Below are positions 1 to 64,000 of a DNA stretch of 64,000 nt, one piece after another. The first letter of the stretch is position 1; every line of letters begins with the position of its first letter. Source of the DNA: Terriglobia bacterium (GTDB lineage Bacteria; Acidobacteriota; Terriglobia; Terriglobales; Acidobacteriaceae). The translations under genes and the position numbers were made by a program. The notes beneath the pieces are model-generated. The model was given only the letters and a program-made list of their open reading frames with translations, was not told the DNA's origin and made no database searches. The stretch covers positions 1 through 64,000 of the forward strand of contig JAIQFH010000012.1 of the NCBI GenBank assembly GCA_020073385.1, read 5' to 3'.

Positions 1-1
1 G

Positions 2-505
2 TCCGGGATTGTCTATTCGCGCTCGCTACGCATCGCCGGTAATCACATGGACGAGGCCATTGTGAACTATGTGAAACGGAAATATAACCTGCTGATCGGG
101 GAGCGGATGGCGGAGAAGATCAAAATCGAACTCGGATCGGCAGCTCCACTCGAGAAGCCGGTGACCATGGAGATCAAGGGGAGAAGCCTCATCGAGGGTA
201 TCCCCAAGACGATCACCGTGGACGACAGCGAGATCCGCGAAGCATTGAACGAATCCGTGACCGCCATTGTGAGCGCCATCCGTGTAGCCTTGGAGCGCAC
301 TCCGCCGGAACTCTCCGCCGATATCAGCGAGCGCGGCCTCGTGCTCGCCGGAGGCGGCGCGTTGCTGAAAAATCTCGACAAGCGAATCCGCGAAGAAACC
401 GGCCTCCCGGTATGCATTGCCGACGACCCCTTGTACAGTGTCGTGCTGGGCACGGCGAAGCTTCTCGACGACTTCAAGCTCTTGCGTCGTGTTGCCGTCG
501 ACTAG
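2..505 (+). CDS. mreB: Rod-shape-determining protein MreB, C-terminal part
   Basis: Actin-like ATPase that forms membrane-associated filaments and directs lateral cell-wall synthesis. The frame is open from the window edge, so only the last ~167 residues are present. Diagnostic MreB stretches are NHMDEAIVNYVKRKYNLLIG, SERGLVLAGGGALLKNLDKR (the actin-fold phosphate/adenosine region) and the ending PLYSVVLGTAKLLDDFK. The gene stops at a TAG, so TAG works as a normal stop in this genome. The partner genes mreC/mreD are not downstream; the next gene is convergent. Confidence 0.97.
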   Translation, partial: SGIVYSRSLRIAGNHMDEAIVNYVKRKYNLLIGERMAEKIKIELGSAAPLEKPVTMEIKGRSLIEGIPKTITVDDSEIREALNESVTAIVSAIRVALERTPPELSADISERGLVLAGGGALLKNLDKRIREETGLPVCIADDPLYSVVLGTAKLLDDFKLLRRVAVD

Positions 506-558
506 ATCCCTTCTGCGGTTCGCATCCCGCCACAAGAGGCTGTTAGGACCTACGCTGG

Positions 559-1572
559 TTACGCGGAAAGACATCGGGCGGCCGTTTCCGGGGGTACCGG
601 GTTGTAGAAGAACCAGGAGGCCCGCTCGAAGCCGGTCAGTCCAATGAGTTGCGGGAGGATTTCCAGGTGCCAGTGAAAGTCTTCTTCGATCGTCTTCCAG
701 TAGCCCTCGCGTGGGCGAAGGAAAGGTCTGTCCTGTAGCGAGAGGTTATACGGTGGACCACCTAACGTGTGCTCCAATCTCCGGAGGACGTCCCGCAGGA
801 TCCTTGCGAGATTCTCAATCTGCACGGCATTGATCCGGCTGAATGCGCTGCAGTGGGCTTTCGGGATTATGCAGGCTTCGAACGGATAACCTGAGGCGAA
901 CGGCGCCAGGCACGCAAAATCATCGTTTTCCGCGATCAAACGTCGCCGCTCCCCAAGTTCCTGGTGTAACACGTCGCAGTATATGCAGCGCTCCTTCAAG
1001 GTGAAGTAGTCGCGTGCGGCCATGAGTTTCGCCTTAATGAGACGCGGCGTCACCGGTAGGGCCATCAATTCCGAAATCGAGTGGGTGATAGTGTGTGCCC
1101 CGGCGTCCTCGCCGTGGTTCTTGAATATCAGGACGTACCGGATCCGCGTGTCCCGTTCCAGGTCGAGGATACGGGCCACGTAGGTCCGGATGACATCCGC
1201 GATCTCGTTCACCTCCAACTCATGGAGGCTGCGGTCGTGCCGTGGTGTTTCTGCGACGATCTCGTCGGCACCCACGCCGTTCATCAAGTCGTGGAATCCC
1301 TCAGGGCGCCGTCTCAGTTCACCTTCAACCCTCAACCGCAGTTGCGAATTCGGGACGACCCGGACTTTCCACCCCGGGCCATTCGCCAGCGAACCGCCCG
1401 GTCTGACAGCGAAGATTTCCGGTGGCGTAGAAGCTTCATGGGTTTCGCAGAAGGGACAAAATGTGGTTTCGCGGGTGAATTTCTTGAAGCGGAAACTTTC
1501 GGTTCGGACGGTCTCAGTTTCGGCCACGATCACCCATCGTCCCGTGAAGACATCCTTACGGAACTGAGACAT
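559..1572 (-). CDS. GalT-like nucleotidylyltransferase, variant active site
   Basis: A 337-residue protein of the HIT-superfamily galactose-1-phosphate uridylyltransferase family (Leloir pathway transfer of UMP between sugar phosphates). The start chosen is MSQFRKDVFTGRWVIVAE because GAGGTGG lies just upstream; a longer reading from 1644 lacks family homology. Two CxxC zinc pairs (CPFC, CIYC) and the C-terminal HWHLEILPQL are present. The segment that should contain the HPHSQ nucleophile motif reads AGAHTITHSISELMALP, so the usual histidine pair and glutamine are missing. It may be a family member with a different nucleotidyl substrate. It converges on mreB. Confidence 0.82.
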   Translation of the reverse strand: MSQFRKDVFTGRWVIVAETETVRTESFRFKKFTRETTFCPFCETHEASTPPEIFAVRPGGSLANGPGWKVRVVPNSQLRLRVEGELRRRPEGFHDLMNGVGADEIVAETPRHDRSLHELEVNEIADVIRTYVARILDLERDTRIRYVLIFKNHGEDAGAHTITHSISELMALPVTPRLIKAKLMAARDYFTLKERCIYCDVLHQELGERRRLIAENDDFACLAPFASGYPFEACIIPKAHCSAFSRINAVQIENLARILRDVLRRLEHTLGGPPYNLSLQDRPFLRPREGYWKTIEEDFHWHLEILPQLIGLTGFERASWFFYNPVPPETAARCLSA

Positions 1573-1666
1573 CGACCACCTCGGTACGGATCCGCGCTTG
1601 GCTATTTTCGCTCCACTCGTGAGAGTTGAAGAACACACTTGCACTCCCGTCAGTGGAGGATCTCAT

Positions 1667-2428
1667 TCACTGCACTTCGCTTCGCGAATATTCAGGCGAA
1701 GCGCCCCGCACTGCAAGCACGGGGCAGTGCGCACGCCGGACCACTTGATTAGCAGTGCGCCACAACAGTGGTGGTCGATTCCCGCCTGCACTCATTACAA
1801 TCAAGCTCGCACGGAGGTTGGATGCAATCCGGACCAATCCTTCCGCCCGATCGCCCTCTTGAACAACAGATTCCGATTCCTGCAGGAGACCCTTTCCCGA
1901 TGCAATCAGGCTTTCGAGCCGTTTTCGAAAAGCCACAGTCCTGGAGTTCCCGAAATGGAAGGGGCCCATGGTGGTTTCCTCAGCGACATGCACGAACCTG
2001 AGCTGTGCGTCGTGGTCCTGAGCTAAGGCAAGTGCGTACGGCACGCCGTCCAAAGAGCTGGTCGTGAAGTCAGTAACGTACAGAATTCGCTCAAGCTCTC
2101 CCTTTGCCAGTTCCATCTGGGTAACCCTCGGCCCAATGATCAGCACGGGACATGGCACGGTGCGGAGAAGTTCCTCGGCCGCCGAATCCAGGTCTGACTT
2201 CCGCATCTCTTGAGCATGCGTACCGATTACGGCCAAGTCGACCTGCCGATTCCTGATGATCTCGCAAATCGCACCGGGAGAGACTGCGCCTGTCAAAGAC
2301 ATGGTTGAGCCGTAACGCCGGGCGAAACCGACTGCGTAGGACAGGATCTCTGGCGAAGGTTCGGAAAAGACTGTGGCGAGCAATATATTCTTGATCGAAA
2401 GGCGAGTTTGCTCCTCGACACAGAGCAC
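1667..2428 (-). CDS. Universal stress protein, two UspA domains
   Basis: A tandem universal stress protein of 253 residues. The N-terminal UspA domain (about residues 10-105) ends in VPCPVLIIGP; the second (about 113-245) ends in AHCPVLAVRG and carries the VMSAGG stretch before it. Such proteins bind ATP or act as stress-response signalling partners in the cytoplasm. Translation starts at GTG with GGAGGTG about seven bases upstream. The usual G-2x-G-9x-G(S/T) ATP loop is only partly kept, so nucleotide binding is uncertain. Confidence 0.88.
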   Translation of the reverse strand: MLCVEEQTRLSIKNILLATVFSEPSPEILSYAVGFARRYGSTMSLTGAVSPGAICEIIRNRQVDLAVIGTHAQEMRKSDLDSAAEELLRTVPCPVLIIGPRVTQMELAKGELERILYVTDFTTSSLDGVPYALALAQDHDAQLRFVHVAEETTMGPFHFGNSRTVAFRKRLESLIASGKGLLQESESVVQEGDRAEGLVRIASNLRASLIVMSAGGNRPPLLWRTANQVVRRAHCPVLAVRGASPEYSRSEVQ

Positions 2429-2499
2429 GATTCACCTCCAAAAGTCCTTAAGATCATGGAACCGCCCACGTGGCCAGTCGCTGGTCCCGTTGCGCATTC

Positions 2500-2868
2500 T
2501 TAAGCTGCTTTGTCGAACCGCGGTTGTTCGAATGTCTCTTCGAGTTGTCCGATGGTCTCCAGCAGCCAGCTTTGAAGTGTCTGCTCAATCTCTTCGTTTG
2601 TTCCGGTCCTGTAGAGGCTGTCGACCGTTTCTCCCAGTCCGTTCAGGGGAATGTGACGACATGGGGCAGCCTCATAACGGCATCCTCTCGGAACAAACCG
2701 CATCAGCACGCAGTCAGTCTCCGGGCAAGCAGCGCATGATTCTCTAGGGCAGGTTGGTGAGTCTTCGAAGACCAGCGGTGCCCTCCATACGAGCGGTGCG
2801 CGGTAGCCCCCCTTCTGCACAAACCGCAGCTCGTTTTTTAGGATATCGAGTGCGCTGTACCTTTTCAT
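2500..2868 (-). CDS. Conserved hypothetical protein, cysteine-rich
   Basis: A 122-residue protein. The start is MKRYSALDILKNELRFVQKG because GGAGGTGT lies directly upstream. The middle has a cysteine cluster (TCPRESCAACPETDC, then RGCRYEAAPCRHIPL) that could bind a metal; the C-terminus is a predicted helix. It lies on the same strand upstream of the stress-protein gene, which has its own strong Shine-Dalgarno. I do not recognise a named family; the look is of a small protein conserved in Acidobacteriota. Confidence 0.7.
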   Translation of the reverse strand: MKRYSALDILKNELRFVQKGGYRAPLVWRAPLVFEDSPTCPRESCAACPETDCVLMRFVPRGCRYEAAPCRHIPLNGLGETVDSLYRTGTNEEIEQTLQSWLLETIGQLEETFEQPRFDKAA

Positions 2869-2911
2869 ACACACCTCCAAAACAGCGAGACCTGAACCAT
2901 GATCGAGCCCT

Positions 2912-3199
2912 TCAGGCCGCTATCGGCGTGCTATTCTCCATCACGGAAATGCTCGGCAGCATTTCTCGCTTAAGCACCACGCTCATTCCGTGGTCCCCAT
3001 CGGATTCAACCGTCATGGCAGAACAGCACGAGGAGCACAACCAGAAATATTGGGGACTCTGGGACTTGCCCGTATATTCCGGATCAGCTGGCGGTCCCCG
3101 CTTTAGCGAGTCGGCATTCGGCTCGATCGCGAATAGCTTTCCTTCATGAAGATAACGAAAGGTAGCCGAACAGGTTAGATTGGCATATTTGGCGAGCAT
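2912..3199 (-). CDS. Conserved small hypothetical protein
   Basis: A 95-residue protein starting MLAKYANLTCSATFRYLHEG, with a central CSSCCSAMTV cluster that may bind zinc. I associate this sequence pattern with acidobacterial genomes, where it is an orphan small protein; that is memory, not a search. It is followed on the same strand, after a short gap, by the 122-residue Cys-rich gene. Function is unknown. Confidence 0.65.
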   Translation of the reverse strand: MLAKYANLTCSATFRYLHEGKLFAIEPNADSLKRGPPADPEYTGKSQSPQYFWLCSSCCSAMTVESDGDHGMSVVLKREMLPSISVMENSTPIAA

Positions 3200-3334
3200 G
3201 GGATGCCCCGTACTTTCGGTTGATTAGGTGGAAGGGTGCGCCCGTGACCCGCCACGGGAGTCCAGTTGTTTGCGATGTATTCCGCCGGGGGATGCTGGCG
3301 AGGAGCAACTCTCGGAAAATGCTGTAATTTGCTT

Positions 3335-3538
3335 TTACTCTCTTCGCAGAGAAATTTCAATGACACTGATCACAAACTCGCAAATACGAACAGGGGCGTC
3401 ACGTAGCGCAAGGTAGCGTCGCCCACTGAGGGTGATTCGCACCGGAAAATCTCCGCCTTCGAGGGTCACGGTTTTGGCCTCTTCGACCAACATGGCGCCA
3501 CACCGAACAATCAGCGTCTCTTCTAAGCTCGCGGCCAT
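3335..3538 (-). CDS. Small hypothetical protein downstream of the MrfAB genes
   Basis: A 67-residue protein with a beta-rich middle (AKTVTLEGGDFPVRITLSGR) and no cysteines or membrane segment. Its start overlaps the end of the 70-residue gene upstream by 16 bases, so the two are probably translationally coupled. Together they follow the mrfB-like exonuclease gene on the same strand. Not recognised; coding is supported by the overlap arrangement rather than by a known family. Confidence 0.5.
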   Translation of the reverse strand: MAASLEETLIVRCGAMLVEEAKTVTLEGGDFPVRITLSGRRYLALRDAPVRICEFVISVIEISLRRE

Positions 3539-3735
3539 CGTTTATCATCCGCTGAATTTGCGAACGTCCCGTCAATTCTTCTCATGATCCGCTCGGCCCA
3601 CTGCACAGCCGAGCCGACCAGCGCCTCTGTGCGCGGGCTGGGCCGGCTGTCGTGCAGATCTTCCGTCGTCTTTAGATGACGCGAGACCAGAATGCTGGCC
3701 ATGATTCCTAAGACCCGTTTTCGTCCTTCCTCCAT
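3523..3735 (-). CDS. Small hypothetical protein
   Basis: A 70-residue protein (MEEGRKRVLGIMASILVSRH...) with a charged N-terminus and a helical C-terminus. It begins 12 bases after the exonuclease gene and overlaps the next small gene, suggesting a four-gene minus-strand operon headed by the helicase. Similar sequences are, from memory, recurrent in Acidobacteriota. No function can be assigned. Confidence 0.55.
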   Translation of the reverse strand: MEEGRKRVLGIMASILVSRHLKTTEDLHDSRPSPRTEALVGSAVQWAERIMRRIDGTFANSADDKRWPRA

Positions 3736-3747
3736 CTCATTGCACCG

Positions 3748-5070
3748 TTATGCCTGAGCTCGTGCTGACATAGCATCTAGTAGGGGGCGTCGGCTCTTGC
3801 GTTCCAGGCGCTCGATTCGACGATCGAACCTCACCTTGATCTCACAATAGGGACCTGGTGCGATATCACCCGTCTGAATTGCGCGACGAAGTTCATCGAT
3901 TGCCTGCCGGACTACTTGTAGGGCTTGTTCTGGATCACGAGCCTTGTGCTCGTAGTAAATCGCCAGCTGCTCGTAGGCCTCGTAGCCATGCCTTGAATTG
4001 CCGAGTGCATCTTTCCAAAGCTCACAAGCCAACTCGAAATCGCCCTCCCGCTTTGCAAGACGGGCAAGCGAGCGCCGGGCGATTCGGTCTGTCTCCGTTG
4101 GCAGCACCGACGCAATCGATTTCTCGTAGAGTTTGCGGGCTCGACTGTGCTCCCCTCGCTTTTCGCAGATGCGAGACACGCCAAACAGCTCCAACCCGTC
4201 CTGCCCCAACTCTTCGACGCCGCTGAGCAGCGAAAGAATCCGGCTCGACAGGGCTGCCAGGCCACGCAGGTCCATCTGGTTGTGGTTGAGTACTGGAACC
4301 AGCCGCTCGGCTGGGCCGCCGCGAAGATAATCGAAGTAGATTTGCGGTATTTGACCGGAGAGAACATCCGCTCCTCGGTCCCAGCCCAAAACATGGTGTT
4401 CGAGTTCCGACAGCCGCACAGACCCCAGGCGCAGCCGCCATAGATTTCTCGCGGGATGAAGGAAATCGAGGTGGGCGCGCGGAGCCGGCACCGAAATCTT
4501 GCGGCTCATGCGATAGCGGGTTTCGAGCAGTGGCCAATCGAATGATTTGCCGTTGAAGGTAACGAGTACCGGGTGTTCCGCGATCCGCTCTCGCAAGGCG
4601 AACAGTAACGAGCGTTCCTCGCTGTACTCGCGCATGAAGAACTGCTCGATCTCAAGGCCGCCTCCGTCCCACCACGCGACCCCGACGAGAAATGCATACG
4701 TGCCGCTGCCACCGGCTAGACCTGTCGTTTCCGTATCCAGAAAGAGCCACTGCTCGGGATCAGCGATCTCATCGAGAGCGTCCGGCATCAACAACCTCAG
4801 GGCACGGAGTTCTGGACAATAGCGCGGAGGTTGGGCGCACCAACAGCGCACTGAAAGATAGTCTCCGTACTGATTCGTCTTTGGCGAGGCTCCGAGAATC
4901 TGGGACAACCGGTCCGGATCATACTGAATCGTCTTTGTGCGGGGGTGCGACTCCCCGCAGTCGTCCAGCAAAGACGCTTGCCAGTCGCGCGTCGGCGCTT
5001 TCGGCGTTGAGGAGCGCCGAAGGGCCTTCAGCCCTTGGATCCGGTCAAGACTCACGTATCGCATGCTCAT
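3748..5070 (-). CDS. mrfB: MrfB/YprB-like 3'-5' exonuclease with TPR-like tail
   Basis: A protein of about 440 residues with an RNase H-like (DEDD) exonuclease domain of the YprB type: FLDTETTGLAGGSGTYAFLV supplies the ExoI D-x-E, LVTFNGKSFDWPLLETRY ExoII, and NHNQMDLRGLAAL the late D. A C-terminal helical region (residues ~300-440) resembles TPR repeats. In Bacillus subtilis MrfB works with helicase MrfA in a UvrA-independent repair path for mitomycin C damage. The ATG at 5070 forms an ATGA overlap with the helicase stop; a longer reading to 5115 is possible. Confidence 0.88.
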   Translation of the reverse strand: MSMRYVSLDRIQGLKALRRSSTPKAPTRDWQASLLDDCGESHPRTKTIQYDPDRLSQILGASPKTNQYGDYLSVRCWCAQPPRYCPELRALRLLMPDALDEIADPEQWLFLDTETTGLAGGSGTYAFLVGVAWWDGGGLEIEQFFMREYSEERSLLFALRERIAEHPVLVTFNGKSFDWPLLETRYRMSRKISVPAPRAHLDFLHPARNLWRLRLGSVRLSELEHHVLGWDRGADVLSGQIPQIYFDYLRGGPAERLVPVLNHNQMDLRGLAALSSRILSLLSGVEELGQDGLELFGVSRICEKRGEHSRARKLYEKSIASVLPTETDRIARRSLARLAKREGDFELACELWKDALGNSRHGYEAYEQLAIYYEHKARDPEQALQVVRQAIDELRRAIQTGDIAPGPYCEIKVRFDRRIERLERKSRRPLLDAMSARAQA

Positions 5071-7541
5071 GCGGTTTCTGCTGTCCTCGTAGCTGTGAAC
5101 TGAGCGTCTCGGCACAATCTCCCAAGAATTTCAAGGGCAACTTCTTTGGTTCTCTCCCTGCGATCAGCAGTGGGCCCGACGCACGAAGGGCATCCGTTCT
5201 CGCATGGGCACGCGCTGATCAGTTCGAGAGTGCGGCTCAGCAGCGTGTCGCAAGTTCGGTACAGCGGCTCGCTGAATCCGATCCCGCCTGGGTACGCGTC
5301 ATAGATGTAAAGATTGGGCTCAAAGAATTCTTTGGTCTCGGATGTGTTCGACGGGAATGCGAAATCTTCCCAGTTGATCTCGCTCGCCGCACTCGGCGGG
5401 CGTTCGCCAACGGCCGTGCCAAGGTCCCGCCGATCACACATCATCAGCAGCGTTGCCATGGACCCGAGCGCGTAGAGCAAGCCAAAGATCCCGCCCTGAC
5501 GCTCGGAGAGACTGAACGGCAATTCGGCAAGCAGGTTGTGTCCTAGCGTGAGCCAGAACGAGGTCGTGTGCATCTCGTTTTCGGGCAATTCAAGCTTTCC
5601 CGAGCCCACGTTCTCGTTGGTGAAGAATTTGATCTTCTTGAAACCCACGACCTGCGATCGCACGAGCACGTCGCCATGGGTGCGGCCCGCTGGATCCGAA
5701 ATGGTCTCTTCTTCCGCGACTTCAAGTACCCGTACCTGGGTATAACGAATCGCGTCCGTGAAGTAGTCCACGTTGACGGGCTTCACGTAGGCTTTACGCT
5801 TGTCGAAATCCAACTGTTCGACGTGGTATTGCTGGCCCTGGTGGATGTAGATCGCTTTCGGGTGAACAGTGGTAAGCGCAGAAGAAAAATCGACTTCACC
5901 GATCACCTCGGGCTTGCCACGGTCTTCGCCAGTCGTGTCGATGATGACGAAGTTGTCTGACGTGATGGAACGCAAGCTGATCGTGTCGGCGGGATAGGCT
6001 TCGTCGATCCAGTGCCAGTCTCCGCCACTCTGATGCAGGAACCCTGCTTCCCCAAGCTGCTCGCAAAGTTCCCGTAGATTGACGTTACCGAACCGCTCAT
6101 CAGTCGAAATGGGCAGCTCGAATGCCGCGCATTTCAAGTGGTTGACAAGAATCTCAAGATTGTCCGGCTGAATGTGGGCGTGTTCGGGCGAGTTTCCGAA
6201 GAAATAGTCGGGGTGTTGCACAATGAACTGATCCAGCGGAGCCGAAGACGCAACGAACACGGCGCACGAACTCCCGGTTCTTCGTCCTGCCCGGCCTGCT
6301 CTCTGCCAAGTGGAAGCAATCGTTCCCGGATACCCTGCCATTACGCAGGCATCCAACGACCCCACGTCGATCCCGAGTTCGAGAGCGTTTGTGGCCACTA
6401 CTCCCAAGATGCGTCCGTCGCGCAGACCGCGTTCAATCTCGCGCCGTTCTCCCGGCAGGTAGCCTCCGCGATAGCCGCGAATCGGTTCCGGTTGTCCTGG
6501 CTTGGAAGGATTCGCCTGCTGCAAATACGTAAGCAAGACTTCCGTGTGCAGCCGAGAATTGGCGAAGACAATGGTCTGTAACTTTCTGGCAAGGATCTCT
6601 TTCGAGACTCGTGTTGCTTCATTGATATAACTGCGCCGAATCCCGAGATTTCGATTCACCATCGGCGGGTTGTAGAACACAAACAGTTTCTCTCCCGCCG
6701 GAGCTCCGTTCTCTTCGACAACCTCGCCTTCCTTCTCGATCAGCTGGGAAGCCAGCTCGCCGGGATTCGCAATCGTCGCCGAGCAGCAAATGAACTGCGG
6801 ATCGGAACCGTAGAATTTCGCGATTCGCTTCAGCCGCCGCAGCACATTTGCCAGATGGCTGCCGAATACTCCACGGTAGGTGTGCAACTCGTCGAGCACG
6901 ATATACCGCAGGTTTTCAAACAGCCGCATCCACTTTGTGTGGTGCGGGAGAATTCCGGTGTGCAGCATGTCCGGATTCGTCAGGACGATATGTCCGCGTT
7001 CCCGGATTGCTTTGCGCGCATCACTTGGCGTATCACCGTCGTAGGTGAACACCCCAAAGCGGTCGTCGAGCCGCTTCGAAAGGTCGTGCAATTCGGAAAG
7101 CTGGTCTTGGGCCAATGCCTTGGTGGGAAACAGATAAAGTGCGCGAGTATCGGGATCCTCCTGGACCGCATTCACGACCGGCAAGTTGTAGCAGAGGGTC
7201 TTGCCCGACGCTGTCGGCGTCACCACGACAATGTTCCTGCCGTTTCGCACCAGTTCGGCCGCAGCTGCCTGGTGCGAGTACAGCTCCCGGATTCCCTTGG
7301 CCCGATACGCCTCAGACAAGGCACTTGTCACCCACACTGGTATGGGCCGAAACTTGGCCGTTCGGGCTGGGATCTGCCGGACCGCAGTAAGCACTTCTTC
7401 CTGGCGATAGCGCTCGACCAGCGATCCGAGAATGTTGTGAACAGTTTCAAGACTCGCTGGTGGGCGCGGGGCTAAGGACTGGGAAGCGGGCATGCGGGCT
7501 CCGGTTTGTATTCGCCTTTTGTTCGCCACCAAGCCTAGCAC
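5067..7541 (-). CDS. mrfA: MrfA/YprA-like DEAD/DEAH-box repair helicase
   Basis: An SF2 helicase of up to 824 residues. Motif I is TPTASGKT, motif II LDELHTYRG, motif III CSATIAN, and motif VI QRAGRAGRR. The C-terminal MrfA zinc-binding (DUF1998) domain ends with CPCENGCPSC. Partner of the exonuclease encoded immediately downstream (4-base overlap); together they are expected to process bulky or crosslinked DNA. The GTG at 7541 has GGAGGG upstream; an ATG at 7493 with GGAG is the alternative start. Length fits the family (about 750-850). Confidence 0.92.
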   Translation of the reverse strand: MLGLVANKRRIQTGARMPASQSLAPRPPASLETVHNILGSLVERYRQEEVLTAVRQIPARTAKFRPIPVWVTSALSEAYRAKGIRELYSHQAAAAELVRNGRNIVVVTPTASGKTLCYNLPVVNAVQEDPDTRALYLFPTKALAQDQLSELHDLSKRLDDRFGVFTYDGDTPSDARKAIRERGHIVLTNPDMLHTGILPHHTKWMRLFENLRYIVLDELHTYRGVFGSHLANVLRRLKRIAKFYGSDPQFICCSATIANPGELASQLIEKEGEVVEENGAPAGEKLFVFYNPPMVNRNLGIRRSYINEATRVSKEILARKLQTIVFANSRLHTEVLLTYLQQANPSKPGQPEPIRGYRGGYLPGERREIERGLRDGRILGVVATNALELGIDVGSLDACVMAGYPGTIASTWQRAGRAGRRTGSSCAVFVASSAPLDQFIVQHPDYFFGNSPEHAHIQPDNLEILVNHLKCAAFELPISTDERFGNVNLRELCEQLGEAGFLHQSGGDWHWIDEAYPADTISLRSITSDNFVIIDTTGEDRGKPEVIGEVDFSSALTTVHPKAIYIHQGQQYHVEQLDFDKRKAYVKPVNVDYFTDAIRYTQVRVLEVAEEETISDPAGRTHGDVLVRSQVVGFKKIKFFTNENVGSGKLELPENEMHTTSFWLTLGHNLLAELPFSLSERQGGIFGLLYALGSMATLLMMCDRRDLGTAVGERPPSAASEINWEDFAFPSNTSETKEFFEPNLYIYDAYPGGIGFSEPLYRTCDTLLSRTLELISACPCENGCPSCVGPTADRRERTKEVALEILGRLCRDAQFTATRTAETA

Positions 7542-7819
7542 TGGATTCCCTCCGAGGCAATATCCGAAACGACACTTAGTTTGGTCCTAGGCTCCAATCC
7601 CAGGCGCGCTCAAGATATTCGGCAAGGCGGGCCGAACAAAGTCAGTCGCTGCCCGCAAAAGAATTGCTGGGGCACCGCGGCACGCTGGACGAAGTGGACG
7701 CAGCGCAGCGCACGAAACAAACCGGCCGCGGCTCGACTAGGGCACTCAACAGCGTGGATTTTTGCTGACTGCCGGCTGATTGGGATCGGAAGAAGGCGCG
7801 CGGCAGAAGCTAGACGTGC

Positions 7820-7987
7820 TCAGGTTCCGCAGCGACAATGTCGGAGCAATAACCAAAGCCTGAAGCTGAACAGGAGCAGAGCGAGGAGCAACAAAACACC
7901 AGCACTGTACAGCAGCCAGATGTACCGCCATTTCTTTTCGTCGAAAAGGTCCGGGACTTTGCTCTTCGCATTTATTGGGTCAAACAT
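7820..7987 (-). CDS. Small single-pass membrane protein (tentative)
   Basis: A 55-residue reading starting MFDPINAKSKVPDLFDEKKW, followed by one strong hydrophobic segment (YIWLLYSAGVLLLLALLLFS) and a basic, cysteine-containing tail. The Shine-Dalgarno is weak. It is the only plausible gene in the stretch between the helicase and the cation transporter (7542-8170); I see nothing else there. Confidence 0.4.
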   Translation of the reverse strand: MFDPINAKSKVPDLFDEKKWRYIWLLYSAGVLLLLALLLFSFRLWLLLRHCRCGT

Positions 7988-8170
7988 GAAAAAACCTGGC
8001 AGACGGGTGAACCTCAACCGAGGTCAGGAGCAAGCCGCTCACGGGCTCGGTCGCGGACGGCTCGCCAGAGCTCATGCCTGCTGACGGGGCCTCACGAGCG
8101 GCTGCGCCGCAGATAGTAGCACAGCGATCTAGCCAAGAGAAAACCGAGACTGTGCGATATCCTCACCTAG

Positions 8171-8788
8171 GTGGCTTCCGTCTTGCAGATCGCTGCTCCA
8201 GACGCCGTCCGGCAAATTCGGCGCGTGCAGACAATCACCATCGCTTGGATGAGCGTGGAAGCTACTGTATCCCTTTTCTCCGCCGCGCAAGCGCATAGCC
8301 CCGCCCTGCTGGCTTTCGGTGGAGACAGCGCCATCGAACTCCTCTCCGCGGTCGTAGTCCTATGGCGATTTCGTGCGAACGCCGCGCACCAATCTGCAGA
8401 ACGACTGGCCACTCGAATCGCCGGGGCTCTACTTTTTGCCCTGGCTGCGCTCGTAGCCCTCATTTCGGCTTTGAGCCTTCTGGGCTACAGCGAACCGAGG
8501 CCCACCTTCATCGGCATCGCCCTTTTAGTCATAGCGGCCGGCATCATGCCTTGGCTGGCACGAGAAAAGCGACGACTGTCGGCAGTCACTGGAAGTGCGG
8601 CGCTAAGAGCAGATGCGGCTGAGTCTGCATTGTGTGCTTACCTTTCGGGGATTGCCCTGGTTGGACTGGCAATGAACACCATTTGGCGCTTTCGATGGGC
8701 CGATTCGATTGCGGCACTGGTCATGCTACCGCTCATCATCTGGGAAGGTCGCGAAGCCATGCGTGGCAAGGCTTGTGGCTGCTGCTGA
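8171..8788 (+). CDS. Cation-efflux-like membrane protein (CDF transmembrane domain)
   Basis: A 205-residue integral membrane protein with about five to six hydrophobic segments. FGGDSAIELLSAVVVLWRFR (helix 2) and LRADAAESALCAYLSGIAL (helix 5) hold the acidic residues that form the metal site in cation diffusion facilitators. There is no cytoplasmic C-terminal domain; the protein ends in a short KACGCC tail that could bind a thiophilic metal. It probably moves divalent metal ions. Start is GTG with no strong ribosome-binding site, so the N-terminus is provisional. Confidence 0.8.
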   Translation: MASVLQIAAPDAVRQIRRVQTITIAWMSVEATVSLFSAAQAHSPALLAFGGDSAIELLSAVVVLWRFRANAAHQSAERLATRIAGALLFALAALVALISALSLLGYSEPRPTFIGIALLVIAAGIMPWLAREKRRLSAVTGSAALRADAAESALCAYLSGIALVGLAMNTIWRFRWADSIAALVMLPLIIWEGREAMRGKACGCC

Positions 8789-8914
8789 TGTCCTCGCCAT
8801 CAAGCTGGGTGCGCAGAGCGGCCGAACTCGTCTCATGCGAATTGTCACATTCCCGTAATCGCCGACGCGTACAATTTACGGCGGCGGAACTCTAGGACAA
8901 AGCAGGTCCAAGTC

Positions 8915-9118
8915 GTGAATACCGCGATGAATGCGACGGTAGTTCGGTGCCCGTACTGCGTGGCGGGCGACGCGTTCAAGCCGATGGCGGCCCTTTCGGA
9001 CGGGCGTTTCGTCTGTCGCCAATGCGGTCATTTGGCGATCCCCAGTGACAGGAGCTTCGAGTGTGCTTGCCGGAAGTGCTTCGATCTGCGGACTATCGGT
9101 GCTCGTCGGTGCGGGTAG
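8915..9118 (+). CDS. Small double zinc-ribbon-like protein
   Basis: A 67-residue protein with three cysteine pairs: RCPYC, CRQCGH and CACRKC, arranged like a compact zinc ribbon. The internal start MNATVVRCPYC at 8927 is an equally good candidate. Such proteins are common in Acidobacteriota (from memory) and have no assigned role. It stands alone on the plus strand; the ~250 bases after it hold nothing I can call. Confidence 0.65.
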   Translation: MNTAMNATVVRCPYCVAGDAFKPMAALSDGRFVCRQCGHLAIPSDRSFECACRKCFDLRTIGARRCG

Positions 9119-9373
9119 AACCCACCGGCATGTCCCACAACTCGGGCCAAAGAAATAGGCCGCGAGTTTCCTGTTGCCAGTCAGTCACGCAGCCCAAACA
9201 ACTCAGAAAGTTGTCGCGCTCATGATAAGCGATCTCAGCCAAAATGGCTGTGAAAATTCCTCTCCTTCACAGCAGGGGGAGGCGCAATCAGGAGCTGGAA
9301 AGATGAGGCGCTTCGCAGAATTGCGAAGGTGATAAAGATAGGCGTGAGGATCGGTGAACCGAAAGACTTGACT

Positions 9374-9988
9374 CTATTCCAGCCTGCAGTAGCAATAAAG
9401 AAACTGCTGGACTGTCCCAAATGGCGTGTGGTGCAACTCCTTTGAGTTCCCCAACAAGCGGAAATGCACACCAAACTCCCTGTGCAACGACTCTGCATCG
9501 TAGCGCACAACATCGAGCCCACTGCATTTCATCGGACCTTCTGGTCCAAAGGTGCTGACGATAACGTGGCCGCTGCGTTTCACCGCGCGAGCGACTTGGC
9601 GGACATAGGCAACACGGTCGCTCGGCGCGGTAAGAAAATGAAAGACCGCGCGGTCGTGCCACACATCGTAAGCAGAAGGCTCCAGGTCGACTTTGGTGAT
9701 GTCGGCGGCGAGCCACCGGACACGCTCGGCGGCTTTCCCTAGCCGTTTCCTGTTCGCATCAATCGCGGTCTGCGAAACATCAAGAACGGTGACGTTGTCG
9801 TATCCGCGGGCGAGAAGGTCATCGACCAGTGTGGATTCGCCACCACCAACATCGATAATAGATACAGAGGGTCCCGAAGCTACCTGTTCGACGAGCTTGA
9901 GCGAGGTCTCAAGGTGCGGACGGTACCAGCTGACCGCGTCCGGAGCCTTCTCCGTGTAAATCTTTTCCCAGTGAGACTGTACGTCCAT
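9374..9988 (-). CDS. Class I SAM-dependent methyltransferase
   Basis: A 204-residue methyltransferase. Motif I is IIDVGGGESTLVDDLLARG, followed by VTVLDVSQTAI (ribose-binding acidic residue) and WLAADITKVDL. The W-H-D-R-A-VFHFL segment is typical of the small tellurite/thiopurine-like group. The start MDVQSHWEKIYTEKAPDAVSWYRPH matches family N-termini; the upstream extension to 10075 runs into the truncated IS110 copy and is not part of the protein. Substrate unknown. Confidence 0.85.
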   Translation of the reverse strand: MDVQSHWEKIYTEKAPDAVSWYRPHLETSLKLVEQVASGPSVSIIDVGGGESTLVDDLLARGYDNVTVLDVSQTAIDANRKRLGKAAERVRWLAADITKVDLEPSAYDVWHDRAVFHFLTAPSDRVAYVRQVARAVKRSGHVIVSTFGPEGPMKCSGLDVVRYDAESLHREFGVHFRLLGNSKELHHTPFGTVQQFLYCYCRLE

Positions 9989-10050
9989 GGGTTCTGCGTC
10001 CCCTCCTCGATGTGCTTTCACCCCATGATAAGCCTGGAAACATGAGGCTG

Positions 10051-10455
10051 CTAGGTGTGCAACTTCAGCAACCATTGACTTTCCTGCACATCGCTCTTGC
10101 GTCCCGGCAGACTCTTGGTGTGCCGTGCATTGACCAGACAGACCTCAAAGCCCTGTTCTTCCATAATGTCGTAGAGCGGAATCCAGTACACCCCGGTCGA
10201 CTGCATGACGATGGTCTTCACCTTGCATTTTTTCAACCAGGCTGCCAGGCGATACAGGTCGGCAGTAAAGCACTCAAACCGCCGCACCGGTTCCGCGTCT
10301 CGGTCTGGCCTGACGGCAACATAGTGGGCCTCATTGCCGACATCAATCCCCGCGGCATGAGGATGAACTACGTCCAGCCCTGGGTTCTCTGATTGCAATC
10401 GGCGGGCTAACTCTTTGCGTTCTTTTCGGTTCCGCAACGGCTTCTCCTCTGACAT
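10051..10455 (-). pseudogene. IS110-family transposase, N-terminal fragment
   Basis: A 134-residue fragment of an IS110 DEDD transposase. The first catalytic aspartate is in HAAGIDVGNEAHYVAV, and the later acidic pair lies in GRKSDVQESQWLLKLHT, where the frame is cut by a TAG. The transposase_20 C-terminal domain with its serine is absent, and the methyltransferase gene begins ~60 bases beyond the break. It is therefore a dead remnant. It lies next to the tRNA cluster, which suggests past mobile-element activity there. Confidence 0.85.
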
Positions 10456-10716
10456 CCTGATCTCCTCGATGGAAATTAGGATCGAGTTCGGCCCGGTGAC
10501 GAAAGGTTTAAGAATCTCCCCAACGGGGTCAAAGAGGCGGTTTGTTGAACCGCATTTGCCACCACACCAGCGATCGCCAGTACCGGAGCCATGCTTTTAA
10601 CCGGGCAAAGAAGCGCCAAGTGCGAGTCGGCCTTAGCTTGCCGAACTGATCCCTAACCACCTTGGCAAAAACTCAGGGCTCACGACAAGTTTCTGGCACC
10701 AGTGACCCCGCCGAAG

Positions 10717-10773
10717 GCGCGGTTACTGCTTTTAAGCGAGACGAAGTGGGTTCGATTCCCACATCCCGCACCA
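10717..10773 (+). other. tRNA-like remnant lacking a D-arm
   Basis: A perfect T-arm (GTGGG-TTCGATT-CCCAC) followed by ATCCCGC, A and CCA. The only 5' strand that pairs is GCGCGGT (6 of 7 pairs) just 22 bases upstream of the T-arm, leaving room for one short hairpin with a TTTTA loop and no D-arm. Probably a deleted tRNA gene. The 250 bases between the IS110 fragment and this point hold nothing else I can call. Confidence 0.45.
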
Positions 10774-10790
10774 GAGTCAGTTAACAAAGA

Positions 10791-10867
10791 GGCGGCATAG
10801 CATAACGGAACAATGCGCCGAGCTTCTACCTCGGACGATGAGAGTTCAAATCTCTCTGCCGCCTCCA
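10791..10867 (+). tRNA. tRNA-Arg (anticodon TCT)
   Basis: Folds cleanly: acceptor GGCGGCA/TGCCGCC, D-arm GCAT/ATGC, anticodon stem CCGAG/CTCGG with loop CTTCTAC (anticodon TCT, reading AGA), T-arm GAGAG/CTCTC with loop TTCAAAT, discriminator T and an encoded CCA. The five-base variable region is normal. The second member of a tandem cluster with 4-10 base spacers. Confidence 0.88.
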
Positions 10868-10871
10868 ATGT

Positions 10872-10947
10872 GGGGATGTGGTCCAACGGATGAGGGCGCA
10901 AGGCTACGAACCTTGAGATCAGAGTTCAATTCTCTGCATCCCCTCCA
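10872..10947 (+). tRNA. tRNA-Arg (anticodon ACG)
   Basis: Acceptor GGGGATG/CATCCCC, D-stem GTCC/GGGC, anticodon stem CAAGG/CCTTG with loop CTACGAA (anticodon ACG, reading CGN as inosine if deaminated), T-stem CAGAG/CTCTG with loop TTCAATT, discriminator T, encoded CCA. It starts four bases after the preceding tRNA. Confidence 0.87.
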
Positions 10948-10957
10948 CATTAATTCG

Positions 10958-11047
10958 GCTCGCGTGGTCCAAGGCATGATGACGCTTCGGTCCTAACCTT
11001 GTTCACCAGATCATGAGATCCGGGTTGGATTCCCGGCGCGAGTTCCA
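10958..11047 (+). tRNA. Degenerate tRNA-like gene, possibly Arg (CCT)
   Basis: Acceptor GCTCGCG/CGCGAGT (first pair G-U), discriminator T, CCA, and a perfect T-arm CCGGG-TTGGATT-CCCGG. The middle is abnormal: the candidate anticodon loop GTCCTAA (CCT) sits in a stem with mismatches, while CATGAT/ATCATG and CAAGG/CCTTG pair instead. At 90 nt it is longer than its neighbours. Either a decayed tRNA or one with an insertion. Confidence 0.5.
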
Positions 11048-11050
11048 GAT

Positions 11051-11125
11051 GGGTGGGTAGTGTAACCGAACAACACGGCAGCGTCCGAAGCTGCAAATCC
11101 GGGTTGACTCCCGGCCCGCCCACCA
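11051..11125 (+). tRNA. tRNA-Arg (anticodon CCG), unusual T-loop
   Basis: Acceptor GGGTGGG/CCCGCCC, D-stem GTGT/ACAC, anticodon stem GCAGC/GCTGC with loop GTCCGAA (anticodon CCG, reading CGG), T-stem CCGGG/CCCGG, discriminator A and CCA. The T-loop has six bases (TTGACT) instead of seven, and the D-loop lacks the G18-G19 pair, so tertiary folding may be weak. Confidence 0.75.
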
Positions 11126-11240
11126 ACTCCCGAAGTAGGCCAGAAGCCGGGCCATCTCCGCGAAGCCCTTTCCTGGATACTGAGGTCGGCCAGCCACTTG
11201 TCTGAGTTGGTGTCAGTATCGTCCCAGCGTAAGCCCGATT

Positions 11241-11681
11241 TCATTCGCTAGTCGGCTTGGATGTGCGGAGGCGGCGGCGAAGGGAGTAGTAACCGATCCA
11301 GCAGGCAATCGCCAGCACCGCAAAGGATCCGAACTGAGCGGGAAAATCACGCATGAGGAAATGGAACTCCTTGATGCGACCCTCATGGAAAGAAATTTCG
11401 CTGGTGAGTGCGACTGCTGTGAAACAGATTCCGAAGCCGAAGAGCCACTTCTGCCAGCCGATCAGCGCACGCGTGCGACGGAGCGATCGCAATTCAAGAT
11501 CGGGCGGAAGCGCGGAGGGTGCGATCTTGCCCAGTTTGTCCGCCCATTGCAGTCGGATGCGCTGCGCCAACTCCGGATCCTGCTCCATGTATTCTTCGAT
11601 AAGTGCACGCGTGGCGGGGCTGGCTTCGCCCGCAAGATAGACCGGCAGAAGATCCAGGATCACTTCCCGTGTAACGTTCAT
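11241..11681 (-). CDS. Putative membrane anti-sigma factor
   Basis: A 146-residue protein. The N-terminal cytoplasmic part (VILDLLPVYLAGEASPATRA, EEYMEQDPELA) resembles anti-sigma/zinc-finger-type N-termini without the Cys pair, and is followed by two hydrophobic segments (about residues 78-95 and 115-132). It starts 37 bases after an ECF sigma gene with GGAGGTGG upstream, so it probably holds that sigma factor at the membrane. The anti-sigma role is inferred from position and layout. Confidence 0.75.
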   Translation of the reverse strand: MNVTREVILDLLPVYLAGEASPATRALIEEYMEQDPELAQRIRLQWADKLGKIAPSALPPDLELRSLRRTRALIGWQKWLFGFGICFTAVALTSEISFHEGRIKEFHFLMRDFPAQFGSFAVLAIACWIGYYSLRRRLRTSKPTSE

Positions 11682-11718
11682 TCTCCACCTCCGTCACTCG
11701 CATTCCTACTCGGCCCTG

Positions 11719-12192
11719 TTATGCATTTCGTATCCCAGCCAGCGCGAGACGAGCCCGGTAGATCTTCACTTTCACTGCCGCGAGAGAAATATCCAGTACC
11801 CGCGCGATCTCTTCGTACGGCATTCCGTCCACAGCGCGCATGAGCAGCGCGGCGCGGCTCGCTTCCGGTAGGTTTTGGAGTTCGGCCAGCACGAAATCTA
11901 ACTGTTCCTTCTGCTCGGCTCGCGCATAGGGGCTGGCTTGCGGATCGTGCAAGTCGTCGACGAGGGCGACGTGGAGCGATTTCTTCCGCAGTCCCTGCAG
12001 AAACAGGTTGCGCGCAATCGTGAAGAGGTAGCCCTTCACCGTGGCCATCTCGATCGGCTCGGGTGAGGTCCACGCGCGCACAAAAGTCTCGGAAGTGATG
12101 TCTTCGGCTTCCCCACGCTCGCCGGACAAATACAGCGCGAATCGGTACACGTCCGGCGCATACTTCTTGTAGAGCGAGCTGAAGTCGATCAT
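11719..12192 (-). CDS. ECF-type RNA polymerase sigma factor
   Basis: A 157-residue sigma-70 family protein. Region 2 spans about residues 6-65 (YKKYAPDVYRFALYLSG, EDITSETFVRAW), and region 4 about 100-150 (LPEASRAALLMRAVDGMPYE then EEIARVLDISLAAVKVKIYR, the helix-turn-helix). There is no region 1 or 3, as expected for an extracytoplasmic-function sigma. Co-transcribed with a membrane protein that is probably its anti-sigma factor. Confidence 0.92.
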   Translation of the reverse strand: MIDFSSLYKKYAPDVYRFALYLSGERGEAEDITSETFVRAWTSPEPIEMATVKGYLFTIARNLFLQGLRKKSLHVALVDDLHDPQASPYARAEQKEQLDFVLAELQNLPEASRAALLMRAVDGMPYEEIARVLDISLAAVKVKIYRARLALAGIRNA

Positions 12193-12424
12193 TCGGCCGT
12201 CTCACTGTAGCTACCCATATGGCCCAGACTCTTATACGCGTGGAACCGGCTCACTAAACGCTGTTAGATTCCGAAGATGCCACTAAGAATATCCGACCCC
12301 GCATGCGCCATCATGCCGGGCCGCAGGCTTCCGCGCCAAACTGCGAGCAAGCCATACAGCACACCTCCTTCGTTGTCCAAGTGCCAGTCTGCCACGTTGA
12401 CCTGACGGGCGACGGTCTGCTATG

Positions 12425-12859
12425 TCAGACTTCTACCATCGCGTCGGTAACAAATCGGAACCTGAGAAATGCGTGTCCCTCAGGAGTGAGCACGACATTA
12501 CAGCCATGCCAGGAGATCAGCTGCGTTTCCTCCAGAAACTGCAGCCATGGCACGAACCCACCACCTTCGTATATCTCTGGGAAACGAGCAGCAGCTTGCT
12601 CATAAATCGGGCGCAATCTCGCAGCGGGCATGCCCGAGGTGCTGCCTGAGTCGATCAACTCCAAAGCAGCAATCGGAGCTTGCCAAAGAACCGAATAGAC
12701 AGGATCGAATGCTTCGGAAATCGAGAGGAGAGGCGGCTGGGCTAACTGAAGATCTCTGTTGTGACGGATTGCACGCGATTCGAGCGTAACGGCAATCAGG
12801 GGTACCAGAATCGCAGTCACAGCCAGAAATGAGGCAATGGCCAAAATCAGTACAGGCAT
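12425..12859 (-). CDS. Hypothetical protein with N-terminal membrane anchor
   Basis: A 144-residue protein with one N-terminal hydrophobic segment (residues 3-25) and a soluble remainder of about 115 residues (SISEAFDPVYSVLWQAPIAA..., ending VVLTPEGHAFLRFRFVTDA). The tail resembles a small winged-helix or restriction-type fold only loosely. Not recognised. It is minus-strand, like the genes on either side. Confidence 0.65.
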   Translation of the reverse strand: MPVLILAIASFLAVTAILVPLIAVTLESRAIRHNRDLQLAQPPLLSISEAFDPVYSVLWQAPIAALELIDSGSTSGMPAARLRPIYEQAAARFPEIYEGGGFVPWLQFLEETQLISWHGCNVVLTPEGHAFLRFRFVTDAMVEV

Positions 12860-12903
12860 GGCCCACCTCTACCGGAGCCGCTCGGTTCCTAAGGCCAGAG
12901 TGC

Positions 12904-13677
12904 TCAGTGATCGAGACTCTTCGGGGCAGCCGGCCTCACCGAATCAATCATACGCCCGATAAGAACTGCCATGCGTTGGTAGTGCGACCCCTTCCAGTAG
13001 AGACGGTTGCATCCTGGGCAAACGTGGAACTCGTCGTAGTGTTTCCTCGTTTCTGGAGGGAGACGATGGCTGATCTGGTCCTTGGGAACGGCTTGCAGCA
13101 GGGTGTTGCAGTCGAGACAGCGACGGAATGGAGCAACTGATCCGGACAGATTGAAGCGCCGGAGCACCTCCACGAGCTGTTCTCGTGGCTGCGCTTCACG
13201 CACCAGGTAGCCGTGAGTCACCAGGCTGCGCTTTAGTAAACCACGATCCCTGCTCAACAAGGTCCGTTGCTCGGCTGCCGAGACTTGCGCGAGCACTTCG
13301 TCCCCACAGTCGTTGCGATACACGCTGTCGAATCCCAGCATTCGTAGGTGGGCCGCGAGCTTGCCAAGATGCGTGTCGAGAACGAAACGCATTTCGCCCC
13401 CTGATCTCGGCTGGAGACAACTGAGTGGACCAGGATCGAGCGAACGAAACACCGGATACACGCTGATTCGGTCTCCATCTCGCAGGAGGTAGGAAAAAGT
13501 TACGGTCTTGCCGTTCGCCAAAATGAGATCGACCTCGGTGTGCGGTATCCCGAACGCTTCGACTGTATCTTTCACCGATGCGACGGCTTCAAACGCATGA
13601 GAGAAACACTGTCCTCTTTTCGGCTGCGGGAGCAGGTCGTTCAGCTCGGCATAGAATCGAAAACGCGCTCGCTGCAT
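12904..13677 (-). CDS. Mut7-C RNase domain protein with ubiquitin-like N-terminus
   Basis: A protein of 257 residues. Residues 1-80 form a Mut7-C ubiquitin-like (ThiS-type) domain; from FVLDTHLGKLAAHLRMLGFD onward is the Mut7-C PIN-fold RNase domain (D, RDRGLLKR). A zinc ribbon follows (RCLDCNTLL and HVCPGCNRLYWKGSH). The start MQRARFRFYAELND has GGGAG upstream; the longer frame to 13758 is less likely. Predicted RNA-cleaving enzyme of unknown target. Confidence 0.85.
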   Translation of the reverse strand: MQRARFRFYAELNDLLPQPKRGQCFSHAFEAVASVKDTVEAFGIPHTEVDLILANGKTVTFSYLLRDGDRISVYPVFRSLDPGPLSCLQPRSGGEMRFVLDTHLGKLAAHLRMLGFDSVYRNDCGDEVLAQVSAAEQRTLLSRDRGLLKRSLVTHGYLVREAQPREQLVEVLRRFNLSGSVAPFRRCLDCNTLLQAVPKDQISHRLPPETRKHYDEFHVCPGCNRLYWKGSHYQRMAVLIGRMIDSVRPAAPKSLDH

Positions 13678-13800
13678 GGCTGCGCTCCCATTCCAGCAGA
13701 ATAAATGGCGTGCCTCTAGCGTTTGCCGCCTGCGGCGTTCGTCACCAAGCAGATGCATTCCGTGCCGGGCCGGGAATTGAGACTCACCCTCTGAGTTCGG

Positions 13801-14289
13801 CTACCAAGTGAGTCCGCCGGATGGAGGCGGCCACGCACACAGCCTCTGCCGCAACACAACGACCTGTCCGAGATGACAGCTGTTGTGCGAGGCGATCGTT
13901 TGCAGCATCTCCAGCGGCGTCTTCGTTCCGCGTTTGGCAAGAAGGTCTGTTTCCCCTGCGGCGCGAGTTATTTCCTGCAGCCCCTGGTCGAACCGGCGCA
14001 CTGCTTGGCGCCACTCTGCAGCGCTCTGGGGCGCCGTGTTGCCCGGCCAGCCGCCCTGAGCGTGTTTCGGCACCGACGGTTTCTCTCCAGCCAGCCATTT
14101 CACCACCCACTGATTCCAGTAAATCATGTGATTGAGTAGCTGGAAGATGGAGTGCGACACACCCTCAGGCTGCACTCCAGAGAGCTTCCAGTCGAGTCCG
14201 GCGACTGCGTCCTTCACAGCGACATGAGCACCTTTTCCCGACAGAGCGTTGAGAATCATCTTCTTGAGGATCGTGCGATCAGCAGTCAT
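13801..14289 (-). CDS. DinB-family protein
   Basis: A four-helix-bundle DinB/YfiT-like metalloprotein of 162 residues. HSIFQLLNHMIYWNQWV carries the first histidine, and SHNSCHLGQVVVLRQ the typical late pair of metal-binding histidines. Members are putative thiol-dependent or nuclease-like enzymes. The start MTADRTILKKMIL at 14289 has GGAGG upstream; the long in-frame extension to 14535 overlaps the next gene and is rejected. Confidence 0.85.
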   Translation of the reverse strand: MTADRTILKKMILNALSGKGAHVAVKDAVAGLDWKLSGVQPEGVSHSIFQLLNHMIYWNQWVVKWLAGEKPSVPKHAQGGWPGNTAPQSAAEWRQAVRRFDQGLQEITRAAGETDLLAKRGTKTPLEMLQTIASHNSCHLGQVVVLRQRLCAWPPPSGGLTW

Positions 14290-14435
14290 ATAGCCTCCGG
14301 TAAGTGAGAACGGCGACCAGCCGCTGATAGTCAATGACACCGTCCCTCGCGGCCCCGAAAGAATGGTTGCAACGGTTGTCGGAAGGACTCGAGTGAATTG
14401 GCGACTGTCAGCTGAACGGCCTAGCAGATGTTCGT

Positions 14436-14789
14436 TCAGACCATCGCACAGGCCTCGGTCACTTTGTCGAGGAAATGTTCCAAAACGAACAGCTGGCGTT
14501 CGAGGTCTTTCTTGGCCGCAGGCTCTGCCAGGCATCTGATTTCGCTCATCAGCTGTCTCCTGCGCCAGTTGAGGGAATCAGCCAAGCCCTCGAGTTCATA
14601 GAAGCCCAACTCCAAATTACGAGAGAGCCCCTTGCCCACTAGGTCGCGACCGATTTCCAATTCATCCCGCACACGAACCTGACCCGAGATCTGCGGAAGC
14701 GAAGGCATTGCATCGCAGGGCAAACGCCCCTCGTCTTCGCCCAGCCGTTTCAACAGTTCGAACTCGTCCATTGTTAGGTGTAGCTGCAT
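14436..14789 (-). CDS. Hypothetical helical protein
   Basis: A 117-residue, charged, probably all-helical protein (MQLHLTMDEFELLKRLGEDE ... LERQLFVLEHFLDKVTEACA). No membrane segment, no cysteine motif. Not recognised as a named family, but composition and codon pattern look coding. It lies 146 bases upstream of the DinB-like gene on the same strand. Confidence 0.6.
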   Translation of the reverse strand: MQLHLTMDEFELLKRLGEDEGRLPCDAMPSLPQISGQVRVRDELEIGRDLVGKGLSRNLELGFYELEGLADSLNWRRRQLMSEIRCLAEPAAKKDLERQLFVLEHFLDKVTEACAMV

Positions 14790-14988
14790 AGAACGCGCCT
14801 CTGCGCCGTGAAGAGCATCCGCGGGGTATTCTGCGGAATGCCCTTATTTATGGTCCTCAGAAAATGGCGGTTTGTCAGTGACCCAAGGAGCGACCGCTTG
14901 GCGGCAATCCTTGGCGATCGAGTTTGCTGTGTGGCCTCGTGCCGCAATGAGTGGCCATGATCTTGGGTCGAACGACCGATGCGGCCGC

Positions 14989-15258
14989 CTAGACTGGAAG
15001 GAGACAGAACGTACGGAACGACTTTACGCGACTCTCAACTTGCTGGCGGAGTGCATTCAGTTCGTTTTCCGGAATCGATCGCAGTGCTGCGTAGGCAGCT
15101 ACGCTCCGATCGATAAGGCTGTCCCAGTCCTCGATCCGGATGAGTGCGACGCAGTTCGCACAGGCATACCAGTCGGCTCCCGGAACGTCCGTTGGATAGC
15201 ATTGAAGCCCCTGAACGGATCCGCAGAAATCACATGGAGAGGAGGGACCTCGTTTCAT
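14989..15258 (-). CDS. Small cysteine-containing hypothetical protein
   Basis: An 89-residue protein with a zinc-ribbon-like start (SPCDFCGSVQGLQCYP, then WYACANCVALI), followed by a helical tail. It starts MKRGPSSPCDF with AGGAG upstream. Possibly a zinc-binding structural protein; the family is recurrent in soil bacteria but unnamed to me. The ~200 bases between it and the preceding minus-strand gene hold nothing I can call. Confidence 0.6.
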   Translation of the reverse strand: MKRGPSSPCDFCGSVQGLQCYPTDVPGADWYACANCVALIRIEDWDSLIDRSVAAYAALRSIPENELNALRQQVESRVKSFRTFCLLPV

Positions 15259-15350
15259 ATTCGAACTCCTTTCCCGATTGGCTCAGATACCACCGCTGCT
15301 CTTACTCAGTGTCTGTACGACTGGTGCCACACAGCCACGCGCGAATCACG

Positions 15351-15713
15351 TTACGGTCTGAAGGCTGCGGGGAGCGGGTCGCAATAAGCAAGGACAGTGA
15401 TGGTGGCGACGGCCATCGCTTCTGGCCTACCCCTGCTGGTCGCAGTTATGTGATAAATGCCCTGAATCTTCGGCGCGGTATATTGCCCCAGACTCGTGAT
15501 TGCCCCACCGTCCTCCTCCTCTACCGACCAATTCACGGCTTTGCTGTCGCTACCAACGACCGTTGCAAGAAACGTCAGCGTTTCACCCGCAAATAGAGTT
15601 GCTTTCTCAGGAATAATGGTCACGGTAACGCTCGTCAACGGTGGGGCATCGGATGAATCAGTCAAGATGCTACTGCACACAACCATGGCGCCGAGGAATA
15701 GAACGGAGAGCAT
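15351..15713 (-). CDS. Secreted protein with an Ig-like (BIG2-type) domain
   Basis: A 120-residue protein beginning with a signal-like hydrophobic stretch (MLSVLFLGAMVVCSSI, a possible lipobox at VVCS). One Ig-like domain follows: VTIIPEKATLFAGETLTFLA, VNWSVEEEDGGAITSLGQYT and YHITATSRGRPEAMAVATIT, the classic bacterial Ig-like pattern. It is probably exported and anchored to the membrane as a lipoprotein, perhaps a truncated member of longer repeat proteins. The ~270 bases upstream carry no further gene. Confidence 0.75.
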   Translation of the reverse strand: MLSVLFLGAMVVCSSILTDSSDAPPLTSVTVTIIPEKATLFAGETLTFLATVVGSDSKAVNWSVEEEDGGAITSLGQYTAPKIQGIYHITATSRGRPEAMAVATITVLAYCDPLPAAFRP

Positions 15714-15981
15714 CTTTCACACCTGAGATGCTGACTTCTTCACTCTGCCACATTTTCCATGAGCGTACATGTCCTTGTCTGTGATCACGGTTACCGATGC
15801 AGTTGGAAAATGGAGTGTGGAAGTGATTAACGGCGTAAGATAGTCCTAGCTGTAAAACCTCGTTGGCTGGCCGAATCTCGGCTCCTGAGGTTCTAGCCTG
15901 CCTTGTTGATCTGACCCAGTTCTGGACCTCGTTCTTCACGAAGACCCATCCTGGTCTCCCCTGGTCCTGAGGAGGTGCCCT

Positions 15982-16332
15982 ATGCTGGGAATGAGCTTGC
16001 TTTCCTTTCTGATTCTCACTTTCATCGGAGCGGTGGTTGCTGCTACCTACCACTACGTGATTCGCTATCGCTTTCTCGAAGGTAACGACGCTCTCGTCGG
16101 GAAATTGATCGTCGGTTGGGTGGGAGCGTGGCTAGGTTCCCCGGTGCTTGGACACTGGCTCTGGAAGGTTGAGAACGTGTACATCGTGCCCGCCATTCTG
16201 GGCGCGATCGCAACGATCCACCTAACGATTTTGACGGGAAAGGCGCTGGCGAAGCTCGCAAGTATGCGGCCCGCCGTGACGGAAGAAAAGAAAGAAGAGA
16301 TCCGCCCGGCGAAACCGGTTGTAGCGGCCTAA
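15982..16332 (+). CDS. Small membrane protein, GlsB/YeaQ-like
   Basis: A 116-residue protein with three hydrophobic segments (N-terminal 5-22, about 45-60, about 70-90) and a charged, lysine/proline-rich tail. The glycine-rich segment KLIVGWVGAWLGSPVLGHW resembles the transglycosylase-associated (GlsB/YeaQ/YmgE) family, implicated in stress response. GGAGGTG lies seven bases before the ATG. It precedes the phosphoribosyltransferase gene. Confidence 0.75.
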   Translation: MLGMSLLSFLILTFIGAVVAATYHYVIRYRFLEGNDALVGKLIVGWVGAWLGSPVLGHWLWKVENVYIVPAILGAIATIHLTILTGKALAKLASMRPAVTEEKKEEIRPAKPVVAA

Positions 16333-16440
16333 GAAAAACGAGCACCAGGTCTGGCTCGAAAGAAGCGGCCTTTGGGCCGAGGCAGTATAGGCATGCCTAC
16401 GCGAAGCGAGCGCTGCGACGCGTAGGGCAAGAGGCAAGCC

Positions 16441-17133
16441 ATGTTGTTTCGAGAAGAAGACGAAGACCTTGACGCCCTTCCGTTCGCGAACCGAGCCGAA
16501 GCCGGGCGCATGCTTGCGAGCAAACTAGCGGCATACTCGGGTCGTCGGGACGTGATGGTCTTGGGACTTCCGCGGGGTGGCGTGCCCGTGGCGTCCGCAG
16601 TCGCGAACGTGTTGCACGTTCCGCTGAATGTCTTTGTCGTGAGCAAGCTCGGCACCCCATGGGAGCAAGAACTGGCTATGGGAGCAATCGCCGAGGGTGG
16701 CGTACAAGTTCTCGATCTCTCGCTCATGAAACTGCTGGGGATTTCGGAGCAGGATATCCAAGAGGTAGTAGCGGACGCGCAGAAGGAACTCGAATGCCGC
16801 AAAAACTCATATCGCGGCGGCCGTCCGCCGCTCGAACTGAATGGAAAAACCGTCATTCTCGTCGATGATGGCATCGCGACGGGATGCAGCATTCTAGCCG
16901 CAATTGCAGCGATCCGCCGGAAAAACGCCACGCGCGTTGTAGTTGCAGTTCCCGTCGCCCCAGCCTCGGGCTGCAGCGCGATCCGAATGGAAGCCGATGA
17001 AGTTATCAGCGTGGAAGAGCCGGAGATGTTCCTGGCAGTGTCTCAGTGGTATCGGGATTTCACGCAGGTCAGCGATGAAGATGTGCAAGGGTTGCTGCAA
17101 CACGCTGAAAGCCCGATGCCGCGCGCGGCGTAA
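16441..17133 (+). CDS. Phosphoribosyltransferase-domain protein
   Basis: A 230-residue type I phosphoribosyltransferase fold protein. The PRPP loop is VILVDDGIATGCSI (residues ~139-152); upstream VLGLPRGGVPVASAVAN is the pyrophosphate loop. The N-terminal RNRAEAG-like start matches the 'predicted phosphoribosyltransferase' family seen beside stress genes. Substrate not known; it may be a regulatory or dienelactone-hydrolase-partner type. Good family length. Confidence 0.88.
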   Translation: MLFREEDEDLDALPFANRAEAGRMLASKLAAYSGRRDVMVLGLPRGGVPVASAVANVLHVPLNVFVVSKLGTPWEQELAMGAIAEGGVQVLDLSLMKLLGISEQDIQEVVADAQKELECRKNSYRGGRPPLELNGKTVILVDDGIATGCSILAAIAAIRRKNATRVVVAVPVAPASGCSAIRMEADEVISVEEPEMFLAVSQWYRDFTQVSDEDVQGLLQHAESPMPRAA

Positions 17134-17169
17134 GGGTTTCGAGCCATCGCATTCTACGAGGAGGCAGGG

Positions 17170-17385
17170 ATGAAAAGACATTTCTCGAACCGTGGCGAAG
17201 CGCTATCCGAGGTGACTGCGGCTCGCGTTCTGGCCAACCGGAAGGCGTCGATAAAAACGTCGTACATGACTCAAGCGGACCGTCGGACCGGTTTTCCATT
17301 CTGGCCCTCGGGGCGAGTCGAAGTAGTGAATTCTCCTAAGAAAAGAGGACCCAGACGGAAAGAGGATGTCACGATTTCGTTGTGA
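17170..17385 (+). CDS. Possible small basic protein
   Basis: A 71-residue reading frame preceded by GAGGAGGCAGGG and ATG. The product is basic (ending KKRGPRRKEDVTISL) and has no recognised domain. The Shine-Dalgarno is the main support; codon pattern is inconclusive. It follows the phosphoribosyltransferase gene by 36 bases. Confidence 0.35.
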   Translation: MKRHFSNRGEALSEVTAARVLANRKASIKTSYMTQADRRTGFPFWPSGRVEVVNSPKKRGPRRKEDVTISL

Positions 17386-17406
17386 TCTGTCCGAAGGGAG
17401 GACGCT

Positions 17407-17469
17407 ATGCGATCGGCTATTAAGAAACGTGCCACAGTCACCGGGAGCAAAGTGCGGCGCACGGCCTGA
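17407..17469 (+). CDS. Possible 20-residue micro-ORF
   Basis: ATG with GGGAGG six bases upstream opens a 20-codon frame rich in Lys/Arg (MRSAIKKRATVTGSKVRRTA) ending in TGA. It could be a leader peptide, a real microprotein, or the displaced N-terminus of the NTF2-like protein that begins 39 bases later. Confidence 0.25.
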   Translation: MRSAIKKRATVTGSKVRRTA

Positions 17470-17508
17470 AGGGTAGGTAAGGTTAGTGCTGCCGGTGCGA
17501 TCCGCCGG

Positions 17509-17871
17509 ATGGGGGATGAGTGGGCTCGGCACTGGAATGCGGGGGATTTGGACGGAGTGGCTGCGGTCTATGCTGAGGATGCAGTCTACCTCCCGCCCCA
17601 TCACGAGGCCGTTCATGGACGCGATGCGATTCGAGAGTACTTGAAAGCGCCGCTCAGCCATGGCGTGTCAAACCTGGCCTTCGAAGTTACCTACATCAAA
17701 CAACAAGGCCCCACTGCCTGGGATGTAGGCACCTACCGCATGGCTATTCCGCAAAATGAAGGCCCAAAGAGGGAGGACCATGGGAAATACCTCACGGTGT
17801 GGAGGCGCGTGGGTCAAAACTGGCTGATCGCAGCCGACGCCTGGTCGAGTGATTTGCCGCCTTTGCCTTGA
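17509..17871 (+). CDS. NTF2-like (SnoaL/DUF4440-type) protein
   Basis: A 120-residue cone-shaped NTF2-like fold: WNAGDLDGVAAVYAEDAVYL, VHGRDAIREYLKAPLSHG and GKYLTVWRRVGQNWLIAADA are the usual segments of ketosteroid-isomerase-like proteins. The substrate is unknown. No clear Shine-Dalgarno precedes the ATG; the frame stays open upstream, so the true start may be earlier. Confidence 0.82.
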   Translation: MGDEWARHWNAGDLDGVAAVYAEDAVYLPPHHEAVHGRDAIREYLKAPLSHGVSNLAFEVTYIKQQGPTAWDVGTYRMAIPQNEGPKREDHGKYLTVWRRVGQNWLIAADAWSSDLPPLP

Positions 17872-17963
17872 TGGCTTGGCCGCGGTTATGCCGCTTCTCC
17901 GCAAAGCGCATGCATGACTTTGATCAGGGTCTTGAATGCAGAGGACACGCGTGGGGTGGAATT

Positions 17964-18158
17964 ATGGAACTGATACTGAACACTGAGGAGCAGGAGTTTC
18001 TGCAAGACATTCTGGAGCAACGTCATCGAGAGCTCTTGAAGGAGATTTCGCACACGGACTCCCGCGAGTTTAAGCAAGACCTGCGCAAGAAGGAGATGCT
18101 GCTCGATTCAATATTGAGCCGCTTGCGGAGAACGGCGATTCAAGAACTCCGCGCCTGA
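17964..18158 (+). CDS. Small helical hypothetical protein
   Basis: A 64-residue, charged, probably coiled-coil protein (MELILNTEEQEFLQDILEQR ... LLDSILSRLRRTAIQELRA). The same general type (a short helical hairpin that looks like a regulatory or structural protein) recurs in Acidobacteriota. It sits 28 bases before the archease gene and may be in the same transcript. Confidence 0.6.
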   Translation: MELILNTEEQEFLQDILEQRHRELLKEISHTDSREFKQDLRKKEMLLDSILSRLRRTAIQELRA

Positions 18159-18186
18159 CAGTTCGTCAGGTGGGTGAGGCGCCTGG

Positions 18187-18597
18187 ATGATGAGCTTTGA
18201 GGAAATCGAGCACACGGCTGACCGAGCGTTTCGCGTGACAGGCCACGACATGGTGGCCTTACTCGAAAACGCCGCTCGCGCTATGCAGGCGCTGGACGGA
18301 GATGGAGCGAAAACGACTGCGGAACGAGTGGAAACGCGAGAGATCGCGGTCGAAGGAGTTGATGGCGAGTCGCTGCTGGTGAACTGGCTCAACGAAATTC
18401 TGTACCTGAATCAGGCGCACCACCTTGTGTGTGAGCAGTTCCACATTGATGAGCTCAAGGATCATCGTCTGCTGGCGCGAGTGGAAACACGGGAGTGTGA
18501 CCGAACCTATACCCGCATCAAGGCCGTAACATTTCACAATCTCAAAATACGCGAGACCTCCGAAGGCCTTGAAGCTGAGATCGTGGTGGATGTGTAG
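18187..18597 (+). CDS. Archease
   Basis: A 136-residue archease-family protein (MSFEEIEHTADRAFRVTGHD at the N-terminus; LLVNWLNEILYLNQ and KAVTFHNLKI are family segments). Archease speeds guanylylation and turnover of the RNA ligase RtcB and binds divalent metal through conserved acidic/His residues such as the D in HTAD. It is directly followed, 19 bases later, by rtcB, which supports the pairing. Confidence 0.92.
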   Translation: MMSFEEIEHTADRAFRVTGHDMVALLENAARAMQALDGDGAKTTAERVETREIAVEGVDGESLLVNWLNEILYLNQAHHLVCEQFHIDELKDHRLLARVETRECDRTYTRIKAVTFHNLKIRETSEGLEAEIVVDV

Positions 18598-18616
18598 CGT
18601 TCCTGCGGAGACGGCC

Positions 18617-20068
18617 ATGCTTAGCAAAGAACACGTTGAGCGCGTGGCTGAACATGTGTAGGAGATTCCCAAAACATTTCGCAATGACATGCGTGTGCCG
18701 GCGCGCCTCTATGCCGATGAAGATCTGCTAGATGCGGCTTTGTTGGACAACTCGATCGTGCAGCTTGTGAACACGGCCACCCTGCCTGGGGTGATCCAAT
18801 ACGCCATCGCGATGCCCGACATTCACCAGGGCTATGGCTTCCCGATCGGGGGAGTCGTAGCGACACGCTTGCCGGAAGGCGTGATTTCCCCTGGCGGCGT
18901 CGGCTATGACATCAACTGCGGCGTAAGGCTTCTCGCATTGCTAGTTTCGGCTAAGGAGGTCAGACCTTACCTGGAGGACATCGCTTCTCGCTTGTACGCA
19001 AACTGCCCGAGCGGCGTGGGTGCTCACGGACAATTGCATTTGAGCAACACTAAGATGGACCAGGTACTGCATGAAGGTTCGTGCTGGATGAGCGGCCAAG
19101 GATATACCTCGTGTGACGACCTCGATCGTACCGAAGAATTCGGTCGAATCCCAGGTGCCGATGCTGCTTTCGTTTCTGACCGAGCGCGCGAACGCGGACG
19201 AAACCAGCTCGGAACACTAGGCGCGGGAAACCACTTCATTGAGGTGGATCGAGTGGCTGAAGTCTACGATGGAGCCACTGCCGTTCGTCTTGGCATTTAC
19301 GAAGACAATGTCGCAGTCCAGATTCACTGCGGTTCTCGTGGCCTCGGCCACCAGATCTGTGAAGACTACGTTGGCCGATTTCAGAAAACCGCACGCGACT
19401 ACGGCATCGAGTTGCCCGACCGCGAATTGGTTTGCGTACCATTCGATTCGAACGATGGGCAGGAGTACTTCCGCGCCATGGCCTGTGCCGCCAACTTCGC
19501 ATTTGCCAACCGGCAGTTGTTGGCACACTTGATCCGGGGGAGCTTCGGGGAAGTGTTGGCGGGCAAGATCAAGGACTTTGAGCTGCACCAGGTCTACGAC
19601 ATCGCCCACAACATGGCCAAAGTTGAAGAGCACGAGCTAAATGGCCGCTCGGTCCGAGTTTGCGTACACCGGAAGGGCGCGACTCGGGCCTTCGGCCCAG
19701 GGTCGAGCGTCCTTCCGGACGATCTACGCGATCTCGGTCAACCGGTCCTCATTCCGGGTTCGATGGGCACCGCCTCGCATGTTCTGATCGGTACGAGGGC
19801 TGCCATGCAGCAGACTTTCGGTTCCACGTGTCACGGGGCGGGCCGAGTCATGAGCCGAGCCAGAGCCAGGAAGATGGTGAGTGGAACAGCATTACGTGAG
19901 CAGTTGAGGAGCCGAGGAATTCTGATTTGTGCGGGATCGATGAGTGGGCTGGCAGAAGAAGCTCCGGCGGCGTACAAAGATGTGTCGCGGGTAGTAGAAG
20001 TGGTCCACAAGCTTGGGATTGGCCGGAAGATCGCCAGGCTGGAGCCTCTCGCCGTCATCAAGGGGTAG
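18617..20068 (+). CDS. rtcB: RNA-splicing ligase RtcB, with in-frame TAG at codon 15
   Basis: A GTP/Mn2+-dependent RNA ligase joining 2',3'-cyclic-phosphate ends to 5'-OH ends. Conserved sites: MPDIHQGYGFPIGGV, the VGYDINCGVRLL cysteine ligand, LGTLGAGNHFIEV, HCGSRGLGHQ, and FGSTCHGAGRVMSR with the guanylylated histidine. The natural start is the ATG at 18617 (GGAG upstream; MLSKEHVERVAEHV), but TAG at 18659 replaces what is Trp in relatives before EIPKTFRNDMRVPARLYADE. An ATG at 18689, ten codons on, gives a 459-residue protein. Readthrough, restart or a dead gene are all possible. Confidence 0.85.
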
Positions 20069-20132
20069 CTGTCGATCATAGGAAAGAAAAGCAGAATGCT
20101 CCTCACACTTCTCTTATGAGCAGTCGCGGTCG

Positions 20133-20606
20133 TCAGGCCGCTGTAATGATCCTCTCAATCTTCTGCTCAGTTGCGTGCGCAGGCTGGCAGATGGTCTGCA
20201 AGGCCCTCACAACCAGATTCGCCTCGATTCCTGCCTTGCGCACCAGGTCGCCAAGGGACAACATGCCTACAATTTCGTGTTTTTCATTCACCACCGGCAA
20301 ACGCCGGATCTGATTTGTTTTCATGAGATCAAGGGCAAAGAAAATGTCATCCTGCTCGGTGCAGCATACCGGGTCTGGTCGCATACATCCATCGACCCAA
20401 CTGGATGAGGGATCCCTGCCGGCGGCAACCACGTACAAGCAAAGGTCACGGTCGGTCACTACGCCGACTAATCTTGGAGTAAATGGATCTTGGATGACAG
20501 GAACAATTCCAGTATCGGTCTCCTGCATCAGCAGCGCGGCCGAGAGCGTCGAACTGGACGGCCAACAACACACAGGGTTCTTGGTCATGATCTCGCTGAC
20601 TTTCAT
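20133..20606 (-). CDS. CBS-domain-pair protein
   Basis: A 157-residue protein of two CBS motifs: MKVSEIMTKNPVCCWPSSST...GVVTDRDLCLYVVAAGRD and CMRPDPVCCTEQDDIFFALD...VGMLSLGDLVRKAG. Stand-alone CBS pairs bind adenine nucleotides and act as energy or redox sensors. The C-terminal ~25 residues are an extra tail. Good GGGGGAGG ribosome-binding site. Paired cysteines in both motifs are unusual and could form a thiol switch. Confidence 0.9.
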   Translation of the reverse strand: MKVSEIMTKNPVCCWPSSSTLSAALLMQETDTGIVPVIQDPFTPRLVGVVTDRDLCLYVVAAGRDPSSSWVDGCMRPDPVCCTEQDDIFFALDLMKTNQIRRLPVVNEKHEIVGMLSLGDLVRKAGIEANLVVRALQTICQPAHATEQKIERIITAA

Positions 20607-20647
20607 AGAGGCCTCCCCCGAATCACCGACAGCCGAAACTGCAGCCG

Positions 20648-21075
20648 TTATTTCGCCTGCAGCGATTCGACGTACTTGTTCAGGTTACTGACCCGCAACT
20701 GCACTTCGGAGGTGTGTCCCTGGCTCATGCCCAGAACAGGGCGCCCCAAACCGGCATTTCTTTCGAGCCGTGCGGTGGCAGGTGCAGCTCACCCCGGATC
20801 GCGCTTGTAACGTGGTCGGATGGATATTTACCGGCATTCCTCTTCGCAAGTGCGGTTAGGTCTGACGGCGGCACTTTCAGGGCTTCCGCAGCCGGACCGT
20901 TGCCCCTTCCGTCGATGCCGTGGCAGACAGCGCAGTAGGCTTTGAACATCTTCGGACCCGAAGCAGGCGACGTCAACTTTACGGGAACGTGTCTGATTTC
21001 TTTTTGTTGGGACGCACCGAAGATGGCGAGGCAAACCACTAGTCCAACGATGAGAGAAATGCTGCGAATGAGCAT
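20648..21075 (-). CDS. Cytochrome c, small monoheme, frameshifted near the C-terminus
   Basis: Exported cytochrome c: signal peptide (MLIRSISLIVGLVVCLAIFG), heme site CAVCH in KMFKAYCAVCHGIDGRGNGP, and a candidate distal Met in KEMPVWGALF. The first frame stops at 20725 right after GALFWA. Translation of the next bases in another frame gives GMSQGHTSEVQLRVSNLNKY...SLQAK with its own stop at 20648, which is the normal ending of this protein type. So one base is missing near 20730. Strong GGAGG start signal. Confidence 0.8.
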
Positions 21076-21367
21076 AGAATCCTCCTTCCTCCGGCACAGG
21101 ACATTACCGGCTGAAGTGTTTCAATCCGCAACTATCGTGTAGAAACTCCTATTGCACTACATCTATTATCCGCTTCTCAGAAAGCAAGCGTATTGGTCAC
21201 TCTCCCACCCACCTAGGGCGTCCTTGACCTCGACCACTGGGGAGGCGCAGACTTCTCCTATCCAGAAAACACAATCTTCCCGCACGACTGATGTTCGGAG
21301 CGGAACGTAGGGAACGATCTAACCGATTCGCGTTCCGCGAAACAGGTCTGTCCGAAAAGGAGGTCCC

Positions 21368-21721
21368 ATGAAAAAGCTATTGTTCCTTTCCTTCGCGCTC
21401 GCGCTGGCGATTTCTCTGCTGGCGCTGGCGCAGGATACTACCAAGGCAGCTCAAACAACGCCGGAGACGGCAAAGGCCGAGAAAGCACCTGCGAAGGCGG
21501 TCACCGTCACAGGAAAAGTCGGTGCCGATGCCAAGACTTTCGTGGACAAAGACAACAAGAGCTGGACGGTCACCAATCCGGAAGCTCTGAAAGGCCACGA
21601 AGGACACGACGTAACGCTCAAAGCCCACCTGGATGCTGCGAAGAATGAGGTCCATGTCGTTTCCGTCAAGATGGGGAAAGAGGAAATGAAGGAGACGACC
21701 AAAAAGGAGGAGAAAAAGTAG
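21368..21721 (+). CDS. Secreted small protein, function unknown
   Basis: A 117-residue exported protein: signal peptide (MKKLLFLSFALALAISLLAL, cut after ALA), an Ala/Lys-rich linker, then a small beta domain (VTVTGKVGADAKTFVDKDNK ... HDVTLKAHLDAAKNEVHVVS) and a lysine-rich tail. The beta domain resembles the OB-like periplasmic proteins common in Acidobacteriota. AAAGGAGG precedes the ATG. The ~290 bases upstream carry its promoter region but no other gene I can call. Confidence 0.72.
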   Translation: MKKLLFLSFALALAISLLALAQDTTKAAQTTPETAKAEKAPAKAVTVTGKVGADAKTFVDKDNKSWTVTNPEALKGHEGHDVTLKAHLDAAKNEVHVVSVKMGKEEMKETTKKEEKK

Positions 21722-21755
21722 TTTCTCCACGACACAAGTCAGAAAGGAGTGTGCC

Positions 21756-21938
21756 ATGGCACAAGATCCGAGCAAGCTTACCCCTAACGTTGTAGCCGAC
21801 CCCAAGCGCGAAGAGGAGATTCGCCGCCGGGCCTACGTAATGTATGAGCAGCGCGGCCGGGAAGACGGCCACGACATTGATGATTGGCTCCACGCGGAAG
21901 CGGAGCTAACTGCCCAGCCGATGAAAAAGGCCGCTTAG
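21756..21938 (+). CDS. DUF2934-domain protein
   Basis: A 60-residue protein with the DUF2934 signature: REEEIRRRAYVMYEQRGRED followed by GHDIDDWLHAEAEL. Function unknown; paralogs are frequent in Acidobacteriota and rhizobia. GAAAGGAG lies upstream of the ATG. It shares the plus strand with the secreted protein before it and ends at a strong terminator. Confidence 0.88.
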   Translation: MAQDPSKLTPNVVADPKREEEIRRRAYVMYEQRGREDGHDIDDWLHAEAELTAQPMKKAA

Positions 21939-21961
21939 TGCCAGCGTACGTGTATCTGCGC

Positions 21962-21990
21962 AAGCCCCGGCACAGCCGGGGCTTTGTTTT
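21962..21990 (+). terminator. Rho-independent terminator
   Basis: A perfect nine-base stem (AGCCCCGGC / GCCGGGGCT) with loop ACA followed by TTGTTTT, placed 24 bases after the DUF2934 gene. Confidence 0.88.
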
Positions 21991-22116
21991 ACATGTCTCG
22001 CACACTGAACCCTTGCTCCGGTGCTGATCACAGATCACTCGACATCTGGCCGCTCAGATTGAACCGTGTTCCGGTGGGGTCTAGAATTGATTTGTGGTGC
22101 GGAGGGCCAGCTTTTG

Positions 22117-22244
22117 ATGCCCCACTCCGAGTACTTCTGCCACGCTGCTGTAAACCCCTCTCAGAGGCGCCGGCTCCCATCGAATACCACGAAGGCAAGG
22201 TCATCTGTCCACGCTGTGGCAGCGAGGAAGTGGAGCGCAGATGA
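22117..22244 (+). pseudogene. FmdB-type zinc-ribbon protein, frameshifted
   Basis: The first frame reads MPHSEYFCHA and then loses homology; the next frame continues CCKPLSEAPAPIEYHEGKVI and CPRCGSEEVERR with a stop. Joined, they match the intact FmdB zinc ribbon at 26587-26748 (MPQYEFFCHSCNRPFSKTLT...). One base is missing near 22147, between the two CxxC halves. GGAGGG lies ten bases before the ATG. Confidence 0.75.
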
Positions 22245-22343
22245 TTTCGACCCGGCGCCCCACCAGGGAAACGCGAGCCATTGTGCAAGACATGACTCCT
22301 GCAGGCAGCCACGGGCACGACGGCTTGCAGGATGGAGGTCCAC

Positions 22344-22841
22344 ATGCCAGCAAAGAAATTAAGAGAATTCCTCGACAGTCAAGGTATCGCTTATACGACC
22401 ATCTCTCACGCGGCTGCCTATACGGCGAAGGAAATCGCGGCGCTCACACACATCTCCAATAAGGAGTTGGCGAAGACGGTCGTTATAAAGATCGACAGCG
22501 AGTTGGCAATGTCTGTCCTTCCCGCTTCCTACGAGGTCGATCTTTCCTCGTTGCGAGCTGCAACCGGCGCGAGAAGCGTGAGTCTCGCCAGAGAATCAGA
22601 ATTCAAGGACCGGTTCCCGGAGTGCGAGATCGGTGCCATGCCGCCCTTTGGGAATCTCTACGGGATGGCTGTCTATGTTGACGAGAGCCTTACCAAGGAC
22701 AAGGATATTGCCTTCAATGCCGGCTCCCACAATGAGTTGATTCAAGTCTCCTATGCGGACTTCGAACGGCTGGTCAAGCCGAAAATCCTGAAGTTTTCAG
22801 AACTGCCGGATGTGGAGTCGATCGGAGCGTGGCACCTTTAA
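22344..22841 (+). CDS. YbaK/ProX-type aminoacyl-tRNA deacylase
   Basis: A 165-residue YbaK/prolyl-tRNA-synthetase-associated-domain protein that hydrolyses mischarged aminoacyl-tRNA. HAAAYTAKEIAALTHISNKE, KTVVIKIDSELAMSVLPASY and EIGAMPPFGNLYGMAVYVDE (the GxxxPFG signature) are present, as is FNAGSHNELIQVSYADF. The start MPAKKLREFLDSQG follows GGAGG by seven bases; an ATG at 22332 is weaker. It stands alone. Confidence 0.9.
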   Translation: MPAKKLREFLDSQGIAYTTISHAAAYTAKEIAALTHISNKELAKTVVIKIDSELAMSVLPASYEVDLSSLRAATGARSVSLARESEFKDRFPECEIGAMPPFGNLYGMAVYVDESLTKDKDIAFNAGSHNELIQVSYADFERLVKPKILKFSELPDVESIGAWHL

Positions 22842-22899
22842 GGCTACACACTCGAGGGACCAGCTTTAGCAGCTTAAGAAAAGAGATGGTGTGCGCTAT

Positions 22900-23091
22900 A
22901 TGGCAAAAAAACTCATCAAGTGGGAGAAATTGCAGCGTCAGATCGAACATCTGGAAAAATGGTTTGGAGACCGTTCCGAGGCAACCAAGGAACAGACAAA
23001 TCAGGATGCTGCACAGACTACTACGCAGAACCAAGTCGGGAAGAGGAAGTTACCTGTTGGCGATCACGGCACTGGAGCGGACGCCCATTGA
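22900..23091 (+). CDS. Possible small charged protein
   Basis: A 63-residue frame (MAKKLIKWEKLQRQIEHLEK ...) that is strongly helical at the N-terminus and polar later. Its 3' end overlaps the convergent membrane gene by 28 bases. No family recognised; only the amphipathic N-terminal helix argues for coding. Confidence 0.3.
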   Translation: MAKKLIKWEKLQRQIEHLEKWFGDRSEATKEQTNQDAAQTTTQNQVGKRKLPVGDHGTGADAH

Positions 23092-25538
23092 CGCACCGCC
23101 AGAGCTGCAACTACATAGCAAGCTGATGCGGCGAACAACACAACTGCGAGTCCAGCCCCTAGCGCCACAAGTGTTGCCAGCGACGTGGCCACGACCGACG
23201 CGCACCCATTAATGGCCCAAGCCCAAGGTAAGAGCTCGGCATGGATGCGGCCGAGGTGGCGCAAGCCCAGTGGAAAAAGCATGCCCATGGCTGCAAGGGG
23301 CAGCATGACCGCGAAGGCCACGGCAACCCGCGCGGCAAGCGGCAAGCCGAGCAATGTCCGGAGAGCCGGGTGCAATCCGAGTGCGTAGATGGCAGAGATG
23401 GTCGCCACCGCGAGCGCAGCCACAAAGGCAAGCCGCTTCACCGAGTGCCCGTGCGCGACCAGCCGAGCAGCCCAGCCACTGCCTAGACCCGCGACGAGCA
23501 GCAGTCCAGCCAGTACGACAGCAACTGCATAAACAGGATTGGCCAGGAAGAACACGAGCCGCTGGATCAGAGCCATTTCCACGAACATGAAGCCAACGCC
23601 CAAGGCCAGGAAATAGGCGAGAACCAGCAGCCGTGAGCCGCGAGAGTAGTGTGGGTGGCAAGACCCCTTGCGCCGCAGCAGGGTCAATGGCAATACAATC
23701 ATGAGTCCACCCAGCACGGCGGACTGAAGCAGCGTGGCCACCAGTATCAAATACCCCCACTCGACAAAGGGGACCCATGCCACCCCGGCTTTGCTGAGCA
23801 TCAACGGTAGAGCACGCCAGCGGAAGAAATGAAAGAAGTATGGGCGGTCGTCCGTCGCCGGAGTGACGAAAAATGGATATTCACGGAAAAACTCCTCCCG
23901 TCGTGCAGCACCGGCCAATAATGCATTCGTAGCCTGCGCGTATGAATCGCGTTCGAGCACGTTGAAGCGATTGCCTTCGCCAGTTCCCATGCCCGGGAAA
24001 TAAGCAACATCAAACAGACGCTCTTCAGACCAGCGCCGCAGCCCATTCAGTTCTTCTGCCGAAAACGGCTCCCGTTTGACCAACAGCGTCGCCGTTGCCC
24101 AACTTCGCAACAGGACGAGTCGATCTGTTGGGTTCAGGCCCATGCCATCTAGTGCTGCGACGGCGGTGGCAAAAAGCTTTATTTCGTCACGCGGTGGCGT
24201 ACGTATCCACCGCGTCACCGATAGCACACCCTCCGGGCGCAGGTGCTGCAAGTAGGTGGCGAGTGCTTCCTGGGTATAAAGGTAGCTCTCGTTCACCGCA
24301 CCCAAGCCGACCGCTGCGGCAGCAAACGAGTCCACCAGTGAAATGTCGACTATGTCCCATTGTCCGTCGGCTGACTCAAGAAATGCCCGTCCCTCGGCCA
24401 CGTGGACGTGGACATCAGCTCGTTCGTAGAGTCCGCCACTGAATTTGTGGAAGTCTTTGCGAAGGATCTCTACGACATTGGGATCCACTTCGACAGCATC
24501 CACATGCTGGGCACCGTGACGCAATGCGAGAAGGACGTTTGCGCCGCCGCCGGCTCCGAGCACACACACTCGGCGTGAATCGCGACGAGCGAAATACGGG
24601 GCGGCGGTGCTCATCCAGTCGAGATAGCCGAGAGCGGTCGTGTTGCCGTCGAATGCAGTGATGGCTCCGGCTGTTTCCGCATCCACAAAAAAGCCATACT
24701 GCGGGGGAATAGCCGCATCTTGTGGGGTCACCAGAGAAAGGCCCGGCGCCTGCCGAATGGCGGAACTCTCAACCACATCGATCCGTCCAATCGGACTGGT
24801 GCGCGTGGCCAGCAGGCACGCTGTGGGAAGGTTGAGGGCATAGGTCAGTCCTTTGTACTGTGAGAGGCGCACTACAGGTGGACGCGTTGTGAAGTGGAGT
24901 GTCAGCGTGAACATGGCGAGAATGGCGACTGCCGCCAATAGCCGAGCACGCCGCGCGGTGTGCACAGTCACAACATCGAGCAGAGCAAAGAGGGCGGCGC
25001 CTTGAGCCAGTCCGGCTACGGCCAGGACCGCTTGTTCGACTGGCGCGATCTCCAACAGGCCAACGGCCAGCGCTGCCCCCGCCGCAGAGCCGAGTAGGTT
25101 GTAGAAATAAAGTCGCGGGCTTTCTTCTGACTTCGTGATCAGCACCAGACCAATCGCGGTCGCCGCTGCAAAGAATGGCACAAACATGACCAGGTAGTAG
25201 CAACCCAGGTAAAGCAGTTGGCGCCTGTCCCAGACGATGAGAAACGGATCGAAGGGAATCGTCTGCACCAGCGCAAATGCCAGGGGAAGGGTTAATGCGA
25301 ACAGGACAGCGGCAGCCGCGAGCCACCCAGCTCCGCGACCCTGTTTATCGAGTGATGTTTTCCTTCGCGCTAGCACCGCCAGCAGGGTGCCGCTCGCACC
25401 GAAACCGAGCAGCGCGACCGAAATTACCATGTAGGCAAAGTGGTGCCACAGGCCGATAGAGAATGCGCGTACCAGAACCACCTCATCGCCCAGCACCGCC
25501 GCCGATATCAGAAGAAGTACTACCTCCCGCCGCCTCAT
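23064..25538 (-). CDS. Membrane-embedded spermidine-synthase-like protein
   Basis: An 824-residue fusion. Residues 1-215 hold about seven membrane segments; residues ~290-560 form a spermidine-synthase/methyltransferase Rossmann domain (VCVLGAGGGANVLLALRHGA, VDAVEVDPNVVEILRKDF, WDIVDISLVDSFAAAAVGLG); residues 600-820 hold a second set of membrane helices. Such proteins are annotated 'fused MFS/spermidine synthase'; polyamine synthesis is unproven for them, since the acidic putrescine-binding loop is altered. The reaction is therefore open. Confidence 0.82.
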   Translation of the reverse strand: MRRREVVLLLISAAVLGDEVVLVRAFSIGLWHHFAYMVISVALLGFGASGTLLAVLARRKTSLDKQGRGAGWLAAAAVLFALTLPLAFALVQTIPFDPFLIVWDRRQLLYLGCYYLVMFVPFFAAATAIGLVLITKSEESPRLYFYNLLGSAAGAALAVGLLEIAPVEQAVLAVAGLAQGAALFALLDVVTVHTARRARLLAAVAILAMFTLTLHFTTRPPVVRLSQYKGLTYALNLPTACLLATRTSPIGRIDVVESSAIRQAPGLSLVTPQDAAIPPQYGFFVDAETAGAITAFDGNTTALGYLDWMSTAAPYFARRDSRRVCVLGAGGGANVLLALRHGAQHVDAVEVDPNVVEILRKDFHKFSGGLYERADVHVHVAEGRAFLESADGQWDIVDISLVDSFAAAAVGLGAVNESYLYTQEALATYLQHLRPEGVLSVTRWIRTPPRDEIKLFATAVAALDGMGLNPTDRLVLLRSWATATLLVKREPFSAEELNGLRRWSEERLFDVAYFPGMGTGEGNRFNVLERDSYAQATNALLAGAARREEFFREYPFFVTPATDDRPYFFHFFRWRALPLMLSKAGVAWVPFVEWGYLILVATLLQSAVLGGLMIVLPLTLLRRKGSCHPHYSRGSRLLVLAYFLALGVGFMFVEMALIQRLVFFLANPVYAVAVVLAGLLLVAGLGSGWAARLVAHGHSVKRLAFVAALAVATISAIYALGLHPALRTLLGLPLAARVAVAFAVMLPLAAMGMLFPLGLRHLGRIHAELLPWAWAINGCASVVATSLATLVALGAGLAVVLFAASACYVVAALAVRQWASAPVP

Positions 25539-25630
25539 ACTGAGAAGTGATCAATCCTGCGGTAGAAAACAGATCAACTCGCAGCTTGTTGTAGGCCGCA
25601 TCAGCACAGCATGCGGTCTGGGTTGTCATA

Positions 25631-26413
25631 TTACTGCCCACTCGACCCCGAGAGAAGCGGAACAAATCTCACGGGCATGATGTCCCGCACTCGGATGTCT
25701 CGCGGACCTTTGTTGCCCTTGGTTACCAGCATGAGCCTTTGCGTCTGAAAAGGATTGCCAATCGGAACCACGAGCCGCCCGCCCGGCTTGAGCTGCTCGA
25801 TCAGCGGCGGCGGGATGTGGTCCGCTGCTGCGGTCACAACGATGCAGTCAAACGGCGCTTTTTCCGGCCAGCCGTAGTAGCCATCGCCAACCCGCACCTC
25901 AACATTCCTATGGCCGAGCCCCGCGAGCCGTTCGCGCGCCGCGACACCAAGTGGTTCGATGATCTCGATGGTGTAAACGTCGGTCACCAACCGCGAGAGT
26001 ATCGCAGCCTGGTATCCGGAACCGGTACCAATTTCCAGGGCACGGTGGTCCTTCTTCGGCTCGATGAGCTCCGTCATTTTGGCCACAATATAAGGTTGTG
26101 AGATGGTCTGGCCATATCCGATCGGCAGGGGGCGATCTTCGTAAGCGTGGCGCACGAGCGCGTCAGGCACAAAGCGGTGCCGGGGCACTTCCCGAAAAGC
26201 GCCGAGTACGCGCGGATCGCGTAGAGCCTCAACTCCCCAACTCCCGCCGGCGAGTTGCGTCCGCACCATATCCTCGCGGACCTTGCGAAAGTTTTCGTCA
26301 TGATCTTGCGCGAAGAGAACTACGACGAAGGTGAACAGGACGAGAGCAAATCGTAACCCGAGCGTGCTGCAGCTCTCAAGGGTTATTGATCGCGGCTCGC
26401 TTAAGCGACTCAC
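25631..26413 (-). CDS. pcm: Protein-L-isoaspartate O-methyltransferase, exported form
   Basis: A 260-residue PIMT that methylates damaged L-isoaspartyl residues. VREDMVRTQLAGGSWGVEAL, RHRFVPDALVRHAYEDRPLP, GYGQTISQPYIVAKMTEL, and motif I ALEIGTGSGYQAAILSRLV are all present. It differs from the cytosolic enzyme by an N-terminal ~35-residue signal segment (LRFALVLFTFVVVLFAQ), so it is probably periplasmic, where SAM supply is a question. GTG start. Confidence 0.9.
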   Translation of the reverse strand: MSRLSEPRSITLESCSTLGLRFALVLFTFVVVLFAQDHDENFRKVREDMVRTQLAGGSWGVEALRDPRVLGAFREVPRHRFVPDALVRHAYEDRPLPIGYGQTISQPYIVAKMTELIEPKKDHRALEIGTGSGYQAAILSRLVTDVYTIEIIEPLGVAARERLAGLGHRNVEVRVGDGYYGWPEKAPFDCIVVTAAADHIPPPLIEQLKPGGRLVVPIGNPFQTQRLMLVTKGNKGPRDIRVRDIMPVRFVPLLSGSSGQ

Positions 26414-26586
26414 GAGTTTGCTCTCTCTTGCAGATCTCTGGCCACATGCGGACTCGTGGCCTACACACTAAAAGTCTACGCTCTGTCGAGTGCCAGCGCA
26501 GTGACGTCGAAGGGCTCAATGTCAGGGTGAAAGCGGAAGGAAGGAGAGGCATTTCGCAATGAAACAGGGCGCGCTACTGCCGGCGT

Positions 26587-26748
26587 CTACGCGCTCCGCC
26601 TGTCCGCCGCCGCATAGAACCATCTCTGCTCGACTTCCTTGCTGCCGCATTCCGGACACGTCACAGTGCCTTCTTTGTATTCCGCAGGAGTCAGCGTCTT
26701 TGAGAATGGCCGGTTGCAGGAGTGGCAGAAAAACTCGTATTGGGGCAT
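26587..26748 (-). CDS. FmdB-family zinc-ribbon protein
   Basis: A 53-residue protein, MPQYEFFCHSCNRPFSKTLT then GTVTCPECGSKEVEQRW: two CxxC knuckles of the putative regulatory FmdB type. The start at 26748 has GGGGGAG upstream. Intact relative of the broken copy at 22117-22244. Confidence 0.88.
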   Translation of the reverse strand: MPQYEFFCHSCNRPFSKTLTPAEYKEGTVTCPECGSKEVEQRWFYAAADRRSA

Positions 26749-26861
26749 GACTCCCCCTTCTGAGACGATTCTAGTCGCCTCATTCAAGCAGCTTCAACGG
26801 CAGCGCCCTGCGCGGGCCTTTCTCGCTTCGCCTTTGGACAGTTTGCCGTCCACCCAAGTCC

Positions 26862-28121
26862 TCAGAACCGTTCGGGACGGAGCGCGCTGATGTCCATGCC
26901 CGGTGAACCGTCAAGAACGTATTCAGCTATCAGCTTCCCGGTCACCGGTCCCAACGTAAGCCCCATCATGGCGTGCCCGGTCGCAACAAACAGGCCTGGG
27001 TGTCGCGAGACTGCACCCACGGCTGGAAGGCCGTCGGGCAAGCACGGCCTCAAACCACACCACTCCGATTTGACCTTCGCATCTCCCATGGTTTTCAAAT
27101 ACCGGCTGGCGGCTTTGGTGAGTTGCTCGAGACGTGGCTGTCTGATCTCGTGATTTACGCCCGACAATTCGAGAGTGCCGGCGAAGCGCACAAACCCGTC
27201 CATCGGAGTGCAAAACACCATGTTCTCTCCCAACACGCAGGCGTGACTGAGAAGTGGCGCTGCGCCCTCCTTGGATTCACAGTCTCGGTGGTACCCTTTG
27301 GCCGCCTGCAACGGAAAGCGGATGCCAAGCGCGTGGAGGAGCGGCACGCTGTAGGCGCCGCCGGCCAGAACCACGGAATCGGCCTCGATCAGCTCACCAT
27401 TCCGCGTTTGAACGCCGCGAATGTGACCATCCGCGCTACGTAATGCCACGACTCCGGTGGCAGTCTGGAATTTCACACCGTAGTGCTCAGCTCGCTGCGC
27501 CATTTCCGTCACGAACTCGTAAGGATTGATCGTGGCCGCTTCTGGGTAGAAGACTCCGCCCGCTACACGGTCATTAATCGCCGGCTCCCGCTCGCGTAGT
27601 GCGTCTCCCGACATCACTCCTGGATGGAACCCGCAGCCCGAAATCAATTTGATTTCGCGTTTGGCTGACTCGAATCCTCTCTCGGTGAGGTAGATCTCGT
27701 AATAGCCGTCGCGGCAAAACCAACAACGCAGTTTTTCTGTTTGGATCAGTTCGTCGAACAGCGTACGGCTGGCGTGGCCCAGGGGTGCGAGAGTCCGCAT
27801 CGCGAACTCAACGTGCTCCTCCGTGCAGGTGCGGCTGAACGACCAGAGCCACTTCGCAAGCGCTGGATCGAATCGGGGAGCTACATATAAGGGACTGAGT
27901 GGATGAAAGAGCGATTTGAGGGCCTGGCGGACGCGGCCCGGTTTGTTGATTGGGGGGTGGCCGGGAGCGATGGATCCGGCATTCCCAAAGGAGGCTGCTT
28001 TGCCAATCTGATCCCGCTCCAGAACGGTGACCCTTGCACCGCGCTTGGCCAGGAAATAGGCGCAACAGACCCCAATTACGCCACCGCCGACAAGGACGGT
28101 GTGCCGATCGAGTGACCGCAT
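26862..28121 (-). CDS. FAD-dependent D-amino-acid dehydrogenase-like oxidoreductase
   Basis: A 419-residue DAO-family flavoenzyme. The N-terminal dinucleotide-binding motif is VLVGGGVIGVCCAYFLAKRG with the downstream acidic VTVLERDQIG; FGNAGSIAPGH is typical of DadA. The C-terminal GLRPCLPDGLPAVGAVSRHP and VATGHAMMGLTLGPVTGKLI close the FAD site. It oxidises D-amino acids or hydroxyproline-type substrates, passing electrons to the respiratory chain. Exact substrate uncertain. Single gene, minus strand. Confidence 0.88.
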   Translation of the reverse strand: MRSLDRHTVLVGGGVIGVCCAYFLAKRGARVTVLERDQIGKAASFGNAGSIAPGHPPINKPGRVRQALKSLFHPLSPLYVAPRFDPALAKWLWSFSRTCTEEHVEFAMRTLAPLGHASRTLFDELIQTEKLRCWFCRDGYYEIYLTERGFESAKREIKLISGCGFHPGVMSGDALREREPAINDRVAGGVFYPEAATINPYEFVTEMAQRAEHYGVKFQTATGVVALRSADGHIRGVQTRNGELIEADSVVLAGGAYSVPLLHALGIRFPLQAAKGYHRDCESKEGAAPLLSHACVLGENMVFCTPMDGFVRFAGTLELSGVNHEIRQPRLEQLTKAASRYLKTMGDAKVKSEWCGLRPCLPDGLPAVGAVSRHPGLFVATGHAMMGLTLGPVTGKLIAEYVLDGSPGMDISALRPERF

Positions 28122-28353
28122 GGAAGGAACGTTTCCCGTGTCTCAATTCTCCCTTCTTCGATCCGAACACTGAATTTTAGTCGCCTGTGACGCCGTCTCG
28201 CTGTGACGCTGGACATAGTGGAGCGGTGAAGTTAAATGTGGAGCTGGATACAGTGATTAAGGGCACAGAGATTGGTTCGTCTGGGCGATTCGACGCGCAC
28301 GAGATTTGCTCGTTCAACACTGAACCTTTGGCGGCAACTTACCACGAACTAAA

Positions 28354-29490
28354 ATGGAATCTCTTGCTATGGTCAAGCGCGCACCAACCCGGCGGCTTCC
28401 TCGTGAGGCAACACCCGGCACCAAGGATCTGAGCCTGGCCGAGAGTGAGCGTGTGATAGACAGCCAGCCGAAGGAGATTCTGCCAGTCGGCAAACTTCCG
28501 CTTGAGCACTTGAGATCGTTGCTGAAGCAACCGCCGAAACATGATCCCCGCCTGCTGATCGGACCGCAGATTGGCGAGGACGCGGCCGTCATCGATGCCG
28601 GCGATCGCTTTCTCGTCGTGGCGACGGATCCCGTCACCTTCGCCACGGATCACATCGGGCGCTATGCGGTTCACGTCAATGCGAACGACGTTGCCGTCCT
28701 AGGCGCGCACCCTTTATGGTTTTTCGTCGTCATGCTCCTTCCGGAGAACCGTACGACGCCCGAACTGGCCGAAACGATCATGAGTGATCTGCGGACCACG
28801 TGCGAGGAGCTAGGTGTTGCGCTCGGCGGCGGGCACACAGAAATCACCCAAGGTATCGACCGCCCGATTCTGGTCGGCCAGATGCTCGGCGAAGTCGCCC
28901 CGACTCGCCTTGTGCGGAAAACTCGCATCGCTGTTGGCGATCAGATCCTGTTGACACGCGGAGTGGCTATCGAGGGCACCGCAATCCTTGCCCAAGAGAA
29001 GTCCGAACGGCTGCAGGGACGGGTTGATGCCGATCTTCTGGCACGGGCCGCGCGTTTCTTGATTGAGCCTGGCATCAGCGTGGTGAGTGCGGCGCTCGCG
29101 GCTGCCAATGTCGGCGAGGTTGTGCATGCGATGCACGATCCGACCGAAGGCGGGCTTGCTACAGGTCTGTTCGAGTTGGTGGCACCGGCGGGTCTCGGAC
29201 TTCGGGTCATTCGCGACCACATTCCCGTGTTTCCCGAAACCGATAGAATTTGCAGTGCACTCGGGCTCGATCCGCTGAAACTGATTGCGTCTGGCGCATT
29301 GCTGATCGCAGTCGCGCCAGAAGGAGCGAACTCGGTCCGGACTGCGATTGAGGCCGTGGGCGTTCCGGTCGTCGTGATTGGCGAGGTGCGCCCGTCGAAT
29401 GAGGGCATCATGATCGTGACAAATGGGAACGTCGGGCCGCTCACGCCTGCCGTTCGGGACGAGATCGCACGGGCGTTGGAGGGTGGTTAG
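28354..29490 (+). CDS. HypE-like AIR-synthase-family protein
   Basis: A 378-residue PurM/HypE-fold protein. IGEDAAVIDAGDRFLVVATD is the ATP/metal segment, HVNANDVAVLGAHPLWFFVV follows, and HDPTEGGLATGLFELVAPAG the C-terminal motif. HypE makes the cyanide ligand of [NiFe] hydrogenases and ends in a conserved cysteine; this protein ends ARALEGG without one and has no hyp genes nearby, so it is a related enzyme of unknown reaction. The ~230 bases upstream hold nothing I can call. Confidence 0.85.
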   Translation: MESLAMVKRAPTRRLPREATPGTKDLSLAESERVIDSQPKEILPVGKLPLEHLRSLLKQPPKHDPRLLIGPQIGEDAAVIDAGDRFLVVATDPVTFATDHIGRYAVHVNANDVAVLGAHPLWFFVVMLLPENRTTPELAETIMSDLRTTCEELGVALGGGHTEITQGIDRPILVGQMLGEVAPTRLVRKTRIAVGDQILLTRGVAIEGTAILAQEKSERLQGRVDADLLARAARFLIEPGISVVSAALAAANVGEVVHAMHDPTEGGLATGLFELVAPAGLGLRVIRDHIPVFPETDRICSALGLDPLKLIASGALLIAVAPEGANSVRTAIEAVGVPVVVIGEVRPSNEGIMIVTNGNVGPLTPAVRDEIARALEGG

Positions 29491-29563
29491 GTCCTGTAAA
29501 GGAAATTGGACCAAAGGTGCCGTGTACGTGTCTCGATCGATGATGGGCGTTCTTGCGTGACGC

Positions 29564-29914
29564 GTGGAAACGGTGCTCGATCAGTGGTATGAGCCAGAGA
29601 GCGTCTTTTATAAGGTGCGGGCCGACGACGGCAATCTCTACATCCTTCGACTACAGACATTGCCCGATGGCACGTGGGATGGTTTCGTTCCGGCAAACGA
29701 AAGAGGAACGCAGATAGATCCAAGCGGCCAATTTGCCGGGTCGTCGAACGGAGGCACGCGCCTGTCAGGACGGCTTAGTTGTAATAGCCTGGACCCGGCC
29801 TTACCGACAACGGTGACGAGTCTCAAGCTATCGGACACCCGAAGTCCGAACTGGAGCTTCCAACTTTCCGTTGGCGACAACTCGTCCGCGGAAAGGCCGA
29901 CTGTGGGATTGTGA
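29564..29914 (+). CDS. Small hypothetical protein, probably frameshifted
   Basis: The first half (VLDQWYEPESVFYKVRADDG, then NLYILRLQT) looks like a small acidobacterial protein that I remember ending a little past NLYILR. In this frame the remainder is unlike it. One base shift inside GTGGG near 29676 gives MVSFRQTKEERR and a stop at 29717, which is a better ending. I annotate the full frame but suspect the real product is ~50 residues. Confidence 0.45.
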   Translation: METVLDQWYEPESVFYKVRADDGNLYILRLQTLPDGTWDGFVPANERGTQIDPSGQFAGSSNGGTRLSGRLSCNSLDPALPTTVTSLKLSDTRSPNWSFQLSVGDNSSAERPTVGL

Positions 29915-29970
29915 GCGCTATGGTGATTTTCGCGAATAACCGAAGATGATCGGAGCGTAATATTGGTGTA

Positions 29971-30534
29971 GTGGAGCAACTGAAGCGCTATCGGTCCATC
30001 GGGGTATGCGGCCTGGACTGTGGTCTATGCCCCAGATTCTATACGAGCGGCAAGTCCAGGTGCCCGGGATGCGGTGGTCCAGGTTTCTCCGATAAACATC
30101 CATCTTGTTCCTTCATCACCTGCTGTGTGAAAAGGAAGGGCTTGGAAGTCTGCGGTCAATGTTCGGAGTTTCCCTGCTCAAAGTTCAAGACCGAGAAGGA
30201 GTACCGCGAGCTTGAATCGTCATCGTACCCGCCTTCCAGGAAGATGCTACCGAACCTCAGATTCATAAAGGAAAGAGGAATCAGGGAATTCGTGAAGCGC
30301 CAGAAGAAGCGGATGGCGCTGCTCAAGATCATGCTCGAAGGTCACGATGACGGTAGGTCAAAGAGTTACTTCTGCAGGGCCGCAGCCCTGCTTGATGCCA
30401 CAACTGTAAGACGGTCAATCCGCAAAGTGGAAACAGGGCGAACAGTTGAGGTCAGGGATAAGGCAAGAGCCCTAAAGGCATTCCTCGAAGAAGCTGCCCT
30501 CCGTGGCGGGATCGAGCTTCAAGGAGAAAAATAG
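29971..30534 (+). CDS. DUF3795-domain cysteine-rich protein
   Basis: A 187-residue protein with a DUF3795-type N-terminus: GVCGLDCGLCPRFYTSGKSR, CPGCGG, CSFITCCVKRKGLEVCGQCS and EFPCSKF, i.e. about eleven cysteines likely to bind metal. The C-terminal half is basic and helical. Base composition looks less GC-rich than neighbours, and such proteins are frequent in archaea and anaerobes, so it may be acquired. GTG start, weak ribosome site. Confidence 0.8.
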   Translation: MEQLKRYRSIGVCGLDCGLCPRFYTSGKSRCPGCGGPGFSDKHPSCSFITCCVKRKGLEVCGQCSEFPCSKFKTEKEYRELESSSYPPSRKMLPNLRFIKERGIREFVKRQKKRMALLKIMLEGHDDGRSKSYFCRAAALLDATTVRRSIRKVETGRTVEVRDKARALKAFLEEAALRGGIELQGEK

Positions 30535-30600
30535 CAGAATTGACCACGCCATTACTCTCAGAGGCGCAACATCGTAGCGCCTTCAGGGAGAACCACAACG

Positions 30601-30696
30601 ATGTCACGCAAAGCTACGCCAAAACGTACGCGCCCTAAGCCGAAAGCCGCCTTCGACTCCTCCGATTTGGCAAAGCAAAAGCCGCCGCCGCGCTGA
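30601..30696 (+). CDS. Possible 31-residue basic peptide
   Basis: ATG opens a Lys/Pro/Arg-rich frame (MSRKATPKRTRPKPKAAFDS ... PPPR) ending in TGA. No clear Shine-Dalgarno. May be a small nucleic-acid-binding protein, or chance. Confidence 0.25.
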   Translation: MSRKATPKRTRPKPKAAFDSSDLAKQKPPPR

Positions 30697-30769
30697 GTGG
30701 CGTCCCCTGTCCATGTTTCCGACTATCCACGAACCATGCAGCTACAACTCCGGGACGAACAACGATTGT

Positions 30770-31343
30770 TCAGTGCCGAGGAGCTTTGACCGCAGCCACA
30801 GGCGGCTTGGCGTCTCGCAGCATTTGATCAAGCTGTGACCGATCAAGCCAAGTACCATTCACTACGACGCTCTCGATCTTGCTTGCGTTAGCAATGTCGG
30901 CCAAAGGATCGGCACTGAGCACAACAAAATTCGCGGTGAACCCCGCGTCCACGCGACCCCACTGCTTTGATAGGTTCAGTATCAGCGCGGGATTCGTCGT
31001 GGCCGTTTCAAGGGCCTGCATCGGAGTCAGGCCAGCTCCTACCAACAATCCCAGTTCATCGTGCAGACTGAAACCTGGATAGGTAAAAGGAATCGTGATA
31101 TCCGTACCGGCCAGGATACGCACCCCGAGGGTCCGCGCCCGGGGGACTTCCTCCAGCAGTTTTTGCAGAAAGGTGCCATTCTTGGCCAGCAGAGAGTAAG
31201 TTGCATCGGCACGCTTCTGGTCAAAGCGGTCGAGCAAGAACGTTTTGTCGCGGGCGATTTTGGCGGGAACCAAAGAGAAGTTTTTCGTGCGAAGGGCTTC
31301 CTGGAAGGCGGATTGATCCAAACGCCGCTTGATGTATTCGACA
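30770..31343 (-). pseudogene. Amidohydrolase, C-terminal fragment
   Basis: The last ~190 residues of an imidazolonepropionase-type amidohydrolase: LGVRILAGTDITIPFTYPGF supplies the late metal/catalytic Asp, then HDELGLLVGAGLTPMQALET and the N-P-A...D-P-L ending. The N-terminal metal-binding half (HxH and Lys/His) is missing. At about 31341 the sequence changes into the 3'-truncated DUF2784 gene, so a deletion fused two genes. Confidence 0.75.
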
Positions 31344-31520
31344 CGGCCACGGAAGCAGTTCCGTAAGAATTCCCCAGACAAGGGAAGCGATGTGCAGCCA
31401 GCGCAGAATCGGACGCGAGCGTGTCAGCAGAGCGCCAAACACTACCCACAAAATGAACAGCGCATGCAGCAAGAGGACGAAAATCGCAAGCGAAGAGTAG
31501 AAGCTCGTAGCGGCCTGCAT
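31341..31520 (-). pseudogene. DUF2784 membrane protein, N-terminal fragment
   Basis: Sixty residues of a DUF2784 protein: two membrane helices (YSSLAIFVLLLHALFILWVV and WLHIASLVWGILTELLPWPC). The normal C-terminal half is lost where the amidohydrolase fragment begins. Confidence 0.65.
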
Positions 31521-31611
31521 TCCTAGAATTTACCGCACCGGCAGTTTGCAGTCGGCCTGATATAGCGCCATATTCACACACTTCCGGGAGCCGGGCTAGT
31601 ATGGTTGCGAA

Positions 31612-32691
31612 ATGGGCGCCCGCAAAATCGTGCACGTGGACCTAGATGCGTTTTACGCTTCCGTCGAGCAGCGCGATGATCCCCAACTACGCGGCAAGCC
31701 GGTGGTCGTGGCCTGGAAGGGCAACCGCTCTGTTGTCTGCGCGGCATCGTACGAGGCCAGGAAGTTCGGCGTCCGCTCGGCCATGCCAGCGATGCGAGCG
31801 GAGCGCTTGTGTCCCGAGGCAGTATTTGTCGCTCCGGATTTCACACGGTACCGGGCCGTCTCGCGCAGTGTGGGGGAGATCTTCAAGCGCCATACCGATC
31901 TGATCGAGCCACTATCGCTCGACGAAGCGTACCTCGATGTCACGGAGAACAAGACAGGGTTACCGACCGCGACTCTCGTAGCGCGCACGATCCGGGAGCA
32001 AATCCGTCAGGAGTTGAATCTTACGGCTTCGGCAGGAGTCGCGCCCAACAAGTTCCTGGCCAAGCTGGCCTCGGACTGGCGCAAACCCGATGGGCTTTTT
32101 GTCATTCAGCCCAATGAGGTAGATGCGTTTCTTCTGCCCTTGGAGGTTGGACGCCTGCCCGGAGTCGGCAAAGTCACTGGAGAAAAACTTGCGAAACTCG
32201 GAATACATACGGTGTCAGATTTGCGAAAGCTAAATCTATCGGTCCTCGAACGCGAGTTCGGCAGATATGGCCGGCGCCTGTACGAGCTCGCGCGCGGAAT
32301 CGACGACAGTGAGGTGGTTCCGGACCGGCCTACGCAATCGATCTCTGCCGAAGATACCTTCGAACATGACGTTCTTTTGGCTGAAACTGAACCCATGATC
32401 CGGCGGCTCGCAGAACAGGTTTGGACCGCCTCGCGTAAAGAGTCGCGGATTGCGCGCACGGTAGTTCTGAAGCTGAAGACGAGCGAGTTCAAGATTCTCA
32501 CGCGCAGCCATACCCCAGGCTCACCTCCCTGCTCCTGCGAAGAACTGACAGACATCGCGCTGGGTCTTCGGGAGCGAGTGGAACTCAGTCCACAGCAGCG
32601 CTATCGGCTGGTTGGGGTGGGTTTGAGCAACTTTCAGGGTCGAGAACTTGATGCTGGGCAGGCGGACCTTTTCCCACATGCAGAACTGTAA
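31612..32691 (+). CDS. dinB: DNA polymerase IV (Y-family)
   Basis: A 359-residue error-prone translesion polymerase. HVDLDAFYASVEQRDDPQLR holds the first catalytic Asp; EPLSLDEAYLDVTENKTG is the invariant S-L-D-E-A-Y-L-D motif. SAGVAPNKFLAKLASDWRKP and the helix-hairpin-helix thumb (LPGVGKVTGEKLAKLGI) follow, then the little-finger domain. The C-terminal QADLFPH resembles a beta-clamp binding peptide. Divergent from nothing; SOS boxes not searched. It sits near an SRAP gene, another DNA-damage function. Confidence 0.95.
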   Translation: MGARKIVHVDLDAFYASVEQRDDPQLRGKPVVVAWKGNRSVVCAASYEARKFGVRSAMPAMRAERLCPEAVFVAPDFTRYRAVSRSVGEIFKRHTDLIEPLSLDEAYLDVTENKTGLPTATLVARTIREQIRQELNLTASAGVAPNKFLAKLASDWRKPDGLFVIQPNEVDAFLLPLEVGRLPGVGKVTGEKLAKLGIHTVSDLRKLNLSVLEREFGRYGRRLYELARGIDDSEVVPDRPTQSISAEDTFEHDVLLAETEPMIRRLAEQVWTASRKESRIARTVVLKLKTSEFKILTRSHTPGSPPCSCEELTDIALGLRERVELSPQQRYRLVGVGLSNFQGRELDAGQADLFPHAEL

Positions 32692-32757
32692 AATGGGAGT
32701 GGCGTGTCGACTCCTCATGCAGATCCAGTTCTCATCATCTGGCCCTCTATCAAGACT

Positions 32758-33465
32758 TCAGAACAGTGTCGGAGCAGTCTCCTTGACGGGAACCTCCCGA
32801 GCGCATTCCTGGTCATCATTCTCAGGACGATTGACACGTGAACTTACCGGATACTTCTTCATCAGGCTGGCGTCGAAAGGTTTCAGACAGTCGGCAATGC
32901 GTGTCACGTCAGTCACGCCTGGGTCTAGCCACAGCTCGTAGTCATCTCCGCTGACAATCGCCGGCATGCGATCATGCACGCTAGCGATCAGTGGATTCGG
33001 CTTGGTCGTAAGGATCGTGCATGTTTCGACGATTTCTCCGGCCGGATCTCGCCATCGCTCCCACAATCCAGCGAAGGCAAACACTGAGCCGTCCGCCATG
33101 CCGAAATTGTAGGGCTGCTTCTCTTTGGAACTGATTCGCACCCATTCATAGAAGCCGTCCGCTGGAATCAGGCAGCGGCGATGTTTCATGGCGTCACGGA
33201 AGGCTGGTTTGTCCGCGGCAGTCTCGGACATCCCGTTGATGGTCTTGAATCCGATGGACGCGTCTTTGGCCCAGTACGGGATGAGTCCCCAGCGAGCCAA
33301 TCCAAAAGTGCGCTTCGGTTCCTTCGGGTGCTGGCGGACGATAGGAATCGGCTGCGTCGGAGCGATGTTCCAACGGGGCGTCCAAGACACATCTTCATCT
33401 TCATCGAAACCAAAGCGGTCTCGAAGATAGCGCTCCTTCGCGGTGAGCCGATAGCGTCCGCACAT
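32758..33465 (-). CDS. SRAP/HMCES-like abasic-site-crosslinking protein
   Basis: A 235-residue SOS-response-associated peptidase (YedK) that forms a covalent thiazolidine with abasic sites in single-stranded DNA. Cys2 (MCGRYRL) becomes the N-terminal nucleophile; WNIAPTQPIPIVR, PADGFYEWV and VHDRMPAIV supply the Asn, Glu and His of the active site. It converges with dinB; the two may serve the same damage response. Confidence 0.95.
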   Translation of the reverse strand: MCGRYRLTAKERYLRDRFGFDEDEDVSWTPRWNIAPTQPIPIVRQHPKEPKRTFGLARWGLIPYWAKDASIGFKTINGMSETAADKPAFRDAMKHRRCLIPADGFYEWVRISSKEKQPYNFGMADGSVFAFAGLWERWRDPAGEIVETCTILTTKPNPLIASVHDRMPAIVSGDDYELWLDPGVTDVTRIADCLKPFDASLMKKYPVSSRVNRPENDDQECAREVPVKETAPTLF

Positions 33466-33467
33466 GG

Positions 33468-33728
33468 TTATGCTTGCTTACTGCGCCTTGCCGCTTTCCA
33501 TTTCGCCCACCGTGCGCGCTGGGCCGCCGCAATTCTCTTGCGTGCTGCAGCTGACATGGTTCTCCGCTTCTTGCCGAGTGTTTGAGCGCGCCCGACTCTT
33601 GTGGCCCCTCCGCGCACCCCACCGAGACCGCCGAGCGCCTTCAGAGCTTCGTCCAGCTGTTCGATTCTCCTTTGCGCCTGATCCCTTTCCTGCTTCAGCT
33701 GCTGGACCACTTTAGCCAGGTTCGCCAT
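33468..33728 (-). CDS. Small lysine/arginine-rich protein (AAQRARWAK type)
   Basis: An 86-residue protein: N-terminal coiled coil (VVQQLKQERDQAQRRIEQLD), then the basic tail KRRTMSAAARKRIAAAQRARW. The tail motif recurs in acidobacterial proteins (from memory) and resembles the AT-hook/NUMOD-like DNA-binding patches. GAGAGGA before the start at 33728. Two bases from the SRAP start. Confidence 0.7.
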   Translation of the reverse strand: MANLAKVVQQLKQERDQAQRRIEQLDEALKALGGLGGVRGGATRVGRAQTLGKKRRTMSAAARKRIAAAQRARWAKWKAARRSKQA

Positions 33729-33838
33729 TGATTCCTCTCGGGCAGGAATTGTAGCAGCCCGCGCTAGATTCACGGCTCTCGCCCCTTAAGCATGCCCCAC
33801 CACTTTCATTTTTGACCAACTCATCACGAGGAATTGCC

Positions 33839-34098
33839 ATGAGACTTCGCACCAATGAACTGTGCCCAATCCATAGATCTGTTACTTGCTGTGGTCGGGA
33901 AGTGCTCCCCAGACCCAAGCTGATCGACTTGGAATCCAGAGGATTGACGATCCGCACCACCCGCGAGGGTATCGGGAACTGCGATCGCCAGCCGAAATGC
34001 GCAAACTGCAAAATCGAAAAATTAGAGAGCAAGGCGGGATATGCGCCATCTGCCACGAAGATTTTAAGGATTACAACGACGTGGTCCCCGATCACAAA
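33839..34098 (+). pseudogene. HNH endonuclease, 5' part (split by the transposon)
   Basis: Start ATG with GAGGA upstream: MRLRTNELCPIHRSVTCCGR... A one-base shift near 33920 moves homology to the next frame, which reads RLGIQRIDDPHHPRGYRELR, then CAICHEDFKDYNDVVPDHK. The frame is cut at 34098, after the codon following the catalytic Asp-His, by the Tn7-like element. The gene resumes at 43899. Confidence 0.85.
34094..34098. repeat. Target-site duplication, left copy (ACAAA)
   Basis: Five bases directly before the TGTG left end of the Tn7-like element. Identical to the five bases after its right end. Confidence 0.95.
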
Positions 34099-34148
34099 TG
34101 TGGTTTTAAGCATATCTTTGCCGGATTTACCGCATAATGTTGCCGGAT
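34099..34148 (+). repeat. Transposon left end with TnsB-like binding sites
   Basis: Two direct repeats, GCATATCTTTGCCGGAT (34110-34126) and GCATAATGTTGCCGGAT (34132-34148), 22 bp apart, agree at 14 of 17 positions. A weaker third copy (GGATAACCTTGCCG, 34208-34221) lies further in. Position and spacing fit TnsB sites. Confidence 0.85.
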
Positions 34149-34311
34149 GGAGTGCTGCAAGTAGTGGGTTTGTGCGAAGCGGTGTACCCCACGGGTTCAG
34201 AGATAAAGGATAACCTTGCCGCGATTGCGGATGTGAGCCTGTGCCGCCTCTGGCTGGGTGCGAGCATAATATTCACGTTCTGATCTGCGGCCTATCGAAG
34301 GTGAGTTCGGG

Positions 34312-36759
34312 ATGATTAGCAGAGAGTCGTCACAACCCGTTCCGTTCGAGGTTATCGATGGAGAGTGCAGGCGGCTGCGGGAGGAGAATGCTCGTCTGCG
34401 GCAGCTTCTAGCGCAGCACAGTATCCCGGTTCCGCCAACTGAAACAGTGATGCAGCCCTGTGTCAAACCTATCGACGTGCTGTCTTCGGACGAGAGGCAG
34501 GGACGGGCCAGAAAGAGAATCGCTCTTTTCCGGAGCCTTTTTCGAGGAAGAGAAGATGTCTATGCGCGACGATGGGAGGGCCCAGACGGACGGTCGGGCT
34601 ACTCACCGGCAGCCCAGAAAGATTGGAAAGCGATTAACAGGAGCAGGCCGGAAGAGCGGAAGAAAGTCGATCAGAAGACGCGGAAGTATTTTCCGCTGAC
34701 CGATTCTGTGATCGAGAATCATCTGCTAGGGAAGGAAACCATCGGTGTATATCCGCTGTTGGTGGACGAAACTTGCTGGTTTCTGGCGGTGGATTTCGAT
34801 AAGAAGACTTGGCAGGAAGATTCAAGCGCATTCATGGATACGTGCCAGGAGATGAACGTGTCGGCAGCGTTGGAGCGTTCGAGATCTGGAAAGGGCGGAC
34901 ACGTCTGGGTCTTCTTCGACCATCCAGTCCCAGCGATCACCGCGCGCAAGCTCGGCTGTGCCATTCTGACCCGCACGATGGAACGGCGTCACCAACTCGG
35001 GCTGGATTCTTACGATCGTTTTTTCCCGAGCCAGGACACGATGCCCAAAGGCGGCTTCGGAAACCTGATTGGGCTCCCGCTTCAAGCGGTACCGCGGAAA
35101 GCTGGCAACAGTGTTTTTGTCGATACAAACTTTCAGCCGTACCCGGATCAGTGGGCGTTCCTGGCGGCACTCGAACGAGTGCCGATGGTGGTTGCCGAGG
35201 AAATCATTGCCGAAGCACAACGCAAGGGCGATTTGATCGGCGTCCGGGCTAGTGTCACGGACGACGAGGACAGGCAAGACCCATGGACTCTTCCGCCCTC
35301 CAAAAAATGGCTGAACCGACCAATCCCAGGGCCGTTGCCGGAGAGCGTTCAGATCGTACGTGCGAACCTCGTGTACGTGGAGAAGAAGGGCCTTCCATCT
35401 GCCATGTTGAACCGGTTGCTCCGCTTGGCAGCGTTTCAGAATCCCGAGTTCTACAAGGCTCAGAAGATGCGTCTCTCAACGTACGCAAAACCGCGCGTCA
35501 TTGCCTGTGGTGAGGATTTCGCAGAGCACGTAGCTTTGCCACGAGGCTGCCTCTCGGAGATCGTCGCCGTGCTTGAAGATCACGGGATCCGCCCAGAAGT
35601 ACGCGATGAACGATGTGCGGGCACACCCATCGAAGCGGAGTTCCAAGGCGACCTACGGCCGCTGCAACTGGAAGCTGTCGCCAAGATCACACGGCATGAC
35701 GAAGGGATCCTGTGTGCGCCGACGGCTTTCGGGAAGACCGCTGTCGCCGCATGGTTGATAGCGAAGCGCAAGGTCAACACGTTGGTCATGGTTCACCGCC
35801 AACAGTTGCTCGATCAATGGCACGAGCGATTGGCCATGTTCCTGAATCTGCCAGCCAATGGGATTGGGCAGATCGGCGGTGGCAAAGTGGACCGGACCAA
35901 ACAGGTGGATATTGCGGTCATCCAGAGCTTGCATCGCAAAGAAGAGGTGAAGGATTTTGTCGCCGAGTATGGTCAGGTGATTGTCGACGAGTGCCACCAC
36001 ATCTCCGCGTTTACCTTCGAGCAGGTTATGAAGCAAGTGAAAGCTAAGTACGTCGTTGGTTTGACGGCGACACCCACACGGAAAGACGGCCACCATCCGA
36101 TCATCTACATGCAATGCGGACCGACCCGATTCGGTATGAGCGCCCGCACGATGACCGAGAACACTCCGTTCGAGCATAGGGTGATTCCTCGTCACACCGA
36201 GTTTCGAACACGAGCTGACGTTGCCGACATCACGATCCATGACATCTACTCTGGGCTCGTCGGTGACACAACTCGCAACGAGCTGATTGCCGCAGACCTC
36301 ATCCATGCCGTTAAGGCGGGTCGCTCTCCGCTTCTCCTGACCAGCCGAACCGAGCACCTCCAGTATTTCGCGGCAAAGCTGAATGGTGAGATCAAGCACG
36401 TCTTTGTCCTTAAGGGTGGCATGAGGAAAAAGCAGCGGCGTAGCATCGCTGAAGGTCTCGCATCTGTGCCAGAGGATGAGCCGCGCGTCATTCTGGCGAC
36501 TGGCAGCTACATCGGCGAGGGCTTTGATGATGCGCGTTTGGACACGCTATTCCTTGCGATGCCTATTTCGTGGAAGGGAACGCTCCAGCAATACGTGGGG
36601 CGGTTGCACCGCCTTCATGACAACAAGCGGGTGGTGCAAGTCTATGACTACGTGGATGACTGGGTTCCGATGTTGGAACGGATGTATGAGCGCCGGCTGA
36701 AGGGTTACGGTGCAATCGGATACACGATCGACCAGGAAACTCCTGCAGCAGTTGCTTAA
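34312..36759 (+). CDS. TOTE-type archaeo-eukaryotic primase fused to SF2 helicase
   Basis: An 815-residue cargo protein. Residues ~15-38 are a leucine-zipper-like coiled coil (CRRLREENARLRQLLAQ). Residues ~65-330 form a TOTE-type AEP primase domain: WFLAVDFDK gives the D-x-D metal pair (161/163) and GKGGHVWVFF the conserved His. Residues ~450-800 form a UvsW/RAD25-like helicase: APTAFGKT (motif I), VDECHHIS (II), LTATPTRKD (III), YVGRLHRLHD (VI). TOTE systems are predicted conflict or mobile-element maintenance systems; here the gene sits at the left end. No clear ribosome site (AAGGTGAG). Confidence 0.85.
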   Translation: MISRESSQPVPFEVIDGECRRLREENARLRQLLAQHSIPVPPTETVMQPCVKPIDVLSSDERQGRARKRIALFRSLFRGREDVYARRWEGPDGRSGYSPAAQKDWKAINRSRPEERKKVDQKTRKYFPLTDSVIENHLLGKETIGVYPLLVDETCWFLAVDFDKKTWQEDSSAFMDTCQEMNVSAALERSRSGKGGHVWVFFDHPVPAITARKLGCAILTRTMERRHQLGLDSYDRFFPSQDTMPKGGFGNLIGLPLQAVPRKAGNSVFVDTNFQPYPDQWAFLAALERVPMVVAEEIIAEAQRKGDLIGVRASVTDDEDRQDPWTLPPSKKWLNRPIPGPLPESVQIVRANLVYVEKKGLPSAMLNRLLRLAAFQNPEFYKAQKMRLSTYAKPRVIACGEDFAEHVALPRGCLSEIVAVLEDHGIRPEVRDERCAGTPIEAEFQGDLRPLQLEAVAKITRHDEGILCAPTAFGKTAVAAWLIAKRKVNTLVMVHRQQLLDQWHERLAMFLNLPANGIGQIGGGKVDRTKQVDIAVIQSLHRKEEVKDFVAEYGQVIVDECHHISAFTFEQVMKQVKAKYVVGLTATPTRKDGHHPIIYMQCGPTRFGMSARTMTENTPFEHRVIPRHTEFRTRADVADITIHDIYSGLVGDTTRNELIAADLIHAVKAGRSPLLLTSRTEHLQYFAAKLNGEIKHVFVLKGGMRKKQRRSIAEGLASVPEDEPRVILATGSYIGEGFDDARLDTLFLAMPISWKGTLQQYVGRLHRLHDNKRVVQVYDYVDDWVPMLERMYERRLKGYGAIGYTIDQETPAAVA

Positions 36760-36812
36760 CTCTTTACCACTCCTGAACCAAGAGCGGAAATAGCACGGCC
36801 GAGAGATACCTC

Positions 36813-36851
36813 TTGCGCTTCAGTGTATGTGTGCTATTGTGCACCTATACA
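36813..36851 (+). promoter_or_regulatory. Possible promoter/operator before the DUF6788-like gene
   Basis: TTGCGC and TATTGT hexamers 16 bases apart, overlapped by a weak dyad: TGTAT (36824-36828) and ATACA (36847-36851), with the palindrome GTGCAC (36839-36844) inside. The likely transcript start falls a few bases before the ATG at 36851, so translation may be nearly leaderless. Suggestive only. Confidence 0.3.
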
Positions 36852-37186
36852 TGAACAGAAGAGAAACACCCGAGGATGTGCGGCGCTGGTTCCGGGAGGC
36901 CACGCGGGATCTTTGGCCGATCGCAGTGGGATCTGTGTCCTTGCGGAAAAGTCCCTGCATTCGGGAACGTTGCCAGCTTTGCGAGACGGGTCAGGGGCAT
37001 TCCAGCTACGCTTTGTATGGTCGCAACAGGAATCAGCGATTTTCCATCTATGTACCGGACGATTTGGCTGCGGACCTGAAAAAGGCCATCCGAAACGGCC
37101 GCAACCTTCAGAGGCTTATGACTGAGGCCGGTCGGAGGTATGCATTGGCGCGAAAGAATGAGCGCGATTTGCACATGCGGAAATAG
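36851..37186 (+). CDS. DUF6788-like small protein
   Basis: A 111-residue protein with a short Cys-containing start (SPCIRERCQLCETGQGHSSY) followed by LYGRNRNQRFSIYVPDDLAA, which is the DUF6788 pattern of a beta hairpin then 'YVP.DL', and a helical RNLQRLMTEAGRRYALAR. An ATG at 36827 would add eight residues. DUF6788 genes recur beside transposases; a DNA-binding or repressor role is a guess. It sits between the cargo helicase and tnsAB. Confidence 0.6.
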   Translation: MNRRETPEDVRRWFREATRDLWPIAVGSVSLRKSPCIRERCQLCETGQGHSSYALYGRNRNQRFSIYVPDDLAADLKKAIRNGRNLQRLMTEAGRRYALARKNERDLHMRK

Positions 37187-37224
37187 CGAACGGCGTCCTT
37201 GACACTCTGGCGGTGGAGGGCAAC

Positions 37225-39759
37225 GTGCTCAATGAGGGCGGCTTTCTCGACTGGTGTGGGCGGCTCGGATTGACAGCGGAGGCCCGCGCGACGGTTGCTG
37301 CGGCACGATCGCATAATCCTTCACGCCACGTTGGAGGCGGTCGTCACAACGTCTCGGGACGTTATCCCAGCCGCAAGATGGGCATGACCATCCAGTTTGA
37401 AAGTCACAGGGTCGAACTGCCCTTCGTCTATGGAGCGGAGCATGATCCCCAGGTGCTGGAATACTACGACCAGCCACCGCCTATTCCACTCGCCTATCAC
37501 GCGGCAAACGGAAAACGCTTGTCCGTGATGCATACCCCAGACTATTTTGTGCTTCGCCAAGATTCGGCCGGATGGGTGGAATGCAAAACTCCGGAAGATC
37601 TCGAGAAGCTAGCCATCAAGAGTCCACACCGCTACCTCCGGGATACTGATGGCAACTGGCGTTGTCTCCCAGGAGAAGCATATGCCTCCCCACTGGGCTT
37701 GACCTATAGACTCTGGTCTTCAGCCCAGATTGATTGGGTTCTCCAAAGAAACCTTCAGTTCTTGGAAGATTATCTGCGATGCGCTTCGCCGGACGTCGTG
37801 GAAGTGATTAATCCGGCCATCAAAACAGCCGTCGAAGTAGAGCCTGGGATCTTTCTACATGAGTTGTTGGAGAAGGTTCGCGGTGTTGCAGAACCCGACG
37901 AGATTTACTTGCTGATCGCAAGCGGCAAGATCTACGTGGACCTGACTGCAGCTGCGATTGCTGAGCCAGATCGAGTCCGACTTTTCGCCAACGCAGAACT
38001 TGCCGAAGCGTACGCCCTTGCTCACCATGGATCAGATAACAGCGAGGCGATCTATGGAGCCGCTAGTGCTCCGCATGGTGAAACACTGAACATACACGGT
38101 GAGGCTTTCCGACTCCTGGCAGCGGCCAGTGAGAAGGATTTGGCCGCCGCAAACCGGCGCTTCGATCTTGTGAAACGCCGCCTCGCAGGGGAGGGGCTTA
38201 CGCACTCTGTCCCGGCGAGGACGATGCGTCTTTGGATAGCACAGTACCGGCTTGCGAAAGAGCAGTACGGCAGCGGATATGTGGGCTTGTTGCCAAAAAC
38301 CAGTAAGCGGGGAAACCGTACGCGCCGCCTGCCCGACGAGTCGAGTGATTTGCTTATCCAGTTTGTGGAGAACGACTACGAGAACCTCAGGCAAAAGACG
38401 AAGGTTGCCTCCTGGGCAGCGCTGAAGCAAAAGTGCAACGAGTTTGGCGTCCTCGCACCGAGCTACGTTACGTTCTGTGCTGCCACACGAGAGCGTCCAG
38501 CGTTCGAACAAACATTAAGGCGGCAAGGCCGACGTGCCGCCTATGCGCATGCAGTTTTCCACTTCGAGTTGGAACGGACTACGCCGCGCCACGGGGACCG
38601 CCCCTTCGAGATCGGCCATATCGATCACACGCAATTGGACGTTGAAGTGGTTTGCTCCCAGACAGGCCGTCCACTCGGGCGGCCGTGGATGACGATTCTC
38701 ACTGATGCCTTTTCACGCCGCTGCCTTGCCCTTTACCTGACGTTCGACGACCCAAGTTACCGATCCTGCATGATGATTCTGCGTGATTGTGTTCGACGCC
38801 AAGGTCGCTTGCCGCAGACTATCGTCGTTGATGGCGGCCGCGAGTTCGAGAGCACATACTTCGAGACGCTCCTGGCCCGTTATGAATGCACCAAGAAAAC
38901 GCGGCCACCTGCGAAGGCCCGCTTCGGCTCCGTCTGTGAGCGGCTCTTCGGTACCACAAACACCCAGTTTATTCACAACCTGCAGGGCAACACTCAGATC
39001 ATGCGCCAGGTTCGGCAGGTCACAAAGAGCAACGCCCCTGTGGGCCAGGCGGCATGGCCTCTTGGTTGTCTTCATGACTATCTTTCGTCTTTCCTGTTCG
39101 AAATCTACGACACCATCGAGCATCCGGCTCTCGGGCAAACGCCGCGAGAGGCTTATTTCGCGGGTTTCGAAAGCTCGGGCGCTCGTACGAACAGATTCAT
39201 CGCCTACGATCAGGCGTTCTTGATGGCTACGCTCCCGACAACTCAGCGCAGGAGTGCGAAGGTGGTGTCCGGCCGCGGGATCATTATTAACTGCGTGCGT
39301 TACTGGGCAGAGGCATTCCGTGATCCCAGTGTTGAGAATCAAGATGTTCAGGTCCGGTATGACCCTTTTGATATCGGCACTGCTTATGCCTTCGTGAGTA
39401 ATTGCTGGACGGAATGTCACTCGGAGCACTATGTGGCGCTGCAGGGCCGCACAGAGAAGGAACTCATGTTGGCGTCGAAGGAGATACGGCGTCGAAGCCA
39501 GCTACACTCCCGAGAACGATTCACTCTGACCGCTCGGAAACTGGCGGACTTCCTCGAATCAGCTGACGCCGAAGAGAAGTGCCTTCTTCAGCGATTGCGC
39601 GACAGGGAGAGTAGCTCACTTCGACAAAATGATCTCATGCTTATTCCGGCTCCGGCCTCCGGGCAAGAGGCATCTTGGGCGTCAGAGACCGAGACTGCAA
39701 CTTCGCTGACATCAGTACCGATGCAAACTGAAGCCACCGCGGTTTATGGAGACTTCTGA
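37225..39759 (+). CDS. tnsAB: TnsA-TnsB fusion transposase
   Basis: A single 844-residue protein. Residues ~40-190 are the TnsA endonuclease (restriction-like fold): IQFES, then HTPDYFV and WVECKT give E, D and E-x-K. Residues ~300-420 are winged-helix DNA binding. The DDE integrase core has GHIDHTQLD, IVVDGGREF and CERLFGTTN (Asp, Asp, Glu near 467, 536, 572). A C-terminal tail is suited to TnsC contact. TnsA cuts the 5' ends and TnsB the 3' ends, giving cut-and-paste movement. The GTG at 37225 follows GGAGGG; 37213 is an alternative start. Confidence 0.93.
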   Translation: MLNEGGFLDWCGRLGLTAEARATVAAARSHNPSRHVGGGRHNVSGRYPSRKMGMTIQFESHRVELPFVYGAEHDPQVLEYYDQPPPIPLAYHAANGKRLSVMHTPDYFVLRQDSAGWVECKTPEDLEKLAIKSPHRYLRDTDGNWRCLPGEAYASPLGLTYRLWSSAQIDWVLQRNLQFLEDYLRCASPDVVEVINPAIKTAVEVEPGIFLHELLEKVRGVAEPDEIYLLIASGKIYVDLTAAAIAEPDRVRLFANAELAEAYALAHHGSDNSEAIYGAASAPHGETLNIHGEAFRLLAAASEKDLAAANRRFDLVKRRLAGEGLTHSVPARTMRLWIAQYRLAKEQYGSGYVGLLPKTSKRGNRTRRLPDESSDLLIQFVENDYENLRQKTKVASWAALKQKCNEFGVLAPSYVTFCAATRERPAFEQTLRRQGRRAAYAHAVFHFELERTTPRHGDRPFEIGHIDHTQLDVEVVCSQTGRPLGRPWMTILTDAFSRRCLALYLTFDDPSYRSCMMILRDCVRRQGRLPQTIVVDGGREFESTYFETLLARYECTKKTRPPAKARFGSVCERLFGTTNTQFIHNLQGNTQIMRQVRQVTKSNAPVGQAAWPLGCLHDYLSSFLFEIYDTIEHPALGQTPREAYFAGFESSGARTNRFIAYDQAFLMATLPTTQRRSAKVVSGRGIIINCVRYWAEAFRDPSVENQDVQVRYDPFDIGTAYAFVSNCWTECHSEHYVALQGRTEKELMLASKEIRRRSQLHSRERFTLTARKLADFLESADAEEKCLLQRLRDRESSSLRQNDLMLIPAPASGQEASWASETETATSLTSVPMQTEATAVYGDF

Positions 39760-40910
39760 TGACAGTTGGTCTGTCTCGAAAACTGAGCGGTCCTGAATTA
39801 TGTCTCGAACGTTTTCGCTCTTACACCGTGGCACACCCTCGGCTTGTCGAAGCCAAAGAGACGCTGATGAATGCGATAAAGGGAGCTGAGCCGAATTCGC
39901 TCATTTTCGTGTTTGGCCCGACTGGGGTCGGTAAGACAACTCTGCGCTTGAAGATCGAGCAACTGATCGCTTCGGAACTCTTGAGCGAACTCCGCGACGA
40001 TCTTACGCGGGTTCCAGTTGTCAGCGTTGAAGCAGTCGCTCCCGAGTCCGGCAGTTTCAACTGGCGTGACCATTACACGCGTCTCCTCCACGAACTTGAC
40101 GAGCCTCTGATCAACCGTAAGCTGCATCGACACGCAGAGGGAGCGTCTCAGGGATCTATCCTGCGCTTCATGCCAGCGTCCAGAGCCGTCGGGTCCGAAT
40201 TCCGTTACGCGGTGGAGCAGGCTATCCGCTATCGCCGGCCTGTTGCGGTCATGATTGATGAAGCCCAGCACCTCGGCAAAATTGCTTCAGGTCGCCGCCT
40301 TCTCGATCAATTGGACGTTATCAAGTCGATCGCCAATCAAACCAAGACCGTACACGTTTTGCTCGGCACTTACGACCTGCTCGCCTTTCGCAATCTGAAT
40401 GGGCAACTGAGCAGGCGAAGTGTAGATGTTCACCTCGCTCGTTACCGCGCCGAAGATTCGGACGATCGACAAACTTTCATCAATGTAGTGCAGTCATTCG
40501 AGAAGGAGCTTCCGTTTGACGAGCCGTCAGATCTTCTGAGCGAGTGGGAGTTCTTATACGAGCGGAGCGTTGGTTGCGTCGGCATCTTGAAAGAATGGTT
40601 GGTGAGGGCTGCCACAGCGGCGTCTCGAAAGGGTAGCCGAAAGTTGACAAAGGCCACTCTTGAATCGCAGGCATTGTGCCTTGCCCAATGCGAACAACTA
40701 CATAGGGAAATTACCGACGGCGAGCTCAAGCTATGTGAGCAACGCGAGGCGATAACACGCTTCCGTGAAAAGCTCGGCTTGAGCTCCTGCGGAACAGAGA
40801 GAACTGACCCGATGCCGCCAGCCTTACTGGGCCGGCTCCGGAGGCCAGGCCAGCGAGTTCCGACACGTGACGCAATTGGACGAATGAATGCAAGTGCAGC
40901 CACTGTTTGA
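39759..40910 (+). CDS. tnsC: TnsC-type AAA+ ATPase
   Basis: A 383-residue TniB/TnsC-type regulator that links target selection to the transposase. Walker A is FGPTGVGKTT (residues ~52-61), Walker B VAVMIDEAQH (~163-171); VLLGTYDLLAFRNLNGQLSR carries sensor 1. Its ATG overlaps the tnsAB stop (TGATG) and its end overlaps tniQ by 23 bases, so the three core genes are one translationally coupled operon. Confidence 0.93.
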   Translation: MTVGLSRKLSGPELCLERFRSYTVAHPRLVEAKETLMNAIKGAEPNSLIFVFGPTGVGKTTLRLKIEQLIASELLSELRDDLTRVPVVSVEAVAPESGSFNWRDHYTRLLHELDEPLINRKLHRHAEGASQGSILRFMPASRAVGSEFRYAVEQAIRYRRPVAVMIDEAQHLGKIASGRRLLDQLDVIKSIANQTKTVHVLLGTYDLLAFRNLNGQLSRRSVDVHLARYRAEDSDDRQTFINVVQSFEKELPFDEPSDLLSEWEFLYERSVGCVGILKEWLVRAATAASRKGSRKLTKATLESQALCLAQCEQLHREITDGELKLCEQREAITRFREKLGLSSCGTERTDPMPPALLGRLRRPGQRVPTRDAIGRMNASAATV

Positions 40911-42792
40911 TTCGTGGACCATCTCGCGCTCCCCGCTTCCTCGGAGGAGCCTTCTTTACTCGCTTGAGCCCATTGGTGTTGGTACTGCGTTTGTCGAAAG
41001 CTTGAGCGGCTACGTTTCCCGGCTCGCTGAAGCCCATTCCGTGAGCGTCGGAGACCTTATGGGACTGCTTTCAGACGTCCCCAATCCAAAGGGTGCACTC
41101 GTTCCCGCGACGGCCAAGGCTGGCAGACGCGGAGGACATGGATTTCGAGTTTGCGGCTATACCGTGAATGGCGTTACCGACCGTGCGATCACGTGGGTCC
41201 ATGCTCTGGAAGTGGCAACGAGCCGCCATGACCTGCAGTATCTGACTCTCGTTCCGTTTCGTCGCGCGCTGCCTGATCATTTGTTTCATCGTTACAGGGC
41301 GTGGTGCTCGCTGTGCTACGAGCACTGGCGATTGAACGGCCAAACCGTCTACGAGCCACTCCTCTGGGCAATCAAGACATCATCCCATTGCTCAGTACAC
41401 CAGCGGCCGCTTCGTCACGATTGTCCTCACTGTGGCCGGTTACTGAATCCACTCGGTGTCTTCGCGCGGCCCGGATACTGCGAACGGTGTGGCGGTTGGC
41501 TTGGTTCACCACGTGCCGAGTGGAACAAGCCACAACCCGGCGATGAGGAGCAGACGTGGACTTGTACGCAGATTGGAAGTCTGCTAGCGATGCTTCCCTC
41601 GATCGACCCCGAGGCTGCTCGGGAGTCGCTTCGCCGAACTCTCACCGCTTATCTTGAAGAAGTTGCGGGCGGGAATATCCTCGCTTTCGTAGAGTACACG
41701 CGATGCCCTGGTCCGGGGCTGCATGGTTGGATTGCCGGTGCGGCAGTCCCTCGGATCGAGAACCTTCTGCGAATCGCCCGACACTTAAACGTTCCGATTG
41801 CGAGCTTCTTCGCTCCGGCTGGACCGACATCAGCCGAGATTGCTGCCGCCGGGCAAGCCGTTTCCGTGTGTAGCAAACATCGTCTTTCCTCATCCCGACG
41901 TCGAAGTGAGATTCGACGAGCCCTTCTGGCAGCGCTTGATGCTGCCGTTCCCTCCACGGTAATAGGCGTCGCACGCAGACTGGGTTACACGACCACCGAC
42001 AGCCTTTATAGAGACGCTCGGGCGCTTTGCTACAAAGTAACGGCCCGATATCGGCGGTCGCACCGTTCGAATAAACCGGGAACGCCCAAGGCTAACAGGA
42101 TTCAAGCGAGGGAGCTGTTGGAGCGATCTCTCAACTCGGCTGAACCAATATCAGTCCACAGGATCGCTGCAAGCCTGGGGCAACGGAGCGATAAACACCT
42201 TCGAGGAGACTTTCCAGAGTTGTGCACAGCAATCACACAGAAGATCGCTCAGATGCGGCACCGCCGCGTGGAAAAGATACGCCAGGTCCTGAGAGACGCC
42301 CTCGCTCAACAGCCAGTGCCGCCTCTCGCAGAGTTGAGCCGCCATCTCGGCTACGCGCATACGGGTGTTCTCTGGAGGCATCATTCTGATCTGTGCCGCC
42401 AGCTTAAGGCGAGCCGCCAGCACGATGTAACGAAGCGAAGGGCTCATGTGGAGAGGGTAGCAATGGCGGCGCTTGAGGAGGTGCCAGTGCAATCCTTACG
42501 CGCTGTCTGCAGACGCCTCAAAATTACAGTGCGGTACATGAGCGTGCACTTCCTAGCGATCGCGGGGCGCATCGTGGCGGAGCACCGCCGATCCGTTATG
42601 GCCGAAACCGCGAATCGACGCGCACTGCTGCTACGTCGCATTCCGGATATTACCGAGGAATTCCATAAGCAAGGTTTGTATCCTTCGGCAGGAAGAATCG
42701 TTGAGCGCCTTGGTGAGAGATTTCTTCGAGACCGGAAAACCATCGGCGTTATAGTTCGTGAGGCGCACAAGGCACTCGGCATACAGAGGTAG
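40888..42792 (+). CDS. tniQ: TniQ/TnsD-type target selector with C-terminal HTH repeats
   Basis: A 634-residue TniQ-family protein. The N-terminal TniQ domain (residues ~20-220) has FVESLSGYVSRLAEAHSVSV, WCSLCYEHW, HQRPLRHDCPHCGRLL and GYCERCGG zinc clusters. An XRE-like helix-turn-helix follows (WIAGAAVPRIENLLRIARHL). Residues ~345-630 consist of about five ~55-residue repeats with similar 'V..IA..LGY....L.RD...LC' patterns, like the DNA-binding tail of TnsD. It is likely the site-specific target reader. Confidence 0.9.
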   Translation: MQVQPLFDSWTISRSPLPRRSLLYSLEPIGVGTAFVESLSGYVSRLAEAHSVSVGDLMGLLSDVPNPKGALVPATAKAGRRGGHGFRVCGYTVNGVTDRAITWVHALEVATSRHDLQYLTLVPFRRALPDHLFHRYRAWCSLCYEHWRLNGQTVYEPLLWAIKTSSHCSVHQRPLRHDCPHCGRLLNPLGVFARPGYCERCGGWLGSPRAEWNKPQPGDEEQTWTCTQIGSLLAMLPSIDPEAARESLRRTLTAYLEEVAGGNILAFVEYTRCPGPGLHGWIAGAAVPRIENLLRIARHLNVPIASFFAPAGPTSAEIAAAGQAVSVCSKHRLSSSRRRSEIRRALLAALDAAVPSTVIGVARRLGYTTTDSLYRDARALCYKVTARYRRSHRSNKPGTPKANRIQARELLERSLNSAEPISVHRIAASLGQRSDKHLRGDFPELCTAITQKIAQMRHRRVEKIRQVLRDALAQQPVPPLAELSRHLGYAHTGVLWRHHSDLCRQLKASRQHDVTKRRAHVERVAMAALEEVPVQSLRAVCRRLKITVRYMSVHFLAIAGRIVAEHRRSVMAETANRRALLLRRIPDITEEFHKQGLYPSAGRIVERLGERFLRDRKTIGVIVREAHKALGIQR

Positions 42793-42826
42793 GAAAAGGC
42801 TTGTTGGGATCACTACGAATCAGTTT

Positions 42827-43384
42827 CTATGAACTGGAGCGCCGCGTGTACTTCGCCAGGAGAGAGTCCATATCATCTCCGACGCCGTAGCCAAAGTCAT
42901 GACTGATCTCCCGCACACGATCAAGCCGCGCGATGAAGCTATCCTGGCCATTGGCGGGAAGCGTGTGAGTCGACTTGAGGGCTTGCTCGAACATGCGGAC
43001 CAGGGCGTCGAAAAACGTTTCCTCCTGATAACCGATATCCTGACAGTATCCTGCCGCTTGCTCGCAGTAGAAAACCATCAGTTCGGTTAATCCCGCGGGA
43101 TTGCCCACGGCCTTTTTGTAATGGGAGATGGCCTGCTTCGCTTTTGAAACAGATGTGTCCTGATTGCGAAACGGGTCAGGCCAGAGCCAGCGATCGAGGG
43201 TTTCCTTGTACGGCTCTAACACGTCCTCGCCTAGGCCAAAGCGGGCATGAAAGAATACCTGGTTGTCTTTGTGCGCGGCGTAAAGATCGTGAAGCAAGTC
43301 CAGGAGTCCTCCCCGATCGAAAGCGTACAGCTTGTCCTTGACATCGGTCCAGGTGGGTTGCGATTTCAATCTCTGCTTCGCCAT
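42827..43384 (-). CDS. DUF6155-like protein (transposon cargo)
   Basis: A 185-residue helical protein starting MAKQRLKSQPTWTDVKDKLY. It includes SKAKQAISHYKKAVGNPAGL, ELMVFYCEQAAGYCQDIGYQ and LDRVREISHDFGYGVGDDMD, a pattern I associate with DUF6155 (function unknown). It follows the CcbP-like gene on the same strand, both transcribed inward from the right end. No toxin motif is evident. Confidence 0.65.
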   Translation of the reverse strand: MAKQRLKSQPTWTDVKDKLYAFDRGGLLDLLHDLYAAHKDNQVFFHARFGLGEDVLEPYKETLDRWLWPDPFRNQDTSVSKAKQAISHYKKAVGNPAGLTELMVFYCEQAAGYCQDIGYQEETFFDALVRMFEQALKSTHTLPANGQDSFIARLDRVREISHDFGYGVGDDMDSLLAKYTRRSSS

Positions 43385-43440
43385 GTGCGTGTTCGATCCA
43401 CCATACAGAGGCCTGTCGTAGCTTTCAACGTCAGTGTGAG

Positions 43441-43809
43441 TCAGAGGCAGCAGCCCTGCGACAGCCAATAGTGCCAGTCACCGACGGCCTCAATCGTTGA
43501 TCGATCCGCATCGACAGGAACCAGTTGGGAGAGAGGAACCGCCACATTGTGGCCCTGCCAGCGAATTAACACCAGCATATCGTGGACACATGAATCTTCA
43601 GGCGCCAAGCGGCGGACTTCGACCGTTTCACCCTTTCGGACCGGCGACACCACCTTGGATGCGATACAGCGCGCCATGAAGAGAAACCTGATTTCGTTCT
43701 CCAGGTAGTAGTACCACCCGAGCGCTTGCTCTTCCGGCCCGTACGCATCGACGACTATTTCATTCTGTATCCGCTCTTCTCGTATCGGATCCTTCTTCGA
43801 TTTCCCCAT
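43441..43809 (-). CDS. CcbP-like calcium-binding protein (transposon cargo)
   Basis: A 122-residue protein matching the cyanobacterial calcium-binding protein CcbP along most of its length: REERIQNEIVVDAYGPEEQA, LGWYYYLENEI, FMARCIA, EDSCVHDMLVLIRW, VAVPLSQL and VGDWHYWLSQG. Acidic residues rather than EF-hands bind Ca2+ in CcbP. Its promoter must overlap the transposon right end, whose palindrome begins 36 bases upstream of the start. Role in the element unknown. Confidence 0.8.
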   Translation of the reverse strand: MGKSKKDPIREERIQNEIVVDAYGPEEQALGWYYYLENEIRFLFMARCIASKVVSPVRKGETVEVRRLAPEDSCVHDMLVLIRWQGHNVAVPLSQLVPVDADRSTIEAVGDWHYWLSQGCCL

Positions 43810-43844
43810 CGCAGGCTTGATTTCCTCTACCCTCAAAAGGACAC

Positions 43845-43893
43845 GATTTAAAGCATAATCCTGCCAAACGGCAACTTTATGCTTTAAATCACA
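43845..43893 (-). repeat. Transposon right end, palindromic
   Basis: Reading inward from 43893: TGTGATTTAAAGCATAAAGT, then TTGCCGTTTGGCAGG. A perfect 14-base inverted repeat (GATTTAAAGCATAA at 43845-43858, its complement at 43877-43890) has an inner TGCC-AAAC-GGCA stem. The outer site matches the left repeats at 14 of 17 bases; the inner copy points the other way. Confidence 0.85.
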
Positions 43894-43898
43894 ACAAA
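43894..43898. repeat. Target-site duplication, right copy (ACAAA)
   Basis: Directly follows CACA at the right end, identical to 34094-34098. Confidence 0.95.
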
Positions 43899-44006
43899 GA
43901 GCCCAAGGGGATGGGAGGAGCGTGGAGAGATGACCATCCGGACAATATCCAAGCAGTCCATTGGTGGTGCAACGAAGAGAAGGGATCAACCAGAATGGAC
44001 GATTGA
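43899..44006 (+). pseudogene. HNH endonuclease, 3' part (split by the transposon)
   Basis: Continues the gene cut at 34098 in the same frame: EPKGMGGAWRDDHPDNIQAV then HWWCNEEKGSTRMDD and TGA. DDHPDNIQ and HWWCN supply the N and second H of the HNH fold. The exact frame match across the element is the proof of insertion. Confidence 0.92.
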
Positions 44007-44188
44007 CGGCCCATAAGCCGTAGATCTACTTGGCACCCTGGCAGGGACACTTGTCGCTCTCGGATTGTGTGTCAGCAGTGTGCGTGATTGGGAACAAAGG
44101 ACCCTCGTGGCGGATGTCGGGGCGTCACTTGAGGGCAGTTGCCCCAGCTTGTGGCCCGTGGCGAGTGGTAAGCTGAATCATTGCTCAA

Positions 44189-44353
44189 ATGAGTGAAGGC
44201 TATCTTCGGCGTTACACAGATCTGACGGCGCTAATATATCTGCTGCACAAGCGGAAGATCACCTTGCTGGATCCGGCGTCCTGGGACGACAAGAACGATT
44301 CGTACTACCTTGCCAAGTACAAGGAAAAGCGCAAACTGAAGTCCGTGCTAGCT
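44189..44353 (+). pseudogene. DUF2971 protein, N-terminal fragment
   Basis: About 55 residues (YLRRYTDLTALIYLLHKRKI, TLLDPASWDDKNDSYYLAKY) match the start of DUF2971 proteins. After KLKSVLA the homology ends where the convergent membrane gene begins (~44350), so the gene's last ~200 residues have been lost by rearrangement. The ~180 bases between the HNH remnant and this start hold nothing I can call. Confidence 0.65.
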
Positions 44354-45458
44354 CCGCAAGACTCGCACCGAATCTTCCCGTCCACTCGAGAGGCCAGCAC
44401 AAGCTCGCATACTCCACCCACTCACGCATCGCCAGCCCGATGCCGGGCGCGGCCACAACCGCAAAGATAGGAATGTTTCGTGCCGAGAACAATGCCAAGT
44501 GCGACCAACTCAGGAGCAGAAGCACCTGGACGCATCTTCCCTTGCCTCCGTGCCAGACTGCCGCCGCGATGGCCAAGACAAGCAGCGTCTCAAAATACGC
44601 CGCAGTGAATGAATGGAAGTCGATCGACTGAAATTCACTGATGCGCTGGAGGTAGAACGATGCTCCGAGATACCGTGCAATGTGGAGGTGCAAGCGATAT
44701 CCATAGGGATTGACGAGGCTGGCCAGGGCGCACGAGACAGCCGTCCAGAGATACGGTCGCGCTCGGACCAACGCATTGCCTCTTCGACCGTGGAGCAGTT
44801 CTTCGGCCGCCGCTCCGATCGCATAGGTAACCAGCAAAATGATCCCGACGAAAAATCCTCCATGCAGATTCACCCAAGGCATCGTGAGTAGCGGCAGGAT
44901 CCAGAGGAGCACCGATCTTCGGTTCTTCTCAGTCCGGTTCAAGACGCAGCAAAATACCGAGGCAAACAGCGGGGTTACAAGATGTGGTCGCGCAAGCCAG
45001 TGTACGGTGCTTGCCGCCATTGCCAGCCCCGTCAGAACAATCGCGATCACTCGATGCCCAGATTCTTCCAGTGTGCTCCTGTAGACAAGGGCCGATGTGG
45101 CGCCCAGGAGCACCAGGCTCGCGAGAACAATTCCGGCCAAGCCAGAATGTCTGTGAACGACTGCCATCAGAACGTCTGAGAGCCACTCCCAGGCAAACCA
45201 GGGCTGGCCGGCCTTGGTGAATGAGAAAAAATCCGTCGCGGGGACTCGCCCGTTCTTCAATATCCATTCTCCAGTTCGGATATGCCATCCAGTATCGGAA
45301 TCGGCAAGCAGCCAGCCCACACCCGTCGTGCACCAGAACAGCACGAGGATTGGTGTCAAGAAAGCCAGATCGGAGAGCGATGGCATCAGAGAGATCCACG
45401 CTCCGCCCGGCAGGCGCGGAGCTTCGGCTGTCTCTGAGTATTCCTGCTGGGCATCCAT
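44350..45458 (-). CDS. Polytopic membrane protein, C-terminally truncated
   Basis: About 370 residues with nine or so hydrophobic segments (e.g. LTPILVLFWCTTGVGWLLA, GLAGIVLASLVLLGA, VNLHGGFFVGIILLVTYAIG). DSDTGWHIRTGEWILKNGRV and FSFTKAGQPWFAWEWLSDVL mark a family of large membrane proteins, possibly glycosyltransferase-like, that usually continue for 100-200 more residues. Here the frame runs into the DUF2971 fragment at ~44350, so the tail is lost. Confidence 0.7.
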
Positions 45459-45467
45459 CTGAGTGGT

Positions 45468-45749
45468 TCACTCTCGGACGAAGGTCTCAATTTCGGAGAC
45501 ACGGGGATGGTCGCCATGCACTTCGGCAACACTGGGCACGGAACCAGGACTCCTTGATGAAGGGGTCGGATCGTGCCCGAGTCCCCTTTCTGACCATCGT
45601 CGATTGAAGACGTGGATTACCAAGGGCGTGCCTGTCGCCGCCGCAAGAAATGCCCCGCCCGGGTTAAGGTGAAGACCACCGCCAATTACGACGAAAAGGA
45701 ACAGAAACAGGCAAACAACCAATGAACCTTGCTTGATCTTCGTGAGCAC
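45468..45749 (-). CDS. Small membrane protein
   Basis: A 93-residue protein with one N-terminal hydrophobic helix (GSLVVCLFLFLFVVIGGGLH) and a second weaker segment, followed by a polar tail. GTG start with GGAGAAG upstream. Nine bases before the truncated polytopic gene, probably co-transcribed with it. No family recognised. Confidence 0.55.
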   Translation of the reverse strand: MLTKIKQGSLVVCLFLFLFVVIGGGLHLNPGGAFLAAATGTPLVIHVFNRRWSERGLGHDPTPSSRSPGSVPSVAEVHGDHPRVSEIETFVRE

Positions 45750-45784
45750 GGTGCTTCTCCAATGTTGCCGGGGCGGCGATTGCC

Positions 45785-46480
45785 TCAGACGCTCTCTTTC
45801 GCCGACGCTAACGTCGCGGTAGTCTCCCCGCCCACTGCATCTTGGGTTGTCAACTCGCCGCGCGTGGGCTTACTGAGAGGAGGGCGAGGCCTTCGCAAAT
45901 AGTGCGTGTGGGAACACCCGGTGCAATTCGCACCTATCGTCGTTGCACGAACCAGTGGCAGGAACATCTCAGGAATCGCGGTGACCTCACCCGCTAGTGA
46001 ATAGAACGTCGGCACCATATTGCCGGCTTGGGCCTTGTCCTTTCCGCTCAAATCCAGTTCCAAACGACCATGAAAACCTCGGAAGAGAATCTCGGTTTCC
46101 AGTTGCGGCTGCGGGCCGTCTGGCACTGAACTTAGGGAGTGGCGCGTGATCAGCAGTTCGTAGGTTCGCCCCTTCCGGAGCATGTCCACGCGGACGATGG
46201 CGGTGGAGATGACGACTGCGTGCAGACCATTCACCGCGATCGCCTCGACTGGATGCAGATACTCCAGGGGCAGACCGTGCTCATCTGCGAAAGTGACGTA
46301 CCGGCCCACATCGCCAGCGCAACCCCCCGACTCCAGGCCTCGGATCACATGACGTTTCGCCAGTTGTTGGTGCTCAACACTCAGCTGCGAGTGTGCGTAG
46401 ATACCTCGTTCCTTTAGCGTCCTGAGTGCCCGCCTGGAGAGCGGCAGTCCAGCCATGCCTGTGAATTTGTGTTTGGCCAT
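45785..46480 (-). CDS. Hypothetical protein of the accessory region
   Basis: A 231-residue protein (MAKHKFTGMAGLPLSRRALR ... ). TGCSHTH near residue 190 recalls a heme or metal motif (CxxxH) but is isolated. GGAGGG precedes the ATG. It lies 19 bases after the primase gene, same strand, so they likely form one transcript. Not recognised. Confidence 0.6.
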   Translation of the reverse strand: MAKHKFTGMAGLPLSRRALRTLKERGIYAHSQLSVEHQQLAKRHVIRGLESGGCAGDVGRYVTFADEHGLPLEYLHPVEAIAVNGLHAVVISTAIVRVDMLRKGRTYELLITRHSLSSVPDGPQPQLETEILFRGFHGRLELDLSGKDKAQAGNMVPTFYSLAGEVTAIPEMFLPLVRATTIGANCTGCSHTHYLRRPRPPLSKPTRGELTTQDAVGGETTATLASAKESV

Positions 46481-46499
46481 GAAGGTTCCCTCCTTATAT

Positions 46500-47471
46500 C
46501 TATGCGCTCTGCCGCAGGACGATTGGGCATCCTACTGCTGCCCGGATCATCTCTTTGCTGCAACCCGCCCAGCACTGATAGAACCGTGGATCTGAGACGA
46601 GAACAGCCAGGTTGTCACCGCCACGGTCGCGCCCTGACTGCGCACACGATGGGCATTGAGCCACGTAGTTCTTCCCCACGATTCTGGTCTTGCCTACGTG
46701 GTCGAGAATGCAGAACCTCGTCCGACTTCTCCTAAGCTGATCGCCGATTGGCGCCCCGTCATGTCGAGGCTTTACGACGTTGGCAGGCAGTTCTTTGCCG
46801 GCAGTAAACCGGTCGAGTTCCTCTTCTGTCAGTTTTCGAAGCTTGTTGAGGAATTTCATTTGCGATTCCAGCGTGTAGTCGGCGCCATAGAACCAGAAGC
46901 GTCGCTTTGCACCGCGGTGGATTCCCAGTGGACCACGGATGGCATTGCCGAATGCTACAGGCGCGATCGCATCGTGTTTGGGAAAGATCTCGATTCCTTC
47001 GGCCAAACCTGAACCCTTCACGGGCACGCCCAGCCTTGAGGCTAGGTCGTAGATGTAGATCCGGCACTTTATCGCAAGCAACGGTACAGCCAGGAAGATC
47101 CAAAGGTGGCCGCCTCGCTTGCTCATTTCCAGGGCTGAATCCACGCGCTCTCGCGTGAGCTGATACTGAAGCTTGATCAGATCTTCCATAGCGTTCGCGT
47201 AGTCCGCGTCGATTGCGACCCACTTGCAGCGTTGGCTGGAAGGGCTGATGGCGTATAGGCCAATCGTGATCTTTCCCTCCAGGTGATCCGAGATGGTTTT
47301 CTCGTCGAGCTGGCGTGCCGCTCCCGAGCTGCGTGCCGTCGGGCGATAGTAATAATGACGGCCGCTCTCCGGGTGAGGCCGGAAGGACTGGACTGTGTAA
47401 GCCCGGCGATTCACGAACAGATCGAAGTACTGCTTCACCAAAACTGGCGGCGCAACCATTCGTCGCTCCAC
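46500..47471 (-). CDS. Second TOTE-like AEP primase with C-terminal zinc finger
   Basis: A 323-residue protein. The AEP core has KWVAIDADY (D-x-D), EMSKRGGHLWIFLAV and IEIFPKHDAIA, aligning with the primase half of the transposon TOTE protein. The C-terminal zinc element is CPSCAQSGRDRGGDNLAV ... FYQCWAGCSKEM, like a CHC2/primase ribbon. No helicase domain. A GTG start at 47471 fits AAGGAGGAGG six bases upstream. Probably primes replication of a plasmid- or phage-like element. Confidence 0.78.
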   Translation of the reverse strand: MERRMVAPPVLVKQYFDLFVNRRAYTVQSFRPHPESGRHYYYRPTARSSGAARQLDEKTISDHLEGKITIGLYAISPSSQRCKWVAIDADYANAMEDLIKLQYQLTRERVDSALEMSKRGGHLWIFLAVPLLAIKCRIYIYDLASRLGVPVKGSGLAEGIEIFPKHDAIAPVAFGNAIRGPLGIHRGAKRRFWFYGADYTLESQMKFLNKLRKLTEEELDRFTAGKELPANVVKPRHDGAPIGDQLRRSRTRFCILDHVGKTRIVGKNYVAQCPSCAQSGRDRGGDNLAVLVSDPRFYQCWAGCSKEMIRAAVGCPIVLRQSA

Positions 47472-47561
47472 GGTCCTCCTCCTTTCCGGCGCCTGCGGCC
47501 AAGGTGCTGTGTGGTAGATAAGTTGGGATTGAATTTCTGTCAAACGGGCGCCGCAAGCCTT

Positions 47562-47951
47562 TCATTTGTAAGCCTGCGCAGCCATTTCAGCGGGTTTGCG
47601 CGGTTCCAATACCCAGCCGGCCGTCGCCCTCAGCAGAGCCGGACGCTCCACCAGACTGAGGAAGTCGTACTCGTGCACGAGGAGATCAAAATCACTCACC
47701 CCGTACCCGCCGTACTGCTCGTCCTCGAAATCGATCCATAGCCAAGTGCCGGTCCTGCGATCCAGGACGTAGATTGCTCCCGACTCTGGCTGCCCTGTGA
47801 CAGTTGCGAGCAATAGGATCGCCGCTGGGAACTCCAGCCATCGAACCGGCTGCGCCCCATCGGTGGCCTGGATCAGATTCGGAACCGCTTCTTCGATTGA
47901 ACAAGCAGGCCGCAATTGGAGAATTGGTTCTGCTTTCATGTAGCCGAACAT
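47562..47951 (-). CDS. Hypothetical protein of the accessory region
   Basis: A 129-residue protein (MFGYMKAEPILQLRPACSIE..., IYVLDRRTGTWLWIDFEDEQ, YGGYGVSDFDLLVHEYDFLS). No membrane segment. GGAAAGGAG nine bases upstream. It heads the three-gene minus-strand run with the primase. Unnamed to me. Confidence 0.6.
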   Translation of the reverse strand: MFGYMKAEPILQLRPACSIEEAVPNLIQATDGAQPVRWLEFPAAILLLATVTGQPESGAIYVLDRRTGTWLWIDFEDEQYGGYGVSDFDLLVHEYDFLSLVERPALLRATAGWVLEPRKPAEMAAQAYK

Positions 47952-48117
47952 AGTGTGTTGCTCCTTTCCGACCGAACGATTTCCATCTCTTCTTGGCAGC
48001 TATGCGACACCGCGCAAGCCCCGCTTTGGGCCGAGCTGCGGACAGCGCAGCGTCGCCACCACGAGCGCGTGCGTCACATCACAGACCGGAGAATTGGACA
48101 ATGCTAGATTTCGTACT

Positions 48118-48699
48118 ATGGCCACGGGTTTCGCATTTGGCGAGGCGTTGGTCTTGGGTCTGGCTTCCGGACCAGCCTGCGTGGCCTCCTGCGGACCTGT
48201 AGTGGTTCCTTCCTTACTTGCCGAGCGCGCTGGACTGCGCCTCAATGTCCGCTATCTCTCTGCGTTCTTGGCAACTCGACTTCTCGGATACCTGGTGTTC
48301 GCAGCGGTGGCCTGGCAACTCGGCTCGTTGGTGTCCCTTCGGCCGCCGGTGCGCTCTTGGGTTTTCGGACTGATTCACCTGCTCTTGGCGTGTGTGCTGC
48401 TCAAGTATGCGTACTCGGTTGGCCGGGTCTGTGCCCATTCATGCTCAACTTCAGAGCTGGTAACCATCGGTGCGGCGGGGAAACACAGGATCCCAGGCGT
48501 GGCGGTCCTGGGCTTTCTGACGGGCGTGAGTCTCTGTCCTCCCTTTGTGGCTGCGGGCGTGAGAGCGGCGCAAACCTCTAGCATGGCCGCTGCTTTGCTT
48601 TTCTTCACTGTGTTCTTTCTCGGCACTTCAGCTTGGTTTGTGCCGTTTGCCGGCCTCGGCTGGGTGAAACGCAATGAAGCCGTGAGCACAGTGCACTAG
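48118..48699 (+). CDS. SafE/TauE-like or UreH-type membrane protein, truncated
   Basis: About 193 residues with six hydrophobic segments. GLASGPACVASCGPVVVPSL in helix 1 and FLTGVSLCPPFVAAGVRAAQ in the second half are the paired Cys/Pro motifs of the sulfite-exporter/DsbD-like family. The last helix ends at GWVKRNEAVSTVH, short of the usual length; a foreign gene fragment follows after the stop, so the tail is probably cut. The ~165 bases before it are a divergent intergenic region. Confidence 0.72.
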   Translation: MATGFAFGEALVLGLASGPACVASCGPVVVPSLLAERAGLRLNVRYLSAFLATRLLGYLVFAAVAWQLGSLVSLRPPVRSWVFGLIHLLLACVLLKYAYSVGRVCAHSCSTSELVTIGAAGKHRIPGVAVLGFLTGVSLCPPFVAAGVRAAQTSSMAAALLFFTVFFLGTSAWFVPFAGLGWVKRNEAVSTVH

Positions 48700-48713
48700 G
48701 ACAGATCGTCGGC

Positions 48714-48815
48714 TTGGGAGATGCGCCCGCGTGCCAGATCTGCGGGTCGCTGATGGTGAGAAACGGTTCCTGCTATCGCTGCTTGGAATGTGGCAGCACG
48801 AGCGGCTGCTCGTAG
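48714..48815 (+). pseudogene. B12-dependent ribonucleotide reductase (NrdJ), C-terminal fragment
   Basis: Thirty-three codons reading LGDAPACQICGSLMVRNGSC then YRCLECGSTSGCS and TAG, i.e. the zinc/redox cysteine tail that ends NrdJ proteins. Nothing else of the ~900-residue enzyme is present. It marks a deletion scar after the truncated membrane gene. Confidence 0.7.
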
Positions 48816-48871
48816 AACCGCCGGATCCTGTCCTGAGACAATCCCGTGAGATTTGCGAGATCTGTGGAACC

Positions 48872-48957
48872 CTCTGCCAGATTGGCAGAGCCACAGACAG
48901 GGACGGGCGCACTCCGCCTCCTACTCACCCATCCCCGCGCGGTTGGGTGCCCGTCCC
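48872..48957 (+). repeat. Inverted repeats ahead of the PRTRC cassette
   Basis: CTCTGCCA-GAT-TGGCAGAG (48872-48890) is a perfect eight-base hairpin. It is followed by GGGACGGGC (48900-48908) and its complement GCCCGTCCC (48949-48957) around a 40-base loop. Could be a terminator of former genes and a leader structure; no T-tract follows. Confidence 0.35.
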
Positions 48958-48998
48958 GGCGCTTTCGGTTTCAATGATCGACTAAGGAGGAAGGGAAC

Positions 48999-49454
48999 GT
49001 GTTTGTCGAACTCATGCCATTGCTCAATCAGCGCACGCTGCTCATCACGGTTTCACGCGTGGGCGAGAAACTGAAGGTGAACGTGATTCCCGCAAAGCTA
49101 AAGGAAGGCGAGGATCAAGCTTTGACCACGCCCCTGAGCTTTACAGGATTACCGGAAGAACTGGATGCAGAACTTGGCAAGCAACTTACCAGCTATGTCG
49201 AGTCGCATGCGGAACTCACCAGCACATTGGCCGAGGCCAAGGCGGAAATGGATGCAGCGGCAAAGGCGGCACGGCAGAGGGCGAAGTCAGCGCAGGCCAC
49301 CAAGACTGATCCAGCTGCCACCAAGAAAGAAGATCCAGCAGGGCCAGTCGTGGCCGCAGCCGTAACGACCCCGAGCCTTTTCGCCACGCAAGCCCAACTT
49401 GAAGAGGCGTCCGCGCAGGCCGAAGACGAAAGGAGAAGAACGACAACATCATGA
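48999..49454 (+). CDS. PRTRC system protein E
   Basis: A 151-residue member of the PRTRC (ParB-related, ThiF-related cassette) protein E family: MFVELMPLLNQRTLLITVSR, VNVIPAKLKEG, ALTTPLSFTGLPEELDAELG, and AEAKAEMDAAAKAARQRAKS. An Ala/Lys-rich C-terminal tail follows. GTG start with AAGGAGGAAGG upstream. First gene of the cassette; function unknown, restricted to plasmid-like elements. Confidence 0.9.
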   Translation: MFVELMPLLNQRTLLITVSRVGEKLKVNVIPAKLKEGEDQALTTPLSFTGLPEELDAELGKQLTSYVESHAELTSTLAEAKAEMDAAAKAARQRAKSAQATKTDPAATKKEDPAGPVVAAAVTTPSLFATQAQLEEASAQAEDERRRTTTS

Positions 49455-49657
49455 TCGAAGCAAAAGTACTGTCTCGCAGATTCACATATAACGGCGTGAA
49501 ACTTCCGGACCCGGATCCGAAAATGACGCCGGAAGAAGTGAAAACCATCTACAGCCACCAATATCCCGAGTTGGCCACGGCCGCCATTACTGGACCGGAG
49601 AGCACTGGAGAGACTTTGCAATACAGCTTTGTGAGAGCTATTGGGACAAAGGGATAG
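49451..49657 (+). CDS. PRTRC system protein C
   Basis: A 68-residue PRTRC protein C: RRFTYNGVKLPDPDPKMTPE and YSHQYPELATAAITGPESTG are family signatures. Its ATG overlaps the end of protein E by four bases. Its 3' end overlaps the convergent ATP-binding protein gene by 20 bases. Confidence 0.9.
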   Translation: MIEAKVLSRRFTYNGVKLPDPDPKMTPEEVKTIYSHQYPELATAAITGPESTGETLQYSFVRAIGTKG

Positions 49658-50327
49658 CGCCACCCATCACGGCAGTGAGGTCCGCAAACACAAACTGATC
49701 CCGCACCACGCTCTCACCGACAGACACTGGGATATCGCCACTCAGCATCGGACCGGCGTACACAAACGAGTGAAATTCGCCGTTCTCGCCGCAGGGATCG
49801 ACCGCTTCGGGTAGAGCAGCCAGTAGATCCCCATCAAACTCGCGTCCGACAAACGAAGCGTCGAGTTTCTGAGTGTCAACACAGGTCAGCTTTGCACGCA
49901 GTCCGGACGCGATCATGCTCTTGGCCAGTTCTCGAGTTGGCTGCTGCCATAACGGGAATATTGGTTGCAGACCAGTGTCCTTCATTTGCTTTTCGCGGTA
50001 CGCACGCACGTCAGTCAGGAACAGGTCGCCAAAGGCAATGGCTTCGATTCCGGCCGCGACTGCCCTGGCACATGTCTCAGCCATCAGCATCTCGTACTCT
50101 TCGTTGGAGCAGGGCCAAGGCAATGGAACATTCCAAAGAGGCAAGCCGGTTGCCGCAGCCTGCCGCTCGACCAGTTCGCGGCGGACGGCATGCATGGCCA
50201 CGCGATCCGCGGCTTGGTTAAACGTCGTGAGGAGCCCGACAATCTGATGCTCACCCTGGTTGCGCAGAACGTGCAGCGCCCACGCACTGTCTTTGCCGCT
50301 GCTCCATGAAAGAAGGACTCGCTTCAT
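49638..50327 (-). CDS. Diphthine-ammonia-ligase-like ATP pyrophosphatase
   Basis: A 229-residue adenine-nucleotide alpha-hydrolase-superfamily protein (Dph6/MJ0570 type). The PP-loop is LLSWSSGKDSAWALHVLRNQ; GIEAIAFGDLFLTDVRAYRE, MIASGLRAKLTCVDTQKLDA and GENGEFHSFVY are the family's later motifs. Bacteria lack diphthamide, so the substrate is unknown. It lies in reverse orientation between PRTRC C and F and interrupts the cassette. Confidence 0.85.
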   Translation of the reverse strand: MKRVLLSWSSGKDSAWALHVLRNQGEHQIVGLLTTFNQAADRVAMHAVRRELVERQAAATGLPLWNVPLPWPCSNEEYEMLMAETCARAVAAGIEAIAFGDLFLTDVRAYREKQMKDTGLQPIFPLWQQPTRELAKSMIASGLRAKLTCVDTQKLDASFVGREFDGDLLAALPEAVDPCGENGEFHSFVYAGPMLSGDIPVSVGESVVRDQFVFADLTAVMGGAIPLSQ

Positions 50328-50458
50328 TGGAATATACGTTTCGCAAACGCTGTTGTTGTTGGCAAGATGAGGTCGGAGCGAGGCCTTCCAACAGGCCGCT
50401 GTCCGGCGAGGAACTCACGCGCGAGACAGCGGCCTGGCCCCCTCGAACCAGCGTGAAC

Positions 50459-50671
50459 CTAAGACGCCCTGGTGGATCGGAACTTGATGCGCGAATTGGT
50501 CATCGCCATTCGATCGAGTTCCCGGTAGAGTCGCGTGATTTTTTCGGAACGCGTGTGGTAGTCGGCAAGATCGGAAGCCGTCAGGCCTCCTTCCCGTCGT
50601 AGCGCGTCGATTTGCAACTCGATCAGTTCAAACGCTTCCTTTTTGATAGCGGAGGCTGGACCCGTCATCAT
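50459..50671 (-). CDS. Small helical protein
   Basis: A 70-residue coiled-coil-like protein (MTGPASAIKKEAFELIELQI, DYHTRSEKITRLYRELDRMA). Double ATG at 50671/50668 with GGAGAA upstream. Sequence type recurs in acidobacterial genomes, from memory. It also lies inside the interruption of the PRTRC cassette. Confidence 0.6.
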   Translation of the reverse strand: MMTGPASAIKKEAFELIELQIDALRREGGLTASDLADYHTRSEKITRLYRELDRMAMTNSRIKFRSTRAS

Positions 50672-50767
50672 AAGAATTCTCCGGGGGAATTCTAGCTCAG
50701 AGATTGCCCGGTGCACAGAGCGCAGTTCGGCCGGGATAGACGGGAGTCTGTGGAAAAGCTGGTGCAT

Positions 50768-51055
50768 ATGACTACAAAAAGACTGGCCCGAACTGCTCGA
50801 GCAGTGCGGATAACAGACGCTCACAATACGAAGGCAAAAAACGAAGATTACAAGAGGACAGTAGTTCTCGAGCAACTGCAATCGTTGGCGCGGGAGGGAG
50901 AATTGCGAAACGCCACTCTGTTAGGGAGATTCTTCGAATGTCAGGAACTGCGGCTAGCTTCGGCTCTGTTCGCCAAAGCAGTAGAGCATTGCTCCCGTTG
51001 GCACGCCGGGAAACGCCTCTTGCCACCGGTCGGGACCCTGCCGCCGGCCTCCTGA
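50768..51055 (+). CDS. Possible small protein upstream of PRTRC F
   Basis: A 95-residue frame (MTTKRLARTARAVRITDAHN ... FFECQELRLASALFAKAVEH). Its TGA overlaps the ATG at 51055 (TGATG), which is the likely start of PRTRC F, favouring coupled translation. Shine-Dalgarno is weak. Could also be chance. Confidence 0.4.
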   Translation: MTTKRLARTARAVRITDAHNTKAKNEDYKRTVVLEQLQSLAREGELRNATLLGRFFECQELRLASALFAKAVEHCSRWHAGKRLLPPVGTLPPAS

Positions 51056-52038
51056 TGGCCCCGGCATGTGAAGTCGTATTGCCCACCTTGGAGAAGATTT
51101 CAATCGAACAACGTTTCTCCGCGGATGACCGCGAACTAGTCACCTTGGCAGAGATCTTGGTGAAGTCCGACATCGCGGCCGTTGAAGACTGGGAACGGAG
51201 CGGACGAGACGCGGCAAAATACTTGTCTCTGACTCTCGAGCGGTGGGCCCGTGAGCATGGAGGGACCGCGGTTGATCGACGGTTTGATCTCGATGTCACG
51301 CTCAGCGACCGACTCGTTGACTACGCTGATGAGCGGGGACCAGAAGGGACGCTCTACGTGATCGTCGATCCAGACAGTGCGGCGTTTGTCGTTGTGAAAC
51401 CAGTCCTTGAGCTGCTTGAGACGATACATTCGCAACTGCCGGCGACGTTCTTTAACCATTTCGTAGGCTCCCTCAACCGATGGGTGCGTGTCTATGACTA
51501 CCATGACGCGGAAGAACGCGTGGAGATGCTGCGGGAGTGGTACGAAGGCGAGGAGAACGCGGAGCAATACGAAGTGCCAGACATTGAAGCCTGCACGCCG
51601 AAATGTCTCAAAGAGCAGCCGATGAGTCTCGGAGCACTGAAGGATCTGGGTCGGAACGTAGCGGACCAGGAAGTGAACCTGTTAATCACGGGCGTGCTGG
51701 AATTGTGCCGCGTCTCGAAACAAGCGAAACGGCCGGAATTCAACGACGAGATGGGAGAACAGTTGATGGACTCGAACCCGCCGCTGCCGTGCCTGCTCGC
51801 AGCCTTCTCATCGGGTGATGCTGTCGTCGGATGCTTTGATGACGAGGCCCAGACGGCAATGGAGGTGACGCCGCAACCCAACCTCATCATTCCGCTAAAG
51901 CTCTGCGATGCGGCCAGCGTGAGGCAGGGTTTCCGCACGCTGGGAGTCGTGTGCGAAACGCTGGCTGCCGCAAGCCGGTTGATTGACCGAATGCCTGGCA
52001 ATGCCGACGGGGTGATCACCCGCGAGGAGCAGCCATGA
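51055..52038 (+). CDS. PRTRC system protein F
   Basis: A 327-residue PRTRC protein F: LPTLEKISIEQRFSADDREL at the N-terminus, TLERWAREHG, FFNHFVGSLNRWVRVYDYHD, EEYEG-like WYEGEENAEQYEVPDIEACT and PKCLKEQPM. The ATG at 51055 with TGATG overlap is preferred; the frame extends to an ATG at 50938 with low-complexity sequence. Ends overlapping protein B by four bases. Confidence 0.87.
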   Translation: MAPACEVVLPTLEKISIEQRFSADDRELVTLAEILVKSDIAAVEDWERSGRDAAKYLSLTLERWAREHGGTAVDRRFDLDVTLSDRLVDYADERGPEGTLYVIVDPDSAAFVVVKPVLELLETIHSQLPATFFNHFVGSLNRWVRVYDYHDAEERVEMLREWYEGEENAEQYEVPDIEACTPKCLKEQPMSLGALKDLGRNVADQEVNLLITGVLELCRVSKQAKRPEFNDEMGEQLMDSNPPLPCLLAAFSSGDAVVGCFDDEAQTAMEVTPQPNLIIPLKLCDAASVRQGFRTLGVVCETLAAASRLIDRMPGNADGVITREEQP

Positions 52039-52748
52039 ACGTCTATTTGCGGATCGGCAATAACCGAACCTTTGCCCTGAATCAGGCGGTATTGCTGTAT
52101 CAGGATGGGAGCAGAGCTTTTGCCACCTTGCATGAAGTGAAGCATCGAGGGCATGAAACACCTTATTTATGCGCCGGACAATCCGTTACAACTGGTTTTC
52201 TTGAAACGCTTGCCAAAGGCTTGGGGGCGAGGATGGGAGCGGAGGTCTTGCCGGAATACGTGCTGGCCAGAACCCCGGAGCTGGTCGCATGGTGGAGCCG
52301 GGCGCAACGTCGGGTGCTGTTCTTCGGCGAGGAAAATGCGGAAGCGAAACACCTGAACGGCAAGATGTACCCACACCCAGGCTTGGTCTTCATGATTCAT
52401 GGACGGGAGCTGTTCGTGCGTGCGCTTGGAGGAGACTGCCGGCCGAGAGCCACTACGAGGCTGAAGAACGCTCCCTACTGGAATACGGACGCAAACGGAC
52501 GAGTCTGCTTGGGTAGTATGCGGGTTCCAGGAGAAACAAAGGTCGGCTCTCTGTCGGGCTGGGAAAATGCCTATTTTGCCAGTGAATTCACTCATCCTAG
52601 TGGCGCGGTCAGGCTGACGTCGCATCCCCGCGGATTCCTTGGCTTGTGGTCAAGCCTGGCAGCGGGGAAGCGCAACTTCCCTGTGAAGTTTCTGGCCGAT
52701 AGCAAACAAACCCTGCAGGAATTTCTCGAGAGAAGAGGCGAAGGATGA
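52035..52748 (+). CDS. PRTRC system protein B
   Basis: A 237-residue PRTRC protein B (predicted E2-like fold). PHPGLVFMIHGRELFVRALG, APYWNTDANGRVCLGSMRVP and ENAYFASEFTHPSG are typical, with the Cys in GRVCLGS at the position of an E2 catalytic cysteine. Starts within the protein F stop (ATGA) and is followed after four bases by the ThiF gene; an E2/E1-like conjugation pair is predicted. Confidence 0.9.
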   Translation: MNVYLRIGNNRTFALNQAVLLYQDGSRAFATLHEVKHRGHETPYLCAGQSVTTGFLETLAKGLGARMGAEVLPEYVLARTPELVAWWSRAQRRVLFFGEENAEAKHLNGKMYPHPGLVFMIHGRELFVRALGGDCRPRATTRLKNAPYWNTDANGRVCLGSMRVPGETKVGSLSGWENAYFASEFTHPSGAVRLTSHPRGFLGLWSSLAAGKRNFPVKFLADSKQTLQEFLERRGEG

Positions 52749-52752
52749 ACTC

Positions 52753-53553
52753 ATGGAAACCCACCATATTCATCCCGAACTGCTGAAGCACAGAGTGCGC
52801 GCCCTGGTCGTTGGATGCGGTGGTAATGGGAGCGCGATTGCGGCGGGGTTGCCGTACCTGCATCAGGCGCTGCTAGCATACGGACATCCGGAAGGCCTGC
52901 ACGTCACTCTGCTCGATCCGGACGTGATCTCTCCGACGAACTGCGTCCGACAGCCCTTTAGTCAATCTGAGATTGGTCTTTACAAGTCGATCGTCCTCGC
53001 CAATCGGCTGAACATGTTTTGGGGTCTGGACTGGAAGGGGATCCCGGAGCGACTTGACACAAAACGGCGACTGGACGGAGTAGACATCGTCATCGGCTGC
53101 GTCGACACGCGGAAGGCGCGTGCCGCGATAGCTAAATGTGTGGAGGACTGGAGTGAAGTCGACTACTGGCTGGACTTGGGCAACAACGCTGATAGCGGAC
53201 AATTTATACTCGGAGAACCGCTCAACCGTAGGAACCGGCGGCAGAGGCTCCGGCTGCGGACGGTATCAGAACTGTTTCCCGAAGCGATTCAAGGCGACCT
53301 CGACGAAGATGACCTGCCGAGCTGCAGTGCCGTGGAAGCACTAGAGCGGCAGGAGCCATTCGTCAATCCTACCCTGGCCAGTCACGCGCTCGCCTTGCTG
53401 GCGAGGCTGTTTCGCTACGGGACGATCTTTCATCACGGTGCATTCGTCAGTCTGTCCTCACTATCCAGTGTTCAGGCTCTGCGTGTTGACCCCAAATACT
53501 GGCGACGACTCCGAACGAAAGGATTTCGCAACAGGTCAATCCATACTAACTGA
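52753..53553 (+). CDS. PRTRC system ThiF-family (E1-like) protein
   Basis: A 266-residue ThiF/E1-like adenylyltransferase. LVVGCGGNGSAIAAGLPYL is the nucleotide loop, VTLLDPDVISPTNCVRQPF the Mg-binding D-x(10)-N-x-x-R-Q, and IVIGCVDTRKARAAI the late motif; DLPSCSAVEALERQEPFVNP holds a candidate thioester cysteine. Last gene of the cassette. No PRTRC ParB-related or D gene is present. Confidence 0.92.
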   Translation: METHHIHPELLKHRVRALVVGCGGNGSAIAAGLPYLHQALLAYGHPEGLHVTLLDPDVISPTNCVRQPFSQSEIGLYKSIVLANRLNMFWGLDWKGIPERLDTKRRLDGVDIVIGCVDTRKARAAIAKCVEDWSEVDYWLDLGNNADSGQFILGEPLNRRNRRQRLRLRTVSELFPEAIQGDLDEDDLPSCSAVEALERQEPFVNPTLASHALALLARLFRYGTIFHHGAFVSLSSLSSVQALRVDPKYWRRLRTKGFRNRSIHTN

Positions 53554-53633
53554 GGGACGCGCATGGATCCGGTCGGTCCGACAAACCGTGTGCGCGCAAA
53601 TGCCCTACCGCTTGAGAGATAGGCCTTGCTATA

Positions 53634-54053
53634 TCAATCCGTGAAACTCTTTTTCCTTCGCGGTCCAAAAGACCCAGACGCGGCGGCGCGTAGGATGCGG
53701 CGGAAGGTGGGACATTCCATGTGGCTCGGCGCACGGCAGGCAGCGGCGTGCCGCAGGCTGTCCCGCATGTTGGTTAGTTTGCGGATTGTCCTGTCTAGTT
53801 CCGCTGCCTTGGCCGCGAGCATCCGCCGGTCGATGCGGGGCCGTCCGTCTGGCGCGAACATGAGCGTGATGTCATCGAGCGAAAAACCAGCGGCGCGGCC
53901 CACCGCGATCAGCGCCAGCCGTTCCAGCACGTTGGAATTGAATACACGGCGCAAACCCCGCCTGCCGATAGAGGCGATCAGCCCCTTCTCCTCGTAGAAA
54001 CGCAGCGTGGAGGCAGGAAGGCCGGAGAGCCGTGCCACCTCTGTTATGTCCAC
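53634..54053 (-). CDS. MerR-family regulator
   Basis: A 139-residue regulator: DITEVARLSGLPASTLRFYE and EKGLIASIGRRGLRRVF form the winged HTH; a dimerisation coiled coil (DRRMLAAKAAELDRTIRKLT) and one cluster CRAPSHMEC follow, which could sense metal or redox. Divergent from an isoprenylcysteine-methyltransferase-like gene, which it probably controls. Confidence 0.88.
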   Translation of the reverse strand: MDITEVARLSGLPASTLRFYEEKGLIASIGRRGLRRVFNSNVLERLALIAVGRAAGFSLDDITLMFAPDGRPRIDRRMLAAKAAELDRTIRKLTNMRDSLRHAAACRAPSHMECPTFRRILRAAASGSFGPRRKKSFTD

Positions 54054-54066
54054 GTCTCTCTCCCTC

Positions 54067-54097
54067 TTGACCTCAAGTCGACTTTAAGTTGCAGAAT
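54067..54097 (+). promoter_or_regulatory. MerR-type promoter of the methyltransferase gene
   Basis: TTGACC and CAGAAT are 19 bases apart, the long spacer typical of MerR-activated promoters. The spacer contains a dyad, CCTCAAGTCGACTTTAAG, resembling a SoxR box (CCTCAAGTTAACTTGAGG). It lies in the 84-base gap between the divergent genes. Confidence 0.6.
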
Positions 54098-54137
54098 ATG
54101 CCTTCCACCCTTCGAGGACAAGTGGAAGGATACGATC

Positions 54138-54629
54138 ATGAATGCCGTGCGCCAAACCGAGAACAATCAACCCAGCAAAGGCGGACCACTACCCGGCTTG
54201 CTCAGACCGCCGATGATCTTTCTGGCTGCGATTCTGTTGGGGATCGCGGTGAACCGGGCTTGGTCACTGCCTTTCATGCCGACCCTTCGGCGGCTCGGGC
54301 CCCTTGTCACTCTTTGCGCCGTACTGCTGTTCCTTCTTTCCTACCGAGAATTTCGAGCGGCTGGCACCCCGGTGCGGGGGAGCGAGCGCAGTACTACGAT
54401 CGTGCGCACCGGTCCCTACCGGTTCAGCCGCAATCCCATCTACTTGTCTTTCATCCTGCTCCTGCTCGGACTGTCGGTCTGGTTGAATGACCTCTGGCTG
54501 CTCGTAACCCTCGCTCCGGCTGTCGGCTTCATCGCGAGGGTTGTGATCCCACGAGAAGAACGCTTCCTCGAGCGCAACTTCCCCGACCAGTACTCGAGCT
54601 ACCGGGCCAGAGTCCGCCGTTGGTTGTAA
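54138..54629 (+). CDS. Isoprenylcysteine methyltransferase-like membrane protein
   Basis: A 163-residue ICMT/PEMT-family integral membrane protein with four hydrophobic segments. VRTGPYRFSRNPIYLSFILL and IPREERFLERNFPDQYSSYR are the SAM-binding R-H-P-x-Y/E-E signatures. Likely methylates a small lipid or thiol. Divergent from MerR with a long-spacer promoter, so probably induced by its ligand. The ~250 bases after it hold nothing I can call. Confidence 0.88.
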   Translation: MNAVRQTENNQPSKGGPLPGLLRPPMIFLAAILLGIAVNRAWSLPFMPTLRRLGPLVTLCAVLLFLLSYREFRAAGTPVRGSERSTTIVRTGPYRFSRNPIYLSFILLLLGLSVWLNDLWLLVTLAPAVGFIARVVIPREERFLERNFPDQYSSYRARVRRWL

Positions 54630-54886
54630 GGCGCAATCATCGCTACCCGCGAGATCACGCTAGACAAACGAACACGATTTTGAGCTCAGACGTACGTCTT
54701 CATCCCAAGTACTTGGCAACGCCTGCGCGCGAACACGGGCTGTCGAAAAGCTTCGGCCAACACCACTGCCGTAAAAAGCCAAACCTCCCCGTAAGGGGAT
54801 GAGGCTGATTACTGCCAAGCAGGAAGATAATCGGCCGTTTCGTCCTGATATCCTGATAATGTTAAAGACCAATTGTGCGAGGGCAC

Positions 54887-55093
54887 ATGAGTATTCCTCA
54901 AAATTCGGCGTGGAAAACACGCTTGGTGGAGAATGGATTCCCCGATCGTTCGTTCGACATCGAGTTTTGGCAGGAGCAGGGAGATGAAGCCATCTTTTCT
55001 GCCGCATGGGAAATGGTGGAACTAGCCGAGGAAGTCAGCCATGGCAGAAAGCCCACACTACAAAGAACTGCTACAACTCTTAAACGAATTTGA
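54887..55093 (+). CDS. Small protein preceding a nucleotidyltransferase (possible antitoxin partner)
   Basis: A 68-residue protein, MSIPQNSAWKTRLVENGFPD, RSFDIEFWQEQGDEAIFSAA then WEMVELAEEVSHGRKPTLQR. Its last 53 bases overlap the nucleotidyltransferase gene in another frame. The arrangement resembles overlapping toxin-antitoxin pairs; the role is inferred from that. Confidence 0.6.
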   Translation: MSIPQNSAWKTRLVENGFPDRSFDIEFWQEQGDEAIFSAAWEMVELAEEVSHGRKPTLQRTATTLKRI

Positions 55094-55508
55094 GGTTGAA
55101 TATTTGATCGTCGGCGGGTTCGCAGTCATGAAGTACGGCGAGCCGCGTTATACGAAAGACCTCGACGTGTGGGTGCACAATTCCCCGCAAAATTCTCTCC
55201 GCGTGGTTGGAGCGCTCAAGAAGTTCGGCGCTCCCCTCGACCATGATGGCATCACGCTGGAAACATTCACCGAGAAGCAAGTGGTTTATCAGATCGGAAT
55301 TGCTCCAGTGCGTATCGACATCCTGACCGAAATCACAGGCGTCCAGTTTTCCGACGCTTGGAGAAAGAGGGTCGCGAGCACTTTCTTCGGTGTTCCGGTG
55401 AACTTCATTTCCCTCGATGACCTCGTCACGAACAAACAAGCTCTAGGACGTAGCAGCGACCTGAAGGACCTGAAGCGGAATCCAAAGAATACCCACCCGG
55501 ACAAATGA
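55041..55508 (+). CDS. Nucleotidyltransferase-fold protein (AbiEii/MNT-like)
   Basis: A 155-residue protein with a nucleotidyltransferase signature: LLNEFEVEYLIVGGFAVMKYG then TKDLDVWVH, where GG..(A/S).....(D)xD would be the metal site, and PVRIDILTEITGV the third acidic residue. Of the DUF6036/AbiEii-like group. AAGTCAGCC-type weak ribosome site; it may be translated by coupling with the overlapping small gene before it. Confidence 0.75.
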   Translation: MAESPHYKELLQLLNEFEVEYLIVGGFAVMKYGEPRYTKDLDVWVHNSPQNSLRVVGALKKFGAPLDHDGITLETFTEKQVVYQIGIAPVRIDILTEITGVQFSDAWRKRVASTFFGVPVNFISLDDLVTNKQALGRSSDLKDLKRNPKNTHPDK

Positions 55509-55570
55509 GTTGGCAACGGCGAATTTGGTTTCTGCAGCGCCCCAGACGCCGTCGACCGATGGGGAACGGT

Positions 55571-55732
55571 TCGACCAATCCGACGTTGGCCAATCACGCC
55601 CGTGCCCCGTTTGCCCGCTTGTTTCGATGCGGGCCGATCTCTTATCACGGCGCATTCATCAGTTTTTCGTCGATAGTCGCAGTACAAGCCTTACCGATTG
55701 CTCCGAAATACTGGCGACGAGTGCGCAATCGT
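55571..55732 (+). pseudogene. Relic of a second PRTRC ThiF gene (C-terminal part)
   Basis: About 54 residues (STNPTLANHARAPFARLFRC, YHGAFISFSSIVAVQAL, PKYWRRVRN) align with residues ~207-260 of the ThiF protein at 52753 (VNPTLASHALALLARLFRYG, HHGAFVSLSSLSSVQALRVD). The rest of the gene is gone. It shows a duplicated or replaced PRTRC cassette. Confidence 0.75.
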
Positions 55733-55904
55733 CACAAGCCAAGACTGGTGATCAGTGCCCAGGAGGGATCTCCCGGCCCGGTCCGCCAGAACATCTAGCA
55801 AGTTCACCACCCATCTTGGATACGGACTGAATAACGCTCCGTTCTTTCCAGTAATCCTGCGCCCGCCTCTCGCCTGGCTTCCCCTACCCCCCAATAAATC
55901 AGAA

Positions 55905-56129
55905 ATGAGGATTGTCATGCGAATTCGTGTGACCACCAGAGCCGACCTGTTTGAAAAACGCAAACAACAACATATCGACTGCGGCTACCGAATTGAAGAT
56001 GAGCGGCCAATCCCGGTGAATGGCCTCTGCTCCTTCATCGCCGTGAGCGAGATACCCGGTTTAGACCCATTGGGCGAGCTGGTCGCCCAGGCGCTCAATC
56101 GAAACCACAATTTACGTGGGAATGGTTGA
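55905..56129 (+). CDS. Small hypothetical protein of the plasmid-like module
   Basis: A 74-residue protein (MRIVMRIRVTTRADLFEKRK, QQHIDCGYRIEDERPIPVNG). ATG at 55905 or 55917. I recall it from acidobacterial accessory regions but know no function. Followed by a small HPRYDPARDG protein. Confidence 0.6.
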   Translation: MRIVMRIRVTTRADLFEKRKQQHIDCGYRIEDERPIPVNGLCSFIAVSEIPGLDPLGELVAQALNRNHNLRGNG

Positions 56130-56137
56130 GGCATGCG

Positions 56138-56353
56138 ATGTCACTCAGAATCCGCTTTCGTTTTGATGGCAAATGTTGCTACCACCCGCGTTATGACCCG
56201 GCACGAGATGGACGGCCACAACATGGAAATTGTGAAGGGTGCGAATCTCTGCATGTCATCCACCTTTACATCCGGATCGCGAAGAGAAGGGCTGCAGAAG
56301 GGAAGGGTCTTGTGGTCCGAATGCGTCCGCCAGACGAGGAGGTTCAAATATGA
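56138..56353 (+). CDS. Small His/Cys-containing hypothetical protein
   Basis: A 71-residue protein with RFRFDGKCCYHPRYDPARDG then RPQHGNCEGCESLHVIHLYI, suggestive of zinc binding (CC-H ... C-x-x-C). Its TGA overlaps the ATG of the Rad52-like gene (ATGA), so the two are coupled. GAGG precedes the ATG. An upstream TTG start at 56126 overlaps the prior stop. Confidence 0.65.
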   Translation: MSLRIRFRFDGKCCYHPRYDPARDGRPQHGNCEGCESLHVIHLYIRIAKRRAAEGKGLVVRMRPPDEEVQI

Positions 56354-57348
56354 GCGCACCAAACGGTCGTGGGTCCGAAGATCGGGGAAGCACGTTCACA
56401 CCGCCAGTCATGTTGGGTGGGCCAGCTATCGCTCAACTTCCTGCGGAAAGGGTGAAAGAGATCGTGGCGGCACTGGAAGTGCCATTTGATCCTTCTCAAA
56501 TCGAATGGCGGGTGACGAACACCACAAAGGGTGAACAGCGGACACGCGGCCAGGTGGTTCCATATGCCGATCAGCGAGCGTACACCGACCGATTGAATAC
56601 TCTTTTCACTCCCGCGGGCTGGACGCGCAAGTACACCATTCACACCAGCGCGAATTTCGAGCGGAGCAAAGACCAGAAGATCGTCGCGAAGGTGCTGGTC
56701 ACGTGCGAGCTGACGATCTTCGGATTGGGCTCACACTCCGCTACCGGAGAAGAGTGGGCCGATGACGAGAATGCTGGCACGGCAGCAGAAGCTCAAGCCT
56801 TCAAGCGGGCCGCGGCTTGTTTTGGCCTCGGCCGTTATCTGTATTACTTCACTGGAACCTGGGTTGATCTGGACGATCGCAAGCGGCCCAAGTCAGTTCC
56901 GCAACTTGCCGGGTGGGCCACGCCGGCAGGATGGCTGCAGGGCCTTCGGCCTAAGCGTGGAGCCGCGACATCGTCCGGGCCAACACCTGCGGGAAATGGG
57001 TCCAATGGGGATGCGGGTACGGACCGTGGCCATCTTGTTTGCGAGATCGAACAGATGGAGAGAGTCGTGGGCAAACGCATGTACCGCGGACTGCTGAAGT
57101 CATTAGCGAGGGTGTGGAACCCCAGAGATATCCATGACCCGGCCATTCAGGAGAAAGTCCTAACGCACATGCAAGCTGCCGCACGCGGACTGCATCGTGC
57201 GAAGACTGCACGGGACAAGGCCGGGTTGGCAGATTTCGTGGCAGTTCTCCGGTCCGTGAAACTGAGTTCGTTGGACCAGATCGACAATCTCAAGACACTA
57301 CAGGAAGTTGTGGTCGCGCTCGAAGTGACGGCGGCACACAGCAAGTAA
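56350..57348 (+). CDS. Rad52/Rad22-like single-strand annealing protein
   Basis: A 332-residue protein with a Rad52/22 N-terminal domain: LEVPFDPSQIEWRVTNTTKG, VVPYADQRAYTDRLNTLFTP, GWTRKYTIH, and GTAAEAQAFKRAAACFGLGR with YLYYF, all typical of phage/plasmid Rad52 annealing proteins. A C-terminal ~100-residue helical region follows. It anneals ssDNA in recombination or plasmid replication. Confidence 0.9.
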   Translation: MSAPNGRGSEDRGSTFTPPVMLGGPAIAQLPAERVKEIVAALEVPFDPSQIEWRVTNTTKGEQRTRGQVVPYADQRAYTDRLNTLFTPAGWTRKYTIHTSANFERSKDQKIVAKVLVTCELTIFGLGSHSATGEEWADDENAGTAAEAQAFKRAAACFGLGRYLYYFTGTWVDLDDRKRPKSVPQLAGWATPAGWLQGLRPKRGAATSSGPTPAGNGSNGDAGTDRGHLVCEIEQMERVVGKRMYRGLLKSLARVWNPRDIHDPAIQEKVLTHMQAAARGLHRAKTARDKAGLADFVAVLRSVKLSSLDQIDNLKTLQEVVVALEVTAAHSK

Positions 57349-57416
57349 TTGCGCCCGCCTCATCCATGTCGTTCCTGTTCCGCTGATCCCCACATCACCG
57401 ACCTGAGGAGGCACCT

Positions 57417-58282
57417 GTGCCTAAGTGCATCTCCGCCGTCCAGCACCTGCGCAGACTTCGAGGAGGATCGCAGTCCCAACTGCTCAGAGCGTCGGACGGC
57501 GCATCCTACGTAACGAAGTTTCAGAACAATCCCCAAGACATTCGCGTACTTGCCAACGAGATCCTGGCTACGAGGCTAGGGCTAGCCATCGGTCTTCCGA
57601 TGCCTCGCGTCGAGGTGATTGAGGTCTCCGATTGGCTCGTGGAGCACACTCCAGAGATGCGAATCCAGCTGGGCGGTACGGAGATCCCGTGTCAAAGCGG
57701 CAACAACTAGCCTCGCTTTATGTCGGCACCGAGGGTTCTGGACTGACGGTCGACTACCTGCCGCGCGAACTGCTGCAGGGTGTTTCGAATCTTGCGGATT
57801 TTGCCCGTGTGCTGGTCTTGGACAAGTGGACTTGCAATGCCGATGGGCGGCAGGCGATCTTCTCGCGCAAGTCGCCGCGAAGCGGGCGTTACCACGCAAA
57901 CTTCATTGATCAGGGCTACTGTTTCAACGCCGGTGAGTGGACGTTTCCCGATTTCCCTCTGCGAGGCGTGTACGCGAACAACTGCGTTTACGAGCGTGTT
58001 ACCGGATGGGAATCGTTTGAGCCGGCGCTCAGCAGGGCAGAGAAAATGGATGCCGACACCATTTGGCGGTGCGCCGCCGACATTCCCGAAGAGTGGTACG
58101 AGGGAGACCGGGAGGGTCTGGAGCGGTTGGTGGAGAAACTTTCCAAACGCCGCAAACTTATCTTCAATCTAATCACCGACTTTCGCCAATCACCTCGACA
58201 GCCGTTTCCGCACTGGAAAGATCCGTCTGCCATCCGCGACGTTGCCGACACAAACTGCGCCGTAAATCCGCACATCGGGTAA
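57417..58282 (+). pseudogene. HipA-like kinase, split by a one-base shift
   Basis: Frame 1 from GTG 57417 (GAGGAGG upstream) gives SYVTKFQNNPQDIRVLANEI, GLAIGLPMPRVEVIE and ends EIPCQSGNN-stop at 57710. The next frame continues QQLASLYVGTEGSGLTVDYL, FARVLVLDKWTCNADGRQAI (catalytic D...N) and ANFIDQGYCFNAGEWTF to 58282. Joined they form a ~288-residue HipA-like kinase (HipA_2 type). One base is missing at about 57700. Confidence 0.75.
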
Positions 58283-58350
58283 AGGAAGCCGCTCGACGAC
58301 GGCTCAACTTCCAATGATGCCGCCAATCTTGTTCCTGAGGAGGCTTACTC

Positions 58351-59388
58351 GTGCGTCCACACGGTCAGACCAAGCTAGGTTTCTTTCCCCTTCCTGCGGC
58401 CGAGGTGGTGCGCCTAAGGAATTGGCTCGCCTTCCCCGAGCAGTTCTCCGCGCTCGATCCCTGCGTCGGCGATGGGGCCGCCTTTGCTCAGTTGGTTCAC
58501 GGTGCGCGCGCACGCCCGTATGGTATTGAGATCGATGCCTATCGGGCAGAACAGGCGCGAGCGGGGGACATCGAGACGCTGCAGGCAGACACGATGGAGG
58601 TGCGCTGCGCGGCGGAATCGCTATCGTTGCTCTATCTAAATCCTCCGTACGATTGGGAAGCGGGCGCAAGTAATAACCAAAGACTGGAGTTCGTGTTTCT
58701 GGAGCATACCTATCGGTGGCTGAAGCCGACTGGTGTTCTGCTTTTTGTGGTCCCGCAAAATCGCCTGGCGAAGAGCGCCAGACTGCTGAGCGAACAATTC
58801 ACCGACTTGCGAGTGTACCGGCTCACCGAACCGGCCTGCCTGCAATTCAAGCAGATCGTTGTGTTGGCGTCTCGGCGCAAACGACATGTCCACCTCTCCG
58901 ACACCGCCTTGCTGGAAGGGACGCGATACCTAGAAAACCTGGCAGCACGGCCCGACCTTCCCCCTTTGAGCGGCACTCCCGACGTTAAATACGAAGTCCC
59001 GAGTTCAGAGCTAATCGTGTTGACCCATGCTGGGATTCCTTTGGATGAGGTGGAAGATCTGCTGTTCGAGTCAGCGGCCTACCGCCAGGCCAGCCGGTTT
59101 CTTCTCCCCAGGCAAAGGGATGTCTGCGGCCGGCCGCTAACGCCACTACACGGCGGACATGTGGGACTGCTCTGTACCGCGGGAATGCTGAACGGAGTGT
59201 TCGGAGAGGGAGAGGACCGACACATTGCTCATTGGCGTTCGGTGAAGTTCACGGATCATTGGGAAGAAGAGGAAGAGGATGGCACCAGGATCCTCCACGA
59301 CCGGGAACGGTTCTCGCACGAACTGACGCTGGTCTTCGCCAATGGAAGAACCCAGATTCTGACTCACGAGAAAAAGGAAGAACGATGA
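58351..59388 (+). CDS. N6-adenine-type DNA methyltransferase (DUF6094-like)
   Basis: A 345-residue protein. FSALDPCVGDGAAFAQLVHG is the SAM-binding motif, SLLYLNPPYDW the NPPY catalytic motif of amino methyltransferases, then VLLFVVPQNRLAKSARLLSE and VYRLTEPACLQFKQIVVLA. The C-terminal region may recognise the target. Such enzymes on plasmids give host-like methylation or regulation. GTG start, GAGGAGG upstream; TGA overlaps the next ATG. Confidence 0.85.
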   Translation: MRPHGQTKLGFFPLPAAEVVRLRNWLAFPEQFSALDPCVGDGAAFAQLVHGARARPYGIEIDAYRAEQARAGDIETLQADTMEVRCAAESLSLLYLNPPYDWEAGASNNQRLEFVFLEHTYRWLKPTGVLLFVVPQNRLAKSARLLSEQFTDLRVYRLTEPACLQFKQIVVLASRRKRHVHLSDTALLEGTRYLENLAARPDLPPLSGTPDVKYEVPSSELIVLTHAGIPLDEVEDLLFESAAYRQASRFLLPRQRDVCGRPLTPLHGGHVGLLCTAGMLNGVFGEGEDRHIAHWRSVKFTDHWEEEEEDGTRILHDRERFSHELTLVFANGRTQILTHEKKEER

Positions 59389-60056
59389 AGAACGCCTACC
59401 TCCGCTTTGGCTGGCTCACCTATGTGAAGAGCACGGAGAAAACCACGACAAGCGTGAAGCTTCGTCTGGACCGTTTTATTGGAGAGGTTCTGCCCGATCC
59501 CCCGCGACAAGCCAAGGCACATTTGATTTCCGTCATTGGCGGAGATACGCAGATTCAGGCGATCAGCGCGGCCATTTCCATGCAAGACCGGTTCATGGTC
59601 GAGGGGCCCGACGTACCGTCGACGCGCATATGTCTGGAGCGGAATGCGCAGTGTTTCAAAGGTTCCATACAGCTGGCTGGGCGAAAGAAGCCTTTGCGCC
59701 ATCTCGTCGGCATGTCGGAGGAATTTGCCTCCGCAAATATGTCAGTGGGCTCGGGAAGGACTCTGTTGGCAGGCTCGGACAGGCGGTTTGTCTGGGCTTC
59801 CATCGCCCACATCTATGGAATTCCCGGAATCCCCCAATGGGCCGACTGGTTCTTAGACGAATTGAACACGCACCATGCATTGATTTCTGCCCTTGGCATT
59901 GGATGTGATCCGGTGATTGTTAAAGGGGAGAAAGAACAGTTCCTCGACTGGCTCAGCTGGGCAGTTGAAAGTGGCGCCGTCAATTTTCCCGCTGAAACGG
60001 GATCGATCCGTTGGCCCAGCTTGAATCTGCGAGACCTCTTCCTTCCAGCCCGCTAG
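59385..60056 (+). CDS. Hypothetical protein coupled to the methyltransferase
   Basis: A 223-residue protein starting MKNAYLRFGWLTYVKSTEKT. It has no membrane segment and no recognised motif; QWADWFLDELNTHHALISAL and LDWLSWAVESGAVNFPAETG are W-rich stretches. ATGA overlap with the methyltransferase gene shows an operon, and the SNF2-like helicase gene follows 90 bases later. Could be a partner or regulator in a modification-type system; unproven. Confidence 0.68.
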   Translation: MKNAYLRFGWLTYVKSTEKTTTSVKLRLDRFIGEVLPDPPRQAKAHLISVIGGDTQIQAISAAISMQDRFMVEGPDVPSTRICLERNAQCFKGSIQLAGRKKPLRHLVGMSEEFASANMSVGSGRTLLAGSDRRFVWASIAHIYGIPGIPQWADWFLDELNTHHALISALGIGCDPVIVKGEKEQFLDWLSWAVESGAVNFPAETGSIRWPSLNLRDLFLPAR

Positions 60057-60146
60057 ATCCCAGCCTCGCCCTTCGTTCGTTTTTCGTTACTCGCTGTCTT
60101 TCCCGTCCTCTCTTCCGCAAATCTTTCCCCGGCTCGAGGATTTCCC

Positions 60147-62477
60147 ATGCCAGAACCGTCCACGATTTACGACTATCTGCGCGCTCATAGCAATCTTTTG
60201 GGAGAGCGCATTCTTCAACAATATCCGGCACTTCATCAATTCGAAGATCCAGTTTCCCCGCGGATCGAGGGCCTGCTGCGACAGCCGTTTCCCGCGCAAA
60301 CCATCGCGATCATGGGTCTTGCCGAACGCTGGCAGCAGGCGCGGACCGCCATGGTGGTCGCTGAATGCGGGACGGGAAAGACATTGATCTCGCTGGGGGC
60401 AGTTCACGTCCACAGCGAAGGAAAGCCGTTTACGGCCTTGGCGATGGTGCCCCCGCACCTGGTGGAGAAGTGGGCGCGGGAAGCTTTTCTTACGCTGCCC
60501 GGGGTGCGCGTGTTCCTGATCGATGATTTGCGGAATGGAGGGGACGAGAACAAGTCTCACGGGGTAAACGAAGTGCGGCTTAGGCAGGGTCGCATCGTGC
60601 GGGAGGGTTTCCGCACGACTCTGAGCGAACTGCGTTTGCGAAGACAGTCGTCGAGTTCCCGAAGACGCTGGTTATCCTTGTGTGGTCGACCTTCGCTGTT
60701 CATCGTGGGCCGTGAACGAGCGAAGCTCGGATACTTTTGGCGCCACGCATACCGAGTACCACGGTCGGGACCGTACTTGGGCTGCGTTGTCAATTCCGAA
60801 ACCGGCAGGCCAGTCATCATGGATACGGGTCGCCTTACGGTTGCCGAGTTTGAGAAGGTCAAGATTGCGGAGAAGATCGAGACCCGGGAAGGGAAGTCCT
60901 GCCGGCCGTTTCATAGCCCTCTGTGGCAGGCCGATGCGGACAAGATCCGCCGCATGGCCCCGATTGAGTTCATTGGTCGTTACATGCCGGGCTGGTTTGA
61001 CTACGCTATTTGTGACGAGATTCACCAACTTGCCGGCGACACAGCCCAAGGCAACGCCCTCGGTACTCTGTCGTCCTGTACCGATCGAATTGTGGGGTTG
61101 ACGGGTACGCTTCTTGGGGGATACGCGGACGACCTGTTCAACACCTTGTTTCGTCTCGAAGCCGCCAGGATGAAGGAACACGGCTACGAATGGGGGACGA
61201 GCGGACGAAGTTCATTCACCCAGGACTATGGGGTTCTCGAAACCATCACGAAAGTGGAACCTGCCGAAAACCGCTGCTCCAAATCGAAGACCACCAGTAC
61301 GGTCCGGCGGAAGCCTGGAGCATCTCCCTTGCTCTTCGGCGAATTCCTGATGCAGCTGTGCGCGTTTGTCTTTTTGGAGGACATCTCAGGAGAACTTCCG
61401 CCTTATGAAGAAACCTATCTGAGCGTGCCCATGGATCCGCTCATGATGGCGGCTTACCGGGAGTTGGAAGATGCCATCCGGAAGGCGTTGAAGGAGCACC
61501 GCGGCAATCGATCTGTACTGAGCACGATGCTGAACACTCTTCTTCTCTATCCAGACCACCCGTATGGGCTGGGAACGCTGTACGGAACCGAGTTTGATCC
61601 CGAGCTTAAACGTAATGTCCGCTTTGTCATTGCGGACACACGCGATCTTCCGGAAGAACAACTTTACTCGAAGGAACGGAAACTGATCGAGGAGGTCAAG
61701 AGGGAACTCGCCGAAGGCCGTCGTTGCCAGGTATTCGCCGTGTACACGCAAAAGCATGACGTGACGGCCCGGCTGGAACGAATTTTGCGCAACGAAGGAA
61801 TTCGCACGGCAGTTCTACGCGCGAGCGTGGACACCTCGAAACGGGAAACCTGGTATGCGCGACAAATTAAGGACGGTGTGCAGGTCGTAATCTCGCATCC
61901 CAAGCTGGTCGAAACAGGCCTGGACTTGCTCGATTTTCCGACCATTCTCTTCTATGAATCGGGATACTCACTCCATACCTTAAGACAGGCCAGCCGAAGG
62001 TCCTGGCGCATCGGGCAGCGGCGGCCGGTGCGTGTGAAGTTCCTTTGCTGCGAAGGCACGATGCAGACGGCCTGCTTGCGGCTGATGGGCAAAAAACTCC
62101 TGGTAGCGCTCACCATGGAAGGCAAGTTTGCCGGCGAGGGGCTGCAGTCGATCGACGAAGACGATGACATGCTCTCGGCGATGGCGCGGGAACTGGTCGA
62201 GAGAAACGGCATCGGTGAAAGTGCTGATTCCGTGTGGAAAGCTCTGAGCGCAGAACATCAGAAGCTATTTCCCGCAGCTTCTCGCTCCCTCGACGATTCG
62301 CGCTCGAGCGAAACCTTGGCCAATCTGCTGCCCAACCAGCACGGTCCTGCCGCCCTCGTCGAAGAGGCCATCGCTGGCGATTCGGTCTTGGTCTTTGGGC
62401 AACGACCAGGATCGCTGGCAGGCCGAAAGCCGCGTTGCAGGCCGACTGTCCCGGAACAGGCGTCGCTATTCGGTTAG
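60147..62477 (+). CDS. SNF2/DEAD-like helicase of the plasmid module
   Basis: A 776-residue SF2 ATPase. Walker A is VVAECGTGKTLISLGAVHV, motif II YAICDEIHQLAGD, motif III RIVGLTGTLLGG, motif V VISHPKLVETGLDLL, and motif VI RQASRRSWRIGQRRPV, characteristic of the SNF2-like group. A long insert (residues ~140-320) separates motifs I and II. It follows the methyltransferase and its partner on one strand, which recalls DNA-modification/defence gene pairs. Confidence 0.88.
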   Translation: MPEPSTIYDYLRAHSNLLGERILQQYPALHQFEDPVSPRIEGLLRQPFPAQTIAIMGLAERWQQARTAMVVAECGTGKTLISLGAVHVHSEGKPFTALAMVPPHLVEKWAREAFLTLPGVRVFLIDDLRNGGDENKSHGVNEVRLRQGRIVREGFRTTLSELRLRRQSSSSRRRWLSLCGRPSLFIVGRERAKLGYFWRHAYRVPRSGPYLGCVVNSETGRPVIMDTGRLTVAEFEKVKIAEKIETREGKSCRPFHSPLWQADADKIRRMAPIEFIGRYMPGWFDYAICDEIHQLAGDTAQGNALGTLSSCTDRIVGLTGTLLGGYADDLFNTLFRLEAARMKEHGYEWGTSGRSSFTQDYGVLETITKVEPAENRCSKSKTTSTVRRKPGASPLLFGEFLMQLCAFVFLEDISGELPPYEETYLSVPMDPLMMAAYRELEDAIRKALKEHRGNRSVLSTMLNTLLLYPDHPYGLGTLYGTEFDPELKRNVRFVIADTRDLPEEQLYSKERKLIEEVKRELAEGRRCQVFAVYTQKHDVTARLERILRNEGIRTAVLRASVDTSKRETWYARQIKDGVQVVISHPKLVETGLDLLDFPTILFYESGYSLHTLRQASRRSWRIGQRRPVRVKFLCCEGTMQTACLRLMGKKLLVALTMEGKFAGEGLQSIDEDDDMLSAMARELVERNGIGESADSVWKALSAEHQKLFPAASRSLDDSRSSETLANLLPNQHGPAALVEEAIAGDSVLVFGQRPGSLAGRKPRCRPTVPEQASLFG

Positions 62478-62517
62478 GGTTGATGAAACTCAGAGGACGG
62501 TAAGAACAGTCTTCGCC

Positions 62518-62892
62518 TTACAGCGCCCAGTCTTCTGGTGGAGATTGGATGCCCCAGACGTTGCCCGGTTCGTCCAGCGCCATTCCCAACAGCCAAAGCC
62601 TTTGGTACTGCCCCATCGAGATACAGTTCACCACCCGCGCCGTGACGTTCCCGCTCGGAGGAAGTCTCCCCAGGCGTACCGTCGCTCCAATTTCCAAGGG
62701 ACGGCCGAACCGTGCGGCGCATCCCTGGGGGTTCACCAGGATGACCAAGCATTCGTCGGAAAACGGTTGGGACGGATCCAGGCTGGTGAGAGTGATAGGG
62801 ATCTTGCACGGAATTCGAGTGCCCCGGCGGAGGCCAGCTTTCTTGTCTGTCGAACCCACACTCAAGTCTATCGGTTCGCGACACCACCTCAA
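62518..62892 (-). CDS. PilZ-domain protein
   Basis: A 124-residue PilZ-fold protein: LRRGTRIPCKIPITLTSL gives the RxxxR c-di-GMP arginines, and LVILVNPQGCAARF with VRLGRLPPSGNVTARVVNCI stand where (D/N)xSxxG would be (here NPQG). The ending LWLLGMALDEPGNVWGIQSP is a form I link to Acidobacteriota. TTG start at 62892 or GTG at 62859. Binds c-di-GMP or has lost it. Confidence 0.78.
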   Translation of the reverse strand: MRWCREPIDLSVGSTDKKAGLRRGTRIPCKIPITLTSLDPSQPFSDECLVILVNPQGCAARFGRPLEIGATVRLGRLPPSGNVTARVVNCISMGQYQRLWLLGMALDEPGNVWGIQSPPEDWAL

Positions 62893-62965
62893 AGATGCCG
62901 CGCTAGCGTTCCGATTTCGTAACTAGAGCTCGTATTTCTACCCAAAACACAAGGAGGAAAACAGT

Positions 62966-63700
62966 ATGTCAGAAACTAGTACGCTCATTGGCTATAGCGG
63001 CCGGACGATTGGCCGCGAAGAACTGATGCTGGTGCCCACACCACCGGCGACCGAAACTCACCGCCCGATCCCTCACCACGAGATCGTGCGGGCACTGATC
63101 GAGACACTCGGGTTTCGCCACATCGGAGTCGTCCACGACGAATACGCGATATCGCCGGACGGCATGAAGATGTTCGGTGTGCTCGATCTCGCAAGCGAAA
63201 TGCAGGGCTGCCGTTTCTCGATCGGCTTGCGCAACTCGCACGACAAAAGCATGCGCCTCGCGATGACCTGCGGTTATCGCGTCTTCGTGTGCTCGAACAT
63301 GGCGTTTGCGGGAGACTTCACTCCGGTGCTCGCCAAACACTCGAAGTCATTTTCCCTGATCGATTGCATCTCGGTGGGCGTTGATCGGATGCAGCGGAAC
63401 TTCGAGCCGATGCAAAAGCAGGTAGAGACATGGCAACGAAGCGAACTCACCGATGTCACTGCCAAGATCGTCATCTACGAGGCTTTCGTCGAGGGCAGGC
63501 TCGAAGCCCCGAAGCACCTTGCTCGCACGGTTCATGACCTCTACTTCGAGCCGAAGTACGAGGAATTCCGATCGCGAACCATCTGGAGTCTCTCCAACGC
63601 GTTCACGTCGGCATTCAAGGAACTGGAGCCGATTCCGCAATTCAGAGCCACGGCGAAGCTGGGTGAATTCCTTGAAGCTCGGTTCTCACAGTCGTTCTAG
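62966..63700 (+). CDS. DUF932-domain protein
   Basis: A 244-residue DUF932 protein (phage/plasmid-like toxin-related family of unknown role): IVRALIETLGFRHIGVVHDE, MFGVLDLASEMQGCRFSIGL, RNSHDKSMRLAMTCGYRVFV and CSNMAFAGDF are family motifs. AAGGAGG precedes the ATG. Typical of plasmids and integrated elements, in line with the preceding genes. Confidence 0.88.
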   Translation: MSETSTLIGYSGRTIGREELMLVPTPPATETHRPIPHHEIVRALIETLGFRHIGVVHDEYAISPDGMKMFGVLDLASEMQGCRFSIGLRNSHDKSMRLAMTCGYRVFVCSNMAFAGDFTPVLAKHSKSFSLIDCISVGVDRMQRNFEPMQKQVETWQRSELTDVTAKIVIYEAFVEGRLEAPKHLARTVHDLYFEPKYEEFRSRTIWSLSNAFTSAFKELEPIPQFRATAKLGEFLEARFSQSF

Positions 63701-64000
63701 GCTGCAGGGCGGTGTCGGCCCGCCGCCCCTTTTCAACCAGTAATTCCGTCTTGCTTAAAACCCCCCGATGCGGGGGATATTGCGTGTGAGTTCGTTACGA
63801 GGGCCGACCAATTTGGCCACGACCTGTGCTCTATCTGTCGAAAATAGCTGGAGAACTCCTTGGCAGCAGGGTTTATGGGTACAAGCCGACGGGTGTGATC
63901 GCCACTAGCACGGGTGAAGGTGTATGTTCTCAGCCTCGCAGGTCCTAATCTCATTCGTGCAACTGTTCTGCCAGGTAATTGGCGATCCCGATTTCTTCTA
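63701..64000. other. No gene recognised
   Basis: The last 300 bases hold no convincing coding frame. A short hairpin (CCCCCGATGCGGGGG, near 63760) lacks a T-tract. The 73-residue minus-strand frame here has no homology I know. Confidence 0.5.

What the first reader, a model, noticed from the sequence alone, without database searches (positions are those of the whole stretch)
34094..43898. Complete Tn7-like transposon with base-exact ends, duplicated ACAAA and an interrupted HNH gene
The element starts TGTGGTTTTAAGC and ends GCTTTAAATCACA. ACAAA flanks both ends. The HNH gene stops after ...NDVVPDH-Lys at 34098 and resumes EPKGMGGAWRDD at 43899 in the same frame; deleting the element plus one ACAAA restores it. 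This fixes the size at 9,795 bp. It is a recent or well-kept insertion with all core genes open, a compact unit for study.
Basis: seen in the sequence. Interest (0 to 1): 0.92.

Follow-up and report, generated by a model that had tools for sequence, protein, structure and literature searches.

The report
Tn7-like transposon homing into nuclease gene
This is a complete Tn7-family jumping element sitting inside a small nuclease gene, and related elements in two other bacterial genera have entered the same gene at almost the same base, so the gene looks like a homing address rather than a random victim.

Summary
Window 34099-43893 is a 9,795-bp Tn7-like element (TGTG...CACA) with a perfect 5-bp duplication, ACAAA, inside an HNH-nuclease gene. 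Of 28 HNH places found in family genomes, 19 read across the junction; one unoccupied copy (L212) keeps the same upstream neighbours. Correction: the HNH gene also carries an upstream frameshift.

What it is: DUF6788, TnsA-TnsB fusion, TnsC and a 634-aa TnsD, with a primase-helicase in front and two small cargo genes behind. The transposition proteins are kin of CRISPR-transposon type I-B2, but no Cas effector gene or repeat array was found.

New: left ends of related but broken copies interrupt HNH genes in two more genera at the same codon, within 2 bp (3 of 28 places occupied). Six sister elements instead sit 58-60 bp before the Gly-(Phe/Tyr)-(Phe/Tyr)-Pro codons of a DUF6094 methyltransferase gene. 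Two copies 86.6% identical over their first 1.8 kb occupy one site of each kind. TnsD carries four tandem helix-turn-helix-like repeats, probably the address reader. Best reading: TnsD homing to an attachment site not found in the papers searched; TnsD binding is inferred.

The parts
33838..34098 (+). 5' part of the HNH-nuclease gene (target), itself broken by a frameshift between its N-terminal part and 33934-34098; last 5 bases (34094-34098) are the ACAAA duplication
   Evidence: start taken from homologues
34099..43893 (+). the whole element, 9,795 bp
34099..34220 (+). left end: TGTG terminus and TnsB-site-like repeats at 34110, 34132 and 34208
34312..36759 (+). 815-aa primase-helicase (AEP-TOTE domain + ResIII/SF2 helicase)
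   Evidence: adjacent to DUF6788 in six loci of one subclade
36827..37186 (+). DUF6788 protein, 119 aa; conserved gene upstream of tnsAB; function unknown
   Evidence: (below Pfam's cut-off)
37213..39759 (+). TnsA-TnsB fusion, 848 aa; E83, D110, K125 and D471, D540, E576 invariant in 9 relatives (assignment as catalytic is recalled)
39759..40910 (+). TnsC AAA+ ATPase, 383 aa
40888..42792 (+). TnsD-type TniQ protein, 634 aa, with four tandem HTH-like repeats at about residues 344-570
42827..43468 (-). cargo: DUF6155 protein (below Pfam's cut-off)
43441..43809 (-). cargo: CcbP-like calcium-binding protein, 122 aa from 43809 (upstream limit not certain)
43845..43893 (-). right end: inverted pair of TnsB-site-like repeats (43853 +, 43870 -) and CACA terminus
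43894..43898 (.). second copy of the ACAAA duplication
43899..44006 (+). 3' part of the HNH gene (EPKGMGGAWRDDHPDNIQ...), the presumed TnsD-side of the site
   Evidence: TnsD binding inferred
58351..59388 (+). unoccupied DUF6094 gene, the gene type used as address by sister elements

Best explanation
A complete TnsAB-TnsC-TnsD (Tn7-like) transposon that homes by protein recognition to a small HNH-nuclease gene. Shown: exact ends and duplication, open core genes, uninterrupted homologues, and left ends of two related copies in other genera at the same codon and in the same orientation. Inferred: TnsD reads conserved HNH codons with its array of four HTH-like repeats, recruits TnsC and TnsAB, and TnsAB cuts out the element and joins it with the right end facing the 3' half of the gene, splitting it. 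Sister elements with related TnsD proteins apply the same scheme to another gene: the right end lies 58-60 bp from the Gly-(Phe/Tyr)-(Phe/Tyr)-Pro codons near the start of a DUF6094 gene.
For: Three HNH junctions in three genera at +3, +2 and +1 nt after the same His codon, left end always on the 5' half. Fixed spacing to DUF6094 codons in six elements: 60, 59, 58, 60, 59 and, for the damaged L032, 59 bp. TnsAB, TnsC and the N-terminal part of TnsD match solved transpososome proteins (9bw1 E 6e-279; 8fcu E 1e-96; 8v32 E 8e-57). Four repeats match one another by profile comparison, probability 94.8-98.8% in six pairs. The TnsD C-terminus left in the G616 copy is 64% identical to the window's, against 38-44% in L032, L187 and L121. 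No Cas effector family among the element's proteins.
Against: TnsD binding is not tested. The G616 and G497 copies are broken: no right junction was seen, G616 gave no TnsAB match and G497 no TnsD match, so their duplications cannot be checked. They could in principle descend from fewer than three insertion events. No DNA motif common to HNH and DUF6094 flanks was found. Nine other relatives with a readable flank sit in neither gene. L050, a DUF6094 user, has a TnsD tail 53% identical to the window's over 36 aa, so C-terminal similarity does not cleanly follow the address.
Confidence: 0.75

Rival explanations
1. Random insertion: the element transposes with little target choice and happened to hit the HNH gene.
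For: Seven complete relatives with perfect duplications have seven different duplicated sequences, and several lie in unrelated places such as L033, L071 and L094. The HNH gene is dispensable-looking: often absent (found in 13 of 150 and 21 of 247 overlapping family samples) and often broken.
Against: Three HNH junctions within 2 bp of one another in three genera and the fixed 58-60 bp spacing at DUF6094 in six elements.
Confidence: 0.08
2. One old insertion: the HNH gene was hit once and gene plus element were then inherited or moved together into three genera.
For: Window and G616 share the cargo pair CcbP and DUF6155. HNH genes are patchy and may themselves be mobile; some lie near genes like those of the window's PRTRC island (L057, L195).
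Against: The three junctions differ by 1 and 2 nt; the G497 copy carries other cargo and is closest, of those compared, to L050, which sits at DUF6094 (86.6% over 1,797 nt), while it matches the window only over the HNH part and the left end (344 nt, 70%).
Confidence: 0.11
3. Targeting by another factor: a guide RNA from elsewhere or DUF6788 picks the site rather than TnsD.
For: The closest solved relatives are CRISPR-associated. DUF6788 is a conserved neighbour of tnsAB, and its profile weakly resembles ribbon-helix-helix DNA binders (best E 0.01).
Against: No Cas effector family and no repeat array was seen in the element (a lone short guide would be missed). DUF6788 is present in elements at both kinds of site and at others, and three of nine DUF6788 loci without tnsAB stand beside transposase-like ORFs, named by eye.
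Confidence: 0.06

Closest known systems
CAST type I-B2, PmcCAST (Tn7744)
   Same: TnsAB fusion, TnsC and TnsD are homologous; the TnsAB of Nostoc sp. 'Peltigera membranacea cyanobiont' 210A (L087) is 52% identical in its best segment. The solved TnsD (8v32, 9bw1) aligns at both ends of the family's TnsD profile.
   Different: No Cas genes or array seen. PmcCAST's TnsD targets a tRNA gene (PMC11406308, passages); here HNH or DUF6094 genes. The family's TnsD has extra HTH-like repeats between the two aligned parts.
Tn7 (TnsABCD, attTn7)
   Same: 5-bp duplication, several TnsB-like sites per end, TnsD-type protein; fixed spacing between insertion point and conserved codons. Tn7's TnsD site spans +23 to +58 (PMC2918618, passages).
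   Different: TnsA and TnsB fused; no TnsE or glmS seen next to the element; right end an inverted pair of sites (arrangement in Tn7 recalled as direct).
Tn6022 / AbaR
   Same: Homing that inactivates its target gene, comM (PMC11406308, passages).
   Different: Tn6022 uses TniQ plus a separate selector (PMC10293859, passages); here one long TnsD and another gene.
TOTE conflict systems
   Same: The primase domain of the 815-aa protein matches Pfam AEP-TOTE, E 8.7e-94.
   Different: TOTE stands for TPR, OB, TBP, Effector (PMC12458937, passages); no TPR or TBP family hit among the seven element proteins.

Membership tests
Tn7-like transposon | TnsA-type endonuclease plus DDE transposase TnsB | tested here: met
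   Tn7_TnsA-like_N and rve above Pfam cut-offs in one protein; 9bw1 match
Tn7-like transposon | TnsC AAA+ regulator and TniQ/TnsD protein | tested here: met
   TniB and TniQ above cut-offs
Tn7-like transposon | 5-bp target duplication and TGT...ACA ends with repeated transposase sites | tested here: met
Tn7-like transposon | Mobility | not testable with these tools
   Only uninterrupted homologues were seen
TnsD homing protein | Recurrent, orientation-specific insertion at a conserved gene | tested here: met
   Three HNH junctions; six DUF6094 ones. For two of the HNH copies only the left junction is known
TnsD homing protein | Direct binding to the attachment-site DNA | not testable with these tools
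   Inferred from homology and fixed spacing only
CAST type I-B2 | Cascade (cas) genes and a CRISPR array in the element | tested here: not met
   No Cas effector family among the element proteins; no array among repeats of 20 nt or more. PADLOC's TniQ_IB and Cas-associated PrimPol models do hit TnsD and the primase
CAST type I-B2 | Homologous TnsAB, TnsC and TnsD | tested here: met
TOTE conflict system | TPR, OB and TBP partners of the effector | tested here: not met
   Only the primase domain was hit among the seven element proteins; OB folds were not sought otherwise

The most novel reading that the evidence does not exclude
One protein-guided Tn7-like lineage without CRISPR uses two addresses: an HNH-nuclease gene, which it destroys, and the start of a DUF6094 gene, in the window part of a PRTRC-type island, which it leaves whole. 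This would be a two-pathway life style run by TnsD variants alone, with the HTH-repeat array as an exchangeable address reader.
Probability: 0.33. Interest if true: 0.8.

Novelty: new variant of a known kind. Interest (0 to 1): 0.62.

Why it matters
How Tn7-type selectors gain new DNA addresses is an open question with use in programmable insertion. Here is a set of sister elements whose TnsD proteins (the five DUF6094 users in alignment A3 are 34-54% identical to the window's) serve two mapped targets at fixed distances, with a visible candidate reader: four HTH-like repeats. Two copies 86.6% identical over 1.8 kb sit at different addresses, though both are broken. That makes address switching testable by swapping or trimming repeats. 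An attachment site inside an HNH-nuclease gene would also be, after comM, another case of homing that destroys its target.

Tried and rejected
Random single insertion was set aside once two further HNH junctions were found. A DNA motif common to the HNH and DUF6094 flanks was tested and not found (25 of 60 shuffles scored as high). blastn among the flanks (up to 400 bp) gave only short matches (best 17 nt, L091 and L121); the DUF6094 coincidence came from reading the printed flanks, then. DUF6788 as address factor: found in 25 of 33 rows of one clade and none of the other 60 tree rows, whatever the target; of the 8 clade rows without it, L032, L038, L039, L097 are truncated or have no room upstream and L105, L117, L076, L078 have room. 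Its model (mean pLDDT 83.7) had no PDB fold match at E<=0.001. The primase-helicase as rotating cargo: it lies next to DUF6788 in window, L049, L050, L068 (a 29-residue remnant at a contig edge), L075, L121, and upstream with a 4.6-kb gap in L072, but not in L033, L071, L073; so it is a stable part of one subclade. CRISPR guidance was judged unlikely. A viral-contig scan gave no relative. In plasmids 4,306 records match TnsAB but only 40 over at least 80% of it, the listed 20 being cyanobacterial and about 49-50% identical. A TnsD structure job had not finished at the last poll.

Rows left out: the TnsAB tree used 93 of 97 loci (L043, L048, L050, L051 too short). Alignment A2 used 24 of 26 DUF6788 loci (without L069, truncated, and L094, mis-framed). 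One search scored at most 2 first-look candidates per genome and at most 3, so their tallies are lower bounds. Gene names given by eye, without a search: CocE-type hydrolase (L033), metallophosphoesterase (L041), SRAP, DinB, transposase types in L150, L153, L157.
Full report
OBSERVATION. The element runs from 34099 (TGTGGTTTTAAGC) to 43893 (GCTTTAAATCACA), 9,795 bp, flanked by ACAAA at 34094-34098 and 43894-43898. A scan of window 29001-49000 for terminal repeats with matching 5-bp flanks gave this single pair. The left end has TnsB-site-like repeats at 34110, 34132 and 34208; the right end has an inverted pair at 43853/43870. One match to the transposase was found in the whole genome.

EMPTY SITE. 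The HNH left half was sought in family genomes (13 of 150 genomes; 21 of 247; the sets overlap) and the right half in the class (12 of 399). The 28 distinct places with a left half were classified: 19 run into the right half at the junction (17 without a gap, 2 with a 1-nt offset), 3 are occupied, 6 could not be scored (L063, L065, L197, L198, L201, L206). In L212 (G522) the uninterrupted gene follows DinB, SRAP and a 101-aa gene as in the window. The window's HNH gene has a further lesion: its N-terminal part and the part next to the element are in different frames but share a frame in L212. So the gene is doubly broken; the order of the two events is unknown.

GENES. 34312 primase-helicase (AEP-TOTE + ResIII), 36827 DUF6788, 37213 TnsAB, 39759 TnsC, 40888 TnsD, then DUF6155 and CcbP on the minus strand. 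DUF6788 and DUF6155 score below Pfam's cut-offs. By sequence the best PDB matches are 9bw1 for TnsAB, 8fcu/9bw1 for TnsC and 8v32/9bw1 for TnsD. A paper describes TnsABCD structures from the Peltigera cyanobiont 210A transposon, a type I-B CAST (PMC12585508, abstract read); that 9bw1 and 8v32 are those entries is recalled. Independently, the TnsAB of that organism's genome (L087) is 52% identical in its best segment. No Cas effector family and no repeat array was found in the element; PADLOC's TniQ_IB and Cas-associated PrimPol models do hit TnsD and the primase. Several class genomes have contigs of exactly the length of records named Acidobacteria or Terriglobia, so the host is probably an acidobacterium (inference).

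FAMILY. In a quick tree of 93 TnsAB rows the 25 DUF6788-bearing rows fall in one 33-row, mostly acidobacterial clade (support 87); none of the other 60 rows has it, also by a profile search of the loci. DUF6788 stands directly upstream of tnsAB. The primase-helicase is adjacent to it in six loci including the window.

RECURRENT HNH SITE. Searching 398 family genomes with TnsD (13 with matches) brought up G616, where a left end follows an HNH left half (75% identical): CACAG|TGTG. That copy is rearranged; it keeps pieces of the primase-helicase (79%), CcbP (70%), DUF6155 (79%) and a TnsD C-terminus 64% identical to the window's, and no TnsAB match was found in the genome. A further HNH search found G497 with CACA|TGTG; that copy, on a 4.3-kb contig, carries an AbiEi/AbiEii-like pair and the start of a primase-helicase, its HNH gene is also frame-broken, and no TnsD match was found in the genome. 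Relative to the same His codon the three insertions lie at +3 (window), +2 and +1 nt, left end always towards the 5' half. Right junctions of G616 and G497 were not seen (no right half in G616; two right halves in G497, both in uninterrupted copies).

DUF6094 SITE. The right ends of L188, L187, L121, L091, L050 lie 60, 59, 58, 60, 59 bp from the Gly-(Phe/Tyr)-(Phe/Tyr)-Pro codons at the start of a DUF6094 gene; L032, whose right end appears split by about 4.2 kb carrying recombinase genes, gives 59 bp if its outer remnant is taken as the end. L050's end is one base longer than usual and its duplication is imperfect (TTGAG/TTGAC); L091 has no matching duplication; L187's left flank is missing and L032's duplication was not established. 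PF19587 was confirmed by HMM for L121 and for the window's own gene at 58351; the others rest on tblastn to L121, 44-51% identical, over only 64-65 residues for L050 and L032. No right-end-like sequence (plus strand, up to 5 mismatches) was found at 58101-58360 before the window's DUF6094 gene, so that address looks free on the same contig, in an island with PRTRC genes. L050 (DUF6094) and L207 (HNH, G497) are 86.6% identical over 1,797 nt from the first base of each element: one lineage at two addresses, but both copies are broken and neither has a full TnsD. Nine other relatives with a readable flank (L033, L071, L073, L075, L041, L094, L047, L034, L035) are in neither gene; L075 and L041 sit 34 and 23 bp before a start codon, and L041 has a DUF6094 gene some 4 kb away.

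MECHANISM. Tn7's TnsD binds conserved glmS codons at +23 to +58 from the insertion point (PMC2918618, passages). The fixed 58-60 bp here fits a reader of similar or longer reach. The family TnsD profile aligns to the solved TnsD at both ends (profile 5-372 and 538-639) with extra sequence between; four units around residues 344-570 of the window protein match one another by profile comparison. After the first repeat the other 8 rows of alignment A3 share a W-R motif, W-W-R in 6 of them, that the window protein lacks; whether this goes with the HNH address is a guess. The DUF6094 users in A3 are 34-54% identical to the window's TnsD. No DNA motif common to both targets was found.

PRIOR WORK. 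Text searches showed no paper, by title or abstract start, on an HNH or DUF6094 attachment site; where more papers matched than were listed the rest were not seen. A large Tn7 survey reports 4 acidobacterial host species and does not contain the word HNH (PMC8649781, passages); the selector survey contains neither HNH nor DUF6788 (PMC10293859, passages). Target-inactivating homing is known for comM (PMC11406308, passages). Subscription papers and supplements were not searched.

CHANGES MADE ON CHECKING. The odds for the two-address reading went from 0.35 to 0.33, because both copies that carry it are broken; the identity range of the TnsD rows and the W-R motif counts were corrected.

VERDICT. 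A real, complete Tn7-like element of a known kind, at an attachment site not found in the papers searched, with a useful set of sister elements for studying how addresses change.

Noticed in passing
window 46500-47543 (-): A second AEP-TOTE primase gene (E 1.8e-24) lies outside the element, 2.6 kb to its right.
   Followed up: no
window 50938-63700: A PRTRC-type island: PRTRC protein B and ThiF (TIGR03737, TIGR03736), DUF6094 and a helicase.
   Followed up: partly
L150, L153, L157: DUF6788 genes without tnsAB stand beside transposase-like ORFs (named by eye) in 3 of 9 such loci, which hints at a general transposition helper.
   Followed up: partly
L032 1-13355: The element is cut on both sides by clusters of tyrosine-recombinase-like genes (by eye); tnsAB lacks its first 81 residues.
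   Followed up: partly
L121 12631-14583: The DUF6094 gene at the element's right end reads on into a CheA-like half; odd fusion or assembly joint.
   Followed up: no
L208 and G502:C3 (L204, L206): One genome (G502) holds four HNH places, so the target gene is multi-copy there.
   Followed up: no
L050 3743-5250 (-), L207: These sister elements carry an AbiEi/AbiEii-type pair near the left end; Pfam-confirmed in L050, by similarity in L207.
   Followed up: partly
L093, L136: DUF6094-like genes also lie within 10 kb of more distant TnsAB loci (30-32% identity); not checked against their ends.
   Followed up: no
window 10791-11125: Three tRNA-Arg genes in a row by ARAGORN; Rfam at its cut-off lists two of them.
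   Followed up: no
window 43845-43890 and right ends of relatives: The right end is a near-perfect inverted repeat of 21-nt arms with a 4-nt gap; similar in L033, L047, L071 and others.
   Followed up: partly
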